From Pirellulales bacterium (lineage in GTDB: Bacteria; Planctomycetota; Planctomycetia; Pirellulales; Thermoguttaceae), in assembly GCA_016931995.1 (NCBI GenBank), contig JAFGDS010000028.1:1-49642 (forward strand): DNA of 49,642 nucleotides. The letters run 5' to 3'. The translations under genes were made by a program, and so were the position numbers. Numbering within the stretch: position 1 is the first letter of the stretch; the number at the start of each line of letters is the position of its first letter. Under the pieces are notes generated by a model, which saw only the letters and a program-made list of their open reading frames with translations, made no database searches and was not told the origin of the DNA. Shown piece by piece: positions 1 through 49,642 of this stretch.

Positions 1-64
1 CGCGGCCGCCGCAGCCTGCGACGAGCACGGCCACGCACGCGCACGCATAGGCAAATGCTTTCAT
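1..64 (-). CDS. Lipoprotein, 5' end only (cut by window edge)
   Basis: Only the first 21 codons lie in the window; the gene continues past the left edge. Reading leftwards from ATG at 64, the product begins MKAFAYACACVAVLVAGCGG: a short basic start, a hydrophobic stretch and a lipobox-like LVAGC, so it is probably exported and lipid-anchored at Cys18. A good Shine-Dalgarno (GGGAGG) sits about 7 bases upstream. It follows another lipoprotein gene (LRR type, 177-1229) on the same strand, 112 bases away, so the two may be co-transcribed and could be paralogues. The mature domain is not visible and no function can be given. Confidence 0.6.
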   Translation of the reverse strand, partial: MKAFAYACACVAVLVAGCGGR

Positions 65-176
65 GGGACGCCTCCCGTTTTCCGAAAGTGGCCACGCCAG
101 GTTAACACCACGAATGGCATTGAGGAAAGGACGCCTCGCGAGCACGTCGCGCAACGGCCTCCAACGCTGGGTCACT

Positions 177-1229
177 TCACCACTCGACGTCGCATTCCGG
201 CACGGCTTTGCGAAACGTTTCGATGCCCAGCGGGGTGACGCAGGTGCGTCGCAGATCGAGAGACTGGAGCTGTTTGAATTGCGCCAGGTGCTGCAGGCCC
301 CTATCGTTGACGTCCGTGGAGGAGAGCCCCAGCCGCCAGAGTCGAGGCAAGGACTTGAGATGCTTCAGGCCGTCGCCGGTGATCTTCGTGCCGCCGAGGT
401 CTAATACCTCGAGTTGAGTCAACGGTTTAAGCGATAGGAGCCCAGCATCAGAGATATCGCCGCCATTGACGTGTAATTCGCGAAGTTGTGTCATCCCCTC
501 GAGCGCCTTCAGTGCGGTGTCCGTGATCTTCATCTTCGTGGCTCCCAGATCCAGCTTCTCCAGACGGGTAAGCCCCTTCAGGTGCTGGATCCCCTCGTCA
601 GAGACGCTCGTACAACTGAGATCCAGCTCCTTCAGTCGCGTCAGGCCCTTGAGATGCGCAAGCCCGTCATCGGTGACCTTCGTGTTACAGAGCAGGAGGG
701 TTTCCAGTTGCCTCATCCCTTCCAGGTGTTTCAACGCGGCGTCGTTCACTCGGGTTGCACCCAATCCCAGCACGCGGAGTCGCGGAAAGTTCGCCAGATA
801 CTTCAGGCCCGAGCCGGTAGTGATCTTTAAAAGATCCAGACGAAGCACCTCGAGCTTGGTCATCCGCCGGAGATGCCACAATCCCGCATCGGTCACCTTG
901 GTCATCTCAAGGTACAGTTCGCGCATTTCCGTGAGATTCTCGATGTTGGCGAGGCCATCGTCAGACACGTCCGACGATCCCACGCTCAGCGTCTGCAGTT
1001 GTGGAAAACTCTTCACATGGACCAGCACTTCATCCGTGATATGATATGCGTATGTATCATTGAATGCGACGGAAACCACGTGTTGCGTTCCGGTGTCCGA
1101 GTCATACCACACATGGCCCCCGAATTGCTGGATCGCGGCGACCGCTGCCGACTCTTGTGTATCAGGCCCGGTGCAGCCCGCCAACAGTACGGCCGAGCAC
1201 GCCCACAATTGCGCCAACCGCTTCATCAT
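177..1229 (-). CDS. Leucine-rich-repeat lipoprotein
   Basis: 350-residue predicted lipoprotein. The N-terminus has a signal peptide with lipobox LLAGC (Cys19). After about 60 residues comes a run of about eleven LRR units of about 24 residues with the pattern LxxLxxLxLxxTxVTDxGLxHL, the cysteine-poor bacterial type common in planctomycetes. Such LRRs form a curved solenoid used for protein binding; no catalytic domain is present and the partner is unknown. I chose ATG 1229 because AGGAGA lies just upstream and the signal peptide begins here; an upstream in-frame start at 1346 would add a non-signal-like extension. A second lipoprotein gene begins 112 bases downstream on the same strand. The gene is divergent from the PEP-CTERM gene at 1475, so 1230-1474 should hold promoters for both; I could not pick convincing boxes there. 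Confidence 0.85.
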   Translation of the reverse strand: MMKRLAQLWACSAVLLAGCTGPDTQESAAVAAIQQFGGHVWYDSDTGTQHVVSVAFNDTYAYHITDEVLVHVKSFPQLQTLSVGSSDVSDDGLANIENLTEMRELYLEMTKVTDAGLWHLRRMTKLEVLRLDLLKITTGSGLKYLANFPRLRVLGLGATRVNDAALKHLEGMRQLETLLLCNTKVTDDGLAHLKGLTRLKELDLSCTSVSDEGIQHLKGLTRLEKLDLGATKMKITDTALKALEGMTQLRELHVNGGDISDAGLLSLKPLTQLEVLDLGGTKITGDGLKHLKSLPRLWRLGLSSTDVNDRGLQHLAQFKQLQSLDLRRTCVTPLGIETFRKAVPECDVEW

Positions 1230-1474
1230 CCGATCTCCTGTGTGTTTTTGTGGTTCCCTCCCCGGCTCATGCCTTGCCATCCTACGCCCACCCAGCATTG
1301 CCGGACAGACCAGCGGTGGTCCCCTGGGCGGCAACGATGTTGGCATCCTGTTCCTTGCCGCGTAACTACCTCCCTTGGGGGAATTGATTTTTCCCCAGGT
1401 AGGCCCATACTGGATGGGTTGTGACAGATATTTTCGATTGGCGTGCTTCCTCTATTGAGAAAGGAGTACCGACG

Positions 1475-2833
1475 ATGCGTATGCACAAGCTACCTGCCGT
1501 TGTTGTGGCATGCGTCGGAGTGTTGGCCCTGATGTTGTTCGCGGCTCCGGCGTCGGGCCAGATCAACTACGACGTTGATCCGAAGAGTTCGACGGACGGA
1601 ACGCCCGTGCCAGACGTGGACAAGGTGGGCGTACCGCCAGGTCCGCCGATCGGTGGTCCGTCTGGGCCCGACCTGGGGTGCTGGGCCGCGACGGCCTCGA
1701 ATCTCCTCGGGGCGGCCGGCTGGGGGGTCGGCGTCACCGCCCAGGCCAAAGCCGACAGCATTTACAAGGACTTGATCAACAACTTCGAGGTGAACCCGGG
1801 CGACGGCTACATTGCGGCGGCGGGCAATTGCGCCGCGGCCGCCAAGTGGTGGATCCACAACATCGGTCTCAATTCCGCCATGGCCGGCCAGGGCTACGAT
1901 CCCACCAACCCCTACGTCGATTTCGGTCTGGTTGAACGGACGCTCATTGAGCCGGACTACAACTACCTTTTGAAGGAGCTTGCCCGTTGCCAATACGTCG
2001 GCGTGACCTGGATCACCGGCGAGGACACCGGCCATTGCATGACGCTGGTGGGCGGCAACTACGGACCCAGCATCGTCGGCAAGGCGCCGCCGCACCAGTC
2101 TGTCTGGCACAACTCCGACAACGAAGGCGGCATGGCCCCCAACTGGGTCGACGACGAGGTCTACGGCAACGACTGGGCCAAGGGGTTCCCGACCTGGTGG
2201 CTCGACGTCAACAACGACGGCGTCGGCGATTGGGTGGCGGATGCCTACTTCAAGGCTTGCCCGGGGCATCCCAAGCCCGCCAGCGCCGTCGGCAACTTCG
2301 ACGTCCACTATTATCGAGGTCCCGACCACCTCGATTTCAGCGGCCCAACGCCTCTCTGGGTCAGCGGCGTCCAGATGCTCGTCACGGGCGAAATGAAGGA
2401 CGCCTACACGGGCTGGCAGGGCAATCCGGACCCCGAGTGGGATCCGACGGGCGCGCCCGTCCTCTACGTCCCCAACGAGGAGATCCGGGACTACCACAAG
2501 ATCCTCTATCTGGCAGTGGACTTCAAGGAGGCCGAGGATCCGTCCACGACCAACGTCTTCAACATCCAGGTTACCGACGACGAGGACGTGCCGGCCGCGC
2601 TGGACGATTGGTGGTGGTCCGAAGACAACGGTCAGATCCTGATGAAGTACGTGTTCGACGATCAACCCGGCTGGGAGAAGATCGTCTTCCCGCATGCGGA
2701 CTACAAGAACCTGACCGGCAATATCTTGGAATGGAACCTCGCCACGGAGTGCGTGCCCGAGCCGGCCACGCTGGCGCTGCTGGCCGTCGGCCTAGCCACG
2801 CTGGGCCTGCTCGGCCGTCGGCGGCAGCGATAA
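1475..2833 (+). CDS. Secreted PEP-CTERM protein with papain-like peptidase core
   Basis: 452 residues. A signal peptide (hydrophobic 7-25, ending near ASGQ) starts at ATG 1475, which has AAGGAG 9 bases upstream; an upstream in-frame start at 1421 lacks this. The C-terminus is VPEPATLALLAVGLATLGLL followed by RRRQR, a PEP-CTERM sorting signal normally cut by an exosortase. The mature part has CWAATASNLL (Cys69), a later GHCMTLVGG (His187) and WHNSDN (Asn/Asp213-215). This Cys...His...Asn/Asp order with C-x-A-A-T resembles papain-fold cysteine peptidases such as the IdeS/Mac group or C39-like proteins, but the similarity is by eye and activity is inferred. It is rich in Trp, Asp and Asn, as expected for an extracellular protein. 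It stands alone between divergent LRR genes and thrS. Confidence 0.75.
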   Translation: MRMHKLPAVVVACVGVLALMLFAAPASGQINYDVDPKSSTDGTPVPDVDKVGVPPGPPIGGPSGPDLGCWAATASNLLGAAGWGVGVTAQAKADSIYKDLINNFEVNPGDGYIAAAGNCAAAAKWWIHNIGLNSAMAGQGYDPTNPYVDFGLVERTLIEPDYNYLLKELARCQYVGVTWITGEDTGHCMTLVGGNYGPSIVGKAPPHQSVWHNSDNEGGMAPNWVDDEVYGNDWAKGFPTWWLDVNNDGVGDWVADAYFKACPGHPKPASAVGNFDVHYYRGPDHLDFSGPTPLWVSGVQMLVTGEMKDAYTGWQGNPDPEWDPTGAPVLYVPNEEIRDYHKILYLAVDFKEAEDPSTTNVFNIQVTDDEDVPAALDDWWWSEDNGQILMKYVFDDQPGWEKIVFPHADYKNLTGNILEWNLATECVPEPATLALLAVGLATLGLLGRRRQR

Positions 2834-2873
2834 CCCACGATCTCCCCGGTCAACGCGCTCTGCGAACCCAGGC

Positions 2874-2902
2874 TTGAGCGTGGCGGGCGCCTGGGCTATA
2901 CT
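2874..2902 (+). promoter_or_regulatory. Predicted promoter of the thrS cluster
   Basis: A -35 box TTGAGC (2874-2879), a 17-base spacer and a -10 box TATACT (2897-2902) lie in the 249-base gap before thrS. Transcription would leave a leader of about 175 bases. The leader is GC-rich with no recognisable T-box, riboswitch or leader peptide. The sigma-70-like match is good at -10 and moderate at -35. Confidence 0.5.
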
Positions 2903-3082
2903 ATTGCGGCGCCGGCCGGGGAACGAGGGACGCGAGTGTTTTGCCTGCAAGGCCCGTCGGGCGCTTCGCTCGGAAGGTCCCCGATTCTCCACGGCCGTCA
3001 CGAACCCGGCCTTGGGCCGCCTTGTCGTCCTTTGTATCGACGACGGGTCCAGCAGGGATAACCGAACCCCATCACACGGCAC

Positions 3083-5041
3083 ATGCTCAAGGTAACACTG
3101 CCCGACGGAAGCGTCCTGGAGTTCTCTCAACGCGTTTGCCCGCTGGACGTGGCCGGCCAGATCGGCCCTCGACTGGCCAAGGCCACGCTCGCGGCCGAGG
3201 TGAACGGCGAGCTGGTCGGCGCGGACGCGCCGCTTCCGGCCTCGGGCGAGGTCTCGTTGCGGCTCTTGACCAGCAAGGATCCCGAAGCCCTGGGCGTGAT
3301 GCGCCATTCCGCGGCGCACGTGATGGCCCGGGCGGTGATGCGGCTCTTTCCCGGCGTGGAACTGGCCTTTGGCCCGACGGTCGATCAGGGCTTCTACTAC
3401 GACTTCGCCTTGGGCCACGCCCTGTCGGAGGACGACTTTCCCAAGATCGAGGCCGAAATGGCCAAGATCGTCAAGGAGGACGAGCCGTTCGAGCGGATCG
3501 AGCAGCCGCGCGCCAAGGCGATCGCGCTGTGCCGGGAGCTGGGCCAGTCGCTCAAGGTCGAGCACGTCGCCGAGGGCTTGGCCGACCAGGAGCAGGTGAG
3601 CTTCTACCGGCAGGGCGAGTTTGTCGATCTGTGCCGCGGGCCGCACGTGCCCCGCGCCGGCGCGATCGGCGCGTTCAAGCTCCTGTCGGTGGCCGGGGCG
3701 CACTGGAAAGGCGACGCGTCGGGCCGCCCGCTCCAGCGGCTCTACGGCACCGCGTGGTTCAGCCAGAAGGACCTGGACGAGTACCTCAAGCAAGTTGAAG
3801 AGGCCAAGCGCCGCGACCATCGCGTGCTGGGTCGGCAACTCGAGCTGTTTTTGATCGACCAGGAAGTGGGCTCGGGCTTGGTGCTCTGGCTGCCCAAGGG
3901 AGCCATCGTCCGCCGGGAATTGGAGAACTTCATCTACGGCGAGCTGATCCGCCGCGGCTACCAGCCGGTGTACACCCCGGCGATCGGCCGCGTGCATCTC
4001 TACGAGACCTCGGGCCACTACCCGTACTATTCGGACAGCCAGTTCCCGCCGATCGAAATGGCCGACGGCGACCGCTACCTCCTGCGGCCGATGAACTGCC
4101 CGCACCATATCCGCATCTACCAGTCCAAGCCGCGGAGCTACCGCGAGCTGCCGCTGCGGATCGCGGAGCTGGGCCTGGTGCATCGGTTCGAGCAGTCGGG
4201 CGAGCTCAGCGGCATGATCCGCGTCCGAGGGTTTACCCAGGACGACGCCCACATCTTCTGCACCGAGGAGCAGGTGGCCGACGAGTTCCGCGGATGCCTG
4301 GACATGACCCAATTCGTGCTGGGCACGCTGGGCCTGGACGACTACCGCGTGCGGCTGAGCTTCCGCGATCCGGCCAGCGACAAATACGTCGGCACCGCCG
4401 AGGACTGGGACAAGGCCGAACGTGCCCTGGAGACGGTCTGCCGGGAGTTGGATCTGCCAAATCTGGAGATCGAGATTGGCGAGGCGGCATTCTATGGGCC
4501 GAAGGCCGACTTCATCGCGCGGGATTGCATCGGGCGGTCGTGGCAACTCGGCACCGTGCAGTTGGACTACAACCTGCCCAGCGCCAAGCGATTCGCCCTG
4601 GAGTACATCGGCGCGGATAACCAGCCGCACCGGCCGGTGATGATCCATCGGGCGCCGTTCGGTTCGCTGGAGCGGTTCATCGGGATGCTGATCGAGCACT
4701 TCGCCGGAGCCTTCCCGCTGTGGCTCGCCCCCGAGCAGGTCCGCGTGCTGGTGGTGAGCCAGAAATTTGAAGAGTACGGGCGCGAGATCGAGCGGCGGCT
4801 GGTCGAGGCGGGCCTGCGGGCCTCCGGCGACTATCGGGCCGAGAAGATCGGCGCGAAGATCCGCGACGCCCAGCTTGCCCTGGTTCCTTATATGTTTATC
4901 ATCGGCGGGCGCGAGGCCGAGTCCGGCGCGGTGGCCGTCCGCGACCGGCTCGACGGCGACCTCGGGGCCGTGCCGGTCGGCGGAGCCATCGATCACTTGA
5001 AAGATGAGATCCAGAAGAAAACGATCAGGTGCCCCAATTAG
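3083..5041 (+). CDS. thrS: Threonyl-tRNA synthetase
   Basis: 652 residues, the normal length for bacterial ThrRS (about 640). It charges tRNA-Thr with threonine in the cytoplasm. Domains in order: TGS (1-62), the N2 editing domain with H75xxxH79 (RHSAAHVM) and the [11 protein letters not shown] motif near 180-190 (Cys184), the class II catalytic core with LRPMNCPHH (motif 2 region), [15 protein letters not shown] and DDAHIF, and a C-terminal anticodon-binding domain from about residue 550. The three expected zinc ligands Cys339, His390 and His522 are all present. The start [10 protein letters not shown] fits the TGS domain exactly. It heads the conserved thrS-infC-rpmI-rplT-pheS-pheT order known from enterobacteria and firmicutes. 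Confidence 0.97.
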
Positions 5042-5090
5042 GGGGACTCATCTTGTGGCAGTTTGCGGGAGCCGGGATGTTCGGGGCCGG

Positions 5091-5119
5091 TTGACGGCCG
5101 CCGTGCGGTGGGGAATACT
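5091..5119 (+). promoter_or_regulatory. Predicted internal promoter before infC
   Basis: TTGACG (5091-5096), a 17-base spacer and AATACT (5114-5119) lie 50 bases after the thrS stop. This suggests that infC and the ribosomal protein genes can be transcribed independently of thrS. The leader to the infC start at 5334 would be about 205 bases and contains a hairpin repeat and a possible 26-codon leader frame (5153-5233). Confidence 0.5.
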
Positions 5120-5193
5120 CATGGGTTGCAAAACCCTATCGTTTGGGAGAATATGGTGAAATTGGCGGATGCCGTCGCGCCCGGCGACGGGAT

Positions 5194-5262
5194 CGTCACG
5201 CCGAGCAAAGCGAAGCATCTCGTTCAAGGCTAGTAAGATCCTTCGCTTCGCTCGGGATGACG
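5194..5262. repeat. Hairpin repeat, GAGCGAAGCGAAGGATC family, copy 1
   Basis: Imperfect inverted repeat with arms starting CGTCACGCCGAGC and ending GCTCGGGATGACG. The outer bases GTCA/TGAC and the GAGCRAAGCGAAG/CTTCGCTTCGCTC core recur at 13143, 21922, 38171 and 43471. It lies in the leader of infC, between the predicted promoter and the start codon, so it would be transcribed. Confidence 0.8.
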
Positions 5263-5333
5263 TGTTGTCCGGTTCGGGACGACATGCCGCGGCGGCGGGG
5301 TACGTTTCCAAGACTCGTCAGGTTGGAGTGCTA

Positions 5334-5861
5334 ATGGCAAAAACGAGGGCATCGGTGGCGGCGCCGGCCAAACAACGTATCAACGAGCAGATCCGTTGTG
5401 CTCAAGTGCGGGTGATCGGGGCCGAAGGCGATCAACTCGGGATTCTCACCGTGGATGCCGCGCTGGAGTTGGCGCGCGAGGCGGGCCTGGACCTGGTCGA
5501 GGTGGCCCCCACGGAAAAGCCGCCCGTCTGCCGAATCATGGATTTCGGCAAATACAAATACCAACAGAAGAAACGCCAACACCGCACCCACACGCACCAG
5601 ACGAAGGTCAAGGAAATCCGGGTTCGTCCCAAGACGGGCAAGCACGACGTTGAAGTGCGGATCAACCGCGCCCGCGAATTCCTCACCCACAAGGACAAGG
5701 TCCTCGTCACCGTTATGTTCCGCGGCCGCGAGCTCGCCCATATCACGGAGGGCCAAAAGGTGCTCGACGGGATCATCGAGCAGTTGGCCGACATCGCCAA
5801 AGTTGAAGCCCCGCCACTGAAACACGGCAAACGGATCATGTGTACGCTGGCGCCCAAATGA
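5334..5861 (+). CDS. infC: Translation initiation factor IF-3
   Basis: 175 residues, close to the usual 170-180. IF-3 binds the 30S subunit, blocks premature 50S joining and checks start codon and initiator tRNA. The N-terminal domain is seen in [20 protein letters not shown] and the linker signature in [17 protein letters not shown]; the C-terminal domain has [17 protein letters not shown] and later VMFRGRE. I chose ATG 5334 ([19 protein letters not shown]) because an upstream in-frame start at 5169 would translate the hairpin repeat. The Shine-Dalgarno is weak (TTGGAG, 7 bases before). Many bacteria use a rare AUU start for self-control; here an ordinary ATG is available, so that type of control is not supported. 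Confidence 0.95.
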
Positions 5862-6123
5862 GGGGGGATTGGCATTCGACCTCCCCTATCCCTCCGGGGG
5901 AGGGGTCTGTGGCGGGGGTATTCGTCGGATCGGACGGGGGACGGCTCTCCGGCGGTCTCTCGCCGATATGGGGCTTTATTCCTCCCCTCTCTCGGAGGGA
6001 GATACGAGGGATTTCTTCGGCGCAGTCTCGTGGGTTTCCGCGTGCGGCGCCGCCCACCACGCCCCTTGGTGCTCGGAGCATGTCATTTCCGCCGATCCCT
6101 CTTTTCCTGGCCGGACGGTGGTC
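5862..6123. other. infC-rpmI spacer with GC-rich hairpins
   Basis: The 318-base gap between infC and rpmI codes for nothing recognisable. It holds a CCCCTATCCCTCC/GGGGGAGGGG hairpin (5882-5906), a weaker CTCCCCTCTC/GGAGGGAG one near 5988-6001, and a pyrimidine-rich tract. These look like fragments of another dispersed repeat. They could also attenuate transcription into rpmI, but there is no T-run typical of an intrinsic terminator. Confidence 0.4.
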
Positions 6124-6129
6124 TATAAT
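6102..6129 (+). promoter_or_regulatory. Possible rpmI-rplT promoter
   Basis: A perfect -10 TATAAT at 6124-6129 with a poor -35 (TTTTCC, 6102-6107; 16-base spacer), 50 bases before the rpmI start. The -10 is convincing and the -35 is not. Confidence 0.4.
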
Positions 6130-6179
6130 GATGGATTCCATTTGCCTCGTTCCAAGCCAACCAACCGCGGGCGGGTACC

Positions 6180-6383
6180 ATGCCGAAGCAGAAGACTCAC
6201 AAAGGCGCCAAAAAGCGATTCCGGCTTACCGCCAAGGGCACCGTCCGGCACCGCCAAAGCGGCACCAGCCACTTGGCCACGCGCCTAACCAGCAAGCGCA
6301 AGCGCAATCTCCGCGGCACCGGCGAAGTGAACCCGCGCGAGGCCGTCAAGATCCGCGAAGCCCTCTGCGGGAACAGCTACTAA
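6180..6383 (+). CDS. rpmI: 50S ribosomal protein L35
   Basis: 67 residues, the family's usual size. It begins [20 protein letters not shown], the L35 signature, and is very basic. L35 is a small protein of the large ribosomal subunit. It is followed by rplT after 83 bases, the conserved rpmI-rplT pair. The ATG at 6180 is the only sensible start; its ribosome-binding site is weak (GCGGG). Confidence 0.97.
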
Positions 6384-6466
6384 CGAATCCACCGCGGGAC
6401 GGGCAGGTGACAAACGCTCCGGAAAGAGCCGGAGGGCCTTGCTCCCGCCGACTGAAGGAAGGCACG

Positions 6467-6826
6467 ATGAGAACCGTCAAAGGCGCGGCCCGTAACAAGG
6501 CCAAGAACCGGCTCTTCCGCAAGACCAAGGGCTTCCACGGCGGACGCGGCCGGCTGTTGCGCACGGCCAAGGAAACGCTCGTTCGAGCCGGCGCGTTCGC
6601 GTTTCGCGACCGCCGGGCGCGCAAACGCGATTTCCGCAAGCTCTGGATCATCCGCATCAACGCCGCCGTGCGGCAGCGCGGGCTCCGCTACAGCGAGTTC
6701 ATCCACGGCCTGGCCGAAGCCAACATCGAACTGGACCGCAAGATCCTCGCCGAGTTGGCCGTCAGCGATCCCGCGGCGTTCGACCAGATCGTCGACGCGG
6801 TCAAGGCGACCCTCCCCGTCGCGTGA
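6467..6826 (+). CDS. rplT: 50S ribosomal protein L20
   Basis: 119 residues, matching the usual 117-120. L20 binds 23S rRNA early in large-subunit assembly and in several bacteria represses its own operon. The sequence shows [20 protein letters not shown], the basic N-terminal helix, then [16 protein letters not shown] and a C-terminal globular part. Start ATG 6467 has a strong GAAGGAAGG 4 bases upstream; longer in-frame reading upstream would run through the infC spacer and rpmI in another frame. No clear L20-binding leader structure could be identified by eye. Confidence 0.97.
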
Positions 6827-6892
6827 GCCTTCCGGCGGCCGCTTGGGCGTTGCTATTGTGGCGTTTCACGTTGACGGGGTCACGTGCAACGT

Positions 6893-6956
6893 GTGCCACT
6901 GGCTCCGCCAGTGCCCTTGGACGCTCCAATCCAGGCACTGGCGGAGCCAGTGGCAC
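6893..6956. repeat. Double-hairpin repeat, GTGCCACTGGC family, copy 1
   Basis: Perfect 23-base inverted repeat: left arm 6893-6915, right arm 6934-6956. Each arm is also a hairpin on its own (CACTGGC-TCC-GCCAGTG and CACTGGC-GGA-GCCAGTG), so the element can fold as one long stem or as two short ones. It lies between rplT and pheS. Related copies are at 34686, 36862, 48283 and 49404. Confidence 0.9.
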
Positions 6957-7015
6957 GCAAAACTGGCCTTCACTTCGTCCCCAACGGCGAGGCACTTCAC
7001 CAGCCCGGTGGCGCC

Positions 7016-8050
7016 ATGGCACTGAAGGACTTTCTGACCGTACTGGATGCGTTGATCGAGCAGGCCACCGCCGCGTTCGCGACGGCGGCCGACGCCGAGG
7101 CATTGGAGGCGGCGCGGGTCGAGTTCCTTGGCGCGAAGAGCGGCCGACTCAAGGCCGTTCAAAAGGATCTCGGCGGCGTGGACAAGGCCGACAAGCCGGC
7201 GGCTGGCAAACGGTTCAACGAGGTCAAGCAGGATCTCGAGGCGCTGTTGGCCGCGGCCACGGCGCGGCTCTCCGGCGGCGGTTCCACCAAGTCGGCCGAG
7301 GCCGCGTTCGACCCCACGGTGCCCGGCGCGCGAGCGCGCCTGGGCCATCTCCACCCGATCACGCAGACGATCGCCGAGCTGTGCGACATCATGGGTCGGC
7401 TGGGGTTCACCGTGGCCGAGGGGCCGGAGGTGGAGGACCTTTGGCACAACTTCGAGGCCCTGAACATCCCGCTGGAACACCCTGCCCGCGACCCGCTTGA
7501 TAATTTCTATCTGGCCACGGCCGCCGCGGGCGCCGGCGTGCCCACGGGCGAGGGGCAGTGGCTCCTGCGGAGCCAGACGAGCACGGTGCAGATCCGCGTG
7601 ATGGAGCGGACGAAGCCGCCCGTGCGAATCATCTCGCTGGGCCGTGTGTATCGCCCCGACACGCCCGACGCCACGCACTTTCCGATGTTCCATCAGATCG
7701 AGGGCCTGCTGGTCGATCGCCACGTGACGATGGCCGACCTGAAGAGCATCCTCCATCTGTTCGCCAGCAGCTTCTTCGAGGACGACGTCCAGGTGCGGTT
7801 CCGGCCGTCATTCTTCCCGTTCACCGAGCCGAGCGTCGAGGTGGACATGAGCTGGGAGGGCCGCTGGATCGAGTTCGGCGGGGCGGGCATGGTCGATCCA
7901 AACGTGCTCTCGGCCGTGGGCTACGATCCGGACGAAGTGACCGGCCTGGCCTTCGGCCTCGGCATCGAGCGGATCTGCGCCCGCCGCCACGGCATCCCCG
8001 ACATCCGCGAGTTTTTCAAGAACGACGTGCGGTTCTTGCAGCAGTTTTGA
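7016..8050 (+). CDS. pheS: Phenylalanyl-tRNA synthetase, alpha subunit
   Basis: 344 residues, in the usual 330-350 range. PheS carries the class II catalytic site and works as an (alpha-beta)2 tetramer with PheT. An N-terminal coiled-coil arm (about 1-85) that contacts tRNA precedes the core: HPITQTIAELCDIMGRLGF, LLRSQTSTVQIR, the motif 2 segment ISLGRVYRPDTPDATHFPMF, the phenylalanine-pocket run FFPFTEPSVEVDMSW, and motif 3 GLAFGLGIERICARRHGI. Start ATG 7016 (MALKDFLTVL) fits family length; an upstream in-frame start at 6884 would translate the hairpin repeat. pheT does not follow directly: a DUF3800 gene and a palindrome separate the two subunit genes. Confidence 0.96.
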   Translation: MALKDFLTVLDALIEQATAAFATAADAEALEAARVEFLGAKSGRLKAVQKDLGGVDKADKPAAGKRFNEVKQDLEALLAAATARLSGGGSTKSAEAAFDPTVPGARARLGHLHPITQTIAELCDIMGRLGFTVAEGPEVEDLWHNFEALNIPLEHPARDPLDNFYLATAAAGAGVPTGEGQWLLRSQTSTVQIRVMERTKPPVRIISLGRVYRPDTPDATHFPMFHQIEGLLVDRHVTMADLKSILHLFASSFFEDDVQVRFRPSFFPFTEPSVEVDMSWEGRWIEFGGAGMVDPNVLSAVGYDPDEVTGLAFGLGIERICARRHGIPDIREFFKNDVRFLQQF

Positions 8051-8072
8051 CGCGGCGAATCGGGGGCAATGC

Positions 8073-8882
8073 ATGTCAACGTTTCGGATCTACGCGGACG
8101 AGTCCGGCACGCACGGCAACGAGTGGCTCATCATTGGAATGCTTTTTGTGCCCGATCACGGGGCATTGCACGCGGCTCTCTGCAAGGCGAAGGAAGAGGC
8201 CGGATACTTCAACAGATCGCCGAAGAAATCAGCTCGGTACAAGGAGATTCATCTTTCCGGATTCAAGTCTCGCTATGATGTCGACGTCGGAAAGAAGTGG
8301 ATCGACCTGTTCGTTGCTCAGAGTTGCTATTACCGCTGCGTCGTGATTGATTGGAGTCTTTGGGAACCGAAGTACTTCGGCGATCCCTTCGAGCCCGAGG
8401 CCCTGAAAAAACGTCGAGCCTACAAGAAGTGGGCGGAGATGCTCATTCAGCCTGAACTCAAACTAACTGACGGAACGTCGCGATTTCACAATGCGACTTT
8501 TTATCTCGACAAGCTGCGTATGCTCTACGGATATGACGCGCTGGATCATCTCCGTGAGCGATTCACGGCGCACTACCGCGGATCATCACCCTTCATCGAG
8601 CGGTTTCAACATACGGATTCGTGGAAGGACGCCAATCAATGCCTTCAGTTGTGCGATCTACTGACGGGCTGCCTTTACCAGTCGCTGGTTCCCGCGGGGA
8701 GTCCAGAAAAGATGGCCATGCGTACACATTTAGACGAAACGCTCCAAAGACTTGGGATCCAAAAGAATGCCCCGAGTTTCTGGAGGCAGTATGCCCAGAA
8801 CACGCTGACGAAACACTTCCCCAAGTTCAGCGCGTGGTTCTGGCGACCAACGAGCAAGACGAAGGGAGGGGGCCGACGATGA
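8073..8882 (+). CDS. DUF3800 family protein inserted between pheS and pheT
   Basis: 269 residues. The N-terminal RIYADESGTHG (Asp9, Glu10) and the C-terminal LQLCDLLTGCLYQ are the hallmarks of DUF3800, a family with a predicted RNase H-like fold often found in accessory or defence-linked regions; its biochemical role is not established. The gene starts 22 bases after pheS. Its base composition is visibly lower in GC than the genes on either side, and its codon use is mixed, which suggests later acquisition into a conserved operon. A 295-base gap with a strong palindrome follows before pheT. Distribution of acidic residues fits an active nuclease, but that is inference. Confidence 0.8.
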   Translation: MSTFRIYADESGTHGNEWLIIGMLFVPDHGALHAALCKAKEEAGYFNRSPKKSARYKEIHLSGFKSRYDVDVGKKWIDLFVAQSCYYRCVVIDWSLWEPKYFGDPFEPEALKKRRAYKKWAEMLIQPELKLTDGTSRFHNATFYLDKLRMLYGYDALDHLRERFTAHYRGSSPFIERFQHTDSWKDANQCLQLCDLLTGCLYQSLVPAGSPEKMAMRTHLDETLQRLGIQKNAPSFWRQYAQNTLTKHFPKFSAWFWRPTSKTKGGGRR

Positions 8883-8901
8883 GCGAGCGGACAAGAAACG
8901 C

Positions 8902-8973
8902 GAAACCTGGATGGGCTGGCGGTCATTGGCGATCGGGCAAAGCCCAAACCCTCAGCCAGCGCTCCAGGTTTCA
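8902..8973. repeat. Inverted repeat after the DUF3800 gene
   Basis: Arms GAAACCTGGATGGGCTGGC (8902-8920) and the near-complement GCCAGCGCTCCAGGTTTC (8955-8972) enclose about 34 bases. It could end transcription of the DUF3800 gene, though no T-run follows. The rest of the 295-base gap to pheT holds GAGTCCCGATCCCCGA-type short repeats just before the pheT ATG; a similar string is at 38984-39010. Confidence 0.6.
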
Positions 8974-9177
8974 CCATTAAGATTATCTGTCACAGCAGAT
9001 AATTGTCAATAGCCAAAAGCTATGTTCAGACTGGCTTGCCCTGCAACCCGTTTTGTAGTCAGTGTTTGCGATGCGACCGTCATTCCCCTCCGTGGCGGGG
9101 GCAAACAAGTCTGAGTCTGGCTGAAACCGCAAGCGGCTCTTCCCGAGTCCCGATCCCCGATCTCCGAGTCCCGCGTC

Positions 9178-11193
9178 ATGATCGTCTCCTGGAATTGGCT
9201 CACGCAGTACGTCCCCTTGGCCATGTCGCGCGAGGAGCTCGAGCACCGGCTGATGATGTCGGGCTTGAACCACGAGGGGACGGAGACGGTCGGCGACGAC
9301 CTGGCGATCGATCTGGAGGTGACGAGCAACCGGCCCGACTGCCTGGGCCATATCGGTGTGGCCCGCGAGATCGCCGTCCTGTGGGATGAGAAGCTCACGA
9401 TTCCGCCGGCGAAGCCCAAGGAGGCCGGCCCGCCGGTCAACAAGCTCGTCCGCGTGCGGATTGACTGCCCGGAATTGTGCTTCCGCTACACGGCCCGGGT
9501 GGTTCGCGGGGTGAAGATCGGCCCGAGCCCGGATTGGATGGTCCGACGTCTGGCCACGCTGGGCATCGCGCCGATCAACAACGTGGTGGACATCTCGAAC
9601 TACGTCCTGATGGAATGCGGCCAGCCGCTGCACACGTTCGATTTCGCCAAGCTCGCGGGCGGCCAGATCATCGTCCGCGAGCCGTCGCCGGGCGAGACAA
9701 TCGAGGCGATTGACCACAAGACGTATCGCCTTGAGCCGGGCACGTGCGTCATCGCCGACGCGAAGTATCCCGTGGCCATCGGCGGCGTGATGGGCGGAGC
9801 AGTGACGGAAATCTCGGACCGCACGACCGATATCCTGGTCGAGGCGGCCGAGTTCGATCCCCTGGCCATCCGCGGCGCCGCGCGAGGCTTGAACCTGCAC
9901 AGCGATTCGTCCTACCGGTTCGAGCGGCGGGTGGATCCGGGCAACATCGACTGGGCCAGCCGGCGATGCTGCGAACTGATTCTCGAGCTGGCCGGCGGCA
10001 CGCTCGCCGGGGGCGTCGTGGACGTCGGACCGGCGGCGCCGGCGCGGAAGACCGTCGTGTTGCGGCTTGCGCAGATTCCCCGCGTGCTGGGCATCGACGT
10101 TCCGGCCGCCGAGGTCCGCAAGATCCTCACTGCCCTGGGCAACGTGGAGACGCGGGCCGACGCGAAGCGCGTCGAAGTGATTCCGCCCTCGTGGCGCCGC
10201 GACTTGACCCGGGAAATAGACCTCATCGAAGAGGTCGCCCGCATCCACGGCTACGACAGGATCCCGCAGGACGTGGGCGTGCCGATGGTCGCCTCGGCGC
10301 GGCGGCCGGAAGACCGCGTGATGGAGAAGGTCCGCGGCGTGCTCGTGGCCTTGGGTTACGACGAGGCAATGACCTTGAGCGTCGTGGATGATGCGACCTC
10401 CGCGGCCATGAGCCCGTGGACCGACGCCGCGCCGCTGGTGAGCCGCACGCCGGTGATTCGGGGCGCGGACCGGCTCCGGCGGAGCCTGATCCCCAGCTTG
10501 CTCGCGGCCCGGCGGACCAACCAGGCGCTGGCCAATCCCGAGGCCGAGCTTTTTGAGATCGCCAAAGTGTACCTTCCCCGCGGCAAGGAACTGCCGAACG
10601 AGCGGCGGATGCTGGCCCTGACCAGCGGCCGATCGTTTCACCAGGTCAAAGGGGCGATCGAGGCGGTCCTGGCCGCGCTCGATCCGGCCGCACAGATCGA
10701 GGCCGTTCCCGCCGAACTCCCGCTTCTCGCGCCGGAGCGGTCGTGCCAGTTGGAGCTTGCCGGACGGGTGTTAGGCTTCCTCGGCGAGATCTCGGCCGAA
10801 GGGCTCAAGCAGTTCGAGCTGCGGCAGAACACGACGGTGGCCGAGCTGGCCACCGACGAGCTTCTGCGGATTGCCCGGCTGATTCCGCGTTTCGCGCCGC
10901 TGCCGGCGTATCCCGGCTTGAGCCGCGATCTGAATCTGGTGGTGGACGAGACGGTCCGCTGGGCGGACGTGGCCGCCACGGTTCGCACGCACTGCGAGCC
11001 GTACTTCGAGCATCTCCAATACGTCGATACGTACCGCGACCCCAAGCGGCTTGGCCCGGGCAAGAAGAGCCTGCTCATGGCCCTTGCGCTCCGCTGGCGC
11101 GACGGCACGCTCACCAATCAGGAAGCCGACCGCGTCCGCGATGAGATCGTCGCCGCCTGCCGCGCTGAGCACGGCGCGGAACTGAGGGCGTAG
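9178..11193 (+). CDS. pheT: Phenylalanyl-tRNA synthetase, beta subunit (short form)
   Basis: 671 residues against about 790 in Escherichia coli or Thermus. It starts with the B1 domain (MIVSWNWLTQYVP...MMSGLNHEG) and goes directly to DLEVTSNRPDCLGHIGVARE, so the EMAP-like tRNA-binding domain that normally fills residues 40-150 is missing. The B3/B4 editing region (PINNVVDISNYVLMECGQPLH, AIGGVMGG), B5, the catalytic-like B6/B7 part and the C-terminal FDX-ACB anticodon-binding domain (YPGLSRDLNLVVDE) are all present. PheT carries editing and tRNA binding in the synthetase. Start ATG 9178 fits the B1 domain; no good Shine-Dalgarno is visible. Confidence 0.95.
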   Translation: MIVSWNWLTQYVPLAMSREELEHRLMMSGLNHEGTETVGDDLAIDLEVTSNRPDCLGHIGVAREIAVLWDEKLTIPPAKPKEAGPPVNKLVRVRIDCPELCFRYTARVVRGVKIGPSPDWMVRRLATLGIAPINNVVDISNYVLMECGQPLHTFDFAKLAGGQIIVREPSPGETIEAIDHKTYRLEPGTCVIADAKYPVAIGGVMGGAVTEISDRTTDILVEAAEFDPLAIRGAARGLNLHSDSSYRFERRVDPGNIDWASRRCCELILELAGGTLAGGVVDVGPAAPARKTVVLRLAQIPRVLGIDVPAAEVRKILTALGNVETRADAKRVEVIPPSWRRDLTREIDLIEEVARIHGYDRIPQDVGVPMVASARRPEDRVMEKVRGVLVALGYDEAMTLSVVDDATSAAMSPWTDAAPLVSRTPVIRGADRLRRSLIPSLLAARRTNQALANPEAELFEIAKVYLPRGKELPNERRMLALTSGRSFHQVKGAIEAVLAALDPAAQIEAVPAELPLLAPERSCQLELAGRVLGFLGEISAEGLKQFELRQNTTVAELATDELLRIARLIPRFAPLPAYPGLSRDLNLVVDETVRWADVAATVRTHCEPYFEHLQYVDTYRDPKRLGPGKKSLLMALALRWRDGTLTNQEADRVRDEIVAACRAEHGAELRA

Positions 11194-11244
11194 TAGCCCA
11201 CCAGCGGGGCTTGAATCGCGCTGCGGTGAAGCTAGTATATTGAC

Positions 11245-11613
11245 ATGGGTACCTTTCACGTAGGCTGCACGGTCGAGAACCACGTGGATCGCAAGAAATC
11301 CACGCGGATTGCGCGGTTGCTGGTGGACACGGGCAGCGAGTTCACCTGGATCGCGGGGGCGAAGCTGGAGCAGATCGGCGTGACACGCGAGAAGAAGGAC
11401 CTTCGCTTCGTCATGGCCAACGGTGAGGTCGTCACGCGTAACGTGGGCTTTGCCGTTCTTCGCGTCGGCCGTAGCTTTACAATCGACGAGGTCGTTTTTG
11501 CCGAACCGGGCGACCTGATGCTGCTGGGCGCGAGAACGCTCGAAGGACTCAACCTCCGGGTTGACTCGGTGAAGAAGCAGCTTGTTGCCGCTGGGCCGCT
11601 GCCAGCCGCATAG
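11245..11613 (+). CDS. Retropepsin-like aspartic protease, single domain
   Basis: 122 residues. LLVDTGSEFTWI (Asp28) is the catalytic motif of clan AA aspartic proteases and LLGARTLEGLNL matches the second conserved segment (hydrophobic-hydrophobic-G). This is the size of one retropepsin lobe, so it should act as a homodimer. No signal peptide or membrane segment is present, so it is probably cytoplasmic. Its substrate is unknown. It lies 51 bases after pheT and converges with a GTPase gene whose stop is 10 bases away. Confidence 0.8.
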   Translation: MGTFHVGCTVENHVDRKKSTRIARLLVDTGSEFTWIAGAKLEQIGVTREKKDLRFVMANGEVVTRNVGFAVLRVGRSFTIDEVVFAEPGDLMLLGARTLEGLNLRVDSVKKQLVAAGPLPAA

Positions 11614-11622
11614 CCGGGCGGC

Positions 11623-12615
11623 CTACGTGTGCAACTCGACGACATCCTTGTCGTGCAGCACGTAGTCGCCCTTGACCACGGTGCCGTCGTGGACGGCGCT
11701 ACCCCAGACGCGGGCGAATCTGAGCCCCGAGGCGTAGTCCTTGTGCACCTGCGAAGCCAACGTCAGGAGCGTTTGGCCGCGGCGGACCGTGAAGGGGCGG
11801 TCGCGGTCGGGCTCCTTGGCCGAAGGCAGCTTCGTGTAGACGCGGACCACGTCCAGCCGCCGGAAGATCTCCTCGCGAAGCAACTCCAAGCCCGTCCCGT
11901 GCGCGGCCGAGATGACAAACTCGGGGAAGTCCAGGGCGAGTAGCTCGTGCATCAATTGCAGCCTCGCCGGCGCCTCGGGCAGGTCGATCTTGTTGGGCGC
12001 CAGCAGCGTCTGCGTGTACGACAACCCGACGTCCTCCTCGTCGAGATACGACGCGGCCGCCAGACGCGTCTTCGTGCCGCCCAATCGGTCGAGCACTTCC
12101 TGGCATTGCTCGATCCCGCCGTCCGAACCCAGATCGACCAGCAGCAGAGCGAGATCGGCCCCGCGGATCAGGCCGTACATGTACGACTCGACGAAGTCGG
12201 CGGTGATCGGAGGCGTGTCGATCAGTTGGATCGTCACGTCTTCCCAGGGCATCATGCCAGGCGCGGGCTGTTGGGTGGTGAAGGGGTAGGGGGCCACCTC
12301 GGGCCTGGCCCGAGTAAGGCTGCACACAAGCTGGCTCTTACCGGCGTTGGGCCCGCCCAAAAGAATCGCCGTTCCCGCGCCTTGCCGGGGAATCCGCACG
12401 CCTCGGCTCTTGGCACCCGCCTTCTTGTCGGAAGCGATCTCCCTCTTCAGCTTGGCGATCTTCGACTTGAGCGACGCCTGGAGGTGGTCGGTCCCCTTGT
12501 GCTTGGGGATCTCCTGGAGCATCACCTGGAGGCACTGCAACTCCTCGGTTGGCGTGGCCGCCCGACGGTACTCCTCCTCGGCTTTGAGATACTGCGGAGT
12601 GAGATTGGCGGGCAT
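11623..12615 (-). CDS. DRG/Obg-like GTPase with C-terminal TGS domain
   Basis: 330 residues. A basic helical N-terminus (about 1-75) is followed by a G domain: G1 GGPNAGKS (87-94), G3 DTPP (133-136), G4 NKID (208-211), and a C-terminal TGS domain (about 260-330, ending HDKDVVELHT). This order matches the DRG/Obg superfamily of ribosome- and translation-linked GTPases; planctomycete genomes carry similar short forms. The precise partner is not known. It starts at ATG 12615 with no competing start. It converges with the retropepsin gene, with only 9 bases between them. Confidence 0.85.
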   Translation of the reverse strand: MPANLTPQYLKAEEEYRRAATPTEELQCLQVMLQEIPKHKGTDHLQASLKSKIAKLKREIASDKKAGAKSRGVRIPRQGAGTAILLGGPNAGKSQLVCSLTRARPEVAPYPFTTQQPAPGMMPWEDVTIQLIDTPPITADFVESYMYGLIRGADLALLLVDLGSDGGIEQCQEVLDRLGGTKTRLAAASYLDEEDVGLSYTQTLLAPNKIDLPEAPARLQLMHELLALDFPEFVISAAHGTGLELLREEIFRRLDVVRVYTKLPSAKEPDRDRPFTVRRGQTLLTLASQVHKDYASGLRFARVWGSAVHDGTVVKGDYVLHDKDVVELHT

Positions 12616-12682
12616 GGTACGAGACGAATCGGTCGCGGAAGTCGATGAGAACCGATTTTAGCCGGGTCGGAATCGGCGGATA

Positions 12683-12700
12683 GCGGCGACGAATCGCCGC
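12683..12700. repeat. Short perfect hairpin GCGGCGA-CGAA-TCGCCGC
   Basis: Seven-base stem and tetraloop in the 131-base gap between the GTPase and the small membrane protein. The wording (GCGGCGACGAATCGCCGC ACTCC) looks like a dispersed intergenic repeat rather than a terminator because no T-run follows. Confidence 0.5.
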
Positions 12701-12746
12701 ACTCCAATACGAGCCAGGCAAAACCTGATCCGCCACCGACCAGAGG

Positions 12747-13010
12747 CTACTTCTTGGTCTGGCTTTCGTAGGCCTTGGGCTTGGCGCGGTCGGAGCGGCG
12801 GCTGCTGCGGCAAACGACGAGCATCCCCAGCGCGATGCCCAGAATCACCAAGGCATAGGGGAGCACCCACGGCGTGACCTGGGTGGAGCCGGTGTCCTTG
12901 GGCGCTTCGTTGGTCTTTGCCGCCCACGCCGGCGCCGCCCACGAGAGCCAGCAGGCCAGGGCCACCATAAGAAGCCGTGCTTTTCCGAGCCAGACGCCGA
13001 GTCGGTTCAT
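12747..13010 (-). CDS. Small membrane protein of unknown function
   Basis: 87 residues. An N-terminal signal peptide or first membrane segment (LLMVALACWLSWAAPAWA, cut likely after AWA) is followed by a short polar linker (KTNEAPKDTGST) and a strong membrane helix (VLPYALVILGIALGMLVVC, about 48-66), then a basic cytoplasmic tail RSSRRSDRAKPKAYESQTKK. Topology: outside linker, basic tail inside. I do not recognise a family. It is upstream of, and in line with, the GTPase gene, so the two could share a transcript across the 131-base gap. Confidence 0.65.
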   Translation of the reverse strand: MNRLGVWLGKARLLMVALACWLSWAAPAWAAKTNEAPKDTGSTQVTPWVLPYALVILGIALGMLVVCRSSRRSDRAKPKAYESQTKK

Positions 13011-13142
13011 CGTTTTTCTCGCGGGAGAGGAAGGAGACCGCGCTCCATTCTACCCAGGATGGGGCCCGGAAGGAAACGGGCGGCAACGGCCAAAGGGCCC
13101 GCCCAGCCCGTGGATTCGATCCGTGCCCACCGATTTCACTGG

Positions 13143-13213
13143 CGATCCTGAGCGAAGCGAAGGATCCCGTTGGCGGTGAATGAGTTGAGATGCTTTGCTG
13201 CGCTCGGCATGAC
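13143..13213. repeat. Hairpin repeat, GAGCGAAGCGAAGGATC family, copy 2
   Basis: CGATCCTGAGCGAAGCGAAGG on the left and GCTTTGCTGCGCTCGGCATGACG-type right arm (13191-13213), imperfectly complementary. It sits in the 271-base gap before the asnS stop. A short GACGCCC/GGGCGTC hairpin follows at 13211-13229. Confidence 0.75.
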
Positions 13214-13281
13214 GCCCGCGCCTGGGCGTCACAACGATATGGGAATGTCGCCACCATCGGCGCACCCCCCCTATGGAAGCA

Positions 13282-14676
<1,395 letters not shown>

Positions 14677-14709
14677 AGGTCGGGTCTCCGGAAAAAACCA
14701 CGGAAGAGG

Positions 14710-14857
14710 AACCACGGATGAACACGGATAGTCACAGATGCGAACGGGTGAATTCGGTGATCCAATGGCTAATGTCGAACAAGGGAACCGCAAATGAACG
14801 CAAATGGGCCGGAACGATCTGACTCCATCCGTGTTTATCTGTGTTCATCCGTGGTTC
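14710..14857. repeat. Long inverted repeat, ACCACGGATGAACACGGAT family, copy 1
   Basis: Left arm AACCACGGATGAACACGGAT (14710-14729) pairs with right arm ATCCGTG...GTGTTCATCCGTGGTT (14827-14856). Between them is a second, degenerate arm (ACCGCAAATGAACGCAAATGG, about 14789-14808). It fills the gap between trxB and asnS. Other copies are at 36834, 43368, 43661 and, with CCACGGAGACACGG wording, 44681. Confidence 0.85.
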
Positions 14858-14883
14858 TTTCCCTTTCTTCTTCGAGTGGATAC

Positions 14884-15933
14884 CTACAGCCCTCGCGCGG
14901 CGAGCCAGCGTTCGGCGTCCAGGGCGGCCATGCAGCCGGTCCCCGCGGCGGTGATGGCCTGGCGGTAATAGTCGTCGGCCACGTCGCCCGCGGCAAAGAC
15001 GCCCTCGACGCTGGTGAACGTACGCCCGGGCCGGGTCCACTTCAGGTAGCCCTTCTCGGTCAATTCGAGCTTGCCCTTCAAGAACCCCGCGTTCGGCGTG
15101 TGGCCAATGGCCAGGAACACGCCGGAGACGTCTTTCTCGAGGTCCGGCTCGCCGGCGGTGCTGGCCAGGCGGACGCCAGTGACGCCATCGGTCGGGTTGC
15201 CGAGAATCTCGGCCAACGTGCGGTTCCATAGGACCTCGATCTTGGGATTGTCCAGGGCGCGCTGGGCCATGATCTTCGACGCGCGGAGCTCGTCGCGGCG
15301 GTGGATCATGTAGACCGTGCTGGCGAACTTGCTCAGGTAGTCGGCTTCCTCGACGGCCGAGTCGCCCCCGCCCACCACGGCCAGCGGCCGGCCGCGGAAC
15401 CGCGGCAGCGCCCCGTCGCACACGGCGCAGGCGCTGACGCCGCGGTTCTTGTACTTCTCCTCCGAGGGCAACCCGAGGTAGTTCGCCCGGGCGCCCGTGG
15501 CTACGATCACGCAGTGCGCTTCGTACGTCTTGCCGTCGGAGGCCGTGAGGCGGAAGGGCTCTCGGGCGAAATCCACCTCGACGACGTCCTCGGTAACGAC
15601 CCGGGCGCCGAAGTTCCTGGCCTGCTGGCGCATCAGCTCGACCAGCTCGGGCCCGCTCACCCCGTGGCCGGCGTGCGGGGGCATTGTCTGCCGCTGCTCC
15701 GGGGCGATCGCCTCGTCGAGATACGCGGCCAGGTTGCCGGCCGGGAAGCCGGGGAAGTTCTCGACCTCCGTGGTCAGGGCCAATTGGCCCAGAGGGAGCG
15801 TCCCGGCAACCTGATTTTCCTGCGTGACCGCGCCCTCGAACACCAGCGGGGCCAGCGCCGCCCGGGCGGCGTAGATCGCGGCGGTCCAGCCGGCCGGGCC
15901 GGAGCCAATGATAATGACCTTTTCGACGTCCAT
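14884..15933 (-). CDS. trxB: Thioredoxin reductase with an inserted loop
   Basis: 349 residues; the usual length is 310-330. It transfers electrons from NADPH through FAD to thioredoxin in the cytoplasm. The FAD-binding GSGPAG (10-15), the redox pair CAVC (169-172, followed by DG), the NADPH-binding [12 protein letters not shown] (187-198) and the C-terminal [15 protein letters not shown] are all present. Relative to E. coli TrxB there are about 25-28 extra residues (about 66-92, [20 protein letters not shown] and following) between [10 protein letters not shown] and [11 protein letters not shown] 15933 lies about 50 bases after a predicted promoter (TATAAT). It may be co-transcribed with asnS. 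Confidence 0.93.
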
Positions 15934-15985
15934 CTTGCCGAGAACCCCCGATCATTGCCTGACGAACGGATCAACGAGACCCCCG

Positions 15986-16014
15986 ATTATAGGCGAACCA
16001 GCGCGCTGGGCCAA
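15986..16014 (-). promoter_or_regulatory. Predicted trxB promoter
   Basis: On the minus strand, -35 TTGGCC (16014-16009), a 17-base spacer and a perfect -10 TATAAT (15991-15986) lie 53 bases before the trxB ATG. This is one of the clearest sigma-70-type promoters in the window. Confidence 0.6.
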
Positions 16015-16110
16015 CGGGCGTCTCGCCCAAGTTGCGGTTGCCCGAAACCGTTTGAGGGGTTATGGTTGTGAGTGTCCGGGAACGCTTCCCCGTCCAACGA
16101 GGACCGTGCC

Positions 16111-18012
16111 ATGCTCCAAAACGCCGCCGTCATCACGTTGTGCTGTTTCGGGTGCCTGATCGTGGCCTATTGGACCTATGGGCGGTTCCTGGCGCGGTGG
16201 ATCTTCCGACTCGACCCGAATCGGGTGACCCCGTCGCACGAACTAACCGACGGGATCGACTACGTGCCCACCCGGATTCCCGTCCTCTTCGGCCACCATT
16301 TCGCCTCGATCGCCGGCCTGGGACCCATCCTGGGCCCAGCCATCGCCGTGATCTGGGGTTGGCTGCCCGCCATACTCTGGGTGGTCATCGGGTCGATCTT
16401 CATCGGGGCGGTCCACGACCTGGGCTCGCTCAGCGTGAGCCTCCGCTACAAGGGACGGTCGATCGGCGACGTCTGCCGGCACGTGATGGGTCCTCGGGCG
16501 AGGCTCCTGGCGCTTCTGATCATCTTCTTCCTCATGTCGCTGGCGATGGGCTCATTCTGCAACACGCTGGCCGACCTGTTCGTCAACTACAATCCCGACG
16601 CCATTATCCCGTCGTTCGGCCTGATGGTCGTCGCCGTGGCGGTGGGCGTCTCGGTCTACCGGTTTCGTTTTCCGTTGGGACCGACGACGGTGGTGGCGCT
16701 CGTCCTGTTCGCCGGGCTGATTCTCTGGGGCGTCGAGCAACCCGTGCCCACGTACGAGTGGTTCTGCTCGGCCGAGACACGCACGGCCCTTGAGGCCGCG
16801 GCCGATGGATCCGGCTCGCCCGAGCAAGCGCCAAGCTTCGTCCGCCCCTACGGCGCCGTGGCCGCCATCAAGAGTCTCGAAGCGGCCGGCAACACGGCGG
16901 CCGTCGAGGAGCTTGGCTCGATCAAGTCGCCGGCGACCGCGCTGGGGAAAGCCAACTACGCCTGGATCGGGACGCTCCTGGCGTACGCCTTCCTCGCCTC
17001 CGTGCTGCCCGTGTGGCTCCTGTTGCAGCCGCGCGATTACATCAACAGCTTCCAGCTCTATTTTGCCCTGGCCACGATGTTGATCGGCCTGGTGATTGCC
17101 GCGATCGTCGGCGCGCCGGAGAACCACATCGAGGCGGCGCCCTTGCGCGCCGACGTGCCCGGCGCGCCGCCGATGTTTCCCTTCCTGTTCGTCACGATCG
17201 CCTGCGGCGCGGTGAGCGGGTTCCACGCCCTGGTCTCCAGCGGAACGACCGTCAAGCAGATCAACCGCGAGACGGACGCACTGCCGATCGGCTACGGCGC
17301 GATGCTCACCGAGGGGGCCTTGGCCGTGCTCGTGATCGTCGCCTGCGTGGCGGGCTTGAACGCCTCGGAGTGGCAGCCTGGCGGAACGTACGCCAGTTGG
17401 AGCGGGATCAGCGGCGCGGGGTTGGCCGCGCAACTGCGGGCCATGTTCCACGGCGGCGCGGCCTTTCTGAGCCACCTCGGCATCCCCGAGACGCACGGCC
17501 GCACGCTGCTGGCCGTCACGGTGGTCGCCTTCGCCCTGACCACGCTCGACTCGGCGACGCGGCTCTTGCGTTTCAACGTCGAGGAGATTTGCCGCTCCGT
17601 GAAGCTCGACGTCCTGGCCAACCGGTACTTCGCCTCGGCCGTGGCCGTGACGGGCATCGCCTTCTTCGCCCTCGTGCCCGCCGGCAAGACCCTCTGGACC
17701 CTGTTCGGCACAAGCAACCAACTGCTGGCCGGGCTGACGTTGCTGACGGTGAGCGTGTTTCTGTACAAGCTCCGCCGGCCCGTGATCTACACGCTCGTGC
17801 CCATGGTGCTGATGCTCGTGATGTCCGTTTGGGCCATGGCGGCCAGCATCCCGCGGTTCTGGAACACGGAGAGCCTCTCCATCCCGCAGCGATGGTCGCT
17901 CTCGGTCGTTTCCGTGGTGGTGATGGTGATGTCGCTGTGGCTCGTGGTCGAGGGTCTTCTGGCCTTCGCCCGCGGCCGCGGCCTGGAGGAAGCGGACCAA
18001 CCCGATGTCTGA
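16111..18012 (+). CDS. cstA: CstA family peptide/pyruvate transporter
   Basis: 633 residues with about 15-16 hydrophobic helices. CstA proteins are inner-membrane carriers for peptides or pyruvate used on carbon starvation. Family features seen: PSHELTDGIDYVPTRIPVLFGHHFASIAGLGPILGPAIA near residues 40-75, VHDLGSLSVSLRYKGRSIGD and HALVSSGTTVKQI. I chose ATG 16111 (MLQNAAVIT), which has GAGGACC 7 bases upstream and begins just before the first membrane segment; a GTG at 16072 would add 13 polar residues. The 3' end overlaps the htrA-type gene by 8 bases, so the two are translationally coupled. Confidence 0.9.
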   Translation: MLQNAAVITLCCFGCLIVAYWTYGRFLARWIFRLDPNRVTPSHELTDGIDYVPTRIPVLFGHHFASIAGLGPILGPAIAVIWGWLPAILWVVIGSIFIGAVHDLGSLSVSLRYKGRSIGDVCRHVMGPRARLLALLIIFFLMSLAMGSFCNTLADLFVNYNPDAIIPSFGLMVVAVAVGVSVYRFRFPLGPTTVVALVLFAGLILWGVEQPVPTYEWFCSAETRTALEAAADGSGSPEQAPSFVRPYGAVAAIKSLEAAGNTAAVEELGSIKSPATALGKANYAWIGTLLAYAFLASVLPVWLLLQPRDYINSFQLYFALATMLIGLVIAAIVGAPENHIEAAPLRADVPGAPPMFPFLFVTIACGAVSGFHALVSSGTTVKQINRETDALPIGYGAMLTEGALAVLVIVACVAGLNASEWQPGGTYASWSGISGAGLAAQLRAMFHGGAAFLSHLGIPETHGRTLLAVTVVAFALTTLDSATRLLRFNVEEICRSVKLDVLANRYFASAVAVTGIAFFALVPAGKTLWTLFGTSNQLLAGLTLLTVSVFLYKLRRPVIYTLVPMVLMLVMSVWAMAASIPRFWNTESLSIPQRWSLSVVSVVVMVMSLWLVVEGLLAFARGRGLEEADQPDV

Positions 18013-19195
18013 TCCGATTGTCGATGCCGTGCCTGCCGAACCGTTGCCCCCGCCGCCGCGCGGCCCGGCGGCGCCGTGGCGCCCCTCCCGGACGCTGTGG
18101 CTTCTGGTCGTGCTCTTGGCGCTTCTGGCCATGCCGTACTTGGTCCAGCGAGTGCAGTTCGCCATGACCCTGGGCCGCGAGCGGGCCGAGGCGCAGGCCG
18201 CCAAGGAGTTTCTGGCCGACATGCCGGAGGGAACCGTGCTGTGGTCCTGGGTGGCCAAGGCCGTGGCCCCGAGCGTCGTCGGCGTGAAGACGGACCGCGG
18301 CGTCGTGGCGGCCGCCGAGCCGGCCGACGAATGGCAACACCTCTTCGGCCCACAGGCGCAGCCGTGGATCGTCCAGGGCGAGGGGTCCGGCGTGATCGTC
18401 GACGCGGCCGGCTACGTCGTCACCAACTACCACGTGATCCGGGGCGCGGTCCGGGTGCGCGTGCGGCTGGCCGACGGCCGGACCATCGACCAGGTCGAAG
18501 TGGTCGGCGTCGATCCGCCCAGCGACGTCGCCTTGCTCAAAATCGACGTGGGCGATCTCGTGGCCGCGCCTTGGGGCGATAGCGACCGGCTCGACGTCGG
18601 CGACGCCGTCTTGGCCGTGGGCGATCCGTTCGGGCTCGAGGGCAGTGTGACCTCGGGCATCGTCAGCGCCAAGGGCCGCACGGACATCGTCCCCCGGCTC
18701 GTCCAGCAGAACTTCCTTCAGACCGACGCCGCCGTGAACCCCGGCAACAGCGGCGGACCGCTGGTGAACCGCCAGGGCCAGGTGGTCGGCATCAACACCG
18801 CCATCCGCGGTGAGTCGTACCAGGGCATCAGCTTCGCCATCCCCAGCAACATGGTCCGCCAGATCGTCGAGCAGCTCAAGACCGGCGGGCATGTCGCCCG
18901 AGGGTGGCTCGGCGTGGCCATCGGGGAGGTGACCGAGCCGCTGGCCGAGCGGCTGAAGCTGGACGACGCCCGCGGGGCGCTGGTGGTCAGCGTTGTGCCC
19001 GGCGCGCCTGCCGCGCGGGCGGGCGTCCGGCCGAACGACGTGATCCTCCAGTGGAACGACACGCCCATCCGCACCCCCGGCGACCTGAGCAACGCCGCCG
19101 CCTCGACCCCCATCGGCGCCAAGGCCACCCTCTCCCTCGTCCGCGACGGCAAGCCGCTGGACCTCGAGGTCACCATCACCCAACGGCCGGAGTAG
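18005..19195 (+). CDS. HtrA/DegP-type membrane-anchored serine protease
   Basis: 396 residues. A proline-rich cytoplasmic start is followed by one membrane anchor (about 31-49), then a trypsin-like domain with the triad His143 (TNYHVIRG), Asp174 (PSDVALLKID) and Ser249 (GNSGGPL), and a single PDZ domain (about 290-385; GARGWLGVAIG and VVPGAPAARAGVRPNDVILQ). One PDZ and a membrane anchor place it with DegS/HtrA-like sensors or quality-control proteases of the periplasm. It overlaps the cstA stop by 8 bases (ATGTCTGA), so expression is coupled. Whether it handles a specific signalling substrate is unknown. Confidence 0.9.
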   Translation: MSDPIVDAVPAEPLPPPPRGPAAPWRPSRTLWLLVVLLALLAMPYLVQRVQFAMTLGRERAEAQAAKEFLADMPEGTVLWSWVAKAVAPSVVGVKTDRGVVAAAEPADEWQHLFGPQAQPWIVQGEGSGVIVDAAGYVVTNYHVIRGAVRVRVRLADGRTIDQVEVVGVDPPSDVALLKIDVGDLVAAPWGDSDRLDVGDAVLAVGDPFGLEGSVTSGIVSAKGRTDIVPRLVQQNFLQTDAAVNPGNSGGPLVNRQGQVVGINTAIRGESYQGISFAIPSNMVRQIVEQLKTGGHVARGWLGVAIGEVTEPLAERLKLDDARGALVVSVVPGAPAARAGVRPNDVILQWNDTPIRTPGDLSNAAASTPIGAKATLSLVRDGKPLDLEVTITQRPE

Positions 19196-19270
19196 CGGCG
19201 CTGCCAACCAGTCGCTCCCGGACGGCCAAGAAGCCGCTCGCGGCTTCGCAATCCAGCGTGCAGGCGCGCC

Positions 19271-19355
19271 GGGTGCCATGGCCACGCTCGCGTGGCCATG
19301 CGGCGGCGTGTCTCCCTTACACATCATGCCCACGACAAGCGTGGGCATGGCACCC
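19271..19355. repeat. Double-hairpin repeat, GTGCCATGSCCACG family
   Basis: Outer ends GGGTGCC (19271) and GGCACCC (19355) pair. Inside are two separate hairpins: ATGGCCACG-CTCG-CGTGGCCAT (19278-19299) and ATGCCCACG-ACAAG-CGTGGGCAT (19326-19348). The fourth stem pair is G-C in one and C-G in the other, so each hairpin is kept while the arm-to-arm pairing is broken. A half copy with T-A at that pair is at 48361. It lies between two convergent genes. Confidence 0.85.
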
Positions 19356-19370
19356 GAATTCTCAACGCGA

Positions 19371-21320
19371 TCACCGGCCCGCGTCTGCCTCTTCCTCTTC
19401 CGCCTTCGGCAACAAATCGAGCCGCAGCGGCACGTTGTCGATCCGCCGCACGGCGTACCGCTGCTGGGTGAACTCCACGCGCTCGATCGCCGCCTTGTTG
19501 TCGAACGCCAGCGAGACGTCGATGCGGCACTCCTTCCCGTCGGGTTCGATGATGGTGACGTATAAGCCTCGCAGCGGCTTGTCGGCGCCGCGGAGAAACA
19601 CGCGGGCCTCGTACCGCGCGGATTGCCACACACCGCGATCCGTTTGGAGCACGCCCGCGGTCTTGCCTTCGGTGTAGCGAAGACCTCGCGTCTCGGGGTC
19701 GTTTTCGCGCGCCCGTTCGGGATCGAGATACCATTGCACCCCCGGCGCGAGGATCACCGGCTCATCCGGCACGTCCGTGATCGTCTTGACGACGGTCACG
19801 TTGTCAATGGGGTAGTCGATTTCGAGAGATATTCGGTCCGGCCACGCCGGCAGGTCGGTCTTCTCCGGACTTGCGGCGGATAGGTTCAATCCATTGGTGG
19901 GCCCGGTGAGGGCCATTGCTCCGCCGCCTATCTCCTTGCCTGCGACCAGGACGGTTGGCGAGACCGGGCAGTGCGAAATGCGATCATCTACCTTGAAGAC
20001 CAACACCAGGGGGCGCAATCTCTCCGCGTGTCGGTACGCGACGACAAAGGAACCCACCTTCTTGAGCAGTCCATCCGCCGCCTCTTTGTTCAACACGTTC
20101 CCGTTGAGATCCCAGAGCGTGTGCGGTATCGGCTGCGTGCCCGTGGAACGAAAACCATCCTTCTGCCACGCCATGTAAAGAAGCTCGGGCGCTTGGAACG
20201 CGGCATTCCCTTCCGGCGGCGCATCCTTCTTCGTTTCTGCCCCGGATTCCTTTGCCGCCGGTTCCGGCGGAGTCACCGCGCGTTCGGCGGCGCGGCCGGC
20301 GGGCAGAATCAACAGACCCAACGCGGCGGCCACGAGCCAATGCCACCGCGGCGGACGCGAGGGGAACGCGCCGCGGCGGGCGACAAGCGCCCTCAGGCGG
20401 CGACGCGTCACCGGAAGCGCGGCCAGTGCGCCGGGCACGCCCAGGGCCAACGGCCGCCGCGGTCCGCGTAACGCGTCGATCAGGCACTGCGCGTAGAACC
20501 GGCCCGGGCAGCCGAGCGTGCCCAACACTTCTTCGTCGCAGCAGCGCTCGCGCTCCCACGTGGCAAACCTGCTCGCCAGCCACACGATCGGATTCCACCA
20601 CCACGCGGCCACGGCCGCAAGCTGCACGAGCGACTGCGCGGGGTCGCGGCGGCGAAGATGGACCAACTCGTGCGCCAGCACGGCGTCGAGCCGGTCGGGC
20701 TCGCCGGCGAGATAGGCCGATTCCGGCAGGACGATCACTGGCTGCACGAGCCCCACAACCGCCGGCCCAGCCGCCGCGGGGGCCACGCAAAGCCGCGGAC
20801 TCGACCGGAGCCCCAGCCGCGCCGCCACGTCGGCCAGTCGGTCGGCAATCGCGGCGCTCGGTTCCGTGGAATCGCGCAGCCATCGCCGCCGAACGACCCT
20901 GTGCGCCGCGCCGGCCAGGACCAGCGTTGCCAGAGTCCCGCCCGCCCAGACAAGGAGCAGGATCTCGGGCCACGGCGCGCCGGCCGGCGAAGCCCCGGGA
21001 GCGACCGTCGCGTCAACGGCGACGGGAGCGGCCTCCGCCCGCGGCGCGGACTGCCTTGCCCCGTCCACGACCGGTCGGGAAAGTGACGGATCGGACGTCA
21101 CGCGCGCCGCGTCGCCGCTCCAACCGAAAACGCCCGTCGGACTGGTCCACAGCGGCGGCGTGAGCGCCTTCACCAGGACCATCATCCAGAGCAGATACGA
21201 CAGATGCGCGTGCCGCCGACCCAGCGTAAGACTGAAGGCCATTGTTGCCGCCGCGACCAGGGCGATCTGCCAGGTCTGAGTCCAAGCCAGTTCAACAATC
21301 CCGCTTGCGAAGGAAGTCAT
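19371..21320 (-). CDS. BlaR1/MecR1-like M56 metalloprotease
   Basis: 649 residues. Four N-terminal membrane segments (about 12-30, 38-58, 118-138 and one near 320-345) flank a cytoplasmic zinc protease domain with HELVH (217-221) and a following basic HLRRRD, typical of the M56 family. In BlaR1 the protease destroys the BlaI repressor after an outside signal. Here the outer C-terminal 300 residues are not a penicillin-binding domain: I see none of the SxxK, SxN or KTG motifs in order, and instead a beta-rich region with GLRYTEGKTAG and similar segments. The signal is therefore unknown. It starts inside the blaI stop (ATGA, 4-base overlap). Confidence 0.88.
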   Translation of the reverse strand: MTSFASGIVELAWTQTWQIALVAAATMAFSLTLGRRHAHLSYLLWMMVLVKALTPPLWTSPTGVFGWSGDAARVTSDPSLSRPVVDGARQSAPRAEAAPVAVDATVAPGASPAGAPWPEILLLVWAGGTLATLVLAGAAHRVVRRRWLRDSTEPSAAIADRLADVAARLGLRSSPRLCVAPAAAGPAVVGLVQPVIVLPESAYLAGEPDRLDAVLAHELVHLRRRDPAQSLVQLAAVAAWWWNPIVWLASRFATWERERCCDEEVLGTLGCPGRFYAQCLIDALRGPRRPLALGVPGALAALPVTRRRLRALVARRGAFPSRPPRWHWLVAAALGLLILPAGRAAERAVTPPEPAAKESGAETKKDAPPEGNAAFQAPELLYMAWQKDGFRSTGTQPIPHTLWDLNGNVLNKEAADGLLKKVGSFVVAYRHAERLRPLVLVFKVDDRISHCPVSPTVLVAGKEIGGGAMALTGPTNGLNLSAASPEKTDLPAWPDRISLEIDYPIDNVTVVKTITDVPDEPVILAPGVQWYLDPERARENDPETRGLRYTEGKTAGVLQTDRGVWQSARYEARVFLRGADKPLRGLYVTIIEPDGKECRIDVSLAFDNKAAIERVEFTQQRYAVRRIDNVPLRLDLLPKAEEEEADAGR

Positions 21321-21700
21321 GATTTGCGCCCCGTAAGCTTGTCCAACTCGGTCTGTAACTGCCGGATCTCATCTTCCGAAATGGGCCGCTCGCGAATCAG
21401 GTGTTGCAGCAGCGGAATCGTCTCGCCGCCGAAGACGCCTTGGAGAAACTCCTCGACGACCTGCCGGATGACGCGGGTCGGCGCGACCCGGGCGGAGTAG
21501 ACGTTCGCCCGGCCGCGCCGGCGGACCTTCAGGTAGCCCTTCTCCGTGAGCCGCCGCAGGTAGGTTTGCACGGTGAAGAAGTCGAGCGGGCGATCGTCGG
21601 GCAGCGAGTCGGCCACCTCGCGGACCGTGGCCTCCCCGCGATCCCAGACGATCCGCGCGACCTCGAGCTCCGATTTGGGCAGCGGGGGCAAACGTTTCAC
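21317..21700 (-). CDS. BlaI/MecI family repressor
   Basis: 127 residues, the family's usual length. The N-terminal winged helix (LPKSELEVARIVWDRGEATVREVADSL...[20 protein letters not shown], 7-60) binds DNA; the C-terminal helices (65-120) dimerise and hold the cleavage region. The start is GTG 21700, with a strong GGAGG (21707-21711) 7 bases upstream. It overlaps the M56 protease by 4 bases, and a matching dyad operator lies over its promoter, so autoregulation is likely. No beta-lactamase or penicillin-binding protein gene is nearby, so the regulon is not obviously antibiotic-related. Confidence 0.93.
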   Translation of the reverse strand: MKRLPPLPKSELEVARIVWDRGEATVREVADSLPDDRPLDFFTVQTYLRRLTEKGYLKVRRRGRANVYSARVAPTRVIRQVVEEFLQGVFGGETIPLLQHLIRERPISEDEIRQLQTELDKLTGRKS

Positions 21701-21722
21701 GGGCGACCTCCACGCCAGGAAT

Positions 21723-21767
21723 ACTTACATTTGAACGCATTATTGACGTTCGATTGTAAGTTGTCAA
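21723..21767 (-). promoter_or_regulatory. blaI-blaR1 promoter with overlapping dyad operator
   Basis: On the minus strand: -35 TTGACA (21767-21762), a 17-base spacer and -10 AATAAT (21744-21739), 39 bases before the blaI GTG. The promoter lies inside an inverted repeat, ACTTACATTTGAACG (21723-21737) against CGTTCGATTGTAAGT (21747-21761), 13 of 15 positions matching. The TACA...TGTA core is what BlaI/MecI proteins bind. Both strands and spacing support an autorepressed promoter. Confidence 0.8.
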
Positions 21768-21807
21768 GAGAGTTTTCGGAGAAAAAAGAACCGCCGGGTG
21801 CCCAGAA

Positions 21808-21860
21808 GGGGACAGTCCCATTTTTGTGGTCTCCCGCCACAAAAAATCGGGACAGTCCCC
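21808..21860. repeat. Hairpin repeat, GGGGACAGTCCC family
   Basis: Arms GGGGACAGTCCCATTTTTGT (from 21808) and ACAAAAAATCGGGACAGTCCCC (ending 21860) form a stem of about 20 pairs with a short loop. It lies upstream of blaI, before the promoter. Confidence 0.75.
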
Positions 21861-21888
21861 AGCGCGGCAAGGCATCGCGTTGACAATA

Positions 21889-22023
21889 AGAGCCTGTCCC
21901 AGAACCCTCACCTGCGGTGAACGTCATCCTGAGCGAAGCGAAGGATCTCGTTGGCGTTAAAGGAGTTCAGATGCTTCGCTTCGCTCAGCATGACGGCGTT
22001 GCCTGGGTTCTGGGATGGGCTCT
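21889..22023. repeat. Nested palindromes: GAGCGAAGCGAAGG copy 3 inside an outer pair
   Basis: Outer arms AGAGCCTGTCCCAGAACCC (21889-21907) and GGGTTCTGGGATGGGCTCT (22005-22023) are near-perfect complements (17 of 19). Between them lies a full copy of the GTCATCCTGAGCGAAGCG hairpin family (21922-21995). Together with the hairpin at 21808 this explains most of the 394-base gap 21768-22161; the remaining 22024-22161 shows nothing recognisable. Confidence 0.85.
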
Positions 22024-22161
22024 AAGAGTCGGCACACCGGATCCTACTCCGAGCGACGCTCGGAAAAACGAACGGAGGCGGCCGCCGCGGCTGGCGACCA
22101 CCTCCGGTTTCTCGTCCCGCGTGAGTCGGGATAACGGGTTTTCCGCGGCGACTCGGGCGAT

Positions 22162-23358
22162 TTAGCGCCGGCGTCGCAGCGCGAGCAGGGCCAGGCCGCC
22201 CAGGGCCAATAGCGTCCACGAGGCCGGCTCGGGCACGGCCGCGAAGATCTCCATCTCCAGGGCCCCGACGAAATGCTCCACGTCGCCGTTGATCCCGCCC
22301 GGCGGGCCGTAGATGCGCATTCCGTTCACGCCGTCGACCGCGTCGAACGTCCACAGGAACGGAGCGGCTTCTTCCCAGGTCGAGACGTTGATCAGATAGT
22401 CCAGGTCGTCCGGGAAGCGGCCCATGTCCAGCCCGGTCACGTCGTTCCAGGTCGTACCGCCGTCGGTCGTATACTGGACCTTCATGCCGCCGAGCTCGAA
22501 CCAACCACCGTCCCAGAACGTCTTGAACGTGACGCCGATGGCGCAGACGTCGTCCTTCGGCGAATCCAGCAGGACGCCGAAGTAGTCGTTCGCGTCGGCG
22601 CCGCCCCAGGTCGTCTCCCAGCTCCAAATGGTGAAGTCGCCGTCGTTGAGGCACCAGGGCTCGTTGTACTGCATGTGGCTCCAGATGGCCGTCTGCCCCA
22701 GCGCCAGGTTGTTGTGCAGATCGATCTGGCTGGCGATGGGAAGGTTGCCGCTGACCTGGATCTCACCCACGCCGATCCATCCGCCGCTATCGCCCGCGGG
22801 CCCGGGGGCGGGCGCGCCGATCAGGCGGACGCCCCAGACGTTGCCCGTGTCGGCGCTGGGCGTGATCTGGTACTGACGGTGGCCGTCGACGAACGTGTTG
22901 TCGTAGGCCGCGCTCCACGTCACGGCGATCTCCTCCCAGACGCCGCCCTGCTTGAGCGGCGCGCCCCGAAGCACCTCGACCCGCGGCGTGGCCAGGAACG
23001 TGCCGCCGTCTCCGTAGATCCGGTTCGAGAAATTGATCTCGGTGATCGAGGCGGGCAGCTTGAACTGGTAGCCGGCGAAGTCCTCGGCCGTCGCGCCGCC
23101 GTAGGTGTTCACGTTGGAGTACGGATCCCCGTCGTTCATCGTCCACCACGACCAGCCGTTGCCTCGATCGCTGGCGTAGTCGTACAGTCCCTGGCCTCCG
23201 TTGCCGATCGTGTCGCCGTAGTCCGTTCCCAGGCTGGTCGTGTAGCGGGCCTCGACGTTCGCGTTGGAGAACGTCGTCAGATCGGCGCCGTAGGCCCCGC
23301 TTGCCGCCAGTAGCAGCGCGCCAATCGCAAAGAGAGACATACACTTGTGCACAGGCAT
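22162..23358 (-). CDS. Secreted PEP-CTERM protein, tandem discoidin-like domains
   Basis: 398 residues. A signal peptide (MPVHKCMSLFAIGALLLAAS, cut near AYGA) and a C-terminal VPEPASWTLLALGGLALLAL plus RRRR give an exosortase-sorted surface protein. The mature part seems to hold two beta-rich halves of about 170 residues, one with GGVWEEIAVTWS and one with KVQYTTDGGTTWNDVTG; both resemble galactose-binding-like (discoidin) domains, but this is by eye. No catalytic motif is seen. The start at 23358 is chosen for the signal peptide; ATG 23340 is also possible. The upstream frame to 23466 is not signal-like. It is separated by 458 bases from the glycoside-hydrolase operon and transcribed the same way. 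Confidence 0.75.
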   Translation of the reverse strand: MPVHKCMSLFAIGALLLAASGAYGADLTTFSNANVEARYTTSLGTDYGDTIGNGGQGLYDYASDRGNGWSWWTMNDGDPYSNVNTYGGATAEDFAGYQFKLPASITEINFSNRIYGDGGTFLATPRVEVLRGAPLKQGGVWEEIAVTWSAAYDNTFVDGHRQYQITPSADTGNVWGVRLIGAPAPGPAGDSGGWIGVGEIQVSGNLPIASQIDLHNNLALGQTAIWSHMQYNEPWCLNDGDFTIWSWETTWGGADANDYFGVLLDSPKDDVCAIGVTFKTFWDGGWFELGGMKVQYTTDGGTTWNDVTGLDMGRFPDDLDYLINVSTWEEAAPFLWTFDAVDGVNGMRIYGPPGGINGDVEHFVGALEMEIFAAVPEPASWTLLALGGLALLALRRRR

Positions 23359-23816
23359 AGCCAACCCCCCACCGCGCGAGAAAAGAATCGTGAAGGCGGC
23401 GACGACGCGCGGCGTTTCGCCGCCATCCTCCCCCGCTCCCGACACAGGACCATGGAGCACGATCACGGAGCGGGCACGGCCCCATTTTCGATGCGGGACT
23501 CCCGTCGCGTCAACGATTTTTTCGGGAAAAACAAGGGCATCGCAGACGGCTCGCGGGGGGGCAGGACGGGGACGCGGCCGATCCGTCAGAGGTCGCGCGG
23601 ATCGCGGCGACGTGAGACGACCCGCGATGCCTCCGGAATTCGGGGCCCCCGAATTCGGGGGATCGTGTCCTCAACTCTTGTCGCCGCAGCCCTTTCGGAC
23701 CGAGTCGCTCCTGGAAGCGGGAAAGCGGCAGTGCGGCGCGGGCTCCCGTGCTGGACGACCGAGACCGCGTTGGCCCCAAGCGATGTCCTTGGTCCGGTCC
23801 ACTCGTCCTGGCGGCG
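23359..23816. other. Intergenic region with a perfect EcoRI-like palindrome
   Basis: 458 bases between a PEP-CTERM gene start and the end of the hydrolase gene. No gene is recognisable. It holds a perfect inverted repeat, GAATTCGGGG-C-CCCCGAATTC (23636-23656), that could act as a terminator for the operon arriving from the right, but without a T-run. The PEP-CTERM promoter should also be here; I could not assign boxes. Confidence 0.5.
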
Positions 23817-26030
23817 TCATTCAGGCTGGACCCAAACCTGGATGACGGTCACCTCGTCGCCGGCCAGCGGGATCTTGATGCCCTGGCCGATGAGTTGGCG
23901 GGCGTCCAATTCCTGTTTCTCGACCTGGCCAGGACTGTCCCCCGCGCCGGGCGCGGGCAGGCGCGCCGCCGCGAGCGACGGAGTGAGGGGACAAGGGAGC
24001 TTCTCCGGCACCAGCGCGCAGGTGACCTCGCAAGGGCTCGCGTCCAGGTTGGCCACGAGCAGATACGCGCCGTCCCCGCGGCTGAAGACGGCCGACGCGC
24101 AGCGACCGCCGGAGAGCGTCACGGCCTCGTTGCGCCAGTCGGCGAAGCGATACGTCGCCACGTCGCCCAAGGGTTCGAGCCGGGAGAGCAGCTCGAACGT
24201 CTCGTCGTCCACCGGCCATGGCGTCACGCCGCTGAGGATCGCGTCGAGGGCGAACACGCGGCGGAGCCGCGCCGGCGCGTTGTTGTCCACAAGGCCCCCG
24301 CGAATCACGCCTCGGGACACGCCCCGGACCAGCGCGAACTCCAGAGGAAGCTCCTCCAGGTCGGGCGCGCGGTCGCCCCATTTCGGATAACCCCATTCGG
24401 TCGCCACGACGTAATCGGCGAAGTTTTCCGTGGCGAACATCGGCGTGGTCGTGTTGTGGATGATGACCAGTCCCTTGGGACCGACGCGGCGCCGCGTCCA
24501 TTCCATGAGATCCAACAGCCCATCGATGTCCCAATGCCCCTGGGCCGGGCCGGCCTCGCCGCGGCCCTTCTCGTGCAGCGGATTGTGGCACAACAGGGCG
24601 ACGTTCCAATCGTAATAGACGCCGTCGAGCGGATGGTTCGCAAGCACGCGGTCGATGGAGAGCTTCAGATAGTCGAGCCAGCCGGACTCGAGGCACATCT
24701 GGGCGCCGAATTCCTTCTCCGGGGCGAACATGTTGTGCTGCAGATCGCCCTTGCGGTTCTTTCGGGCCCAGGTTTGGCCGTGCCGTTGGAATTCCTTCGT
24801 GCTCGGGTGGAGTTCCTTGTTCGAGAAGTAAGTCGCCGTGCGGATGCCGACGCGCCGGCAGTCGGCCAGCACCTTGTCGTAGCGGTCCATGTCCGGGTAG
24901 GGCGGATAGGCGCCGTCGCGCCAAAAGAGGCCGTCGCCGTAGTAGTCGCCGTCGTTGTGGCAATGCACGGTTTGGATGCCGCTTTTCGCCCAGCGTTCGA
25001 TTTGGTCGGTGGGCGCCCAATCGCCGCGGTTGCGGTTGAACGTCGTGTGCAGCCAGGGCGGCCGCGCCTGCCCGTCGAGGATGGGAAAGGCCACGTAAAA
25101 GTCGAAGACGCACGTCTCCGGCATCGTCACGGCGGCGTCGGCCATCGACAGCGGCAAGATCGTCAACGCCAAGCCCGGCGGCGTCGTGCTCCGCACGAGC
25201 GCGCACCGGCCCTGGCCTCGGCGGCCCGAAAGCTGCAAATCCCACTGGGCCAGTTCCGAGCCCGCGAACCACTCGATGCCCTCGGTGCCCGGATCGGCGA
25301 AGAGCATCGACCGCGGCACGTAGCGGGTCTCAAGTGCCGGGTCGGACGGCCGATCGACGCGCAACTTCCCCCACAGGTTGCTGCCGAACGAGAACGGCGG
25401 AGCGCCTTCCTCCTCGGTGGTTCCCTCGCGATAGCCGTAAGAGGACAGACTCGGGGCGAGAACCGTCGCAAAGGGGCAGACCTCGCGGACGCGCGCCCCC
25501 GGCGGCGATTGGATCTCGCGGCGGATTTTAACGTATCCCCAGCGGTACTCCAGCGTGGACTTCATCCGGAAGACCGAATCGCGTCCGTCAGGGCCCTTCA
25601 GGGCGCACGCTACCGTGACAATCTCGTTGAGCCCGTCCCGACGATGCTCGACGCGGGGGGCGGCGTCCGCAAGATCCGTGAACTCCGCGCCACTATCGTC
25701 GCGCACCCGCGCGGCGATCGGCTGGACCAGCAGATTGGCGGCCTTTCCGTGGGTTAGTGCAATCCGCGCGATGGCGCCGCCTCGGGAGAGAGCCTGCTGG
25801 ATGGTGTAGAAGGGCGTGCGGAGCGTGAGCGTGCCCTGGGCGTCGTCGCGCTCGACCGAATACGCCTGGGGCCACGTCCGCGAAGGCGCGGCGACCTCAT
25901 CATCGGCCGGCGACGGGCAACAAAGCAGAAGACACGCGGCCAGGAGCAGGCCGGCTCTGGGCAGAGCCCGGCCGAAGATTCGGATACGGGCAGCGTCTGA
26001 TCGCATGAAAGAGACTGTTTTCGTCTTCAT
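23817..26030 (-). CDS. Secreted glycoside-hydrolase-like TIM-barrel protein
   Basis: 737 residues. A long signal peptide (basic start, then AGLLLAACLLLCC near 26-38) is followed by a beta-sandwich-like region (about 45-330) and a probable TIM barrel (about 340-620) with WAPTDQIERWAKSGIQTVHC, LDGVYYDWN (an Asp in catalytic position of alpha-galactosidase-type clans) and KGLVIIHNTT, and a C-terminal beta domain. This resembles GH36/GH31-like or DUF6259-type proteins; I cannot name the family. It is the last gene of the GntR-controlled operon, 121 bases after the SSS symporter, which suggests it releases the sugar that the symporter imports. Start ATG 26030 has GGAG 10 bases upstream. Confidence 0.65.
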   Translation of the reverse strand: MKTKTVSFMRSDAARIRIFGRALPRAGLLLAACLLLCCPSPADDEVAAPSRTWPQAYSVERDDAQGTLTLRTPFYTIQQALSRGGAIARIALTHGKAANLLVQPIAARVRDDSGAEFTDLADAAPRVEHRRDGLNEIVTVACALKGPDGRDSVFRMKSTLEYRWGYVKIRREIQSPPGARVREVCPFATVLAPSLSSYGYREGTTEEEGAPPFSFGSNLWGKLRVDRPSDPALETRYVPRSMLFADPGTEGIEWFAGSELAQWDLQLSGRRGQGRCALVRSTTPPGLALTILPLSMADAAVTMPETCVFDFYVAFPILDGQARPPWLHTTFNRNRGDWAPTDQIERWAKSGIQTVHCHNDGDYYGDGLFWRDGAYPPYPDMDRYDKVLADCRRVGIRTATYFSNKELHPSTKEFQRHGQTWARKNRKGDLQHNMFAPEKEFGAQMCLESGWLDYLKLSIDRVLANHPLDGVYYDWNVALLCHNPLHEKGRGEAGPAQGHWDIDGLLDLMEWTRRRVGPKGLVIIHNTTTPMFATENFADYVVATEWGYPKWGDRAPDLEELPLEFALVRGVSRGVIRGGLVDNNAPARLRRVFALDAILSGVTPWPVDDETFELLSRLEPLGDVATYRFADWRNEAVTLSGGRCASAVFSRGDGAYLLVANLDASPCEVTCALVPEKLPCPLTPSLAAARLPAPGAGDSPGQVEKQELDARQLIGQGIKIPLAGDEVTVIQVWVQPE

Positions 26031-26079
26031 GGCGGGTCGGCTCCGTGGAGGGAATCACCCCATCGCTCTCGCGTCAGTC

Positions 26080-26116
26080 GGGCGACCGGCGCATGGGCGG
26101 GCGACCGGCGCATGGG
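26080..26116. repeat. Short tandem duplication of 18 bases
   Basis: GGGCGACCGGCGCATGGG occurs at 26080-26097 and again at 26099-26116, in the 121-base gap between the symporter and hydrolase genes. It may be a slip duplication or a pair of binding sites. Confidence 0.6.
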
Positions 26117-26151
26117 GCTGCCCGACAGTGTGACCCGGCGACGCGGCGACG

Positions 26152-27645
26152 TCAACCGCGCCGCCGGCAGCCCGCCAAAAGGCCGACCAGGAAGATCGCA
26201 AGCGTGCCCATGACGATGATGAGGAACTTGTGGAAGGGGCTCCTGAGATACGCCCATTCCTCGGGCAAGAGCGGCGAGACGGTCATCCAGACAATCGCCA
26301 GCACGCCGATGAGCACGCCGATCGCCGCGGCGGCGTTGTCGGCACGCCGGGCGACGAGGCCCAAGAGGAACAGCCCGAGCATTCCGCCGCTGAGAATGCT
26401 CGCCAGCATCCACCACACGTCGAGCACCGTGTCTTCCTTGCCGTATCGGGCCAAAGCCAGCGCCGCGAGCGTGCCGACCAGGCCGAAGGCAAGTGTCGTG
26501 CCGTAGAGCACGCGCATCGCCTCGCGCGGACCGGCCGCGGGCCGAACGTACCGCTGGTACAGGTCGCAGAGGCTCACCGTGGCCGAGGAATTTAGACTGG
26601 TGGACATGGTGCTCATGGCGGCGGCCAGGATGGCGGCCACCAGAAGGCCCATCATGCCCGGCGGCATCTGCGTCGCGAGGAAATGCGGGAAGACCCCGTC
26701 CGGCGGCGTGCCGGGGGGCAGCAGCTCGGGCCGCGCCCGGTAGAACGCGAACAAGGCCGTGCCGATGAAAAACAGCATCGCCGACAGGGGCAGGTACAGC
26801 ATCGCCCCGAGCCAAAGGCTCTTGGCCGCCTCGCGGTCGCTTTTGGCCGCGAGGTAGCGCTGCACGTAGTTCTGGTCGATGCCGAAATTCTGCAAGTTGA
26901 TGAACAGGCCATAGAGGAGCACTACCCAGAACGTTGCATCGGCCAGCGACCCGCCGAAGCTGCCCAGCGAGAACTTGTCGTGGTCCATCGCGACGCGGAA
27001 GAGCTGCCCCGGACCTTCGGGCATATCACACAGCAGCAATCCGACGCAGGCCAGCGCGCCCGTCACGAGCACGATGCTCTGGACGACGTCGGTCCAGATC
27101 ACGGCCTCGATGCCGCCCAAGAGCGTATAGAGCGTCACCACCACGCCCGTGACGACGATGATCGACCAGACGGGATACCCGGTCAAGGGCGCGAGCACGA
27201 GAGCCACGAGGTACAGGATCACGCCGACTCGCGCCAACTGCGTCAGCAGGTAGCAGACCACGGCGTACGTCCGCGCCCACGGGCCGAATCGCGACTCGAG
27301 ATGCTCATAGGCCGAGATGGCCCCGCCCCGGCGATAAAACGGCACGAACCACCGCACCGCCAGCCACGCGGCCAGCGGCAGCGACAGGCTGAAAACGAAG
27401 GGATTCCAGTTCGTTTTATATGATTGCGCCGGACAGGCCAGAAAGCTGATGCTGCTTAAGTACGTGCCGAAGATCGACAGGCCCACGGCCCAGCCGGGCA
27501 GCGACCGGCCGGCCACCATGAAGCCCTCGGCGTGGCGGCTGCGCCGGACAAACCCACAGCCCAACGCGACCACCCCGCCCAAATAGACCAGGATCACGCC
27601 CAGATCGAGCCAGGGAAGTCGCGCGTCGGCTGGTGGCAAGTTCAA
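26152..27645 (-). CDS. SSS family sodium:solute symporter
   Basis: 497 residues with about 13 hydrophobic helices, as in the LeuT-fold sodium:solute symporters (glucose, myo-inositol, sialic acid, proline). Typical segments are GRSLPGWAVGLSIFGTYLSS (47-66), LYTLLGGIEAVIWTDVVQ and the FNLQNFGIDQNYVQRYLAAK-like stretch near 255-275. It should sit in the inner membrane and import a small organic solute with Na+. The start is a TTG at 27645 overlapping the upstream stop (TTGA), with AGGA about 12 bases before, so translation is coupled to the aldolase gene. Context (aldolase, hydrolase, FadR-type regulator) points to a sugar acid or similar substrate. Confidence 0.85.
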   Translation of the reverse strand: MNLPPADARLPWLDLGVILVYLGGVVALGCGFVRRSRHAEGFMVAGRSLPGWAVGLSIFGTYLSSISFLACPAQSYKTNWNPFVFSLSLPLAAWLAVRWFVPFYRRGGAISAYEHLESRFGPWARTYAVVCYLLTQLARVGVILYLVALVLAPLTGYPVWSIIVVTGVVVTLYTLLGGIEAVIWTDVVQSIVLVTGALACVGLLLCDMPEGPGQLFRVAMDHDKFSLGSFGGSLADATFWVVLLYGLFINLQNFGIDQNYVQRYLAAKSDREAAKSLWLGAMLYLPLSAMLFFIGTALFAFYRARPELLPPGTPPDGVFPHFLATQMPPGMMGLLVAAILAAAMSTMSTSLNSSATVSLCDLYQRYVRPAAGPREAMRVLYGTTLAFGLVGTLAALALARYGKEDTVLDVWWMLASILSGGMLGLFLLGLVARRADNAAAAIGVLIGVLAIVWMTVSPLLPEEWAYLRSPFHKFLIIVMGTLAIFLVGLLAGCRRRG

Positions 27646-28688
27646 TTCGTTATCCTGTCAATCCTGTCCATTTCCTCCGTGTCTCCCGCCGTGCTGGGCG
27701 GACTCGCGGCGTCCAAGTACCCCAGATCGAGCAGATGCCGCTGGACGACTGCCCGTTCGGAGGGCGAGAGCGACTGAAAGGGCGGGGCCATCGCGTCGCC
27801 GCATACGCCCAGGCAGGACAAGGCGCACTTGAGCCCGCGCAAGAATGACGCCTCCGGATGGCTCACGGCAAAGACGGTCTGGGCCAGCCGCGTCAACCGG
27901 GCGTTCAGTTCGCTCACGCGGCGCCAATCCCGCCGCTGCGCGGCCTGGTGCAACTCGACGAACAGGCGCGGATCGAGGTTGGCCCCGCCGCACACGCCGC
28001 CGTCGGCGCCCCGCAACACGGCCTCGGCCAGCAGGGCCTCGTGACCCATCAGGAGCGTCCAGTCCGGCCGCTCGCGTCGGGCCACCTCGACCACGCGCCC
28101 GAAATGCGCCAGATCGCCCGAGCTGTCCTTGATCCCCACGACGCCGGGCAGATCCATCAGCTCGCGGATCGCATCCAGCCCGAAGGGCACGCGGGTGCAA
28201 ACCGGGATGCTGTAGAGAAACGCCGGCAGCGGCAACTCGGCCACCAACCGGCGCGAGTAGTCGAGCAACTCTTGCTGCGAGAGCGAAAAGTAATACGGCG
28301 CCGAGAAGACCACCGCCCGCGCGCCCGCCGCCGCGGCGTGTCGGGCAAGACGCACCGATTCGGTCATCGACGTGTCGGTGACGCCCACCAGGATGGGCAC
28401 GCGGCCGGACGCGAGGGAACAAACCCGGTCGATCACCTCGCGCCGCAGGGCGCCCGAGAGGCTGGGTCCCTCGCCGTTGGTCCCGAGCACGAACAAGCCC
28501 GCCACGCCGCCTTCGAGCAGACGCTCAACCAAACGCTCCAAACCAGCCACGTCCAGCGTGTCACGGTCGGCCAACGGCGTGATCATCGGGGGGATGATGC
28601 CCCGCAGCCGGCCCTCGCCGTCCGGTTGCTCGCGCCGCGAGGCGCCCTCGCACGGTGTATTCCTCTCGTCCGAACCGTTGCGTCTCAC
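27642..28688 (-). CDS. DapA/NanA family class I aldolase
   Basis: 348 residues from GTG 28688; the family is usually 290-310, and about 30 extra residues lie at the N-terminus. The Schiff-base lysine Lys187 (GVVGIKDSSGD), Tyr159 (FLYSIP) and GTNGEG (69-74) are present. The family includes dihydrodipicolinate synthase, N-acetylneuraminate lyase and sugar-acid dehydratases/aldolases that cleave or form a bond to pyruvate. Since it sits with a transporter and a hydrolase, a catabolic lyase is more likely than lysine biosynthesis. The GTG overlaps the FG-GAP gene's stop (GTGA), and its own stop overlaps the symporter start (TTGA): tight coupling on both sides. Confidence 0.85.
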   Translation of the reverse strand: MRRNGSDERNTPCEGASRREQPDGEGRLRGIIPPMITPLADRDTLDVAGLERLVERLLEGGVAGLFVLGTNGEGPSLSGALRREVIDRVCSLASGRVPILVGVTDTSMTESVRLARHAAAAGARAVVFSAPYYFSLSQQELLDYSRRLVAELPLPAFLYSIPVCTRVPFGLDAIRELMDLPGVVGIKDSSGDLAHFGRVVEVARRERPDWTLLMGHEALLAEAVLRGADGGVCGGANLDPRLFVELHQAAQRRDWRRVSELNARLTRLAQTVFAVSHPEASFLRGLKCALSCLGVCGDAMAPPFQSLSPSERAVVQRHLLDLGYLDAASPPSTAGDTEEMDRIDRITN

Positions 28689-30625
28689 GGCGCCGTCTCC
28701 TCGTTCGTGTTTGTCGGGGGCAGGTAATACAGATGTCCGTCCTCGGCCCCGAGCACCAGCTCGGGCCGGCCGTCGCGGTTCCAATCGACCACGGTTGGGC
28801 TGGTGTCGTGTCCGGCCAAACGCAAGAGGTCCATGGGACCTTCGTTCTGGAACGCCCAATCCGGTCCGTCGCCGGGCAGTTGACGCCAGAATTCCGCGTT
28901 CCACCCGTCGGCCAACACGTCCAGCCGCCCGTCGCCGTCCCAATCGACCACGCACAGCTTCCGCCGGCCGCTCTTGCCGGCCCGCTTGGCGTTGAACCGC
29001 AACGGCTTGCCGCGCGAATCGACGAAGGCCCGTCGCGGCGGCAACAACACGAGCGAGTCGCCCTCGCGCCGGCGGGGAAACCACGACAGGTAGCCTTCGT
29101 GGTCGAGCATCACCAGGTCGCAAAGGCCGTCGCGGTCGAAATCCACCGGCACGGGCGTGGTCCGCCATTGGGTCACAAGTTCGTGGTCCTTCGGATCCCA
29201 CCAGTTCCAGGCCGGCTTGGGCGGCTTGCCGGGCCACGTGACCGCGATCGGCTCGGCCGCGGCCAGCTTCGGCTCGCGCGGGGTTCCGACGTTCCGGTAC
29301 CAGACCACCCGGCCCCAGATCGAATTGGCCAGGACGTCCAACCGCCCGTCGTGGTCCCAGTCGGCCACGCCGAGGGTGGTGTAGCCCCATTTCGCCTCGC
29401 AGGGGCCTTGGATGCTCCCGTTGGGCCCGGCCTCGATGCGGATGACCTCGCCCGCGGCTTCGAGGCAACGCGGCTCGGCGAACCTGGGCGGGCAGCCGCC
29501 GTCCAGGTTTTCGATCAGGCCGATGTAGCCCGCCGTGTTGCCGCAGAGAAGGTCTTCGTCGCCGTCGCCGTCGAAATCGCAGCCCACCGGCGTGACCAAC
29601 GCGCCGAACTTCACCTCGCGGGCTTCCTGGCGAAAGAACCGCGGCGGCGCGAAGCGCGGCAGCCCCGCGACCACATCGCCCGTGTGCTCCACGAGCGCCA
29701 CCCGGCCGTCTTCTTGCCCAACGACGAGGTCCTCGTCGCCGTCGCGGTCCCAGTCGAACGCCACGGGCGTGATCATGCACAGATCCATCCGCAGCGGCCG
29801 GTCGTCGTCGCCCACCAGAAACCGGCCGGCCGCGTATTGGGGCTCGCGCCGCGTGCCGACGTTCTCGAAGTACGTCAGCTTGTCGAGAAACTCGCCGCAG
29901 AGCAGGTCCAGGTCGCCGTCGCCGTCGAAATCGGCCAGATTGGGCGAGGGGCGTCCGAAAACGTCCACCGGCCGCCCGCCGGCTTCGATCCTCGCCGGCT
30001 TGTCGAAGCGCGGCGCGTCGTCACTGCCCGTGTTGCGCAGCAGGTAGACGTAACCGTGCAAGGGTCCGCGGGTCCAGCGGCCTTGGGCGTCGAAGGCGTT
30101 GTCCCAGCCGTAGTCGCTCCAATCGCCCACGCCGACCACGAGGTCGAGCCGGCCGTCGCCGTCGAAATCGACCCAGCGCCACTGGTTGGCGCGGACCGGC
30201 CCGGTGTGGACGTTGGGCCCAACGCCCAGCGGCTCGGTCTTTTCCAGACCGCTGACGGTGAAATCAATCGCCTCGCGGCCGGGCAGGAGGATCCGCGTCC
30301 GGCCGGCGACGTACGACGACGTGACGTCGTGCGCGCCGCGGCCGATCCGCACGGCCGATTTGAATAACGGATACTTGGCGTCGCCGCCGGGATTCTCGAA
30401 GAAATACGTCCCATTGTAGGGCACGTCGGGACAGGAGACGATGAGGTCGAAATCCCCGTCGCCGTCGAAATCCATCGGCGCCGGACACGCCCAAAGCCCC
30501 ACGCCCAAATCGACCACGAGGCCGGGATGGTTGAATTCCAGCCGCGTCAGCCGCGGGGATAACTCCCCGCGGGCCGCGCCGGCGGCCACCGCGCACGTCA
30601 GCAATAAGACAAACGGCAATCGCAT
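28685..30625 (-). CDS. Secreted FG-GAP/VCBS repeat protein
   Basis: 646 residues with a signal peptide (MRLPFVLLLTCAVAAGAARG). The mature part is an array of seven or more FG-GAP-like units, each with a calcium loop of the form DxDGDGxxDL (for example DFDGDGDFDLIV, DFDGDGRLDLVV, DWDRDGDEDLVV), as in beta-propeller proteins that bind ligands or other proteins outside the cell. No enzyme motif is visible. It is the first structural gene of the operon and overlaps the aldolase by 4 bases, so it may present or bind the substrate. Start ATG 30625 has GGAG 12 bases upstream; an upstream start at 30685 lies in a repeat. Confidence 0.85.
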   Translation of the reverse strand: MRLPFVLLLTCAVAAGAARGELSPRLTRLEFNHPGLVVDLGVGLWACPAPMDFDGDGDFDLIVSCPDVPYNGTYFFENPGGDAKYPLFKSAVRIGRGAHDVTSSYVAGRTRILLPGREAIDFTVSGLEKTEPLGVGPNVHTGPVRANQWRWVDFDGDGRLDLVVGVGDWSDYGWDNAFDAQGRWTRGPLHGYVYLLRNTGSDDAPRFDKPARIEAGGRPVDVFGRPSPNLADFDGDGDLDLLCGEFLDKLTYFENVGTRREPQYAAGRFLVGDDDRPLRMDLCMITPVAFDWDRDGDEDLVVGQEDGRVALVEHTGDVVAGLPRFAPPRFFRQEAREVKFGALVTPVGCDFDGDGDEDLLCGNTAGYIGLIENLDGGCPPRFAEPRCLEAAGEVIRIEAGPNGSIQGPCEAKWGYTTLGVADWDHDGRLDVLANSIWGRVVWYRNVGTPREPKLAAAEPIAVTWPGKPPKPAWNWWDPKDHELVTQWRTTPVPVDFDRDGLCDLVMLDHEGYLSWFPRRREGDSLVLLPPRRAFVDSRGKPLRFNAKRAGKSGRRKLCVVDWDGDGRLDVLADGWNAEFWRQLPGDGPDWAFQNEGPMDLLRLAGHDTSPTVVDWNRDGRPELVLGAEDGHLYYLPPTNTNEETAP

Positions 30626-30658
30626 GGACTCTGCTCCATTCGGCGGCCCGTCGCGCTC

Positions 30659-30815
30659 AGAACGTGTTTTGAAAATGGGTGCCACTGCTGGCTTGTCCAG
30701 CAGTGCCCGGTGAATCCTGCGGGAGAAAAGGTCGGTTCCGGGGGAGAAACACTGCTGGACAAGCCAGCAGTGGCACCCCCGCGGCGGTCGAAACGCATTT
30801 CAAAACACGTTCTCA
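30659..30815. repeat. Nested palindromes between the GntR and FG-GAP genes
   Basis: Outer arms AGAACGTGTTTTGAAAATG (30659-30677) and CATTTCAAAACACGTTCT (30796-30813) enclose a GTGCCA...TGGCAC element (30677-30775) whose halves are hairpins CACTGCTGG-CTTGT-CCAGCAGTG and CACTGCTGG-ACAAG-CCAGCAGTG. The right outer arm overlaps the stop codon of the GntR gene (30815-30813). It fills the 187-base gap between the regulator and the first structural gene. Confidence 0.9.
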
Positions 30816-31616
30816 GGCCGTCCCGCTCACCTCCGTGGCATCCGTCAGTTCATCTTCGATCTTGGCCAATTCCTCCACGACGCTCTGCGGCAAGGTCAAC
30901 GCCGCGTCGGCCGGGCCCTCGCCCTCGACGAGCATCGCGTCGTAGCGGGCGAGCGTTTCCTTGAGGCTCGCGCGGATGTGGCGGGCCATGATCTCGCGGG
31001 CGCTCTCGCCGTCGCGCCGCCGCACGGCGTCCAGAATCTGCCGATGCACCTGATGGGCACCGATGACCAGCCCCAGGTCGTAGTCCTGCTGCTTCGACGC
31101 GAAGACCTTCATCAACACGTGCGAGTCGTTCACGAGCTTCATGATCCGGCCGTTGCCCGCCGCGCGGATCAAGAGCATGTGAAACGCCATGTCGGCCGCG
31201 AGGAAACGCCGGACCATATCGCCATCCAGCGCGCGGCGGCCGGAGGCCTCGAGCTCGCGGGCCACGTCGGCGTGCTGCTGGCACAATCGTTCGAGCAGGC
31301 CCAGATCCTCCGGGAGGATCGTCGCGGCGGCCAAGCTTGCGGCGAAGGACTCCAGGGCCTCGCGGAGCTGGAACAGCTCGATCAGTTCGCGGCGGCGCGG
31401 GGTGCGGACGATCGTCCCGTAGCGGGGGACTTGTTCGACGAGCCCTTCGGTTTGAAGTTGGCGGATGGCCTCGCGGACGGGCGTGCGGCTGATGCCGATC
31501 TCCTTGGCCAACGAGAGTTCGGAGACGACGCTCCCTGGGCGGAGCCCTCCCGAGGCGATGCGGTCGTGGATGTGCGAGTAGGCCTGTTGGCGAAGCGATT
31601 CTTTGTTTGCGGCCAT
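30813..31616 (-). CDS. GntR family regulator, FadR (FCD) type
   Basis: 267 residues. An N-terminal winged helix (about 5-75; LSLAKEIGISRTPVREAIRQ, EGLVEQVPRYGTIV) binds DNA and an all-helical FCD domain (about 85-235) binds the effector, often a sugar acid or carboxylate; histidines near AFHMLL and GAHQVH fit the FCD metal site. It should repress the operon downstream on the same strand and itself. Start ATG 31616 (MAANKESLRQQ) was preferred to an upstream start at 31694 because the latter would place the predicted promoter and operator inside the gene. The Shine-Dalgarno is weak. Confidence 0.9.
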   Translation of the reverse strand: MAANKESLRQQAYSHIHDRIASGGLRPGSVVSELSLAKEIGISRTPVREAIRQLQTEGLVEQVPRYGTIVRTPRRRELIELFQLREALESFAASLAAATILPEDLGLLERLCQQHADVARELEASGRRALDGDMVRRFLAADMAFHMLLIRAAGNGRIMKLVNDSHVLMKVFASKQQDYDLGLVIGAHQVHRQILDAVRRRDGESAREIMARHIRASLKETLARYDAMLVEGEGPADAALTLPQSVVEELAKIEDELTDATEVSGTA

Positions 31617-31649
31617 GGGTGTTCTCGTTGACGTCGAGTGAGGCTTTCG

Positions 31650-31689
31650 GGATACCACTAGTATACCAGCACCTGCAATGGCATCGCAA
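31650..31689 (-). promoter_or_regulatory. GntR promoter with GGTAT operator repeats
   Basis: On the minus strand, -35 TTGCGA (31689-31684), 18 bases and -10 TATACT (31665-31660), 34-50 bases before the ATG. The -10 lies in GGTATACTAGTGGTATCC (31667-31650), two GGTATM units in tandem and also a partial dyad. Sialic-acid NanR and other FadR-type regulators bind GGTATA or GTATAC sites, so this is a good candidate for autorepression. Confidence 0.55.
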
Positions 31690-31719
31690 ACCACATGCCC
31701 CGACGGAAGGGGTCAAGGC

Positions 31720-31747
31720 TTGCACGGAAGGCGGTTGCCGCTACAGT
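31720..31747 (+). promoter_or_regulatory. Possible response-regulator promoter
   Basis: TTGCAC (31720-31725), 16 bases and TACAGT (31742-31747) lie 77 bases before the response regulator start, divergent from the GntR promoter. Moderate match only. Confidence 0.35.
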
Positions 31748-31823
31748 GAGGCTAGCGAGTCGTCTTGCGTGACCACGCAAACGTGGACCAGTCACCCAGG
31801 TTTGCTTTTAGGGGGGTGTCGCC

Positions 31824-32279
31824 ATGCATTCCACGCCGCCGGGCCATATGGTCGAATTGCTCCTGATCGAAGACGATCCGGACGATGTCTGGGAGACCCA
31901 GCAAACGCTCAACGAGGCTAAAATCACGAACAATCTGCACGTGGCCACCGACGGGGAGGAGGCGCTGGCGTTTCTCCGCCACGAGGGCAAGTACAGCGAG
32001 GCGCCGCGTCCCGACCTGATCCTTCTGGACCTGAATTTGCCCAAGCGCGACGGCCGCGAACTGCTGGCGGACCTGGGCAAGGATCCCTCGTTCGGTGGGA
32101 TACCGGTGGTCGTGTTGACCACGTCTCAGGCCGAGGCGGATATTCTTCAGGCCCGCGACCTGAATTGCCACAGCTACATCACCAAGCCGATCCGCGTGGA
32201 GCACTTTCTCATGTTGGTCAGGTCGCTGGACGAGTTTTGGATTTCCATCACTCGCCAGACGGCGACTCCCCCACGCTAG
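31824..32279 (+). CDS. Single-domain response regulator
   Basis: 151 residues, consisting of a receiver domain and a short tail. The acidic pocket (Glu16, Asp17, Asp18), the phosphoryl-accepting Asp69 (LILLDLNLPK), Thr99/Thr100 and Lys121 (ITKPI) are all there. NLPKRDGRELL is typical of the Rcp1/cyanobacterial-phytochrome-type receivers that carry no output domain. It should be phosphorylated by a sensor kinase located elsewhere; none is in the window. The start ATG 31824 follows a GGGGGGTG stretch 7 bases upstream. Confidence 0.9.
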   Translation: MHSTPPGHMVELLLIEDDPDDVWETQQTLNEAKITNNLHVATDGEEALAFLRHEGKYSEAPRPDLILLDLNLPKRDGRELLADLGKDPSFGGIPVVVLTTSQAEADILQARDLNCHSYITKPIRVEHFLMLVRSLDEFWISITRQTATPPR

Positions 32280-32355
32280 CCAATGCGCCAAAGCCAATGG
32301 AGGGGGTTCTCCGTGGGGAGCGTGAAAATCCCGTTTTCCAAGCCAACGGGAGACT

Positions 32356-32382
32356 TGACTCGGACGCCGTGTGACTATAATT
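32356..32382 (+). promoter_or_regulatory. Predicted promoter of the dockerin/PEP-CTERM gene
   Basis: TTGACT (32356-32361) and a perfect TATAAT (32377-32382), separated by 15 bases, lie 63 bases before the start at 32445. The spacer is short (16 if the -35 is read as CTTGAC). Confidence 0.5.
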
Positions 32383-32444
32383 GGAATTGGCGTAATAAGG
32401 ATGTGCCGGTTGCGGAGAACGAGGATTCTTTGAGGCGATCCACG

Positions 32445-32816
32445 ATGTCTTGGCGAATCTCGGCCTGTGCGTTGGCAGCCGTGTTGGCTTGCGCGTTGGG
32501 GGCTGGTCCCGCGTGCGCGGCGCCGGCGCTGCCTGGCGACGCTAATCTGGATGGCCGGGTGGACAAGCTCGACGCCGCGATTCTTGCCGCGCATTGGTTC
32601 AAGCCAAGCGTTCCGGGCACGAACGGCGATTTCAACGGCGACGGCATGGTGGATGACCTCGACCTGGGCATCCTCGCGGCCAACTGGTCGCTCGACCCGC
32701 CGCCCGAGGAACCGGGAATGGACAACCCCGAGCCCGCCAGCCTCGCGGTCTGGGCCTTCTTGGGGCTCTGCGCGGCGGGCGTCGCGTGGCGGCGCCGGCG
32801 CAAGCGGTCTGGCTGA
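32445..32816 (+). CDS. Small secreted dockerin-like PEP-CTERM protein
   Basis: 123 residues. A signal peptide (MSWRISACALAAVLACAL, cut near ACAA) precedes two dockerin type I calcium repeats, GDANLDGRVDKLDAAILAA and GDFNGDGMVDDLDLGILAA, followed by a C-terminal PEPASLAVWAFLGLCAAGVA with RRRRKR: an exosortase-sorted anchor. Dockerins pair with cohesins in cellulosomes; in planctomycetes such short repeats are frequent and their partners unknown. Start ATG 32445 has GAGGCG 9 bases upstream; the upstream frame to 32283 is not signal-like. It converges with the next gene, 12 bases apart. Confidence 0.8.
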   Translation: MSWRISACALAAVLACALGAGPACAAPALPGDANLDGRVDKLDAAILAAHWFKPSVPGTNGDFNGDGMVDDLDLGILAANWSLDPPPEEPGMDNPEPASLAVWAFLGLCAAGVAWRRRRKRSG

Positions 32817-32828
32817 CCGATCTTGCGG

Positions 32829-33581
32829 CTAAAGCGTTCTCCGCAACGCAATCGTGCGCTTCAGCGGTTGCAGCAGTTGCTCGATGACGTGATTGTCGAG
32901 CATTTCGTGGCACACCTGCTGCAGATTCTCCAGCACCGACTTGAAGGAGCTGTCGGGCCCCAGGCTGCCGTATTGCCGGGCGGTGACGTACACGCTGAGT
33001 TGATCCTCCGAGAAATCGCCCGTGCGAACCTGGTACGCGCTGGTGCGCGTCTCGACGCTCAGGCGGCACTGCGTGCGGCAGTCCTCGTCCAACGCGACGG
33101 TAACGGAGGGCTCGAAATTGATCACGCTTGCGCCGGGCACCTCGGTGATGCGCTCCATGGCCGGGCTGACGCCCAGCGCCTCGGCCACGACCTGGTTGTG
33201 ATTGCCGCGGAACGTAAAATCGAATCCGAACAGCAGATCGAGCGCCTCGCAATCCAAAGGGCTGACCGAGAGCATGTAGGGCGCCAACTCGAGCACGAGT
33301 TGATGCTGGTTCATGGCGTCCTCGATGGCCTCGGGGTTGACCTGGCCCGAGCAAACGCGGCGCGTCTCGATGGTGGCCCAGCGGTAGTCCCCGCGATCCT
33401 TGTCTTCCTCCAGGACAAAATCCCCCCGCTCGCGGCAGTAGAAGTTCCGCATGGACGGATAGTTCTTCTGGATCCGCTCGAAGAAGTGGAGAATCGTCTC
33501 CCGATTAGTGGGAAGCTCCATCTCCGTGCTGAGGTTCATGTTGATGTAGAAGTCGTCGCAGAGGGAGCTGTAACGGTTCAT
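32829..33581 (-). CDS. Conserved-looking hypothetical protein, cytoplasmic
   Basis: 250 residues, with no signal peptide, membrane segment or known motif that I recognise. It is mixed alpha/beta with features such as MNRYSSLCDDFYINMNLSTE at the start and TILHFFERIQKNYPSMRNFY, and several Cys. The balanced composition and clean start suggest a real soluble protein. ATG 33581 was chosen because CCAGGAAC lies just upstream; a longer frame to 33686 reads into a non-coding spacer. It converges with the dockerin gene and is divergent from the methyltransferase gene. I cannot give a function. Confidence 0.7.
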   Translation of the reverse strand: MNRYSSLCDDFYINMNLSTEMELPTNRETILHFFERIQKNYPSMRNFYCRERGDFVLEEDKDRGDYRWATIETRRVCSGQVNPEAIEDAMNQHQLVLELAPYMLSVSPLDCEALDLLFGFDFTFRGNHNQVVAEALGVSPAMERITEVPGASVINFEPSVTVALDEDCRTQCRLSVETRTSAYQVRTGDFSEDQLSVYVTARQYGSLGPDSSFKSVLENLQQVCHEMLDNHVIEQLLQPLKRTIALRRTL

Positions 33582-33799
33582 GGCGTTCCTGGGTATTCCT
33601 TCTTGGACGACATTATGGGCGACACGAGGAGACGTGAGCCAAAGCGCAATCGCCCGCGGGGGGTGCTTGTCCACCGGGGAGCCCAACGGTCACACGTGCT
33701 GTAGTATAGGGCCATGGGGCCCTGAGTGTCAAAGGCGGGGGCTTGCGGCTTGCGGCGCTTCGTCTCGAAAAAGAAGGGGATTTCCCAGGGAGGATGCCC

Positions 33800-34333
33800 A
33801 TGTCCGCGCGCGACGAGTGTCCGTTGGAGCTGATTGCCTTCGGGTCCGCATTGGGTTGGTTCGCCGTGCTGGGGGCCTGGGGCGCGGTGTGCCGGGTCAC
33901 GTTTGGCCACGCCGACCGGCAAGCGGCGGTTGCGACCCTTTGGCGGGGTGAACCGCCCAGCGTCGCCCCGCCAGGCGAGGCGCTGGCCGACCTTGCGGCG
34001 CGGTTGGCCGAGTACGCGGCTGGTCAGCCAGTCGATCTGACCGATGTGCCGGTCGACTTGGCCCAGTTGGGCGAATTCCATCGCCGCGTGCTGGAACTGT
34101 GTCGGGGGATTCCGTATGGGGGGACGGTGACCTACGGACAGCTTGCCGACCGGGTGGGCCGCCCCGGGGCCGCCCGGGCGGTCGGCGGGGCCATGGCCGC
34201 CAACCCCTGCCCAATCGTTATCCCCTGCCATCGCGTGGTTGCCGCGTCCGGCCGGCTCGGCGGCTTCTCCTCGCCTGGGGGCACGGCGATCAAACGCCGC
34301 TTGCTCGAATTGGAGCGATCGGGCGCGCGGTGA
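33800..34333 (+). CDS. ogt: Methylated-DNA-protein-cysteine methyltransferase
   Basis: 177 residues. The C-terminal DNA-binding domain has FHRRVLELCRGIPYGGTVTYGQ, RAVGGAMAANPCPIVIPCHRV (acceptor Cys143 in PCHRV) and GFSSPGGTAIKRRLLELE, the Ogt/Ada family signature. It takes methyl groups from O6-methylguanine in a single-use reaction. The N-terminal part (1-85) is poorly conserved and Ala/Gly rich, as is common. Start ATG 33800 has AGGGAGG 7 bases upstream; ATG 33794 is too close to it. No Ada-type regulator is nearby. Confidence 0.92.
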   Translation: MSARDECPLELIAFGSALGWFAVLGAWGAVCRVTFGHADRQAAVATLWRGEPPSVAPPGEALADLAARLAEYAAGQPVDLTDVPVDLAQLGEFHRRVLELCRGIPYGGTVTYGQLADRVGRPGAARAVGGAMAANPCPIVIPCHRVVAASGRLGGFSSPGGTAIKRRLLELERSGAR

Positions 34334-34461
34334 AGGCTTCCTCAACCCGGCAGCTTGACGGGCCGCCGCCGCCGGTACATGGTGAGGGGATGAACCGTCT
34401 ATTTTGAGTCTGCCGCTGTTCGGACGATGCGGCCCGGTCCCGACCCACTGCGAGGTTTCCC

Positions 34462-34665
34462 ATGGAGTGCAAGAAGGAACGCAACATGAAGGGCTGCAAT
34501 TGCAGCTACGAGCCCTGCTCGCGCAAGGGCGTGTGCTGCGATTGCTTGAGCTATCATCTTCGGTCCCGGCAGCTCCCGGCGTGCTGTTTTCCGGACGACG
34601 CCGAGGCGACGTTCGACCGCTCCTTCGACCACTTCGCCCGGTTGGTGAGCCAGGGCAAGATTTGA
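34462..34665 (+). CDS. Small cysteine-rich protein, DUF6485 type
   Basis: 67 residues with eight or nine cysteines, patterned [21 protein letters not shown] and LPACCFP, characteristic of DUF6485. The cysteines could bind a metal or an iron-sulfur cluster; the role is unknown. Start ATG 34462 has GAGG 7 bases upstream; an internal ATG at 34486 is possible. It follows the methyltransferase gene by 128 bases on the same strand. Confidence 0.8.
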
Positions 34666-34685
34666 ACGGCGTGGGTGCTTGCCGG

Positions 34686-34789
34686 GCGCCACTGGTTTTG
34701 CCGGTGTCTCTTGCAGTGAGCTTGCCGTTAACCGGATAGGGTGGTTCTCCTGGCCTGTTGGGGACAAGCACTGGCAAAGCCAGTGGCAC
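34686..34789. repeat. Degenerate GTGCCACTGGC element
   Basis: The right arm is intact, GCACTGGCAAAGCCAGTGGC (34768-34787, then AC), while the left arm (GCGCCACTGGTTTTGCCGGTG, 34686-34706) has decayed. It is in the 488-base gap 34666-35153 before the S41 protease. The rest of that gap shows only the predicted promoter at 34970. Confidence 0.7.
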
Positions 34790-34969
34790 ACGCGCCCCTT
34801 GCGAGGACCGCACGTTTTGCCCGCACGCGCGCTCGATTCGGTCGGCTCGCTACGACCGATGCGATGGTTTCCCACGCGACGACGTAGCGCCGCCGTTGCG
34901 ACGCGAAATCACCCGGTGGGGTTGGTGTGGTTGTAGCGACTGCGCGCGGCAAAATCATCGACTGGGTTT

Positions 34970-34998
34970 TTGACGCGGGGCGGAACGTGGCCTATATT
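34970..34998 (+). promoter_or_regulatory. Predicted promoter of the S41 protease gene
   Basis: TTGACG (34970-34975), a 17-base spacer and TATATT (34993-34998) precede the protease gene, giving a leader of about 150 bases. Confidence 0.6.
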
Positions 34999-35153
34999 CC
35001 TCAGTGGCTGGTGGTGTTGGACCTGCGCCGCCGGCCTCGGCCCTCCCCGCCATCCCCAAGCGTTTCCACGTGTCCGCAGTGGCGGCCGCACGCCGACCGG
35101 TCGCTGTATCTGCCGCGCCGCGAGGACGCTCACACCCCGTGACGGACAGCAAC

Positions 35154-36806
35154 ATGCGACCTCGGGTCCTCCCAAGTCGGGTTTTCGCCCGGTTTGCGAT
35201 TCTGGCGATTCTGCCTTTCCTTCTTGCGTGGACGGCGGCTTGGGCGGCGGCCCAGGAGAGCCCTGTCGATCCCGCCGAGATCGGCGAGCTCCTACGGCAG
35301 GGTCGGCGGCTGGAAGTGGAGAATCGGTGGGACGAGGCCCTGGCGCATTACGAGAAGGCGATCCGCCGGTTTCCCGGCCAGGCCAGCCTCGAGCGCCGCT
35401 TCGACTTCAGCCGCATGCACTACGACGTGCGGCGGCGCTACGCCGACGCGAGCTTTGCCGAAACGATGGACGGGCTCGCGCTGCCGGCGGCGCTGGACCT
35501 TTACGACGAGGTTCTTCTGAAGATCCAATCGCATTACGTCGAAGCGCCCCACTGGAAAGAGCTGGTCGAGCAGGGCGCGAACACGCTCGATATTGCCCTG
35601 GTCGAGGACGCGTTCCTCCGGCGGAACGTCGCGGCGGACAAGCTCGGCGCCGTCGGCGCCTTCCGCCAGGCCCTGCGCCGCGAGATCGGCGAGCGGGTGA
35701 TCCGTACCCGCGAGGACGCCCGCGAGGCCGTGCGCGCCGCGGGCGATCTTGGCCAGCGGGTTTTGGGGTTGGCGCCGGTCGCGGCGGTGTTCGAGTTTGC
35801 CTGTGGCGCGGCCAATTCGCTCGACGTGTACTCGGCCTACCTCACCGCGGACCAGCTCAATGAGATCTATTCCCAGATCGAAGGCAATTTCGTGGGGTTG
35901 GGCATCGAGTTGAAGCTGGAAGACGGTCGGTTGGTGATACTCCGCGTCATTCCGGGCAGCCCGGCCGAAGAGGTGGGCATCCACCCGCGGGATGAAATTC
36001 TCGCGGTCGACGGCCGCACGGTGAGCGAGACGTCGACGGCCGAGGCCGCCAATCTTTTGCAGGGGGAATCGGGGAGCTTCGTCGAGCTTTCGCTGGCCGC
36101 GAGGGGCGAGGCGCCGCGGCTTCTCCGCGTGCAGCGCCGCCGCGTCGACGTGCCCAGCGTCGATGGGGTCCGCATGATCGACACCCAGCAGGGCATCGGC
36201 TACCTGCGCCTGACGTGCTTCCAGAAAACCACCTGCCGCGATTTGGACGACGCCCTGTGGCGGCTCAACCGCGAGGGGATGCGCGGGGGGCTCATCATGG
36301 ACCTGCGCGGCAATCCGGGCGGGCTGTTGGTCAGCGCGGTCGAGGTGGTCGACAAGTTCCTCGACCACGGCGTGATCGTCTCCACGCGGGGGCGGAGCCT
36401 TCAGGAGATCTTCACGTATTCGGCCCACGCGGCGGGCACGTGGCGCATGCCGCTTGTGGTGCTCATCGACCAGGAGAGCGCCAGCGCGGCGGAGATCTTC
36501 GCCGGCGCCATCCAGGATCATCGCCGCGGGACGCTGGTGGGCCAGCAAAGCTACGGCAAGGGGTCGGTGCAGGGGATCTTCCCGCTTCATGCGAGCCTGG
36601 CGGGCATGCGCCTGACGACGGCGAAGTTCTATTCGCCCAACAGTCGCCCCTACAGCGTGGTCGGCGTGAAGCCCGACATCGAGGTCCATCAGGCCGCCCG
36701 GCCCGTCAACGGCGCGATCGACCCGGCCGGCGAAGACCCGGTGCTGGCCGCCGCGCTCCAGATCGCCCGCCAGACCGCCGTCCGCCCCGCCACCACGCCG
36801 CGGTAG
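35154..36806 (+). CDS. Carboxy-terminal processing protease, S41 family
   Basis: 550 residues. A signal anchor (about 10-33) is followed by a helical, TPR-like section (about 45-80), an all-helical region, a PDZ domain (about 235-325; GNFVGLGIELK, VIPGSPAEEVGIHPRDEILA) and the S41 catalytic domain with Ser444 (QESASAAEIF) and Lys469 (SYGKGSVQ), 25 apart as in Prc/CtpA. Such proteases trim or degrade periplasmic proteins. Start ATG 35154 gives a proper signal; a GTG at 35139 or a longer frame to 35004 are alternatives. It stands alone with its own promoter. Confidence 0.92.
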   Translation: MRPRVLPSRVFARFAILAILPFLLAWTAAWAAAQESPVDPAEIGELLRQGRRLEVENRWDEALAHYEKAIRRFPGQASLERRFDFSRMHYDVRRRYADASFAETMDGLALPAALDLYDEVLLKIQSHYVEAPHWKELVEQGANTLDIALVEDAFLRRNVAADKLGAVGAFRQALRREIGERVIRTREDAREAVRAAGDLGQRVLGLAPVAAVFEFACGAANSLDVYSAYLTADQLNEIYSQIEGNFVGLGIELKLEDGRLVILRVIPGSPAEEVGIHPRDEILAVDGRTVSETSTAEAANLLQGESGSFVELSLAARGEAPRLLRVQRRRVDVPSVDGVRMIDTQQGIGYLRLTCFQKTTCRDLDDALWRLNREGMRGGLIMDLRGNPGGLLVSAVEVVDKFLDHGVIVSTRGRSLQEIFTYSAHAAGTWRMPLVVLIDQESASAAEIFAGAIQDHRRGTLVGQQSYGKGSVQGIFPLHASLAGMRLTTAKFYSPNSRPYSVVGVKPDIEVHQAARPVNGAIDPAGEDPVLAAALQIARQTAVRPATTPR

Positions 36807-36833
36807 GGCGGATTCCCTGGGCAGCGGACGGGA

Positions 36834-36962
36834 GCCGCGGATGAACGCGGATGGTCCTTGGGTGCCACTGGCTCTGCCAGTGCCGTCCGGCACGGTCGTT
36901 CCGCATTGGCAGAGCCCGTGGCACGTCCCTTCCATCCGTGTTAATCTGTGTTCATCCGTGGT
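36834..36962. repeat. Nested repeats: CACGGATGAAC arms enclosing a GTGCCACTGGC element
   Basis: Outer arms GCCGCGGATGAACGCGGATG (36834-36853) and CATCCGTG...GTGTTCATCCGTGG (36933-36961). Inner element 36862-36924: GTGCCACTGGCTCTGCCAGTG against CATTGGCAGAGCCCGTGGCAC. The inner repeat is complete, and the outer one is interrupted only in its loop. It lies between the S41 protease and the CPBP protease. Confidence 0.9.
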
Positions 36963-37010
36963 GTCCTCTTCGTTCTCTTGCCGAGCGTGCTCTCGTAGGG
37001 AGACCTTACC

Positions 37011-37772
37011 GTGTCCAACAACGGCGCTGGATCAGACGCGACCTCGCCGCGCACCAACCCCTGGCTGGTGTTCCTGCTGCCCTTTGTCGTGTTCCTGTTG
37101 GTCGGCTCGCTGGAACCGACGCCGGAGAAGCTGGGCGGGGCCGGCCTGGGGCTTTCCATTCCGTATCGCGCCTACGCCTGGGTATACACCGCCAAGATCG
37201 TTCTGACGGCGCTGGCCGTGGCCTTCGTGCTGCCCGGCTACCGGCAGTTCCCGCTCCGCGTGAGTCCCCTGGCCGTTGCCGTGGGCGTCGTTGGAATCGT
37301 GGTCTGGGTTGGACTTGGCAAACTCGACCTGGAAGAACGCATCCTAGGCCCCCTGGGGTTGGGCCAGTTCCTCGGCTTGGGCGAGCGCAGCGCCTACAAT
37401 CCCCTCGACAAACTGGCCGACCGGCCGGCCTGGGCGCGGACGTTTCTGGCCGTCCGATTCTTCGGGCTGGCCGCGCTCGTGCCGCTGGTCGAGGAGGGCT
37501 TTCTCCGCGGGTTCCTCCTGCGATTCATCCAGCAGCGCGATTGGTGGAAAGTCCCCTTCGGACAGGGCGGCGCCCTGGTCGTCGCCGTGGCGGCCGGCTA
37601 TGGTATGGTAAGCCATCCGGCCGAACTCGTGGCCGCGGCCGCGTGGTTCTCGATGGTCACCTGGTTGATGCTCCGCACGCGGAACTTCTGGGATTGCGTC
37701 GCCGCCCACGCGGTGACCAATCTCCTCCTGGGCGTCTACGTCGTTTGGTCGGGCGAGTGGCACTTCATGTAG
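37011..37772 (+). CDS. CPBP/CAAX-like membrane protease, PEP-CTERM-system type
   Basis: 253 residues with about 7-8 membrane segments. PLVEEGFLRGFLLRFI carries the EExxxR motif of the CPBP (ABI/CAAX) glutamic proteases, GMVSHPAELVAAAAW the first His motif, and NFWDCVAAHAVTNLLLG the second (HxxxN). The arrangement matches the CAAX-protease-related proteins often found with exosortase and PEP-CTERM genes. It may take part in processing PEP-CTERM proteins, three of which are coded in this window; that link is an inference, and no exosortase gene is in the window. GTG 37011 has GGGAGA 9 bases upstream. Confidence 0.82.
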   Translation: MSNNGAGSDATSPRTNPWLVFLLPFVVFLLVGSLEPTPEKLGGAGLGLSIPYRAYAWVYTAKIVLTALAVAFVLPGYRQFPLRVSPLAVAVGVVGIVVWVGLGKLDLEERILGPLGLGQFLGLGERSAYNPLDKLADRPAWARTFLAVRFFGLAALVPLVEEGFLRGFLLRFIQQRDWWKVPFGQGGALVVAVAAGYGMVSHPAELVAAAAWFSMVTWLMLRTRNFWDCVAAHAVTNLLLGVYVVWSGEWHFM

Positions 37773-37980
37773 GGGCCGTTTTGGACCGCAGACATCGGTG
37801 CAGAGAGTCGGTTGGGGGTGGAAGCACTGGTCCATGCGGCGTTCGCTCGAACAGAGATCACAATCAGTCGTTTGACATATTTGCAGACCCGTTTCTTGTA
37901 GCGCGGGCGTTTACATGCCTTTTCTCTAGCCCAGGACCAAGGACCAAGACAAGGATCAGAAACGTATTCCGTTCCTTTAC

Positions 37981-38102
37981 CGCCCCTTTAGGGGCGCTGG
38001 GTTGATTCCTCGACCGTTTTCGCCCATTCTCGTCCCCTGAAGGGGACCTGGAGAAAAAGGACATACCGGTTGTCGTTCGATCCCCAGGCGTGAACGCCTG
38101 GG
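37981..38102. repeat. Three short perfect hairpins in a row
   Basis: CGCCCC-TTTA-GGGGCG (37981-37996), GTCCCCT-GA-AGGGGAC (38032-38047) and CCCAGGCG-TGAA-CGCCTGGG (38083-38102). All lie in the 508-base gap 37773-38280 and none has a T-run. With the larger repeat at 38171 they account for much of that gap; 37773-37980 shows nothing recognisable. Confidence 0.8.
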
Positions 38103-38170
38103 CTACGGAAAGATCGCGTAAGCCTCGCGTCGGGTGGAGCGAAGCCTTACGTCATGCCTAGCAAAACCTC

Positions 38171-38245
38171 GCCATGCTGAGCGGAGCGAAGCATCTGGAC
38201 TTGTGCGGGTGTCGCACGAGATCCTTCGCTTCGCTCGGGATGACG
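38171..38245. repeat. Hairpin repeat, GAGCGAAGCGAAGGATC family, copy 4
   Basis: GCCATGCTGAGCGGAGCGAAG...CTTCGCTTCGCTCGGGATGACG type element 36 bases before the HAD gene start, with a short related fragment just before it (38151-38160). Confidence 0.8.
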
Positions 38246-38280
38246 TGGAAATCGCGGGACGCCGAGAAATCGACAGTGCC

Positions 38281-38907
38281 ATGAACGACGCAACGCCGCG
38301 ATTCTTCTACTTCGACATGGGCAGGGTGCTGGTCGATTTCGACGTCGATCGGATGCTGCGTCAGATGGGCGAGGTGGCCGGGGTGCCGCCCGAGCGGGTC
38401 CGGAAAGCGATCTTCGACACGGGACTGCAACAGCGGCTCGAGTTGGGCGACGTATCGGGCGAGGAGTTCCTCGATACCTTTCGCCGCGAGACGGGCTCGC
38501 AACCCGATCCCGCGGCGCTGGAGCGGGCCGCCAGCGACATCTTCGAGCTGAAGCTGAGCATGCTGCCGGTGGTGGCGCAGTTTCGCGCGGCGGGTCATCG
38601 GATGGGTGTGTTGTCGAACACGTGCCAAAGTCACTGGGAGCACTGTCGGCGGCGCTACCGGATCCTCGGCAGTTTGTTCGACGTGGCGGCGATGAGCTTC
38701 GACATCCACCGCATGAAGCCCGACCGCGAAATCTTCTTGGCCGCGGCCGAGCTGGCCGACGAGCCGCCCGAGGCGATCTTCTTCGTGGACGACACGCCCG
38801 GCCATGTCGAGGGCGCCCGCGCGGCGGGTTTTGACGCCGTGGTTTACACCACCACGCCCCAACTGGTCGCCGACCTGCGCCGCCGCGGCGCGCGGTTCAA
38901 TTACTGA
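38281..38907 (+). CDS. HAD phosphatase, YihX-like
   Basis: 208 residues. Motif I FYFDMGRVLVDFD has Asp12 as nucleophile with glycine two positions on, as in the YihX group (alpha-glucose-1-phosphatase), rather than the usual DxD. Motif II is VLSNT, the lysine of motif III is in RMKPDREIF, and motif IV is FFVDDTPGHVEGA. The four-helix cap after motif I fits subfamily IA. Substrate cannot be set from sequence. Start ATG 38281 fits the fold; it has no clear Shine-Dalgarno. Nearby genes give no clear pathway. Confidence 0.88.
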   Translation: MNDATPRFFYFDMGRVLVDFDVDRMLRQMGEVAGVPPERVRKAIFDTGLQQRLELGDVSGEEFLDTFRRETGSQPDPAALERAASDIFELKLSMLPVVAQFRAAGHRMGVLSNTCQSHWEHCRRRYRILGSLFDVAAMSFDIHRMKPDREIFLAAAELADEPPEAIFFVDDTPGHVEGARAAGFDAVVYTTTPQLVADLRRRGARFNY

Positions 38908-39011
38908 GCGTCGGCCGGGAGGGTCCTTGCGAAGCCGCAAGCGGCTGTCGATCTCGGAAGTCGGGGTTCGGAAGCGACTTCAGTCCCCGAATCCCGAATC
39001 CCGAGTCCCGC

Positions 39012-42000
39012 TCACGGTTCGAGCGTCTGGAACAGCGGCAGATGCCGGTAGTAGACCTCGAGCATGAGCAGGTTCATCGCGGTGACGTAGATCCGTCCTC
39101 CGGCGTGGCCCCAACGGTCGCGGACCGGCCGCGCCGGGTGCCAGCTTCCGGCCATGGGACCCGTCTGGGCCTGGCTGCTCTCTAACAGCGGGTGCAGGCG
39201 GTTGTTCCACGCCTCCCAGTAGTCGCCCTGCATTTGGAACATGACCTGCGTGGCGTAATACCAGTAATAGGCGTCGCGGGCGTTCGCGCCGTTGGCGGCG
39301 GCTTGGGGCAGATTGGCCTTGAGGTGGTTGGCCGCGCCGACCAGCGCGGCGTGTTGACTGGACCAGCCCAGATACATCCGCATCAACGTGCCTTCGGCCG
39401 TCATGGCCAGGTTGGGCACGCGCCCGGCCCGTTGTTCGGGCGTGTCGCCGGCGTGGGGATTGTAGATGTACCGCGTGCCGCCGTCCGCCTGCGCGGAATC
39501 GAGCCACGCGGAGACGCGCCGCAGCGTTTCCTCGGGGACGGCTAGCCCGGCCATCTGCGCGCTTTTCAGCGCCATCAATTGCCAGCCGGACACGGACGTG
39601 TCCGACTCCGTCCGCGGCTCGTAGCGCCAGCCGCCGCGCGTCGGGTGCTGCGCCTCGATGATGAACCGGATCGCGCGCTGGGCCGGCTCGCGGAGTTGTG
39701 GATCGCGGGTCATGCCGTAGGCTTCGCACAGGGCGATTGCCGCGATGCCGTGGCTGTAGAGCCGGGCGTAGTTGGTTCCGCCGGTGAACAGGTCGCCGTC
39801 GGGCTTTTGATTGGCCAGGAGCCATTCGAGCCCGCGGCGCACCGTGGCCCGATGTTTGTCGCTTTGATGCGTGTAGCCAGCCCCAAAGAACGAGAGCAAC
39901 GCCAGGCCCGTGGCCGCCGTGTCGGATTCCATGCTGCCCAAGGCGGGGTCGTCGCCGGCGGGCGCTCCAGCGGGCAGTTCCGACAGGCTCCAGCGTCCAT
40001 CGGCGAATTGGCATCGCACGAGGAACTCCAGCCCCATTTCGACCGCTCGCTCGGTTCCTTCGGTGCCGCCGTAGATTTCCACGGCGCGGGCTCGAAGGCC
40101 CGGGTCGCGCTGGCGGTAGGCTTCGGTGGGCAGATCGTGCGCGCGGCCGTCGACGGCCAGCCGTCCGCCGCTTTGCTCGACGAGAAACCGGCGGGACAGG
40201 GCGTGGACCACTTCGCTTTCGGGCCGCGCCCGATGACTGGGAATGCCCACCTGGGCCGACGCTTCGTAGCTCAACCCGCCGGGGCCCAGTTTGGCGGCGA
40301 TCTGGACGGGCAGCCCGCCGGCGCGGCGCGTGGGCGCGGCCTCTTCCAGTCCGGCTGTCAGGGTGATCTGGCCCGGCCCCTCCACCGGTCCGGAGACCGC
40401 CGCGGGCTCCTGGCCCAGCGTGTTGGCCAAGCCGCGCGGCAGGCCGGCCGTGTTGGTGCGGCGGAGCGGTCCGCCGCTGGATGGAGCGGCCAACGTTGGG
40501 CCCGGTTCGTCGCCCCGTGGAAGACGCCGCGGACCGGCCGTGGCGCCGGGCGTTGTGCCGACCGCGCCACCCGCCCTCGGCTGCGTCTGGGCCAGGTCCC
40601 GCGCCATGTCGCCCGATGAGACCCCGTGGGCTCGCTCGAAGCCGATCGATCCACTCGCGGCATCGCTCGGCGGACTGCCCGCCGCCATCGATCCGACCTC
40701 GAGCCGACTGGCCGCCTCGCCCGTGCCCGAAGGCACGCCGCCCGCGCCGGGCTCGGGCAGGTTTTCGGCCCCCACGACGCCCATCGGCACGCGGACGCCG
40801 CGATCGGCTCGGGCCAAGGTCGCGCTGGCGGCCGGACCGGTTCCGCCGCCCGTGGCGTCCCGCTCGGAAGCCTCCGCCCGACTGCCCGCCACCGCCGCGA
40901 GCGGTTGGCCTTCCGTCTGAAGCGAGGCGATCGCGCCCTCGCGAGCCTCGCCCGACTGCCCGCTGGGCAAGCCCGGCTGGCCCTGGCGTTGATGGTCGGT
41001 TCGCGCCTCCAGCGGCGCGCCACCGGGTCGGCCCTCGGACGGCGCGGCGGCCGCGATCTGCGGGGCGTCGACCGTGCCCGCCGGCGCGACGATCTTGCCG
41101 AGCTGCCGCGTGGGCGAGGGCGTCCCGCCCGCCGAGATGGCCGACGAAACCGACTCGTGCCGCGTCACCCGGGCGAGCTGCGCCGCGCCGATTTGATCCG
41201 GACTGCCGCTTCCGGCCGTGACGGGACCCGAGCCCACGCTGGGCCGCTGGGCCGCCACCGACGGGCTCCCGCCGCGCAGGGCGGCCGTGGCCGACGAGTT
41301 GGCCGTCAGCCGCGACGCGGTCCCCTCGCTGGCCGCCGGCGCGCCGGGTCCGGCAGGCATCGGCGATTCAAACGGCGGGGCCAACGCCGCGATACCCGAC
41401 GCCTGACTCCTCTCCACATGCACGGTGGACGTCTCCGCAGCCAGCCGGCGGCGCTGGTGGCCCGCGGCGCGGGCGATGCCCTGCCGCGCCACGGCGTCCT
41501 TCGAACCCACGGTCAACACCGCCTCGCCGGAGGAAGACGACTTGGCGCCGCGCGGCGCCACGGCGGCCGCCCGGGCGATGGGCAGTTCGCCGACAGCCTC
41601 GAGCACGCTGCCCGGCACGCCGCCAGCGGGAGCCGGCGTCCGCGCCGGCTCGGACGTGGCCAACACGGCCGACGGCACGTCCACGCCCGCGGCGGACCGC
41701 GCGAGCGTACCGGGCTGAGTGGCCGCGGTTTGGCCGGAAAGGTCAGGCGTGGCCACCGACTGCTCGGATCGCACGACCGCAAGGGCTCTCACCACGGACG
41801 CATTGCCAGGCGGAATGGATGATTCATCGGCGGCCAGAACCCGCTCGGGAACCGACTCGCGTGCGCCCGATTTGGCCGCCTCCGTGGCGCGGCGCTCCGC
41901 CGGGCTCAAAACCTGTTCGTTGGGACTCGCCGCAGCGGGCGCCGGCGGCGCATCGGCCGGCTCGGCCTGGGCCAGATCGGTCGGGTTGCGCGGCCGGCGA

Positions 42001-42929
42001 TCCAGCCCGGGCGCGGTGGGCTGGTCAACGAGCGGCTCCTCGGCGCGCTCGGTTCGCGCTAGCGCCGCGGCCTCTTGCGGGCGCGTGGCCGACGGCGCGG
42101 TCTCGGACGCCTCGCGCCGCGGTTTGGCCGGATCGGTTGCCCGGCGGGCCGGCGCGGCCACGTCGGCCCGAAGGTTCTCCGGCGCCGTCGCCGCCGGCTG
42201 GATCGCTTCGGGCTCGTTCATCGGCTCGTTGGGCTCCGGACGGCGCTTCCACTCCTGACGGCTGATCTGCGCCCCGGCGGCCAGTTGCGCCCGACGCGGC
42301 GCGGTCGGCTCCGCACGGTGGATCTCGACCGGATCGGGCTGCTGCGGCCGAGGCGACGCCGGCTCGACCGTCGGCGTCTTCTCAAGCGGCACGTCGTGCT
42401 CGACCGGCCGCGGCGCGATCGGCTCCGGATCGGTTGGCTTGGGCGCTTCGACTTCGACGGGCTCCTCGAACGTATGCCTGCTCTCCGGCCGCTCGATGTT
42501 CTCCCAATGATAATCCGGCACGACCAGGCGGGGATCGTCCTTCTCGATCGGCCGCGCGGCGTCGGCCTCGCGCCAGGCGGCCATCAGTTTGATGTACTGC
42601 TGGTGAAAAAAGAGTCCCAGCGCCAGATGCACCAAGAGACTCACCAGCACGCAAAGCTGCACGCGGCGCACCACCCGACCTTGAAGGAAAACCACCGCCA
42701 CCAGGGCCGCGCCCAGGGCCAGCGCAACCATCGCCAGCCGGAACACGGTGTTGTAGAGCAGATTCTCCGCGCGCCAATCGCCCGTGGCGATGGCGATGCC
42801 CGAGGCGAACCCGGCCAGGATCAGGATCGCGCAGTTGATCGGCCAGAGCTGGTCGTCGAAATCGGCGACCAGGCGGGGATCCACCTTGCGAACGACTTGT
42901 CGGGTGCGTGGGGGCATGGCGCGGCTCAT
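39012..42929 (-). CDS. Membrane-anchored prenyltransferase-like toroid protein
   Basis: 1305 residues. Three membrane helices at the N-terminus (about 30-49, 64-83, 90-109) are followed by about 845 residues of low-complexity Ala/Pro/Glu/Arg/Gly-rich sequence (about 110-955), then a C-terminal alpha/alpha toroid (about 960-1305) with QW-like motifs CQFADGRWSL, NQKPDGDLF and QHPTRGGWRY, of the squalene-cyclase/prenyltransferase type. The aspartates of the catalytic DxDD motif are not evident, so it may be a binding domain. The ATG overlaps the exbD stop (ATGA), so it is coupled to exbD and takes the place a TonB or TolA would have; this role is inferred. Confidence 0.75.
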   Translation of the reverse strand: MSRAMPPRTRQVVRKVDPRLVADFDDQLWPINCAILILAGFASGIAIATGDWRAENLLYNTVFRLAMVALALGAALVAVVFLQGRVVRRVQLCVLVSLLVHLALGLFFHQQYIKLMAAWREADAARPIEKDDPRLVVPDYHWENIERPESRHTFEEPVEVEAPKPTDPEPIAPRPVEHDVPLEKTPTVEPASPRPQQPDPVEIHRAEPTAPRRAQLAAGAQISRQEWKRRPEPNEPMNEPEAIQPAATAPENLRADVAAPARRATDPAKPRREASETAPSATRPQEAAALARTERAEEPLVDQPTAPGLDRRPRNPTDLAQAEPADAPPAPAAASPNEQVLSPAERRATEAAKSGARESVPERVLAADESSIPPGNASVVRALAVVRSEQSVATPDLSGQTAATQPGTLARSAAGVDVPSAVLATSEPARTPAPAGGVPGSVLEAVGELPIARAAAVAPRGAKSSSSGEAVLTVGSKDAVARQGIARAAGHQRRRLAAETSTVHVERSQASGIAALAPPFESPMPAGPGAPAASEGTASRLTANSSATAALRGGSPSVAAQRPSVGSGPVTAGSGSPDQIGAAQLARVTRHESVSSAISAGGTPSPTRQLGKIVAPAGTVDAPQIAAAAPSEGRPGGAPLEARTDHQRQGQPGLPSGQSGEAREGAIASLQTEGQPLAAVAGSRAEASERDATGGGTGPAASATLARADRGVRVPMGVVGAENLPEPGAGGVPSGTGEAASRLEVGSMAAGSPPSDAASGSIGFERAHGVSSGDMARDLAQTQPRAGGAVGTTPGATAGPRRLPRGDEPGPTLAAPSSGGPLRRTNTAGLPRGLANTLGQEPAAVSGPVEGPGQITLTAGLEEAAPTRRAGGLPVQIAAKLGPGGLSYEASAQVGIPSHRARPESEVVHALSRRFLVEQSGGRLAVDGRAHDLPTEAYRQRDPGLRARAVEIYGGTEGTERAVEMGLEFLVRCQFADGRWSLSELPAGAPAGDDPALGSMESDTAATGLALLSFFGAGYTHQSDKHRATVRRGLEWLLANQKPDGDLFTGGTNYARLYSHGIAAIALCEAYGMTRDPQLREPAQRAIRFIIEAQHPTRGGWRYEPRTESDTSVSGWQLMALKSAQMAGLAVPEETLRRVSAWLDSAQADGGTRYIYNPHAGDTPEQRAGRVPNLAMTAEGTLMRMYLGWSSQHAALVGAANHLKANLPQAAANGANARDAYYWYYATQVMFQMQGDYWEAWNNRLHPLLESSQAQTGPMAGSWHPARPVRDRWGHAGGRIYVTAMNLLMLEVYYRHLPLFQTLEP

Positions 42930-43336
42930 CCGTCCCGCGTGGTGACTCGGTAATCGTGGATATGGGCTTTATTGCAGGCGTTCATGGCCGCGACGACGTG
43001 CTCCCAGATGCACCGCTTGTCGGCGCGGATGACGACCGTCTGGTGTTGGTTGTCCACCCAGGCCGTCTTGAGCAACTGCTGAAGCTCCGGCAGGCTCAGG
43101 AGCTTACCCGTGACGTAGTACTGGCCTTCCTTGTTGATGTTGATAAACAGCTCCTTGGGCGCTATCGTCAAGGGCCGGGCCTCGCTGGCCTCGGGCAGCA
43201 TGACGTCCATCTCCCGCTCCTCCTCGGCAAATCGCGTCGCGACGAGGAAGAAAATCAGAAGCAGAAACACGCAGTCGATCAGCGGCGTCAGGTTCAGCCT
43301 GCCCAAAACCTTGCCGCGGTTGATCTCAACAGTCAT
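42926..43336 (-). CDS. exbD: ExbD/TolR family protein
   Basis: 136 residues, the usual size. A short cytoplasmic tail is followed by a single membrane helix with the essential aspartate, LTPLIDCVFLLLIFFL (Asp21), and a periplasmic domain. With ExbB or TolQ it forms a proton-driven stator that energises outer-membrane transport or envelope stability. It overlaps the toroid gene by 4 bases. The Shine-Dalgarno is weak. ExbB is next upstream but separated by 337 bases containing nested repeats. Confidence 0.93.
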   Translation of the reverse strand: MTVEINRGKVLGRLNLTPLIDCVFLLLIFFLVATRFAEEEREMDVMLPEASEARPLTIAPKELFININKEGQYYVTGKLLSLPELQQLLKTAWVDNQHQTVVIRADKRCIWEHVVAAMNACNKAHIHDYRVTTRDG

Positions 43337-43367
43337 GCTCGGCTCCGGACACTAAAGAAACAAAGGG

Positions 43368-43634
43368 AAGGAACCGCAGATGAACGCAGATGGTATTTGG
43401 TGGAGCGACCCTCTTTGGCTCGCAGGTGGCGTTGGGTGGAAGCAGGTTCTAATTACGTGCTCCATCTTACCGTCATCCTGAGCGCAGCGAAGGATCTGTC
43501 GCCGTCGAACACCAACGAGATCCTTCGCTGCGCTCGGGATGACGTTGGATAATCACGTTCTTTGGGAGACCGAGACACGCACGAGATCGCACATCAAATT
43601 CCTCATCTGCGTTCATCTGCGGTTCCTTTCCTTC
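43368..43634. repeat. Nested repeats between exbB and exbD
   Basis: Outer arms GGAAGGAACCGCAGATGAAC (from 43368) and GTTCATCTGCGGTTCCTTTC (43611-43630) are near-perfect complements about 220 bases apart. In the loop lies a full GAGCGAAGCGAAGGATC-family hairpin (43471-43544). Together with the arm at 43661 this explains most of the 337-base gap 43337-43673. Confidence 0.9.
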
Positions 43635-43660
43635 ATCTCTTCTTCTTCAACCTTGCGTCT

Positions 43661-43696
43661 CTCTCATCCGTGTTCATCTGTGTTTATCCGTGGTTC
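43661..43696. repeat. Single ACCACGGATAAACACAGATG arm, overlaps exbB end
   Basis: CATCCGTGTTCATCTGTGTT followed by TATCCGTGGTTCC on the plus strand. Read on the minus strand it encodes the last residues of ExbB (GTTDKHR) and its stop. Confidence 0.8.
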
Positions 43697-44612
43697 CCAA
43701 CGTTTCAGGCATCGGCGCGTCGGCCGGGTCGTCGTGGCGAACGCGCAGGCGGCCCTCGAAGCGTTCGAGTTGCGGCATCAGGCCCAGGAGCGTCTCGTCC
43801 AGCTCGCAAAAGAGCCGCTGGATCTTGCCTTCGAACATGTGGGCCAACAGGGCCGCCGGAATGGCCACGGTCAGGCCGGCCAGCGTGGTCACCAGGGCCT
43901 GGTAGATGCCTTCGGCGAGGACCTGGGCCTTGTTGGCGCCGGTGGGCAAATTGGCCGTGGCGAAGAACGCGAGGATCATCCCCCAGACCGTGCCCAACAG
44001 GCCCAACAGGGGCGCCACGCCCTCGGCCAGCACGAGCCAACGGATGTTGGCGAACAGCTTCGTGCCCTCGCGGCGCTGGGCCTCGGTAACGGCTGTTTCA
44101 AGCTCCGCGTGGGGGCGTCCGACCTTCAGCAGCATGGAGCGGATGATGTTCGCCGCGGCCGAAGGGTATTGCTGGCAGAGCTTGTACGCCTTGCGCGGGT
44201 CGAGCCCGCCGGGCTGACCGGCCAGCGCGCCCAGACCGTGGATCAGCGCCGGCGGCAGCACCTTGCGCCGCCGCAGCCCCAGCATCCGCTCCGCGCCGAA
44301 CGCGACGACCACCAGCGACATCAGCAGGATGGGCCACATGAGCGGCCCGCCCTTGAAGAGAAGCTCCAGCAGATTGATCTTCGGCTCCTCGACGACGGGC
44401 CCTTGCAGCACGGCGTCCGGCTCGCCGGCCGGCTGGGCAGCCAGATCCTTCTCGGCCTGTTTGGCGATGTCCTCCACCGTGGGCGGCGTGGCGGACGGCC
44501 CGGTCGCGTCCTGCGCTTGCGCCGCGGCCGGAAATACGAAGATCGCCCCCGCCAGTCCCAGGACCAACGCGGGCGCAAGCCATCGACGAGTCGAAAGAAA
44601 AGGAAGTGACAT
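43674..44612 (-). CDS. exbB: ExbB/TolQ family proton channel protein
   Basis: 312 residues. A signal-peptide-like N-terminus (LVLGLAGAIFVFPAAAQAQ) and about 50 periplasmic residues precede the first channel helix (WPILLMSLVVVAFGAE, about 93-108); the conserved pair of helices is GLLGTVWGMILAFFATA and LVTTLAGLTVAIPAALLA. It is the pentameric part of the ExbBD stator. The C-terminal GTTDKHR and stop are provided by a dispersed repeat arm. ATG 44612 (MSLPFLSTRR) was chosen as the start; a GTG at 44636 is also possible. The TPR gene lies upstream, 263 bases away. Confidence 0.9.
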   Translation of the reverse strand: MSLPFLSTRRWLAPALVLGLAGAIFVFPAAAQAQDATGPSATPPTVEDIAKQAEKDLAAQPAGEPDAVLQGPVVEEPKINLLELLFKGGPLMWPILLMSLVVVAFGAERMLGLRRRKVLPPALIHGLGALAGQPGGLDPRKAYKLCQQYPSAAANIIRSMLLKVGRPHAELETAVTEAQRREGTKLFANIRWLVLAEGVAPLLGLLGTVWGMILAFFATANLPTGANKAQVLAEGIYQALVTTLAGLTVAIPAALLAHMFEGKIQRLFCELDETLLGLMPQLERFEGRLRVRHDDPADAPMPETLGTTDKHR

Positions 44613-44680
44613 GAGCGGGCTCACAGGAAAGGTCACTTAAACGCAGCCCCTACCACAACGTCAACATGTTGTCAGACGGG

Positions 44681-44870
44681 AGATCACCACGGAGACACGG
44701 AGGCCACGGAGATGGTCATTGGCTCAAGGGCCGCGACATTGACGTATTTCGGATTCGCGTCCCAACGGGGCCACACCAGGGTTTCACTGACTGAAAGAGA
44801 CGATCCGTCGTCAACCAATCATCTCATCATTTATCTGTTCCTCTCCGTGCTCCCCGTGTCTCCGTGGTGA
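44681..44870. repeat. Inverted repeat, CCACGGAGACACGG type
   Basis: Arms TCACCACGGAGACACGGAGG (44684-44703) and CTCCCCGTGTCTCCGTGGTGA (44850-44870) flank about 150 bases that look non-coding. It fills the gap between the TPR gene and exbB and ends 6 bases before the TPR stop. Confidence 0.8.
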
Positions 44871-44875
44871 ATTCT

Positions 44876-47800
44876 TCATTTCTTTTCGCCCATCGACTCC
44901 AGCCGCTTCTTCGCCAGCGCGGCTTTGTCGTGGTTGGGGTATTTTTCGATCAGCTCCTTGTACAGCTTCACGGCCTGCTCGGGACGCTCGAGCACCTCGA
45001 AGCAGCGGGCGGCCTCGTACGTGGCGCTGGCCTGCCACTCGGGGTAGCTGTAGCCGTAAATCACCTGATAAAACGTCTTGATCGCCTCGGCGTGCTCCTT
45101 CTTGTCGAACTGAAGCTCGCCGACCATGAACAGCGCCCGGGCGGCCACCTCGCGGTTGGTCTTGGCCACGACCGTCTGGTAGAGCTTCACGGCCTCGTCC
45201 GGCTTGCCGAGGTTTTGCTGGGCCGCGCCTTGCTCGTAGAGAATCTCGGGCAGGTACTCGCTCTCCGGAAACCGCGCGACGGCGTCGGCCAGGAGCTTCA
45301 GGCTCGCGTCCCACTGGCCCAACTGCGCGGCCGCCTGGCCGGCGTGCAGCAGGCCGAGCACCTTGAAGTCCTTGCCCGTGGGCTCCTTGACTGATTCGTA
45401 CGCGGCCAGCGCTTCGGCGTGCTTGCCCTGGCGGCGGAAGCACTCGCCCTGCATGAAGGCGGCGTCCTCGGCCAGCTTGCCTTCGGGGAACGTCCGGCGC
45501 AGGAAGGCGAACGTCTCCTGGGCTTCGTTGAACTTGTCCTGATTGAAGTAGGACCAGCCCAGCTTGTAGCTGGCCTTCTCCTTCAGGCCCGAGTCGGACG
45601 CCTTCTGGCCCACGTCATAATAGGCCGCGGCGGCTTCGGCGAATTTCTTCTCGTCGTATTGACCTTCGGCCACGAGATACAGGCTTTCGGCGGCCAAGGG
45701 GCTGTCCGGATGCTCCTTGGCCAATTGCGCGAACCGCCGCAGGGCCTCCGGCTGGTTGCCCGACGACTTCAGCGCCCAGGCCAGCTCGTAGAGCGTCTTG
45801 TCCGATCCGCCGTACTTCGGATCGTCCTGGATCATCGCCTCGAAGGTCTTGACCGCCTCGGCGTGCTGCTTGAGCCCCACCTGGCACAGCCCCAGGACGT
45901 ACCGGGCGTCGGACCGCTCGCGCGGCGTGGGGTCGGCGGCCAGCAGGGTTTGCAGGTCCTCGATTGCCGGGGCGAACTTGCCTTGCTGTTGCCGGGCGGT
46001 GCCCCGGGCGAAACGCGCGCGTGGGATCAGCTTGTTGTCGGGAAACTCGGCCACGAGCCGATCGAGCGTCTTCTCCGCGCCGGCGGGGTCGCCCTGCTGG
46101 AGCTTCGCCCAGCCAAGGCCGTAAAGCGCGTGCGTTGCCAACGGGCTTGTGGGCCATTTCGCCAGGACCGTTTCGTACTGGGCCGCGGCGGTCTTCATGT
46201 CGCCCTGGGCGTAGGCGAACTCGCCCAACCAGTAGTTCGCCTGGTCCGCCAGCCGGCTTTCGGGAAACTCGGCCAGGAGCCGCCGGGCCGTCTGGGCGGC
46301 CTTTTGCGGATCTCCGCCGCGGTAATAAGCGTTGGCCAGAAGCAAAAGCGCGTCGTCCGCCTGACGCCATTTCGGATCGGCCGCCAGCGAGGACGATAGC
46401 GACGCAATGGCCGCGCCGTGCTGGCCCAGCTCCTCCTGGCTCGCGCCGACGAGGTAGTGCGCCTCGGCCAGGGCTGGCTTGGCGTGGATCTCGCCCAGTG
46501 CGCCCTCGAGGGCCGCGACCACCTCGGCGTGCTTCTTTTGAAGATGGAGCGCCAAGCCGCGGCGGACCTTCCACGACTCCGCGTCGCGATGGCCGGCGTG
46601 CTTGTCGAGCAACTGGCCAAAGAGCCGCTCGGCCTCGGCATGGTCGCCGGAAAGCAGATGCGCCTCGGCGGCGATGGCCGTGACGTCCGGCCGCAGCGGG
46701 CTGTCGGCGTATTTCTTCAGGTACTTTTCGGCCAGGCCCAGCGCCCGGGCGTGCTCGCCTTGTCCCAGCGCGGCGAAGCCGGCCATGTACAGCGCGGAAT
46801 CGGCGGCCGGGTCGTCCGGGTACTTCTCGGCCAACGAGGCGTACTGGTCAATCGACTCCGCCCGGCGGTCCGGAAGTTCGTACAGCGCGTCGGCCCGATC
46901 CAAGAGCAACTCGACCGCGAAGGGATCTTTCTCGGCCGCTTCGGCGGCGGGCAGGGCGTTTTCGACCGCGGCGAGGGCTTCGGCGGATTTGCCCTCCTTG
47001 AGCAGGCTGCGGGCAGTCCAGTGCGCGGCTTCCGGCACGAGAGCGCCGCCCGCGGCGAGGACTTTTTCGAGCACCCCGCGGGCGTCGGCCCATTGGCCGG
47101 CCAGGTAGTAACACTTGCCGGCGGCCAACTCGGCCTCGGCGATGCGTTTGGACTCGGGGAACTTCACGGCGACCGCGGCGTAAAGCGCGGCCGCCTCGGG
47201 ATATTTCTTCAACTGGGCCAGCGACGCCGCCTGGCGGAGCAGGGCGTGGTCGGCCAGGGCAAAACCCTTGCTCTGGGCGGCGTAAGCAAACCACTCGGCC
47301 GCCGCCTCGTATTGCTTGAGCCCAAAGAGCGTCTCCCCGCGGCGCATGCCGACCTCGACGATGAGGTCGTGCTTGGGGAACTTCTCGCGGAACGCGTCGT
47401 AGGCGGCGCCGGCCTTCTCGAACTCGCCCAGCTCCTCCCGGACGGTGCCCAAGGCGTACAGGGCGTCGGCCATAAGCTCGTCGTTGGGATACTCCTTGAC
47501 GAGCCGCTCGTACCAGCCGGCGGCTTCCTTCTTTTTGCCCTGCGCGTAGTCGCATTCGCCGCGGTAGTAGATCGCCTCGGCCAGATGTTTGCTCTTCGGA
47601 TACTTCGCGATGAGCGTGTCGAACGAGGCCGTGGCGTCCGCGTAGCGCTCGGCTTGGCCGGCTTTGGCCGCGTTAAACCGCGCCACGCCGAGGTAGAGAT
47701 AAGCCGCGTCCAAGAGGTCGAACTTGGGTTGCTTCTCGACCAACGAACCGAGCGTCGCGATGGCCTGGTCCAGCCGGTTGGCCTGGAGGCAGCAGATGCC

Positions 47801-48031
47801 CAGGTTCAAGGAGGCCTGGGGAGCGAAGCCGTGATCGGGGAACTGTTGGAGGAAATCGTTCCAGGCGTCGGCGGCCAGCTCGAATTGATCGCCGCGTTGC
47901 AGCGCGGCGGCCGCGCGGTAGGCGCGATTGCCGGCCTCGGTCGCGTCCTGAGCCGGCGCCCCGCGCCCAACCAACACGAGCGCGAGCGCGGCGGCCCAGG
48001 CCGCCCGCGGGGCCCAACGGGAGAGCTTCAT
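44876..48031 (-). CDS. Large secreted TPR protein
   Basis: 1051 residues. A signal peptide (MKLSRWAPRAAWAAALALVL, cut near APAQ) is followed by more than 20 TPR-like helix pairs with patterns such as YxxAxxxFxxLLxxFPxSxLAxxAxYxLGE through the whole length, similar to BamD/YbgF-type repeats. It should be periplasmic or outer-membrane-associated and act as a scaffold. It is the first gene of a cluster with exbB, exbD and the toroid protein. ATG 48031 has GAGG 7-10 bases upstream. YbgF/CpoB in the Tol system is a much smaller TPR partner in a similar gene neighbourhood. Confidence 0.85.
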   Translation of the reverse strand: MKLSRWAPRAAWAAALALVLVGRGAPAQDATEAGNRAYRAAAALQRGDQFELAADAWNDFLQQFPDHGFAPQASLNLGICCLQANRLDQAIATLGSLVEKQPKFDLLDAAYLYLGVARFNAAKAGQAERYADATASFDTLIAKYPKSKHLAEAIYYRGECDYAQGKKKEAAGWYERLVKEYPNDELMADALYALGTVREELGEFEKAGAAYDAFREKFPKHDLIVEVGMRRGETLFGLKQYEAAAEWFAYAAQSKGFALADHALLRQAASLAQLKKYPEAAALYAAVAVKFPESKRIAEAELAAGKCYYLAGQWADARGVLEKVLAAGGALVPEAAHWTARSLLKEGKSAEALAAVENALPAAEAAEKDPFAVELLLDRADALYELPDRRAESIDQYASLAEKYPDDPAADSALYMAGFAALGQGEHARALGLAEKYLKKYADSPLRPDVTAIAAEAHLLSGDHAEAERLFGQLLDKHAGHRDAESWKVRRGLALHLQKKHAEVVAALEGALGEIHAKPALAEAHYLVGASQEELGQHGAAIASLSSSLAADPKWRQADDALLLLANAYYRGGDPQKAAQTARRLLAEFPESRLADQANYWLGEFAYAQGDMKTAAAQYETVLAKWPTSPLATHALYGLGWAKLQQGDPAGAEKTLDRLVAEFPDNKLIPRARFARGTARQQQGKFAPAIEDLQTLLAADPTPRERSDARYVLGLCQVGLKQHAEAVKTFEAMIQDDPKYGGSDKTLYELAWALKSSGNQPEALRRFAQLAKEHPDSPLAAESLYLVAEGQYDEKKFAEAAAAYYDVGQKASDSGLKEKASYKLGWSYFNQDKFNEAQETFAFLRRTFPEGKLAEDAAFMQGECFRRQGKHAEALAAYESVKEPTGKDFKVLGLLHAGQAAAQLGQWDASLKLLADAVARFPESEYLPEILYEQGAAQQNLGKPDEAVKLYQTVVAKTNREVAARALFMVGELQFDKKEHAEAIKTFYQVIYGYSYPEWQASATYEAARCFEVLERPEQAVKLYKELIEKYPNHDKAALAKKRLESMGEKK

Positions 48032-48136
48032 GTTGTGACCTCGACTTCGTCTGTTCCGGCGGTCGGGTCCTCGCGTCGCCGCGGGGGCGTCCAACCTCCC
48101 AGTCATGGTACCAGACGCGCAACCCACATTCCATTT

Positions 48137-48165
48137 ATTGTAGACAGACGCTGCCGGACCGCCAG
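48137..48165 (-). promoter_or_regulatory. Possible TPR-cluster promoter
   Basis: On the minus strand, TACAAT (48142-48137) about 105 bases before the TPR start, with a poor -35 (CTGGCG, 48165-48160). Only the -10 is persuasive. Confidence 0.3.
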
Positions 48166-48282
48166 GAAGCTCCCCCCAGCGTATTAACTGGCCAGTCCAA
48201 CAGGGTGGGTCGCGGACATCCCGTGCCTGATGAGTCTTCGCGGACTACCCCCTTGGTGTATTCCCGCGGGGCGGAGAGTTTT

Positions 48283-48353
48283 GTGTGCCACTGGCTTTGC
48301 CAGTGCCAGGCCGTCCGGTGTGCCACGACACTGGCAGAGCCAGAGTGGCACAC
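48283..48353. repeat. Double-hairpin repeat, GTGCCACTGGC family
   Basis: GTGTGCCACTGGCTTTGCCA (48283-48302) on the left and TGGCAGAGCCAGAGTGGCAC (48332-48351) on the right, one extra base (A) in the right arm. The left hairpin is CACTGGC-TTT-GCCAGTG. It is in the 366-base gap 48032-48397 between mdh and the TPR gene. Confidence 0.85.
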
Positions 48354-48360
48354 GCACGCC

Positions 48361-48394
48361 GGCATGTCCACGGCAAGCGTGGACATGGCACCCC
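48361..48394. repeat. Half element, ATGTCCACG hairpin
   Basis: ATGTCCACG-GCAAG-CGTGGACAT followed by GGCACCCC: one half of the element type at 19271, here with T-A at the variable stem pair. It ends 4 bases before the mdh stop. Confidence 0.8.
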
Positions 48395-48397
48395 GAG

Positions 48398-49342
48398 CTA
48401 CCCCGTCAGCCGGGCCATGGCTTCGACGAGGGACTTCACGGCGGCGACGCTGTGGTCGAACGCGGCCCGTTCCTGGGCGTCCAGTTCGACCTCGACGATC
48501 CGCTCGACGCCGCCGGCGCCCAGCACCACGGGCACGCCGACGTAGTAGCCGCCCACGCCGTACTCCCGGTCGCAGTAGGCGGCGCAGGGCACCAGCCGCT
48601 TCTTGTCGCGGACAATCGCCTCGACCATTTGGGCCGTCGCCGCGGCCGGAGCGTAGTAGGCGCTGCCGGTCTTCAGCAGGCCGACAATCTCCGCGCCGCC
48701 CTGCCGGGTCCGCTCAATAATCCGGTTGAGTTGCGAGCGCGAGAGAAGCTGCGTGACCGGGATGCCGCCGACCGCCGCGCACCGGGCCAAGGGCACCATC
48801 GTGTCGCCGTGGCCGCCCAGGAGCATGGCCGACACGTCCTCGACGCTCACGCCCAGCTCCGCGGCCAGAAACGCGCGGAAGCGGGCCGTATCCAACACGC
48901 CGGCCTGGCCCATTACGCGCTGGGGCGGAAAACCCGTCACCTGGAGCATCCGCTGCGCCATGGCGTCCAGCGGATTGCTCACGACGAGGACCGTCGCCGC
49001 GGGGCTGTCGCGTTTGACGTTTTGGGCCACGATCGTGACGATGCGGGCGTTGGTGCTCAAGAGGTCGTCGCGGCTCATGCCCGGCTTGCGCGGCACGCCC
49101 GCCGTGACCACGACCACGTCGCTGTCGGCCGTGTCCTCGTACCGCGTTGTGCCGGTGATGCGGCAATCGAACCCGGCGATCGGCGCCGATTGGGCCAGAT
49201 CGAGGGCCTTGCCTTCCGGCATGGAACCGGTCTGGGGCACGTCCAAGAGGACGATATCGCCCAACTCGGCCGCCGCGCACCAATGCGCGGTCGTCGCGCC
49301 CACGTTGCCGGCGCCAATGATGGTAATTTTGGCTCGTCGCAT
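48398..49342 (-). CDS. mdh: Malate dehydrogenase (LDH-like type)
   Basis: 314 residues. It interconverts malate and oxaloacetate with NAD(H). The NAD-binding GAGNVGAT (10-17), the catalytic pair Asp151/His178 (GGHGD) and the substrate arginines Arg85, Arg91 and Arg154 are present. Arg85 in [16 protein letters not shown] marks malate rather than lactate specificity (Gln there in LDH). The length matches the LDH-like MDH group. ATG 49342 has AAGGGA 6 bases upstream; 12 extra residues from 49378 are not needed. It appears to be a single-gene unit. Confidence 0.94.
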
Positions 49343-49403
49343 GGCAGATCCCTTGGTATGTCTGGATGATGATCGCAAGGCATTCGCGTCAACAGACGGC
49401 CGT

Positions 49404-49468
49404 GTGCCACTGGCTCTGCCAGTGTGTCAATAGTCTAACCGGACAGGCACTGGCAGAGCCAGTGGCAC
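49404..49468. repeat. Double-hairpin repeat, GTGCCACTGGC family
   Basis: Perfect arms: GTGCCACTGGCTCTGCCAGT (49404-49423) and ACTGGCAGAGCCAGTGGCAC (49449-49468). Each arm is also a hairpin (loops TCT and AGA). It lies upstream of mdh. Confidence 0.9.
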
Positions 49469-49607
49469 TCTACGCGACGGGTCCTCGTCCGTGTAGAAAT
49501 CGGCAGTCAAACCGCCCGTCCCTCGCCCCTCATTTCCCGGCCCCTCTCCCGCTTGCGCAACATTATGCAGCTGCTAGCAGTGGGGAAACGAAAGAGTTCC
49601 CGGCCCA

Positions 49608-49642
49608 TATAATTGCCTTGTAAGTCTTTACAAGGAGGCAAG
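49608..49642 (+). promoter_or_regulatory. -10 box and ribosome-binding site of a gene beyond the window
   Basis: TATAAT at 49608-49613 and GGAGG at 49635-49639 near the right edge suggest that a plus-strand gene begins just past 49642. TTGCCTTGTAA (49613-49623) can pair with TTACAAGGAGGCAA (49628-49641), covering the GGAGG. No good -35 is visible. The rest of 49469-49607 shows nothing recognisable. Confidence 0.4.

Follow-up and report, generated by a model that had tools for sequence, protein, structure and literature searches.

We have identified, in a Pirellulales bacterium, a four-gene locus in which a membrane protein with a squalene-cyclase-type toroid at its C-terminus is likely to be a force transducer of the TonB/TolA kind, carrying a tip other than that of TonB. 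The locus lies within the window, by which we mean the whole 49,642-nucleotide stretch of DNA that was analysed. The gene order and its conservation, the motor residues, the docking motif, the predicted fold and the missing cyclase acid are directly established. Planctomycetes widely encode relatives of the arm-bearing protein, and the TonB/TolA docking signature is present in the majority of the relatives examined.

Results

Organisation of the locus and its motor

The locus encodes a TPR protein, the two subunits of an ExbB/ExbD-type motor and the toroid protein (Table 1). A sequence-only reading had described these four genes (a 1051-residue TPR protein, ExbB, ExbD with Asp21 and a 1305-residue, three-helix toroid protein), an ATGA overlap between exbD and the toroid gene, and a squalene-cyclase-type C-terminal toroid. 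All of these held, the overlap being read in the sequence and the toroid being supported by Pfam, AF2, Foldseek and VIA-align; its low-complexity arm of 845 residues held in kind, with the length now revised (Table 1). The gaps between exbB and exbD (337 nt, with an inverted repeat inside) and between the TPR gene and exbB (239 nt) show that the locus is not tightly packed here. The TPR protein, judged by eye, has a Sec-type signal peptide, and no lipobox was seen. It scores as YbgF/CpoB, which is weak evidence of likeness to CpoB because the scores stem from many generic repeats. A second, paralogous operon is present in the same genome on contig C134.

Table 1. Features of the four-gene locus, in window positions
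Feature	Position	Strand	Description
TPR gene	44876..48031	-	1051 aa, large periplasmic protein, CpoB/YbgF/BamD-type repeats
ExbB/TolQ-type motor subunit	43674..44636	-	320 aa, GTG start, Pfam MotA_ExbB 3.5e-23
ExbD/TolR-type motor subunit	42926..43336	-	136 aa, Pfam ExbD 9.9e-27, proton-binding Asp21
Toroid-tipped membrane protein, proposed force transducer	39012..42929	-	1305 aa, Pfam SQHop_cyclase_C 1.4e-6 at residues 1020-1152
Toroid protein TM1, residues 31-49	42783..42839	-	Hydropathy
Toroid protein TM2, residues 65-83	42681..42737	-	Hydropathy
Toroid protein TM3, residues 90-108, with Ser97-x3-His101	42606..42662	-	Hydropathy and TonB/TolA docking signature
Post-TM3 segment, residues 133-159 (LVVPDY...FEEPVE)	42453..42533	-	Conserved; candidate ExbD-binding 'D-box', unproven
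Low-complexity Ala/Pro/Gly-rich arm, residues 113-942	40104..42593	-	About 830 residues
C-terminal (alpha/alpha)6 toroid domain, residues 943-1305	39015..40103	-	AF2, Foldseek, VIA-align

A cognate ExbB/ExbD motor with a proton-binding Asp and pore Thr residues is a criterion for a TonB/TolA-type transducer, and the locus satisfies it, the essential Asp and Thr residues being common to this motor and those of TonB-ExbBD and TolA-TolQR. These motor residues show little or no variation. Asp21 of ExbD was found in 69/69 sequences and, among 59 ExbB sequences, Ser107 of TM1 was kept in 57, Thr216 in all 59, Thr251 in 58 and Pro260 in 57.

Conservation of gene order

In a named set of loci, the best 80 of a longer list with 14 skipped (5′ end cut, fragment or short upstream DNA), the multi-helix toroid gene is immediately preceded by exbD at 48 of the 52 scorable loci, with exbB upstream at 42 and a TPR gene at 37. 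The order TPR-exbB-exbD was kept in 37/37 of the multi-helix loci that carry a TPR gene; that the TPR protein is a partner of the toroid protein, as the sequence-only reading proposed, is inferred. A second set of 5′-complete multi-helix loci from relatives (L040, L041, L044-L065, L074, L075 and L078; L039, L042 and L043 were omitted with their 5′ ends cut, and L066 as split into two frames) showed exbD directly upstream in 22/27. The two sets are not independent because five named loci (L113, L117, L141, L144 and L172) hold toroid genes of the second set; without them, the named counts are 44/47 for exbD, 38/47 for exbB and 35/47 for TPR.

All five genomes with exceptions in the second set (G031, G041, G044, G040 and G017) have an orthologous exbB-exbD pair elsewhere, accompanied by a TPR gene in four of the five. 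The named loci without exbD are L114, L131, L141 and L161, of which L131 and L161 were not traced into their genomes. At the Blastopirellula marina locus (L126), and within 8 kb upstream at L155, L163 and L169 (Pirellula or Rubripirellula-like), exbD is present and neither exbB nor TPR was matched. At L173, exbB and exbD are present and the toroid protein seemingly lacks TM3.

The toroid domain is widespread and multi-copy, being found in 138 of the 149 genomes of the phylum that were searched (the window's included). Nine copies occur in the window's genome, two of them directly downstream of exbD. Across six genomes, only 10/52 copies have exbD directly upstream because the shorter paralogues, which have one helix or no anchor, are found by themselves. 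The linkage check proposed in the sequence-only reading therefore succeeded for the multi-helix class in both sets, and the proposition that the toroid gene is always found with exbD is ruled out for the family as a whole.

A partial TonB/TolA docking signature in TM3

The strongest evidence for the transducer reading is the Ser-x3-His motif of TM3, which the sequence-only reading had not mentioned and which provided an independent, positive test; the motif is shown, and docking is inferred from it. S97 and H101 form the docking half of the 'SHLS' motif of TonB and TolA, the definition and docking geometry of which have been described (PMC12905483). Only S and H of this motif are kept in the window protein, where the residues at +11 and +15 are Phe and Tyr. 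The docking His is kept in 66/70 multi-helix and 17/17 single-helix toroid proteins (64/68 and 16/16 after removal of near-identical proteins), and is replaced by Asn in three and by Tyr in one of the other multi-helix proteins. Ser is kept in 51/70 multi-helix proteins, with Gly, Ala or Cys in the other 19, and Leu is found at +11 in 24/70; the single-helix proteins have Ser in 17/17 and Leu in 13/17. No two of the proteins counted are the same over their last 400 residues, but near-identical ones are included. The Type II protein of L067 and seven propeller-type proteins, left out of this count, have His in 8/8 and either Ser or Ala at the Ser position. S- or A-x3-H was also found in a predicted helix of 17/19 toroid reading frames from 15 hand-chosen loci elsewhere in the phylum.

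The background frequency of S-x3-H is 7/420 in other membrane helices, and five of these seven are helices of TonB or vWA transducers. Within the first 520 residues, the motif picker gives preference to S or H among all hydrophobic stretches; given this background, the bias is small. As a positive control, inspection by eye of nine TonB_C loci showed S-x3-H close to the N-terminal end of the TonB_C frame in seven, and none in the reading frame of the other two.

Averaged per 12 residues, Lys and Arg come to 3.1 ahead of TM3 and to 1.0 beyond it, and TM3 is therefore inferred to run from in to out, like that of TonB. Just after TM3, P[DEN]Y occurs in 38/70 proteins against 17/3500 control arm windows, and an aromatic-x-x-P motif in 34/70 against 0/3500. 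The conserved PDY and FExPV do not fit the published D-box/motor box pattern exactly (PMC10907165), and there are no strand or binding data.

Predicted fold and chemistry of the tip

The toroid domain is confidently predicted by structural modelling to be a single barrel of the squalene-cyclase type, and it lacks the cyclase general acid. The AF2 model has a pLDDT of 94.7 and a pTM of 0.93, and both Foldseek and VIA-align match it to squalene-hopene cyclases (VIA-align against 2sqc_A: Z 26.7, 287 residues, rmsd 3.1, 19% identity). That the protein is merely an artefact of GC-rich DNA with a long reading frame is ruled out by that pLDDT and by the 39-75% identity of 39 other aligned sequences to the window's domain. 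In Foldseek, the barrels of GH76 and of epimerases reach scores comparable to those of cyclases, and these and other (alpha/alpha)6 families are indistinguishable by fold alone. The general-acid position of the toroids, which we take to be equivalent to DXDD (placed by eye from its xxxDTA context), is Ser in 52/68 and Asp in 0/68, and the DXDD acid is thus absent. Squalene-hopene cyclase and other type II terpene cyclases share the predicted (alpha/alpha)6 barrel, whereas the toroid is a single barrel without DXDD, fused to a membrane anchor and an arm. An active squalene cyclase as the main reading is ruled out by the absence of the general-acid Asp together with the single barrel. The tip also has many invariant Tyr, Trp, Asp, Glu and Arg residues, which are compatible with an enzyme as well. 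The arm of relatives can reach about 1800 residues.

Comparison with Ton, Tol and vWA systems

TonB and TolA share with the toroid protein an in-to-out S-x3-H helix, a long low-complexity arm and a distal folded domain. They have one helix, whereas the window's toroid protein has three, and their tip is a C-terminal domain in place of the (alpha/alpha)6 toroid. A Pfam scan of the toroid protein did not find TonB_C (PF03544), giving only SQHop_cyclase_C.

The sequence-only reading held that neither TonB nor a TonB-dependent receptor is encoded here. This was confirmed on the window's contig, where no receptor plug was matched; its genome (99% complete) has no TonB_C match and has nine plug domains elsewhere. 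TonB_2 (PF13103) also gave no match in this genome, a poor test because the E. coli control gave no signal either. The check for a rival TonB partner found no TonB_C in the window's genome, nor any TonB_C or plug match in G059 (whole operon) or G028 (exbD-toroid pair, where the contig ends). TonB_C is present in 6/12 related genomes, among them G041, in which an exbB-exbD pair adjoins one of its two TonB_C genes, and G042, which holds both the toroid operon and a TonB_C protein. TolB_N (PF04052) was matched in 0/12 genomes, the window's included, with E. coli, Caulobacter and Bacteroides as positive controls. Each of the three (TonB_C, TolB_N and plug) is without a match in some carriers. Planctomycete Tol-Pal has been termed 'largely reduced' (PMC8871954). 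The proposal that the toroid protein takes the place of TonB on ExbBD is supported by linkage, the absence of TonB_C and the docking motif, with docking and force remaining inferred.

The sequence-only reading had called the system possibly new, which held only in part since transducers with a vWA tip, encoded in TPR-tolQ-tolR operons in the PVC group, have already been published (Williams-Jones et al. 2025, PMC12204202). They also occur in other phyla and have been proposed to act like TonB/TolA (PMC12204202). Like the toroid protein, they combine a TM helix with a linker, disordered in theirs and probably so in the toroid protein, and a tip other than that of TonB. Their helix bears SHLS, of which the window protein keeps S and H, and their TPR, tolQ-like and tolR-like neighbours are matched by TPR-exbB-exbD upstream of the toroid gene. 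They differ in having a vWA tip, a linker of about 100 residues and, in PVC loci, often two tolR-like genes (PMC12204202), whereas the toroid operon has a single exbD and no vWA; the Pfam scan gave no vWA match in the window's toroid protein. The main text of PMC12204202 makes no mention of 'squalene', and no toroid-ExbD link was found in the open-access literature searched (subscription journals and preprints were outside the scope). Elsewhere in the window's genome, a vWA protein of the transducer sort adjoins the exbB-exbD pair of C82, its vWA match falling below the Pfam cut-off.

In variant toroid proteins, a propeller of the PorE/TolB type lies in the region that separates TM1 from TM2. 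NCBIfam models of PorE/CHU_0125 OmpA-like proteins and TolB match the propeller of variants L177, L153 and L172, all below the curated cut-offs and with no OmpA domain listed. No propeller was matched in the window's toroid protein, and searching the PDB with the sequence of the propeller region of the variants gave no match.

Discussion

Based on these findings, we propose that ExbB, putatively a pentamer, and ExbD, putatively a dimer, would form a proton-driven motor. TM3 would dock on the side of ExbB through Ser97 and His101, as TonB and TolA do, although there is no model of the complex, and the short conserved segment after TM3 may bind the periplasmic dimer of ExbD, for which there are no binding data. 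Proton flow through ExbB and ExbD (Asp21, Thr216 and Thr251) would pull or extend the arm, which is long and probably disordered, thereby moving the toroid. With its strictly conserved Tyr, Trp, Asp, Glu and Arg residues, the toroid may grip a ligand in the periplasm, cell wall or outer membrane. The TPR protein would be its partner in the periplasm, in the way that CpoB partners TolA, and the single-helix toroid paralogues, which have the docking motif and no neighbouring motor, may be tips that share motors in trans. Docking, force, ligand and the role of the TPR protein are all inferred in this proposal. The most likely role, in our view, is a Tol-Pal-like task in envelope mechanics and not import through TonB receptors, but it too is inferred and is less certain than the mechanism.

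Hints of a Tol-like nature include the YbgF/CpoB-scoring TPR protein, the PorE/TolB-type propeller variants, the absence of TolB_N in 12/12 genomes and the reduced Tol-Pal (PMC8871954). Points that speak against the transducer reading are the three helices, the partial SHLS, the His and Ser exceptions, the loci without exbD, those with exbD but no exbB or TPR match, the seeming loss of TM3 at L173, the tip residues that would suit an enzyme equally, the weakness of the CpoB likeness, and the lack of a complex model and of any known experiment.

The best-surviving alternative, which we consider unlikely, is that the toroid is an active, periplasmic, membrane-anchored enzyme acting on a terpenoid, glycan or lipid, with ExbBD merely positioning it or moving its substrate. 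The (alpha/alpha)6 barrel, common to cyclases, GH76 mannanases and sugar epimerases, and the many invariant tip residues favour it. Against it stand the Ser-rich, Asp-free general-acid position and the fold-level SQHop_cyclase_C as the sole family model above cut-off for the window protein; it also leaves unexplained the S-x3-H in differently anchored paralogues. A Ton system with a new tip, in which TonB-dependent receptors draw their energy from the toroid protein instead of from TonB, is very improbable. The window's genome has plugs and no TonB_C or TonB_2 match (the latter test being weak), but its contig lacks a plug domain, G042 holds both the operon and a TonB_C protein, and the two carriers without any plug match, G059 and G028, disfavour a receptor system. 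Equally hard to sustain is the view that ExbBD drives an unlinked transducer and that the toroid gene is there for co-expression only: linkage is missing in 4/52 and 5/27 loci of the two sets and contact is inferred without contact data, but the orthologous exbB-exbD pair remains in the genome in all five unlinked second-set cases, and the toroid protein bears its own docking motif in a TonB-like orientation.

Returning to the transducer reading, a bolder version of it is possible, if less likely than not, in which Planctomycetota run their envelope mechanics with phylum-wide, proton-driven, toroid-tipped transducers that replace Tol-Pal or power the handling of macromolecules across the periplasm. 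These would include dedicated TPR-ExbBD-toroid machines, propeller-in-transducer variants and several motor-sharing single-helix toroids per genome, with the toroid holding on to a glycan or a lipid in the wall or outer membrane. The planctomycete periplasm is unusually wide. All 12 genomes tested lack TolB_N, and half lack TonB_C.

The transducer reading suggests a function for many proteins that Pfam would label only as squalene-cyclase-like, and His101 offers a one-residue handle on it. After vWA, the toroid would be the second family of non-TonB tips for ExbBD/TolQR transducers, widespread and multi-copy. Toroid systems may be a concrete candidate for moving or tethering the outer membrane in planctomycetes, in which Tol-Pal is reduced.

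Gene organization and linkage

The minus strand of the window carries four genes, encoding a secreted TPR protein (1051 aa), ExbB, ExbD and the toroid protein (1305 aa), and the start of the toroid gene overlaps the exbD stop by ATGA. MotA_ExbB, ExbD and SQHop_cyclase_C were all matched above Pfam cut-offs, and the TPR protein scored highly for YbgF/CpoB/BamD-type repeats. The gene set and overlap proposed in the sequence-only reading therefore held, as read from the sequence and Pfam. The window is one contig (C65) of a 5.43 Mb genome that is 99% complete. A REP-like inverted repeat with GAGCGAAGCGAAGNATCT arms also occurs five times in the window (10 matches against 0.12 expected).

Six genomes contained 52 toroid-domain and 50 ExbD copies, with the toroid gene directly downstream of exbD in 10 cases (pairs read off two tables). 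Such pairing occurred in five of the six genomes for the window's class and likewise in five for a second, shorter class; contig C134 of the window's genome holds a second case, a complete paralogous TPR-exbB-exbD-toroid operon. We scored the 80 best named loci for the toroid domain. Sixty-six were scorable; 52 encoded multi-helix toroid proteins (the window's type, counted at ≥800 aa) and 14 were of other types. Upstream of the multi-helix genes lay exbD in 48/52, exbB in 42/52 and a TPR gene in 37/52, or 44/47, 38/47 and 35/47 after dropping five loci shared with a second set from related genomes. The TPR-exbB-exbD order was identical in all 37 loci with a TPR gene, and exbD was never more than 163 nt from the toroid gene. 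Contig ends account for only some of the absent exbB and TPR genes: exbD stood alone in L126 (Blastopirellula marina), L155, L163 and L169 despite 7.6-8.4 kb of upstream DNA. None of 13 single-helix named loci, which encode shorter paralogues, had an upstream exbD, exbB or TPR gene.

In the relatives set, exbD was upstream in 22 of 27 multi-helix loci with a complete 5' end. All five genomes holding the exceptions (L050, L057, L059, L064 and L078; genomes G031, G041, G044, G040 and G017) keep an orthologous exbB-exbD pair elsewhere, so the operon parts co-occur even when the operon is split. A long TPR gene accompanies the distant pair in G041, G044, G040 and G017; none was seen within the 14 kb examined in G031. 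The named exceptions were L114, L131, L141 (the same gene as L059) and L161, and genome-level follow-up covered the relatives set only. Linkage of the toroid gene to exbD, a check proposed in the sequence-only reading, held for most multi-helix loci in both sets; the domain family as a whole showed only 10 pairs among the 52 toroid copies of the six genomes.

Several loci were arranged otherwise. L173, the remaining one of the 14 other scorable loci, has exbBD and a TPR gene upstream, yet its toroid protein shows a single predicted helix and lacks the docking motif, for which a frameshift or loss of TM3, the third helix, are both possible. In L210 and L211, a TPR-like gene and exbB accompany three copies of exbD, of which the last immediately precedes the toroid gene. 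Weak toroid genes lie upstream of exbB-exbD-exbD in L101 and L070 (the latter with a HEAT match); another, in genome G051, has two exbD genes nearby.

Coordinates of repeats and loci
Feature	Location	Coordinates	Remark
REP-like inverted repeat	window	5203-5253	
REP-like inverted repeat	window	13150-13205	
REP-like inverted repeat	window	21931-21986	
REP-like inverted repeat	window	38179-38236	
REP-like inverted repeat	window	43480-43535	between exbB and exbD
Toroid gene	L173	6887-10561	
Multiple-exbD locus	L210	998-9894	
Weak toroid gene	L070 (G000:C36)	4266-8896	window's genome
Weak toroid gene	G051:C10	4053214	
Locus with single-helix toroid gene	L107 (G041:C1)	2753448-2760305	
vWA-like protein	L071 (G000:C82)	7521-10855	window's genome

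Motor and putative docking residues

Asp21 of ExbD was present in 69/69 collected sequences, and ExbB retained Thr216 (59/59), Thr251 (58/59), Pro260 (57/59) and TM1 Ser107 (57/59). Judged by this conservation, the motor is likely to be active.

Ser97-x3-His101 lies in TM3 of the window protein, CVLVSLLVHLALGLFF. TonB and TolA dock through the motif Ser-3X-His-6X-Leu-3X-Ser, with its Ser and His touching TM1 of ExbB/TolQ (PMC12905483). Among 70 multi-helix toroids, 66 had the motif His, with Asn (3) or Tyr (1) in the others, and 51 had the Ser, elsewhere replaced by Cys (7), Gly (6) or Ala (6); single-helix toroids had Ser and His in 17/17 and Leu at +11 in 13/17. With near-identical proteins removed, His remained in 64/68 and 16/16, respectively. 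The background frequency of S-x3-H was 7/420 predicted helices in non-toroid reading frames of the window and loci: four at TonB_C loci (one gene counted twice, two loci), one in a vWA protein beside exbB-exbD on contig C82, and two unrelated. As a positive control, TonB_C reading frames showed S-x3-H in the N-terminal region at 7/9 loci of relatives, by eye. Positive charge precedes TM3 rather than trailing it in toroid proteins, and TM3 is therefore oriented in-to-out, as is the TonB helix. A PDY and FExPV segment, far commoner after TM3 than elsewhere in the arm, has roughly the placement of the TonB D-box, although the published pattern is not exactly matched (PMC10907165).

The toroid tip

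AlphaFold2 modelled residues 943-1305 with pLDDT 94.7 and pTM 0.93 (alignment of 68 sequences). In Foldseek, squalene-hopene-cyclase-like single barrels, GH76 mannanases, AprG and sugar epimerases scored similarly; the top VIA-align hit was squalene-hopene cyclase (Z 26.7, rmsd 3.1, 287 aligned, 19% identity). Asp occupied the cyclase general-acid position, equated by eye, in none of the 68 sequences. Invariant residues are numerous and include Tyr, Trp, Gln, Asp, Glu and Arg; their simplest reading is a conserved binding surface. An enzyme of unknown kind cannot be ruled out.

Relation to the Ton and Tol-Pal systems

Profile searches of 12 genomes found no TonB_C in the window's genome and five others, no receptor plug domains in four, including G059 (whole operon) and G028 (exbD-toroid pair), and no TolB_N in any of the 12. 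Planctomycete Tol-Pal is reported as largely reduced (PMC8871954). In some relatives a β-propeller lies between TM1 and TM2: PD40 exceeded the Pfam cut-off in L074 and L065, and those of L177, L153 and L172 gave only sub-threshold NCBIfam matches, to PorE, CHU_0125 and, at a weaker level, TolB. Together, these absences, the reduced Tol-Pal and the propeller variants point to a Tol-Pal- or PorE-like envelope task, a role that is inferred.

A propeller-like region before TM2 was noted in L064, L065, L074, L075, L153, L172, L174, L177, L217 and L219, called by PD40 or PorE/TolB-like matches where scanned and otherwise by position and sequence resemblance; exbB-exbD was mostly upstream. The window's genome encodes nine TonB-receptor plug domains (e.g. 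on contigs C44, C55, C78, C34, C36, C146, C144 and C148); neither TonB_2 nor TonB_C was matched in this 99%-complete genome, the TonB_2 model being weak (E. coli control silent). In L107, neighbouring genes in the same orientation encode a single-helix toroid protein and a TonB_C protein.

Discussion

The toroid protein is likely an ExbBD-driven force transducer, with docking and force inferred; this interpretation, first made from sequence alone, is supported by several comparisons, without direct contact evidence. The nearest precedent is the vWA-tipped transducers of the PVC group, which carry SHLS and are encoded beside genes for TPR and TolQ-like proteins and a pair of tolR-like genes (Williams-Jones et al. 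2025; PMC12204202). The toroid system parallels these transducers; its tip is different, its arm longer and its anchor made of three helices. The window's genome also encodes a protein (L071) that matches vWA weakly and has an S-x3-H-x6-L helix; its gene neighbours a TPR-exbB-exbD cluster, and it resembles the published vWA type. We found no mention of toroid tips on such transducers in the literature searched, subscription journals and preprints being outside its scope.

The toroid domain is widespread in the phylum: 138 of 149 sampled genomes have it, the window's among them. At 15 hand-chosen loci from the phylum search, a predicted helix carried S- or A-x3-H in 17/19 toroid reading frames; seven of these loci had exbD directly upstream. 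All 80 named loci, the best returned, were titled Planctomycetota, the best among them Planctomycetaceae, Thermoguttaceae, Thermogutta or Pirellulales. Toroid-tipped transducers would represent a known transducer principle with a different tip and an unusually broad distribution.
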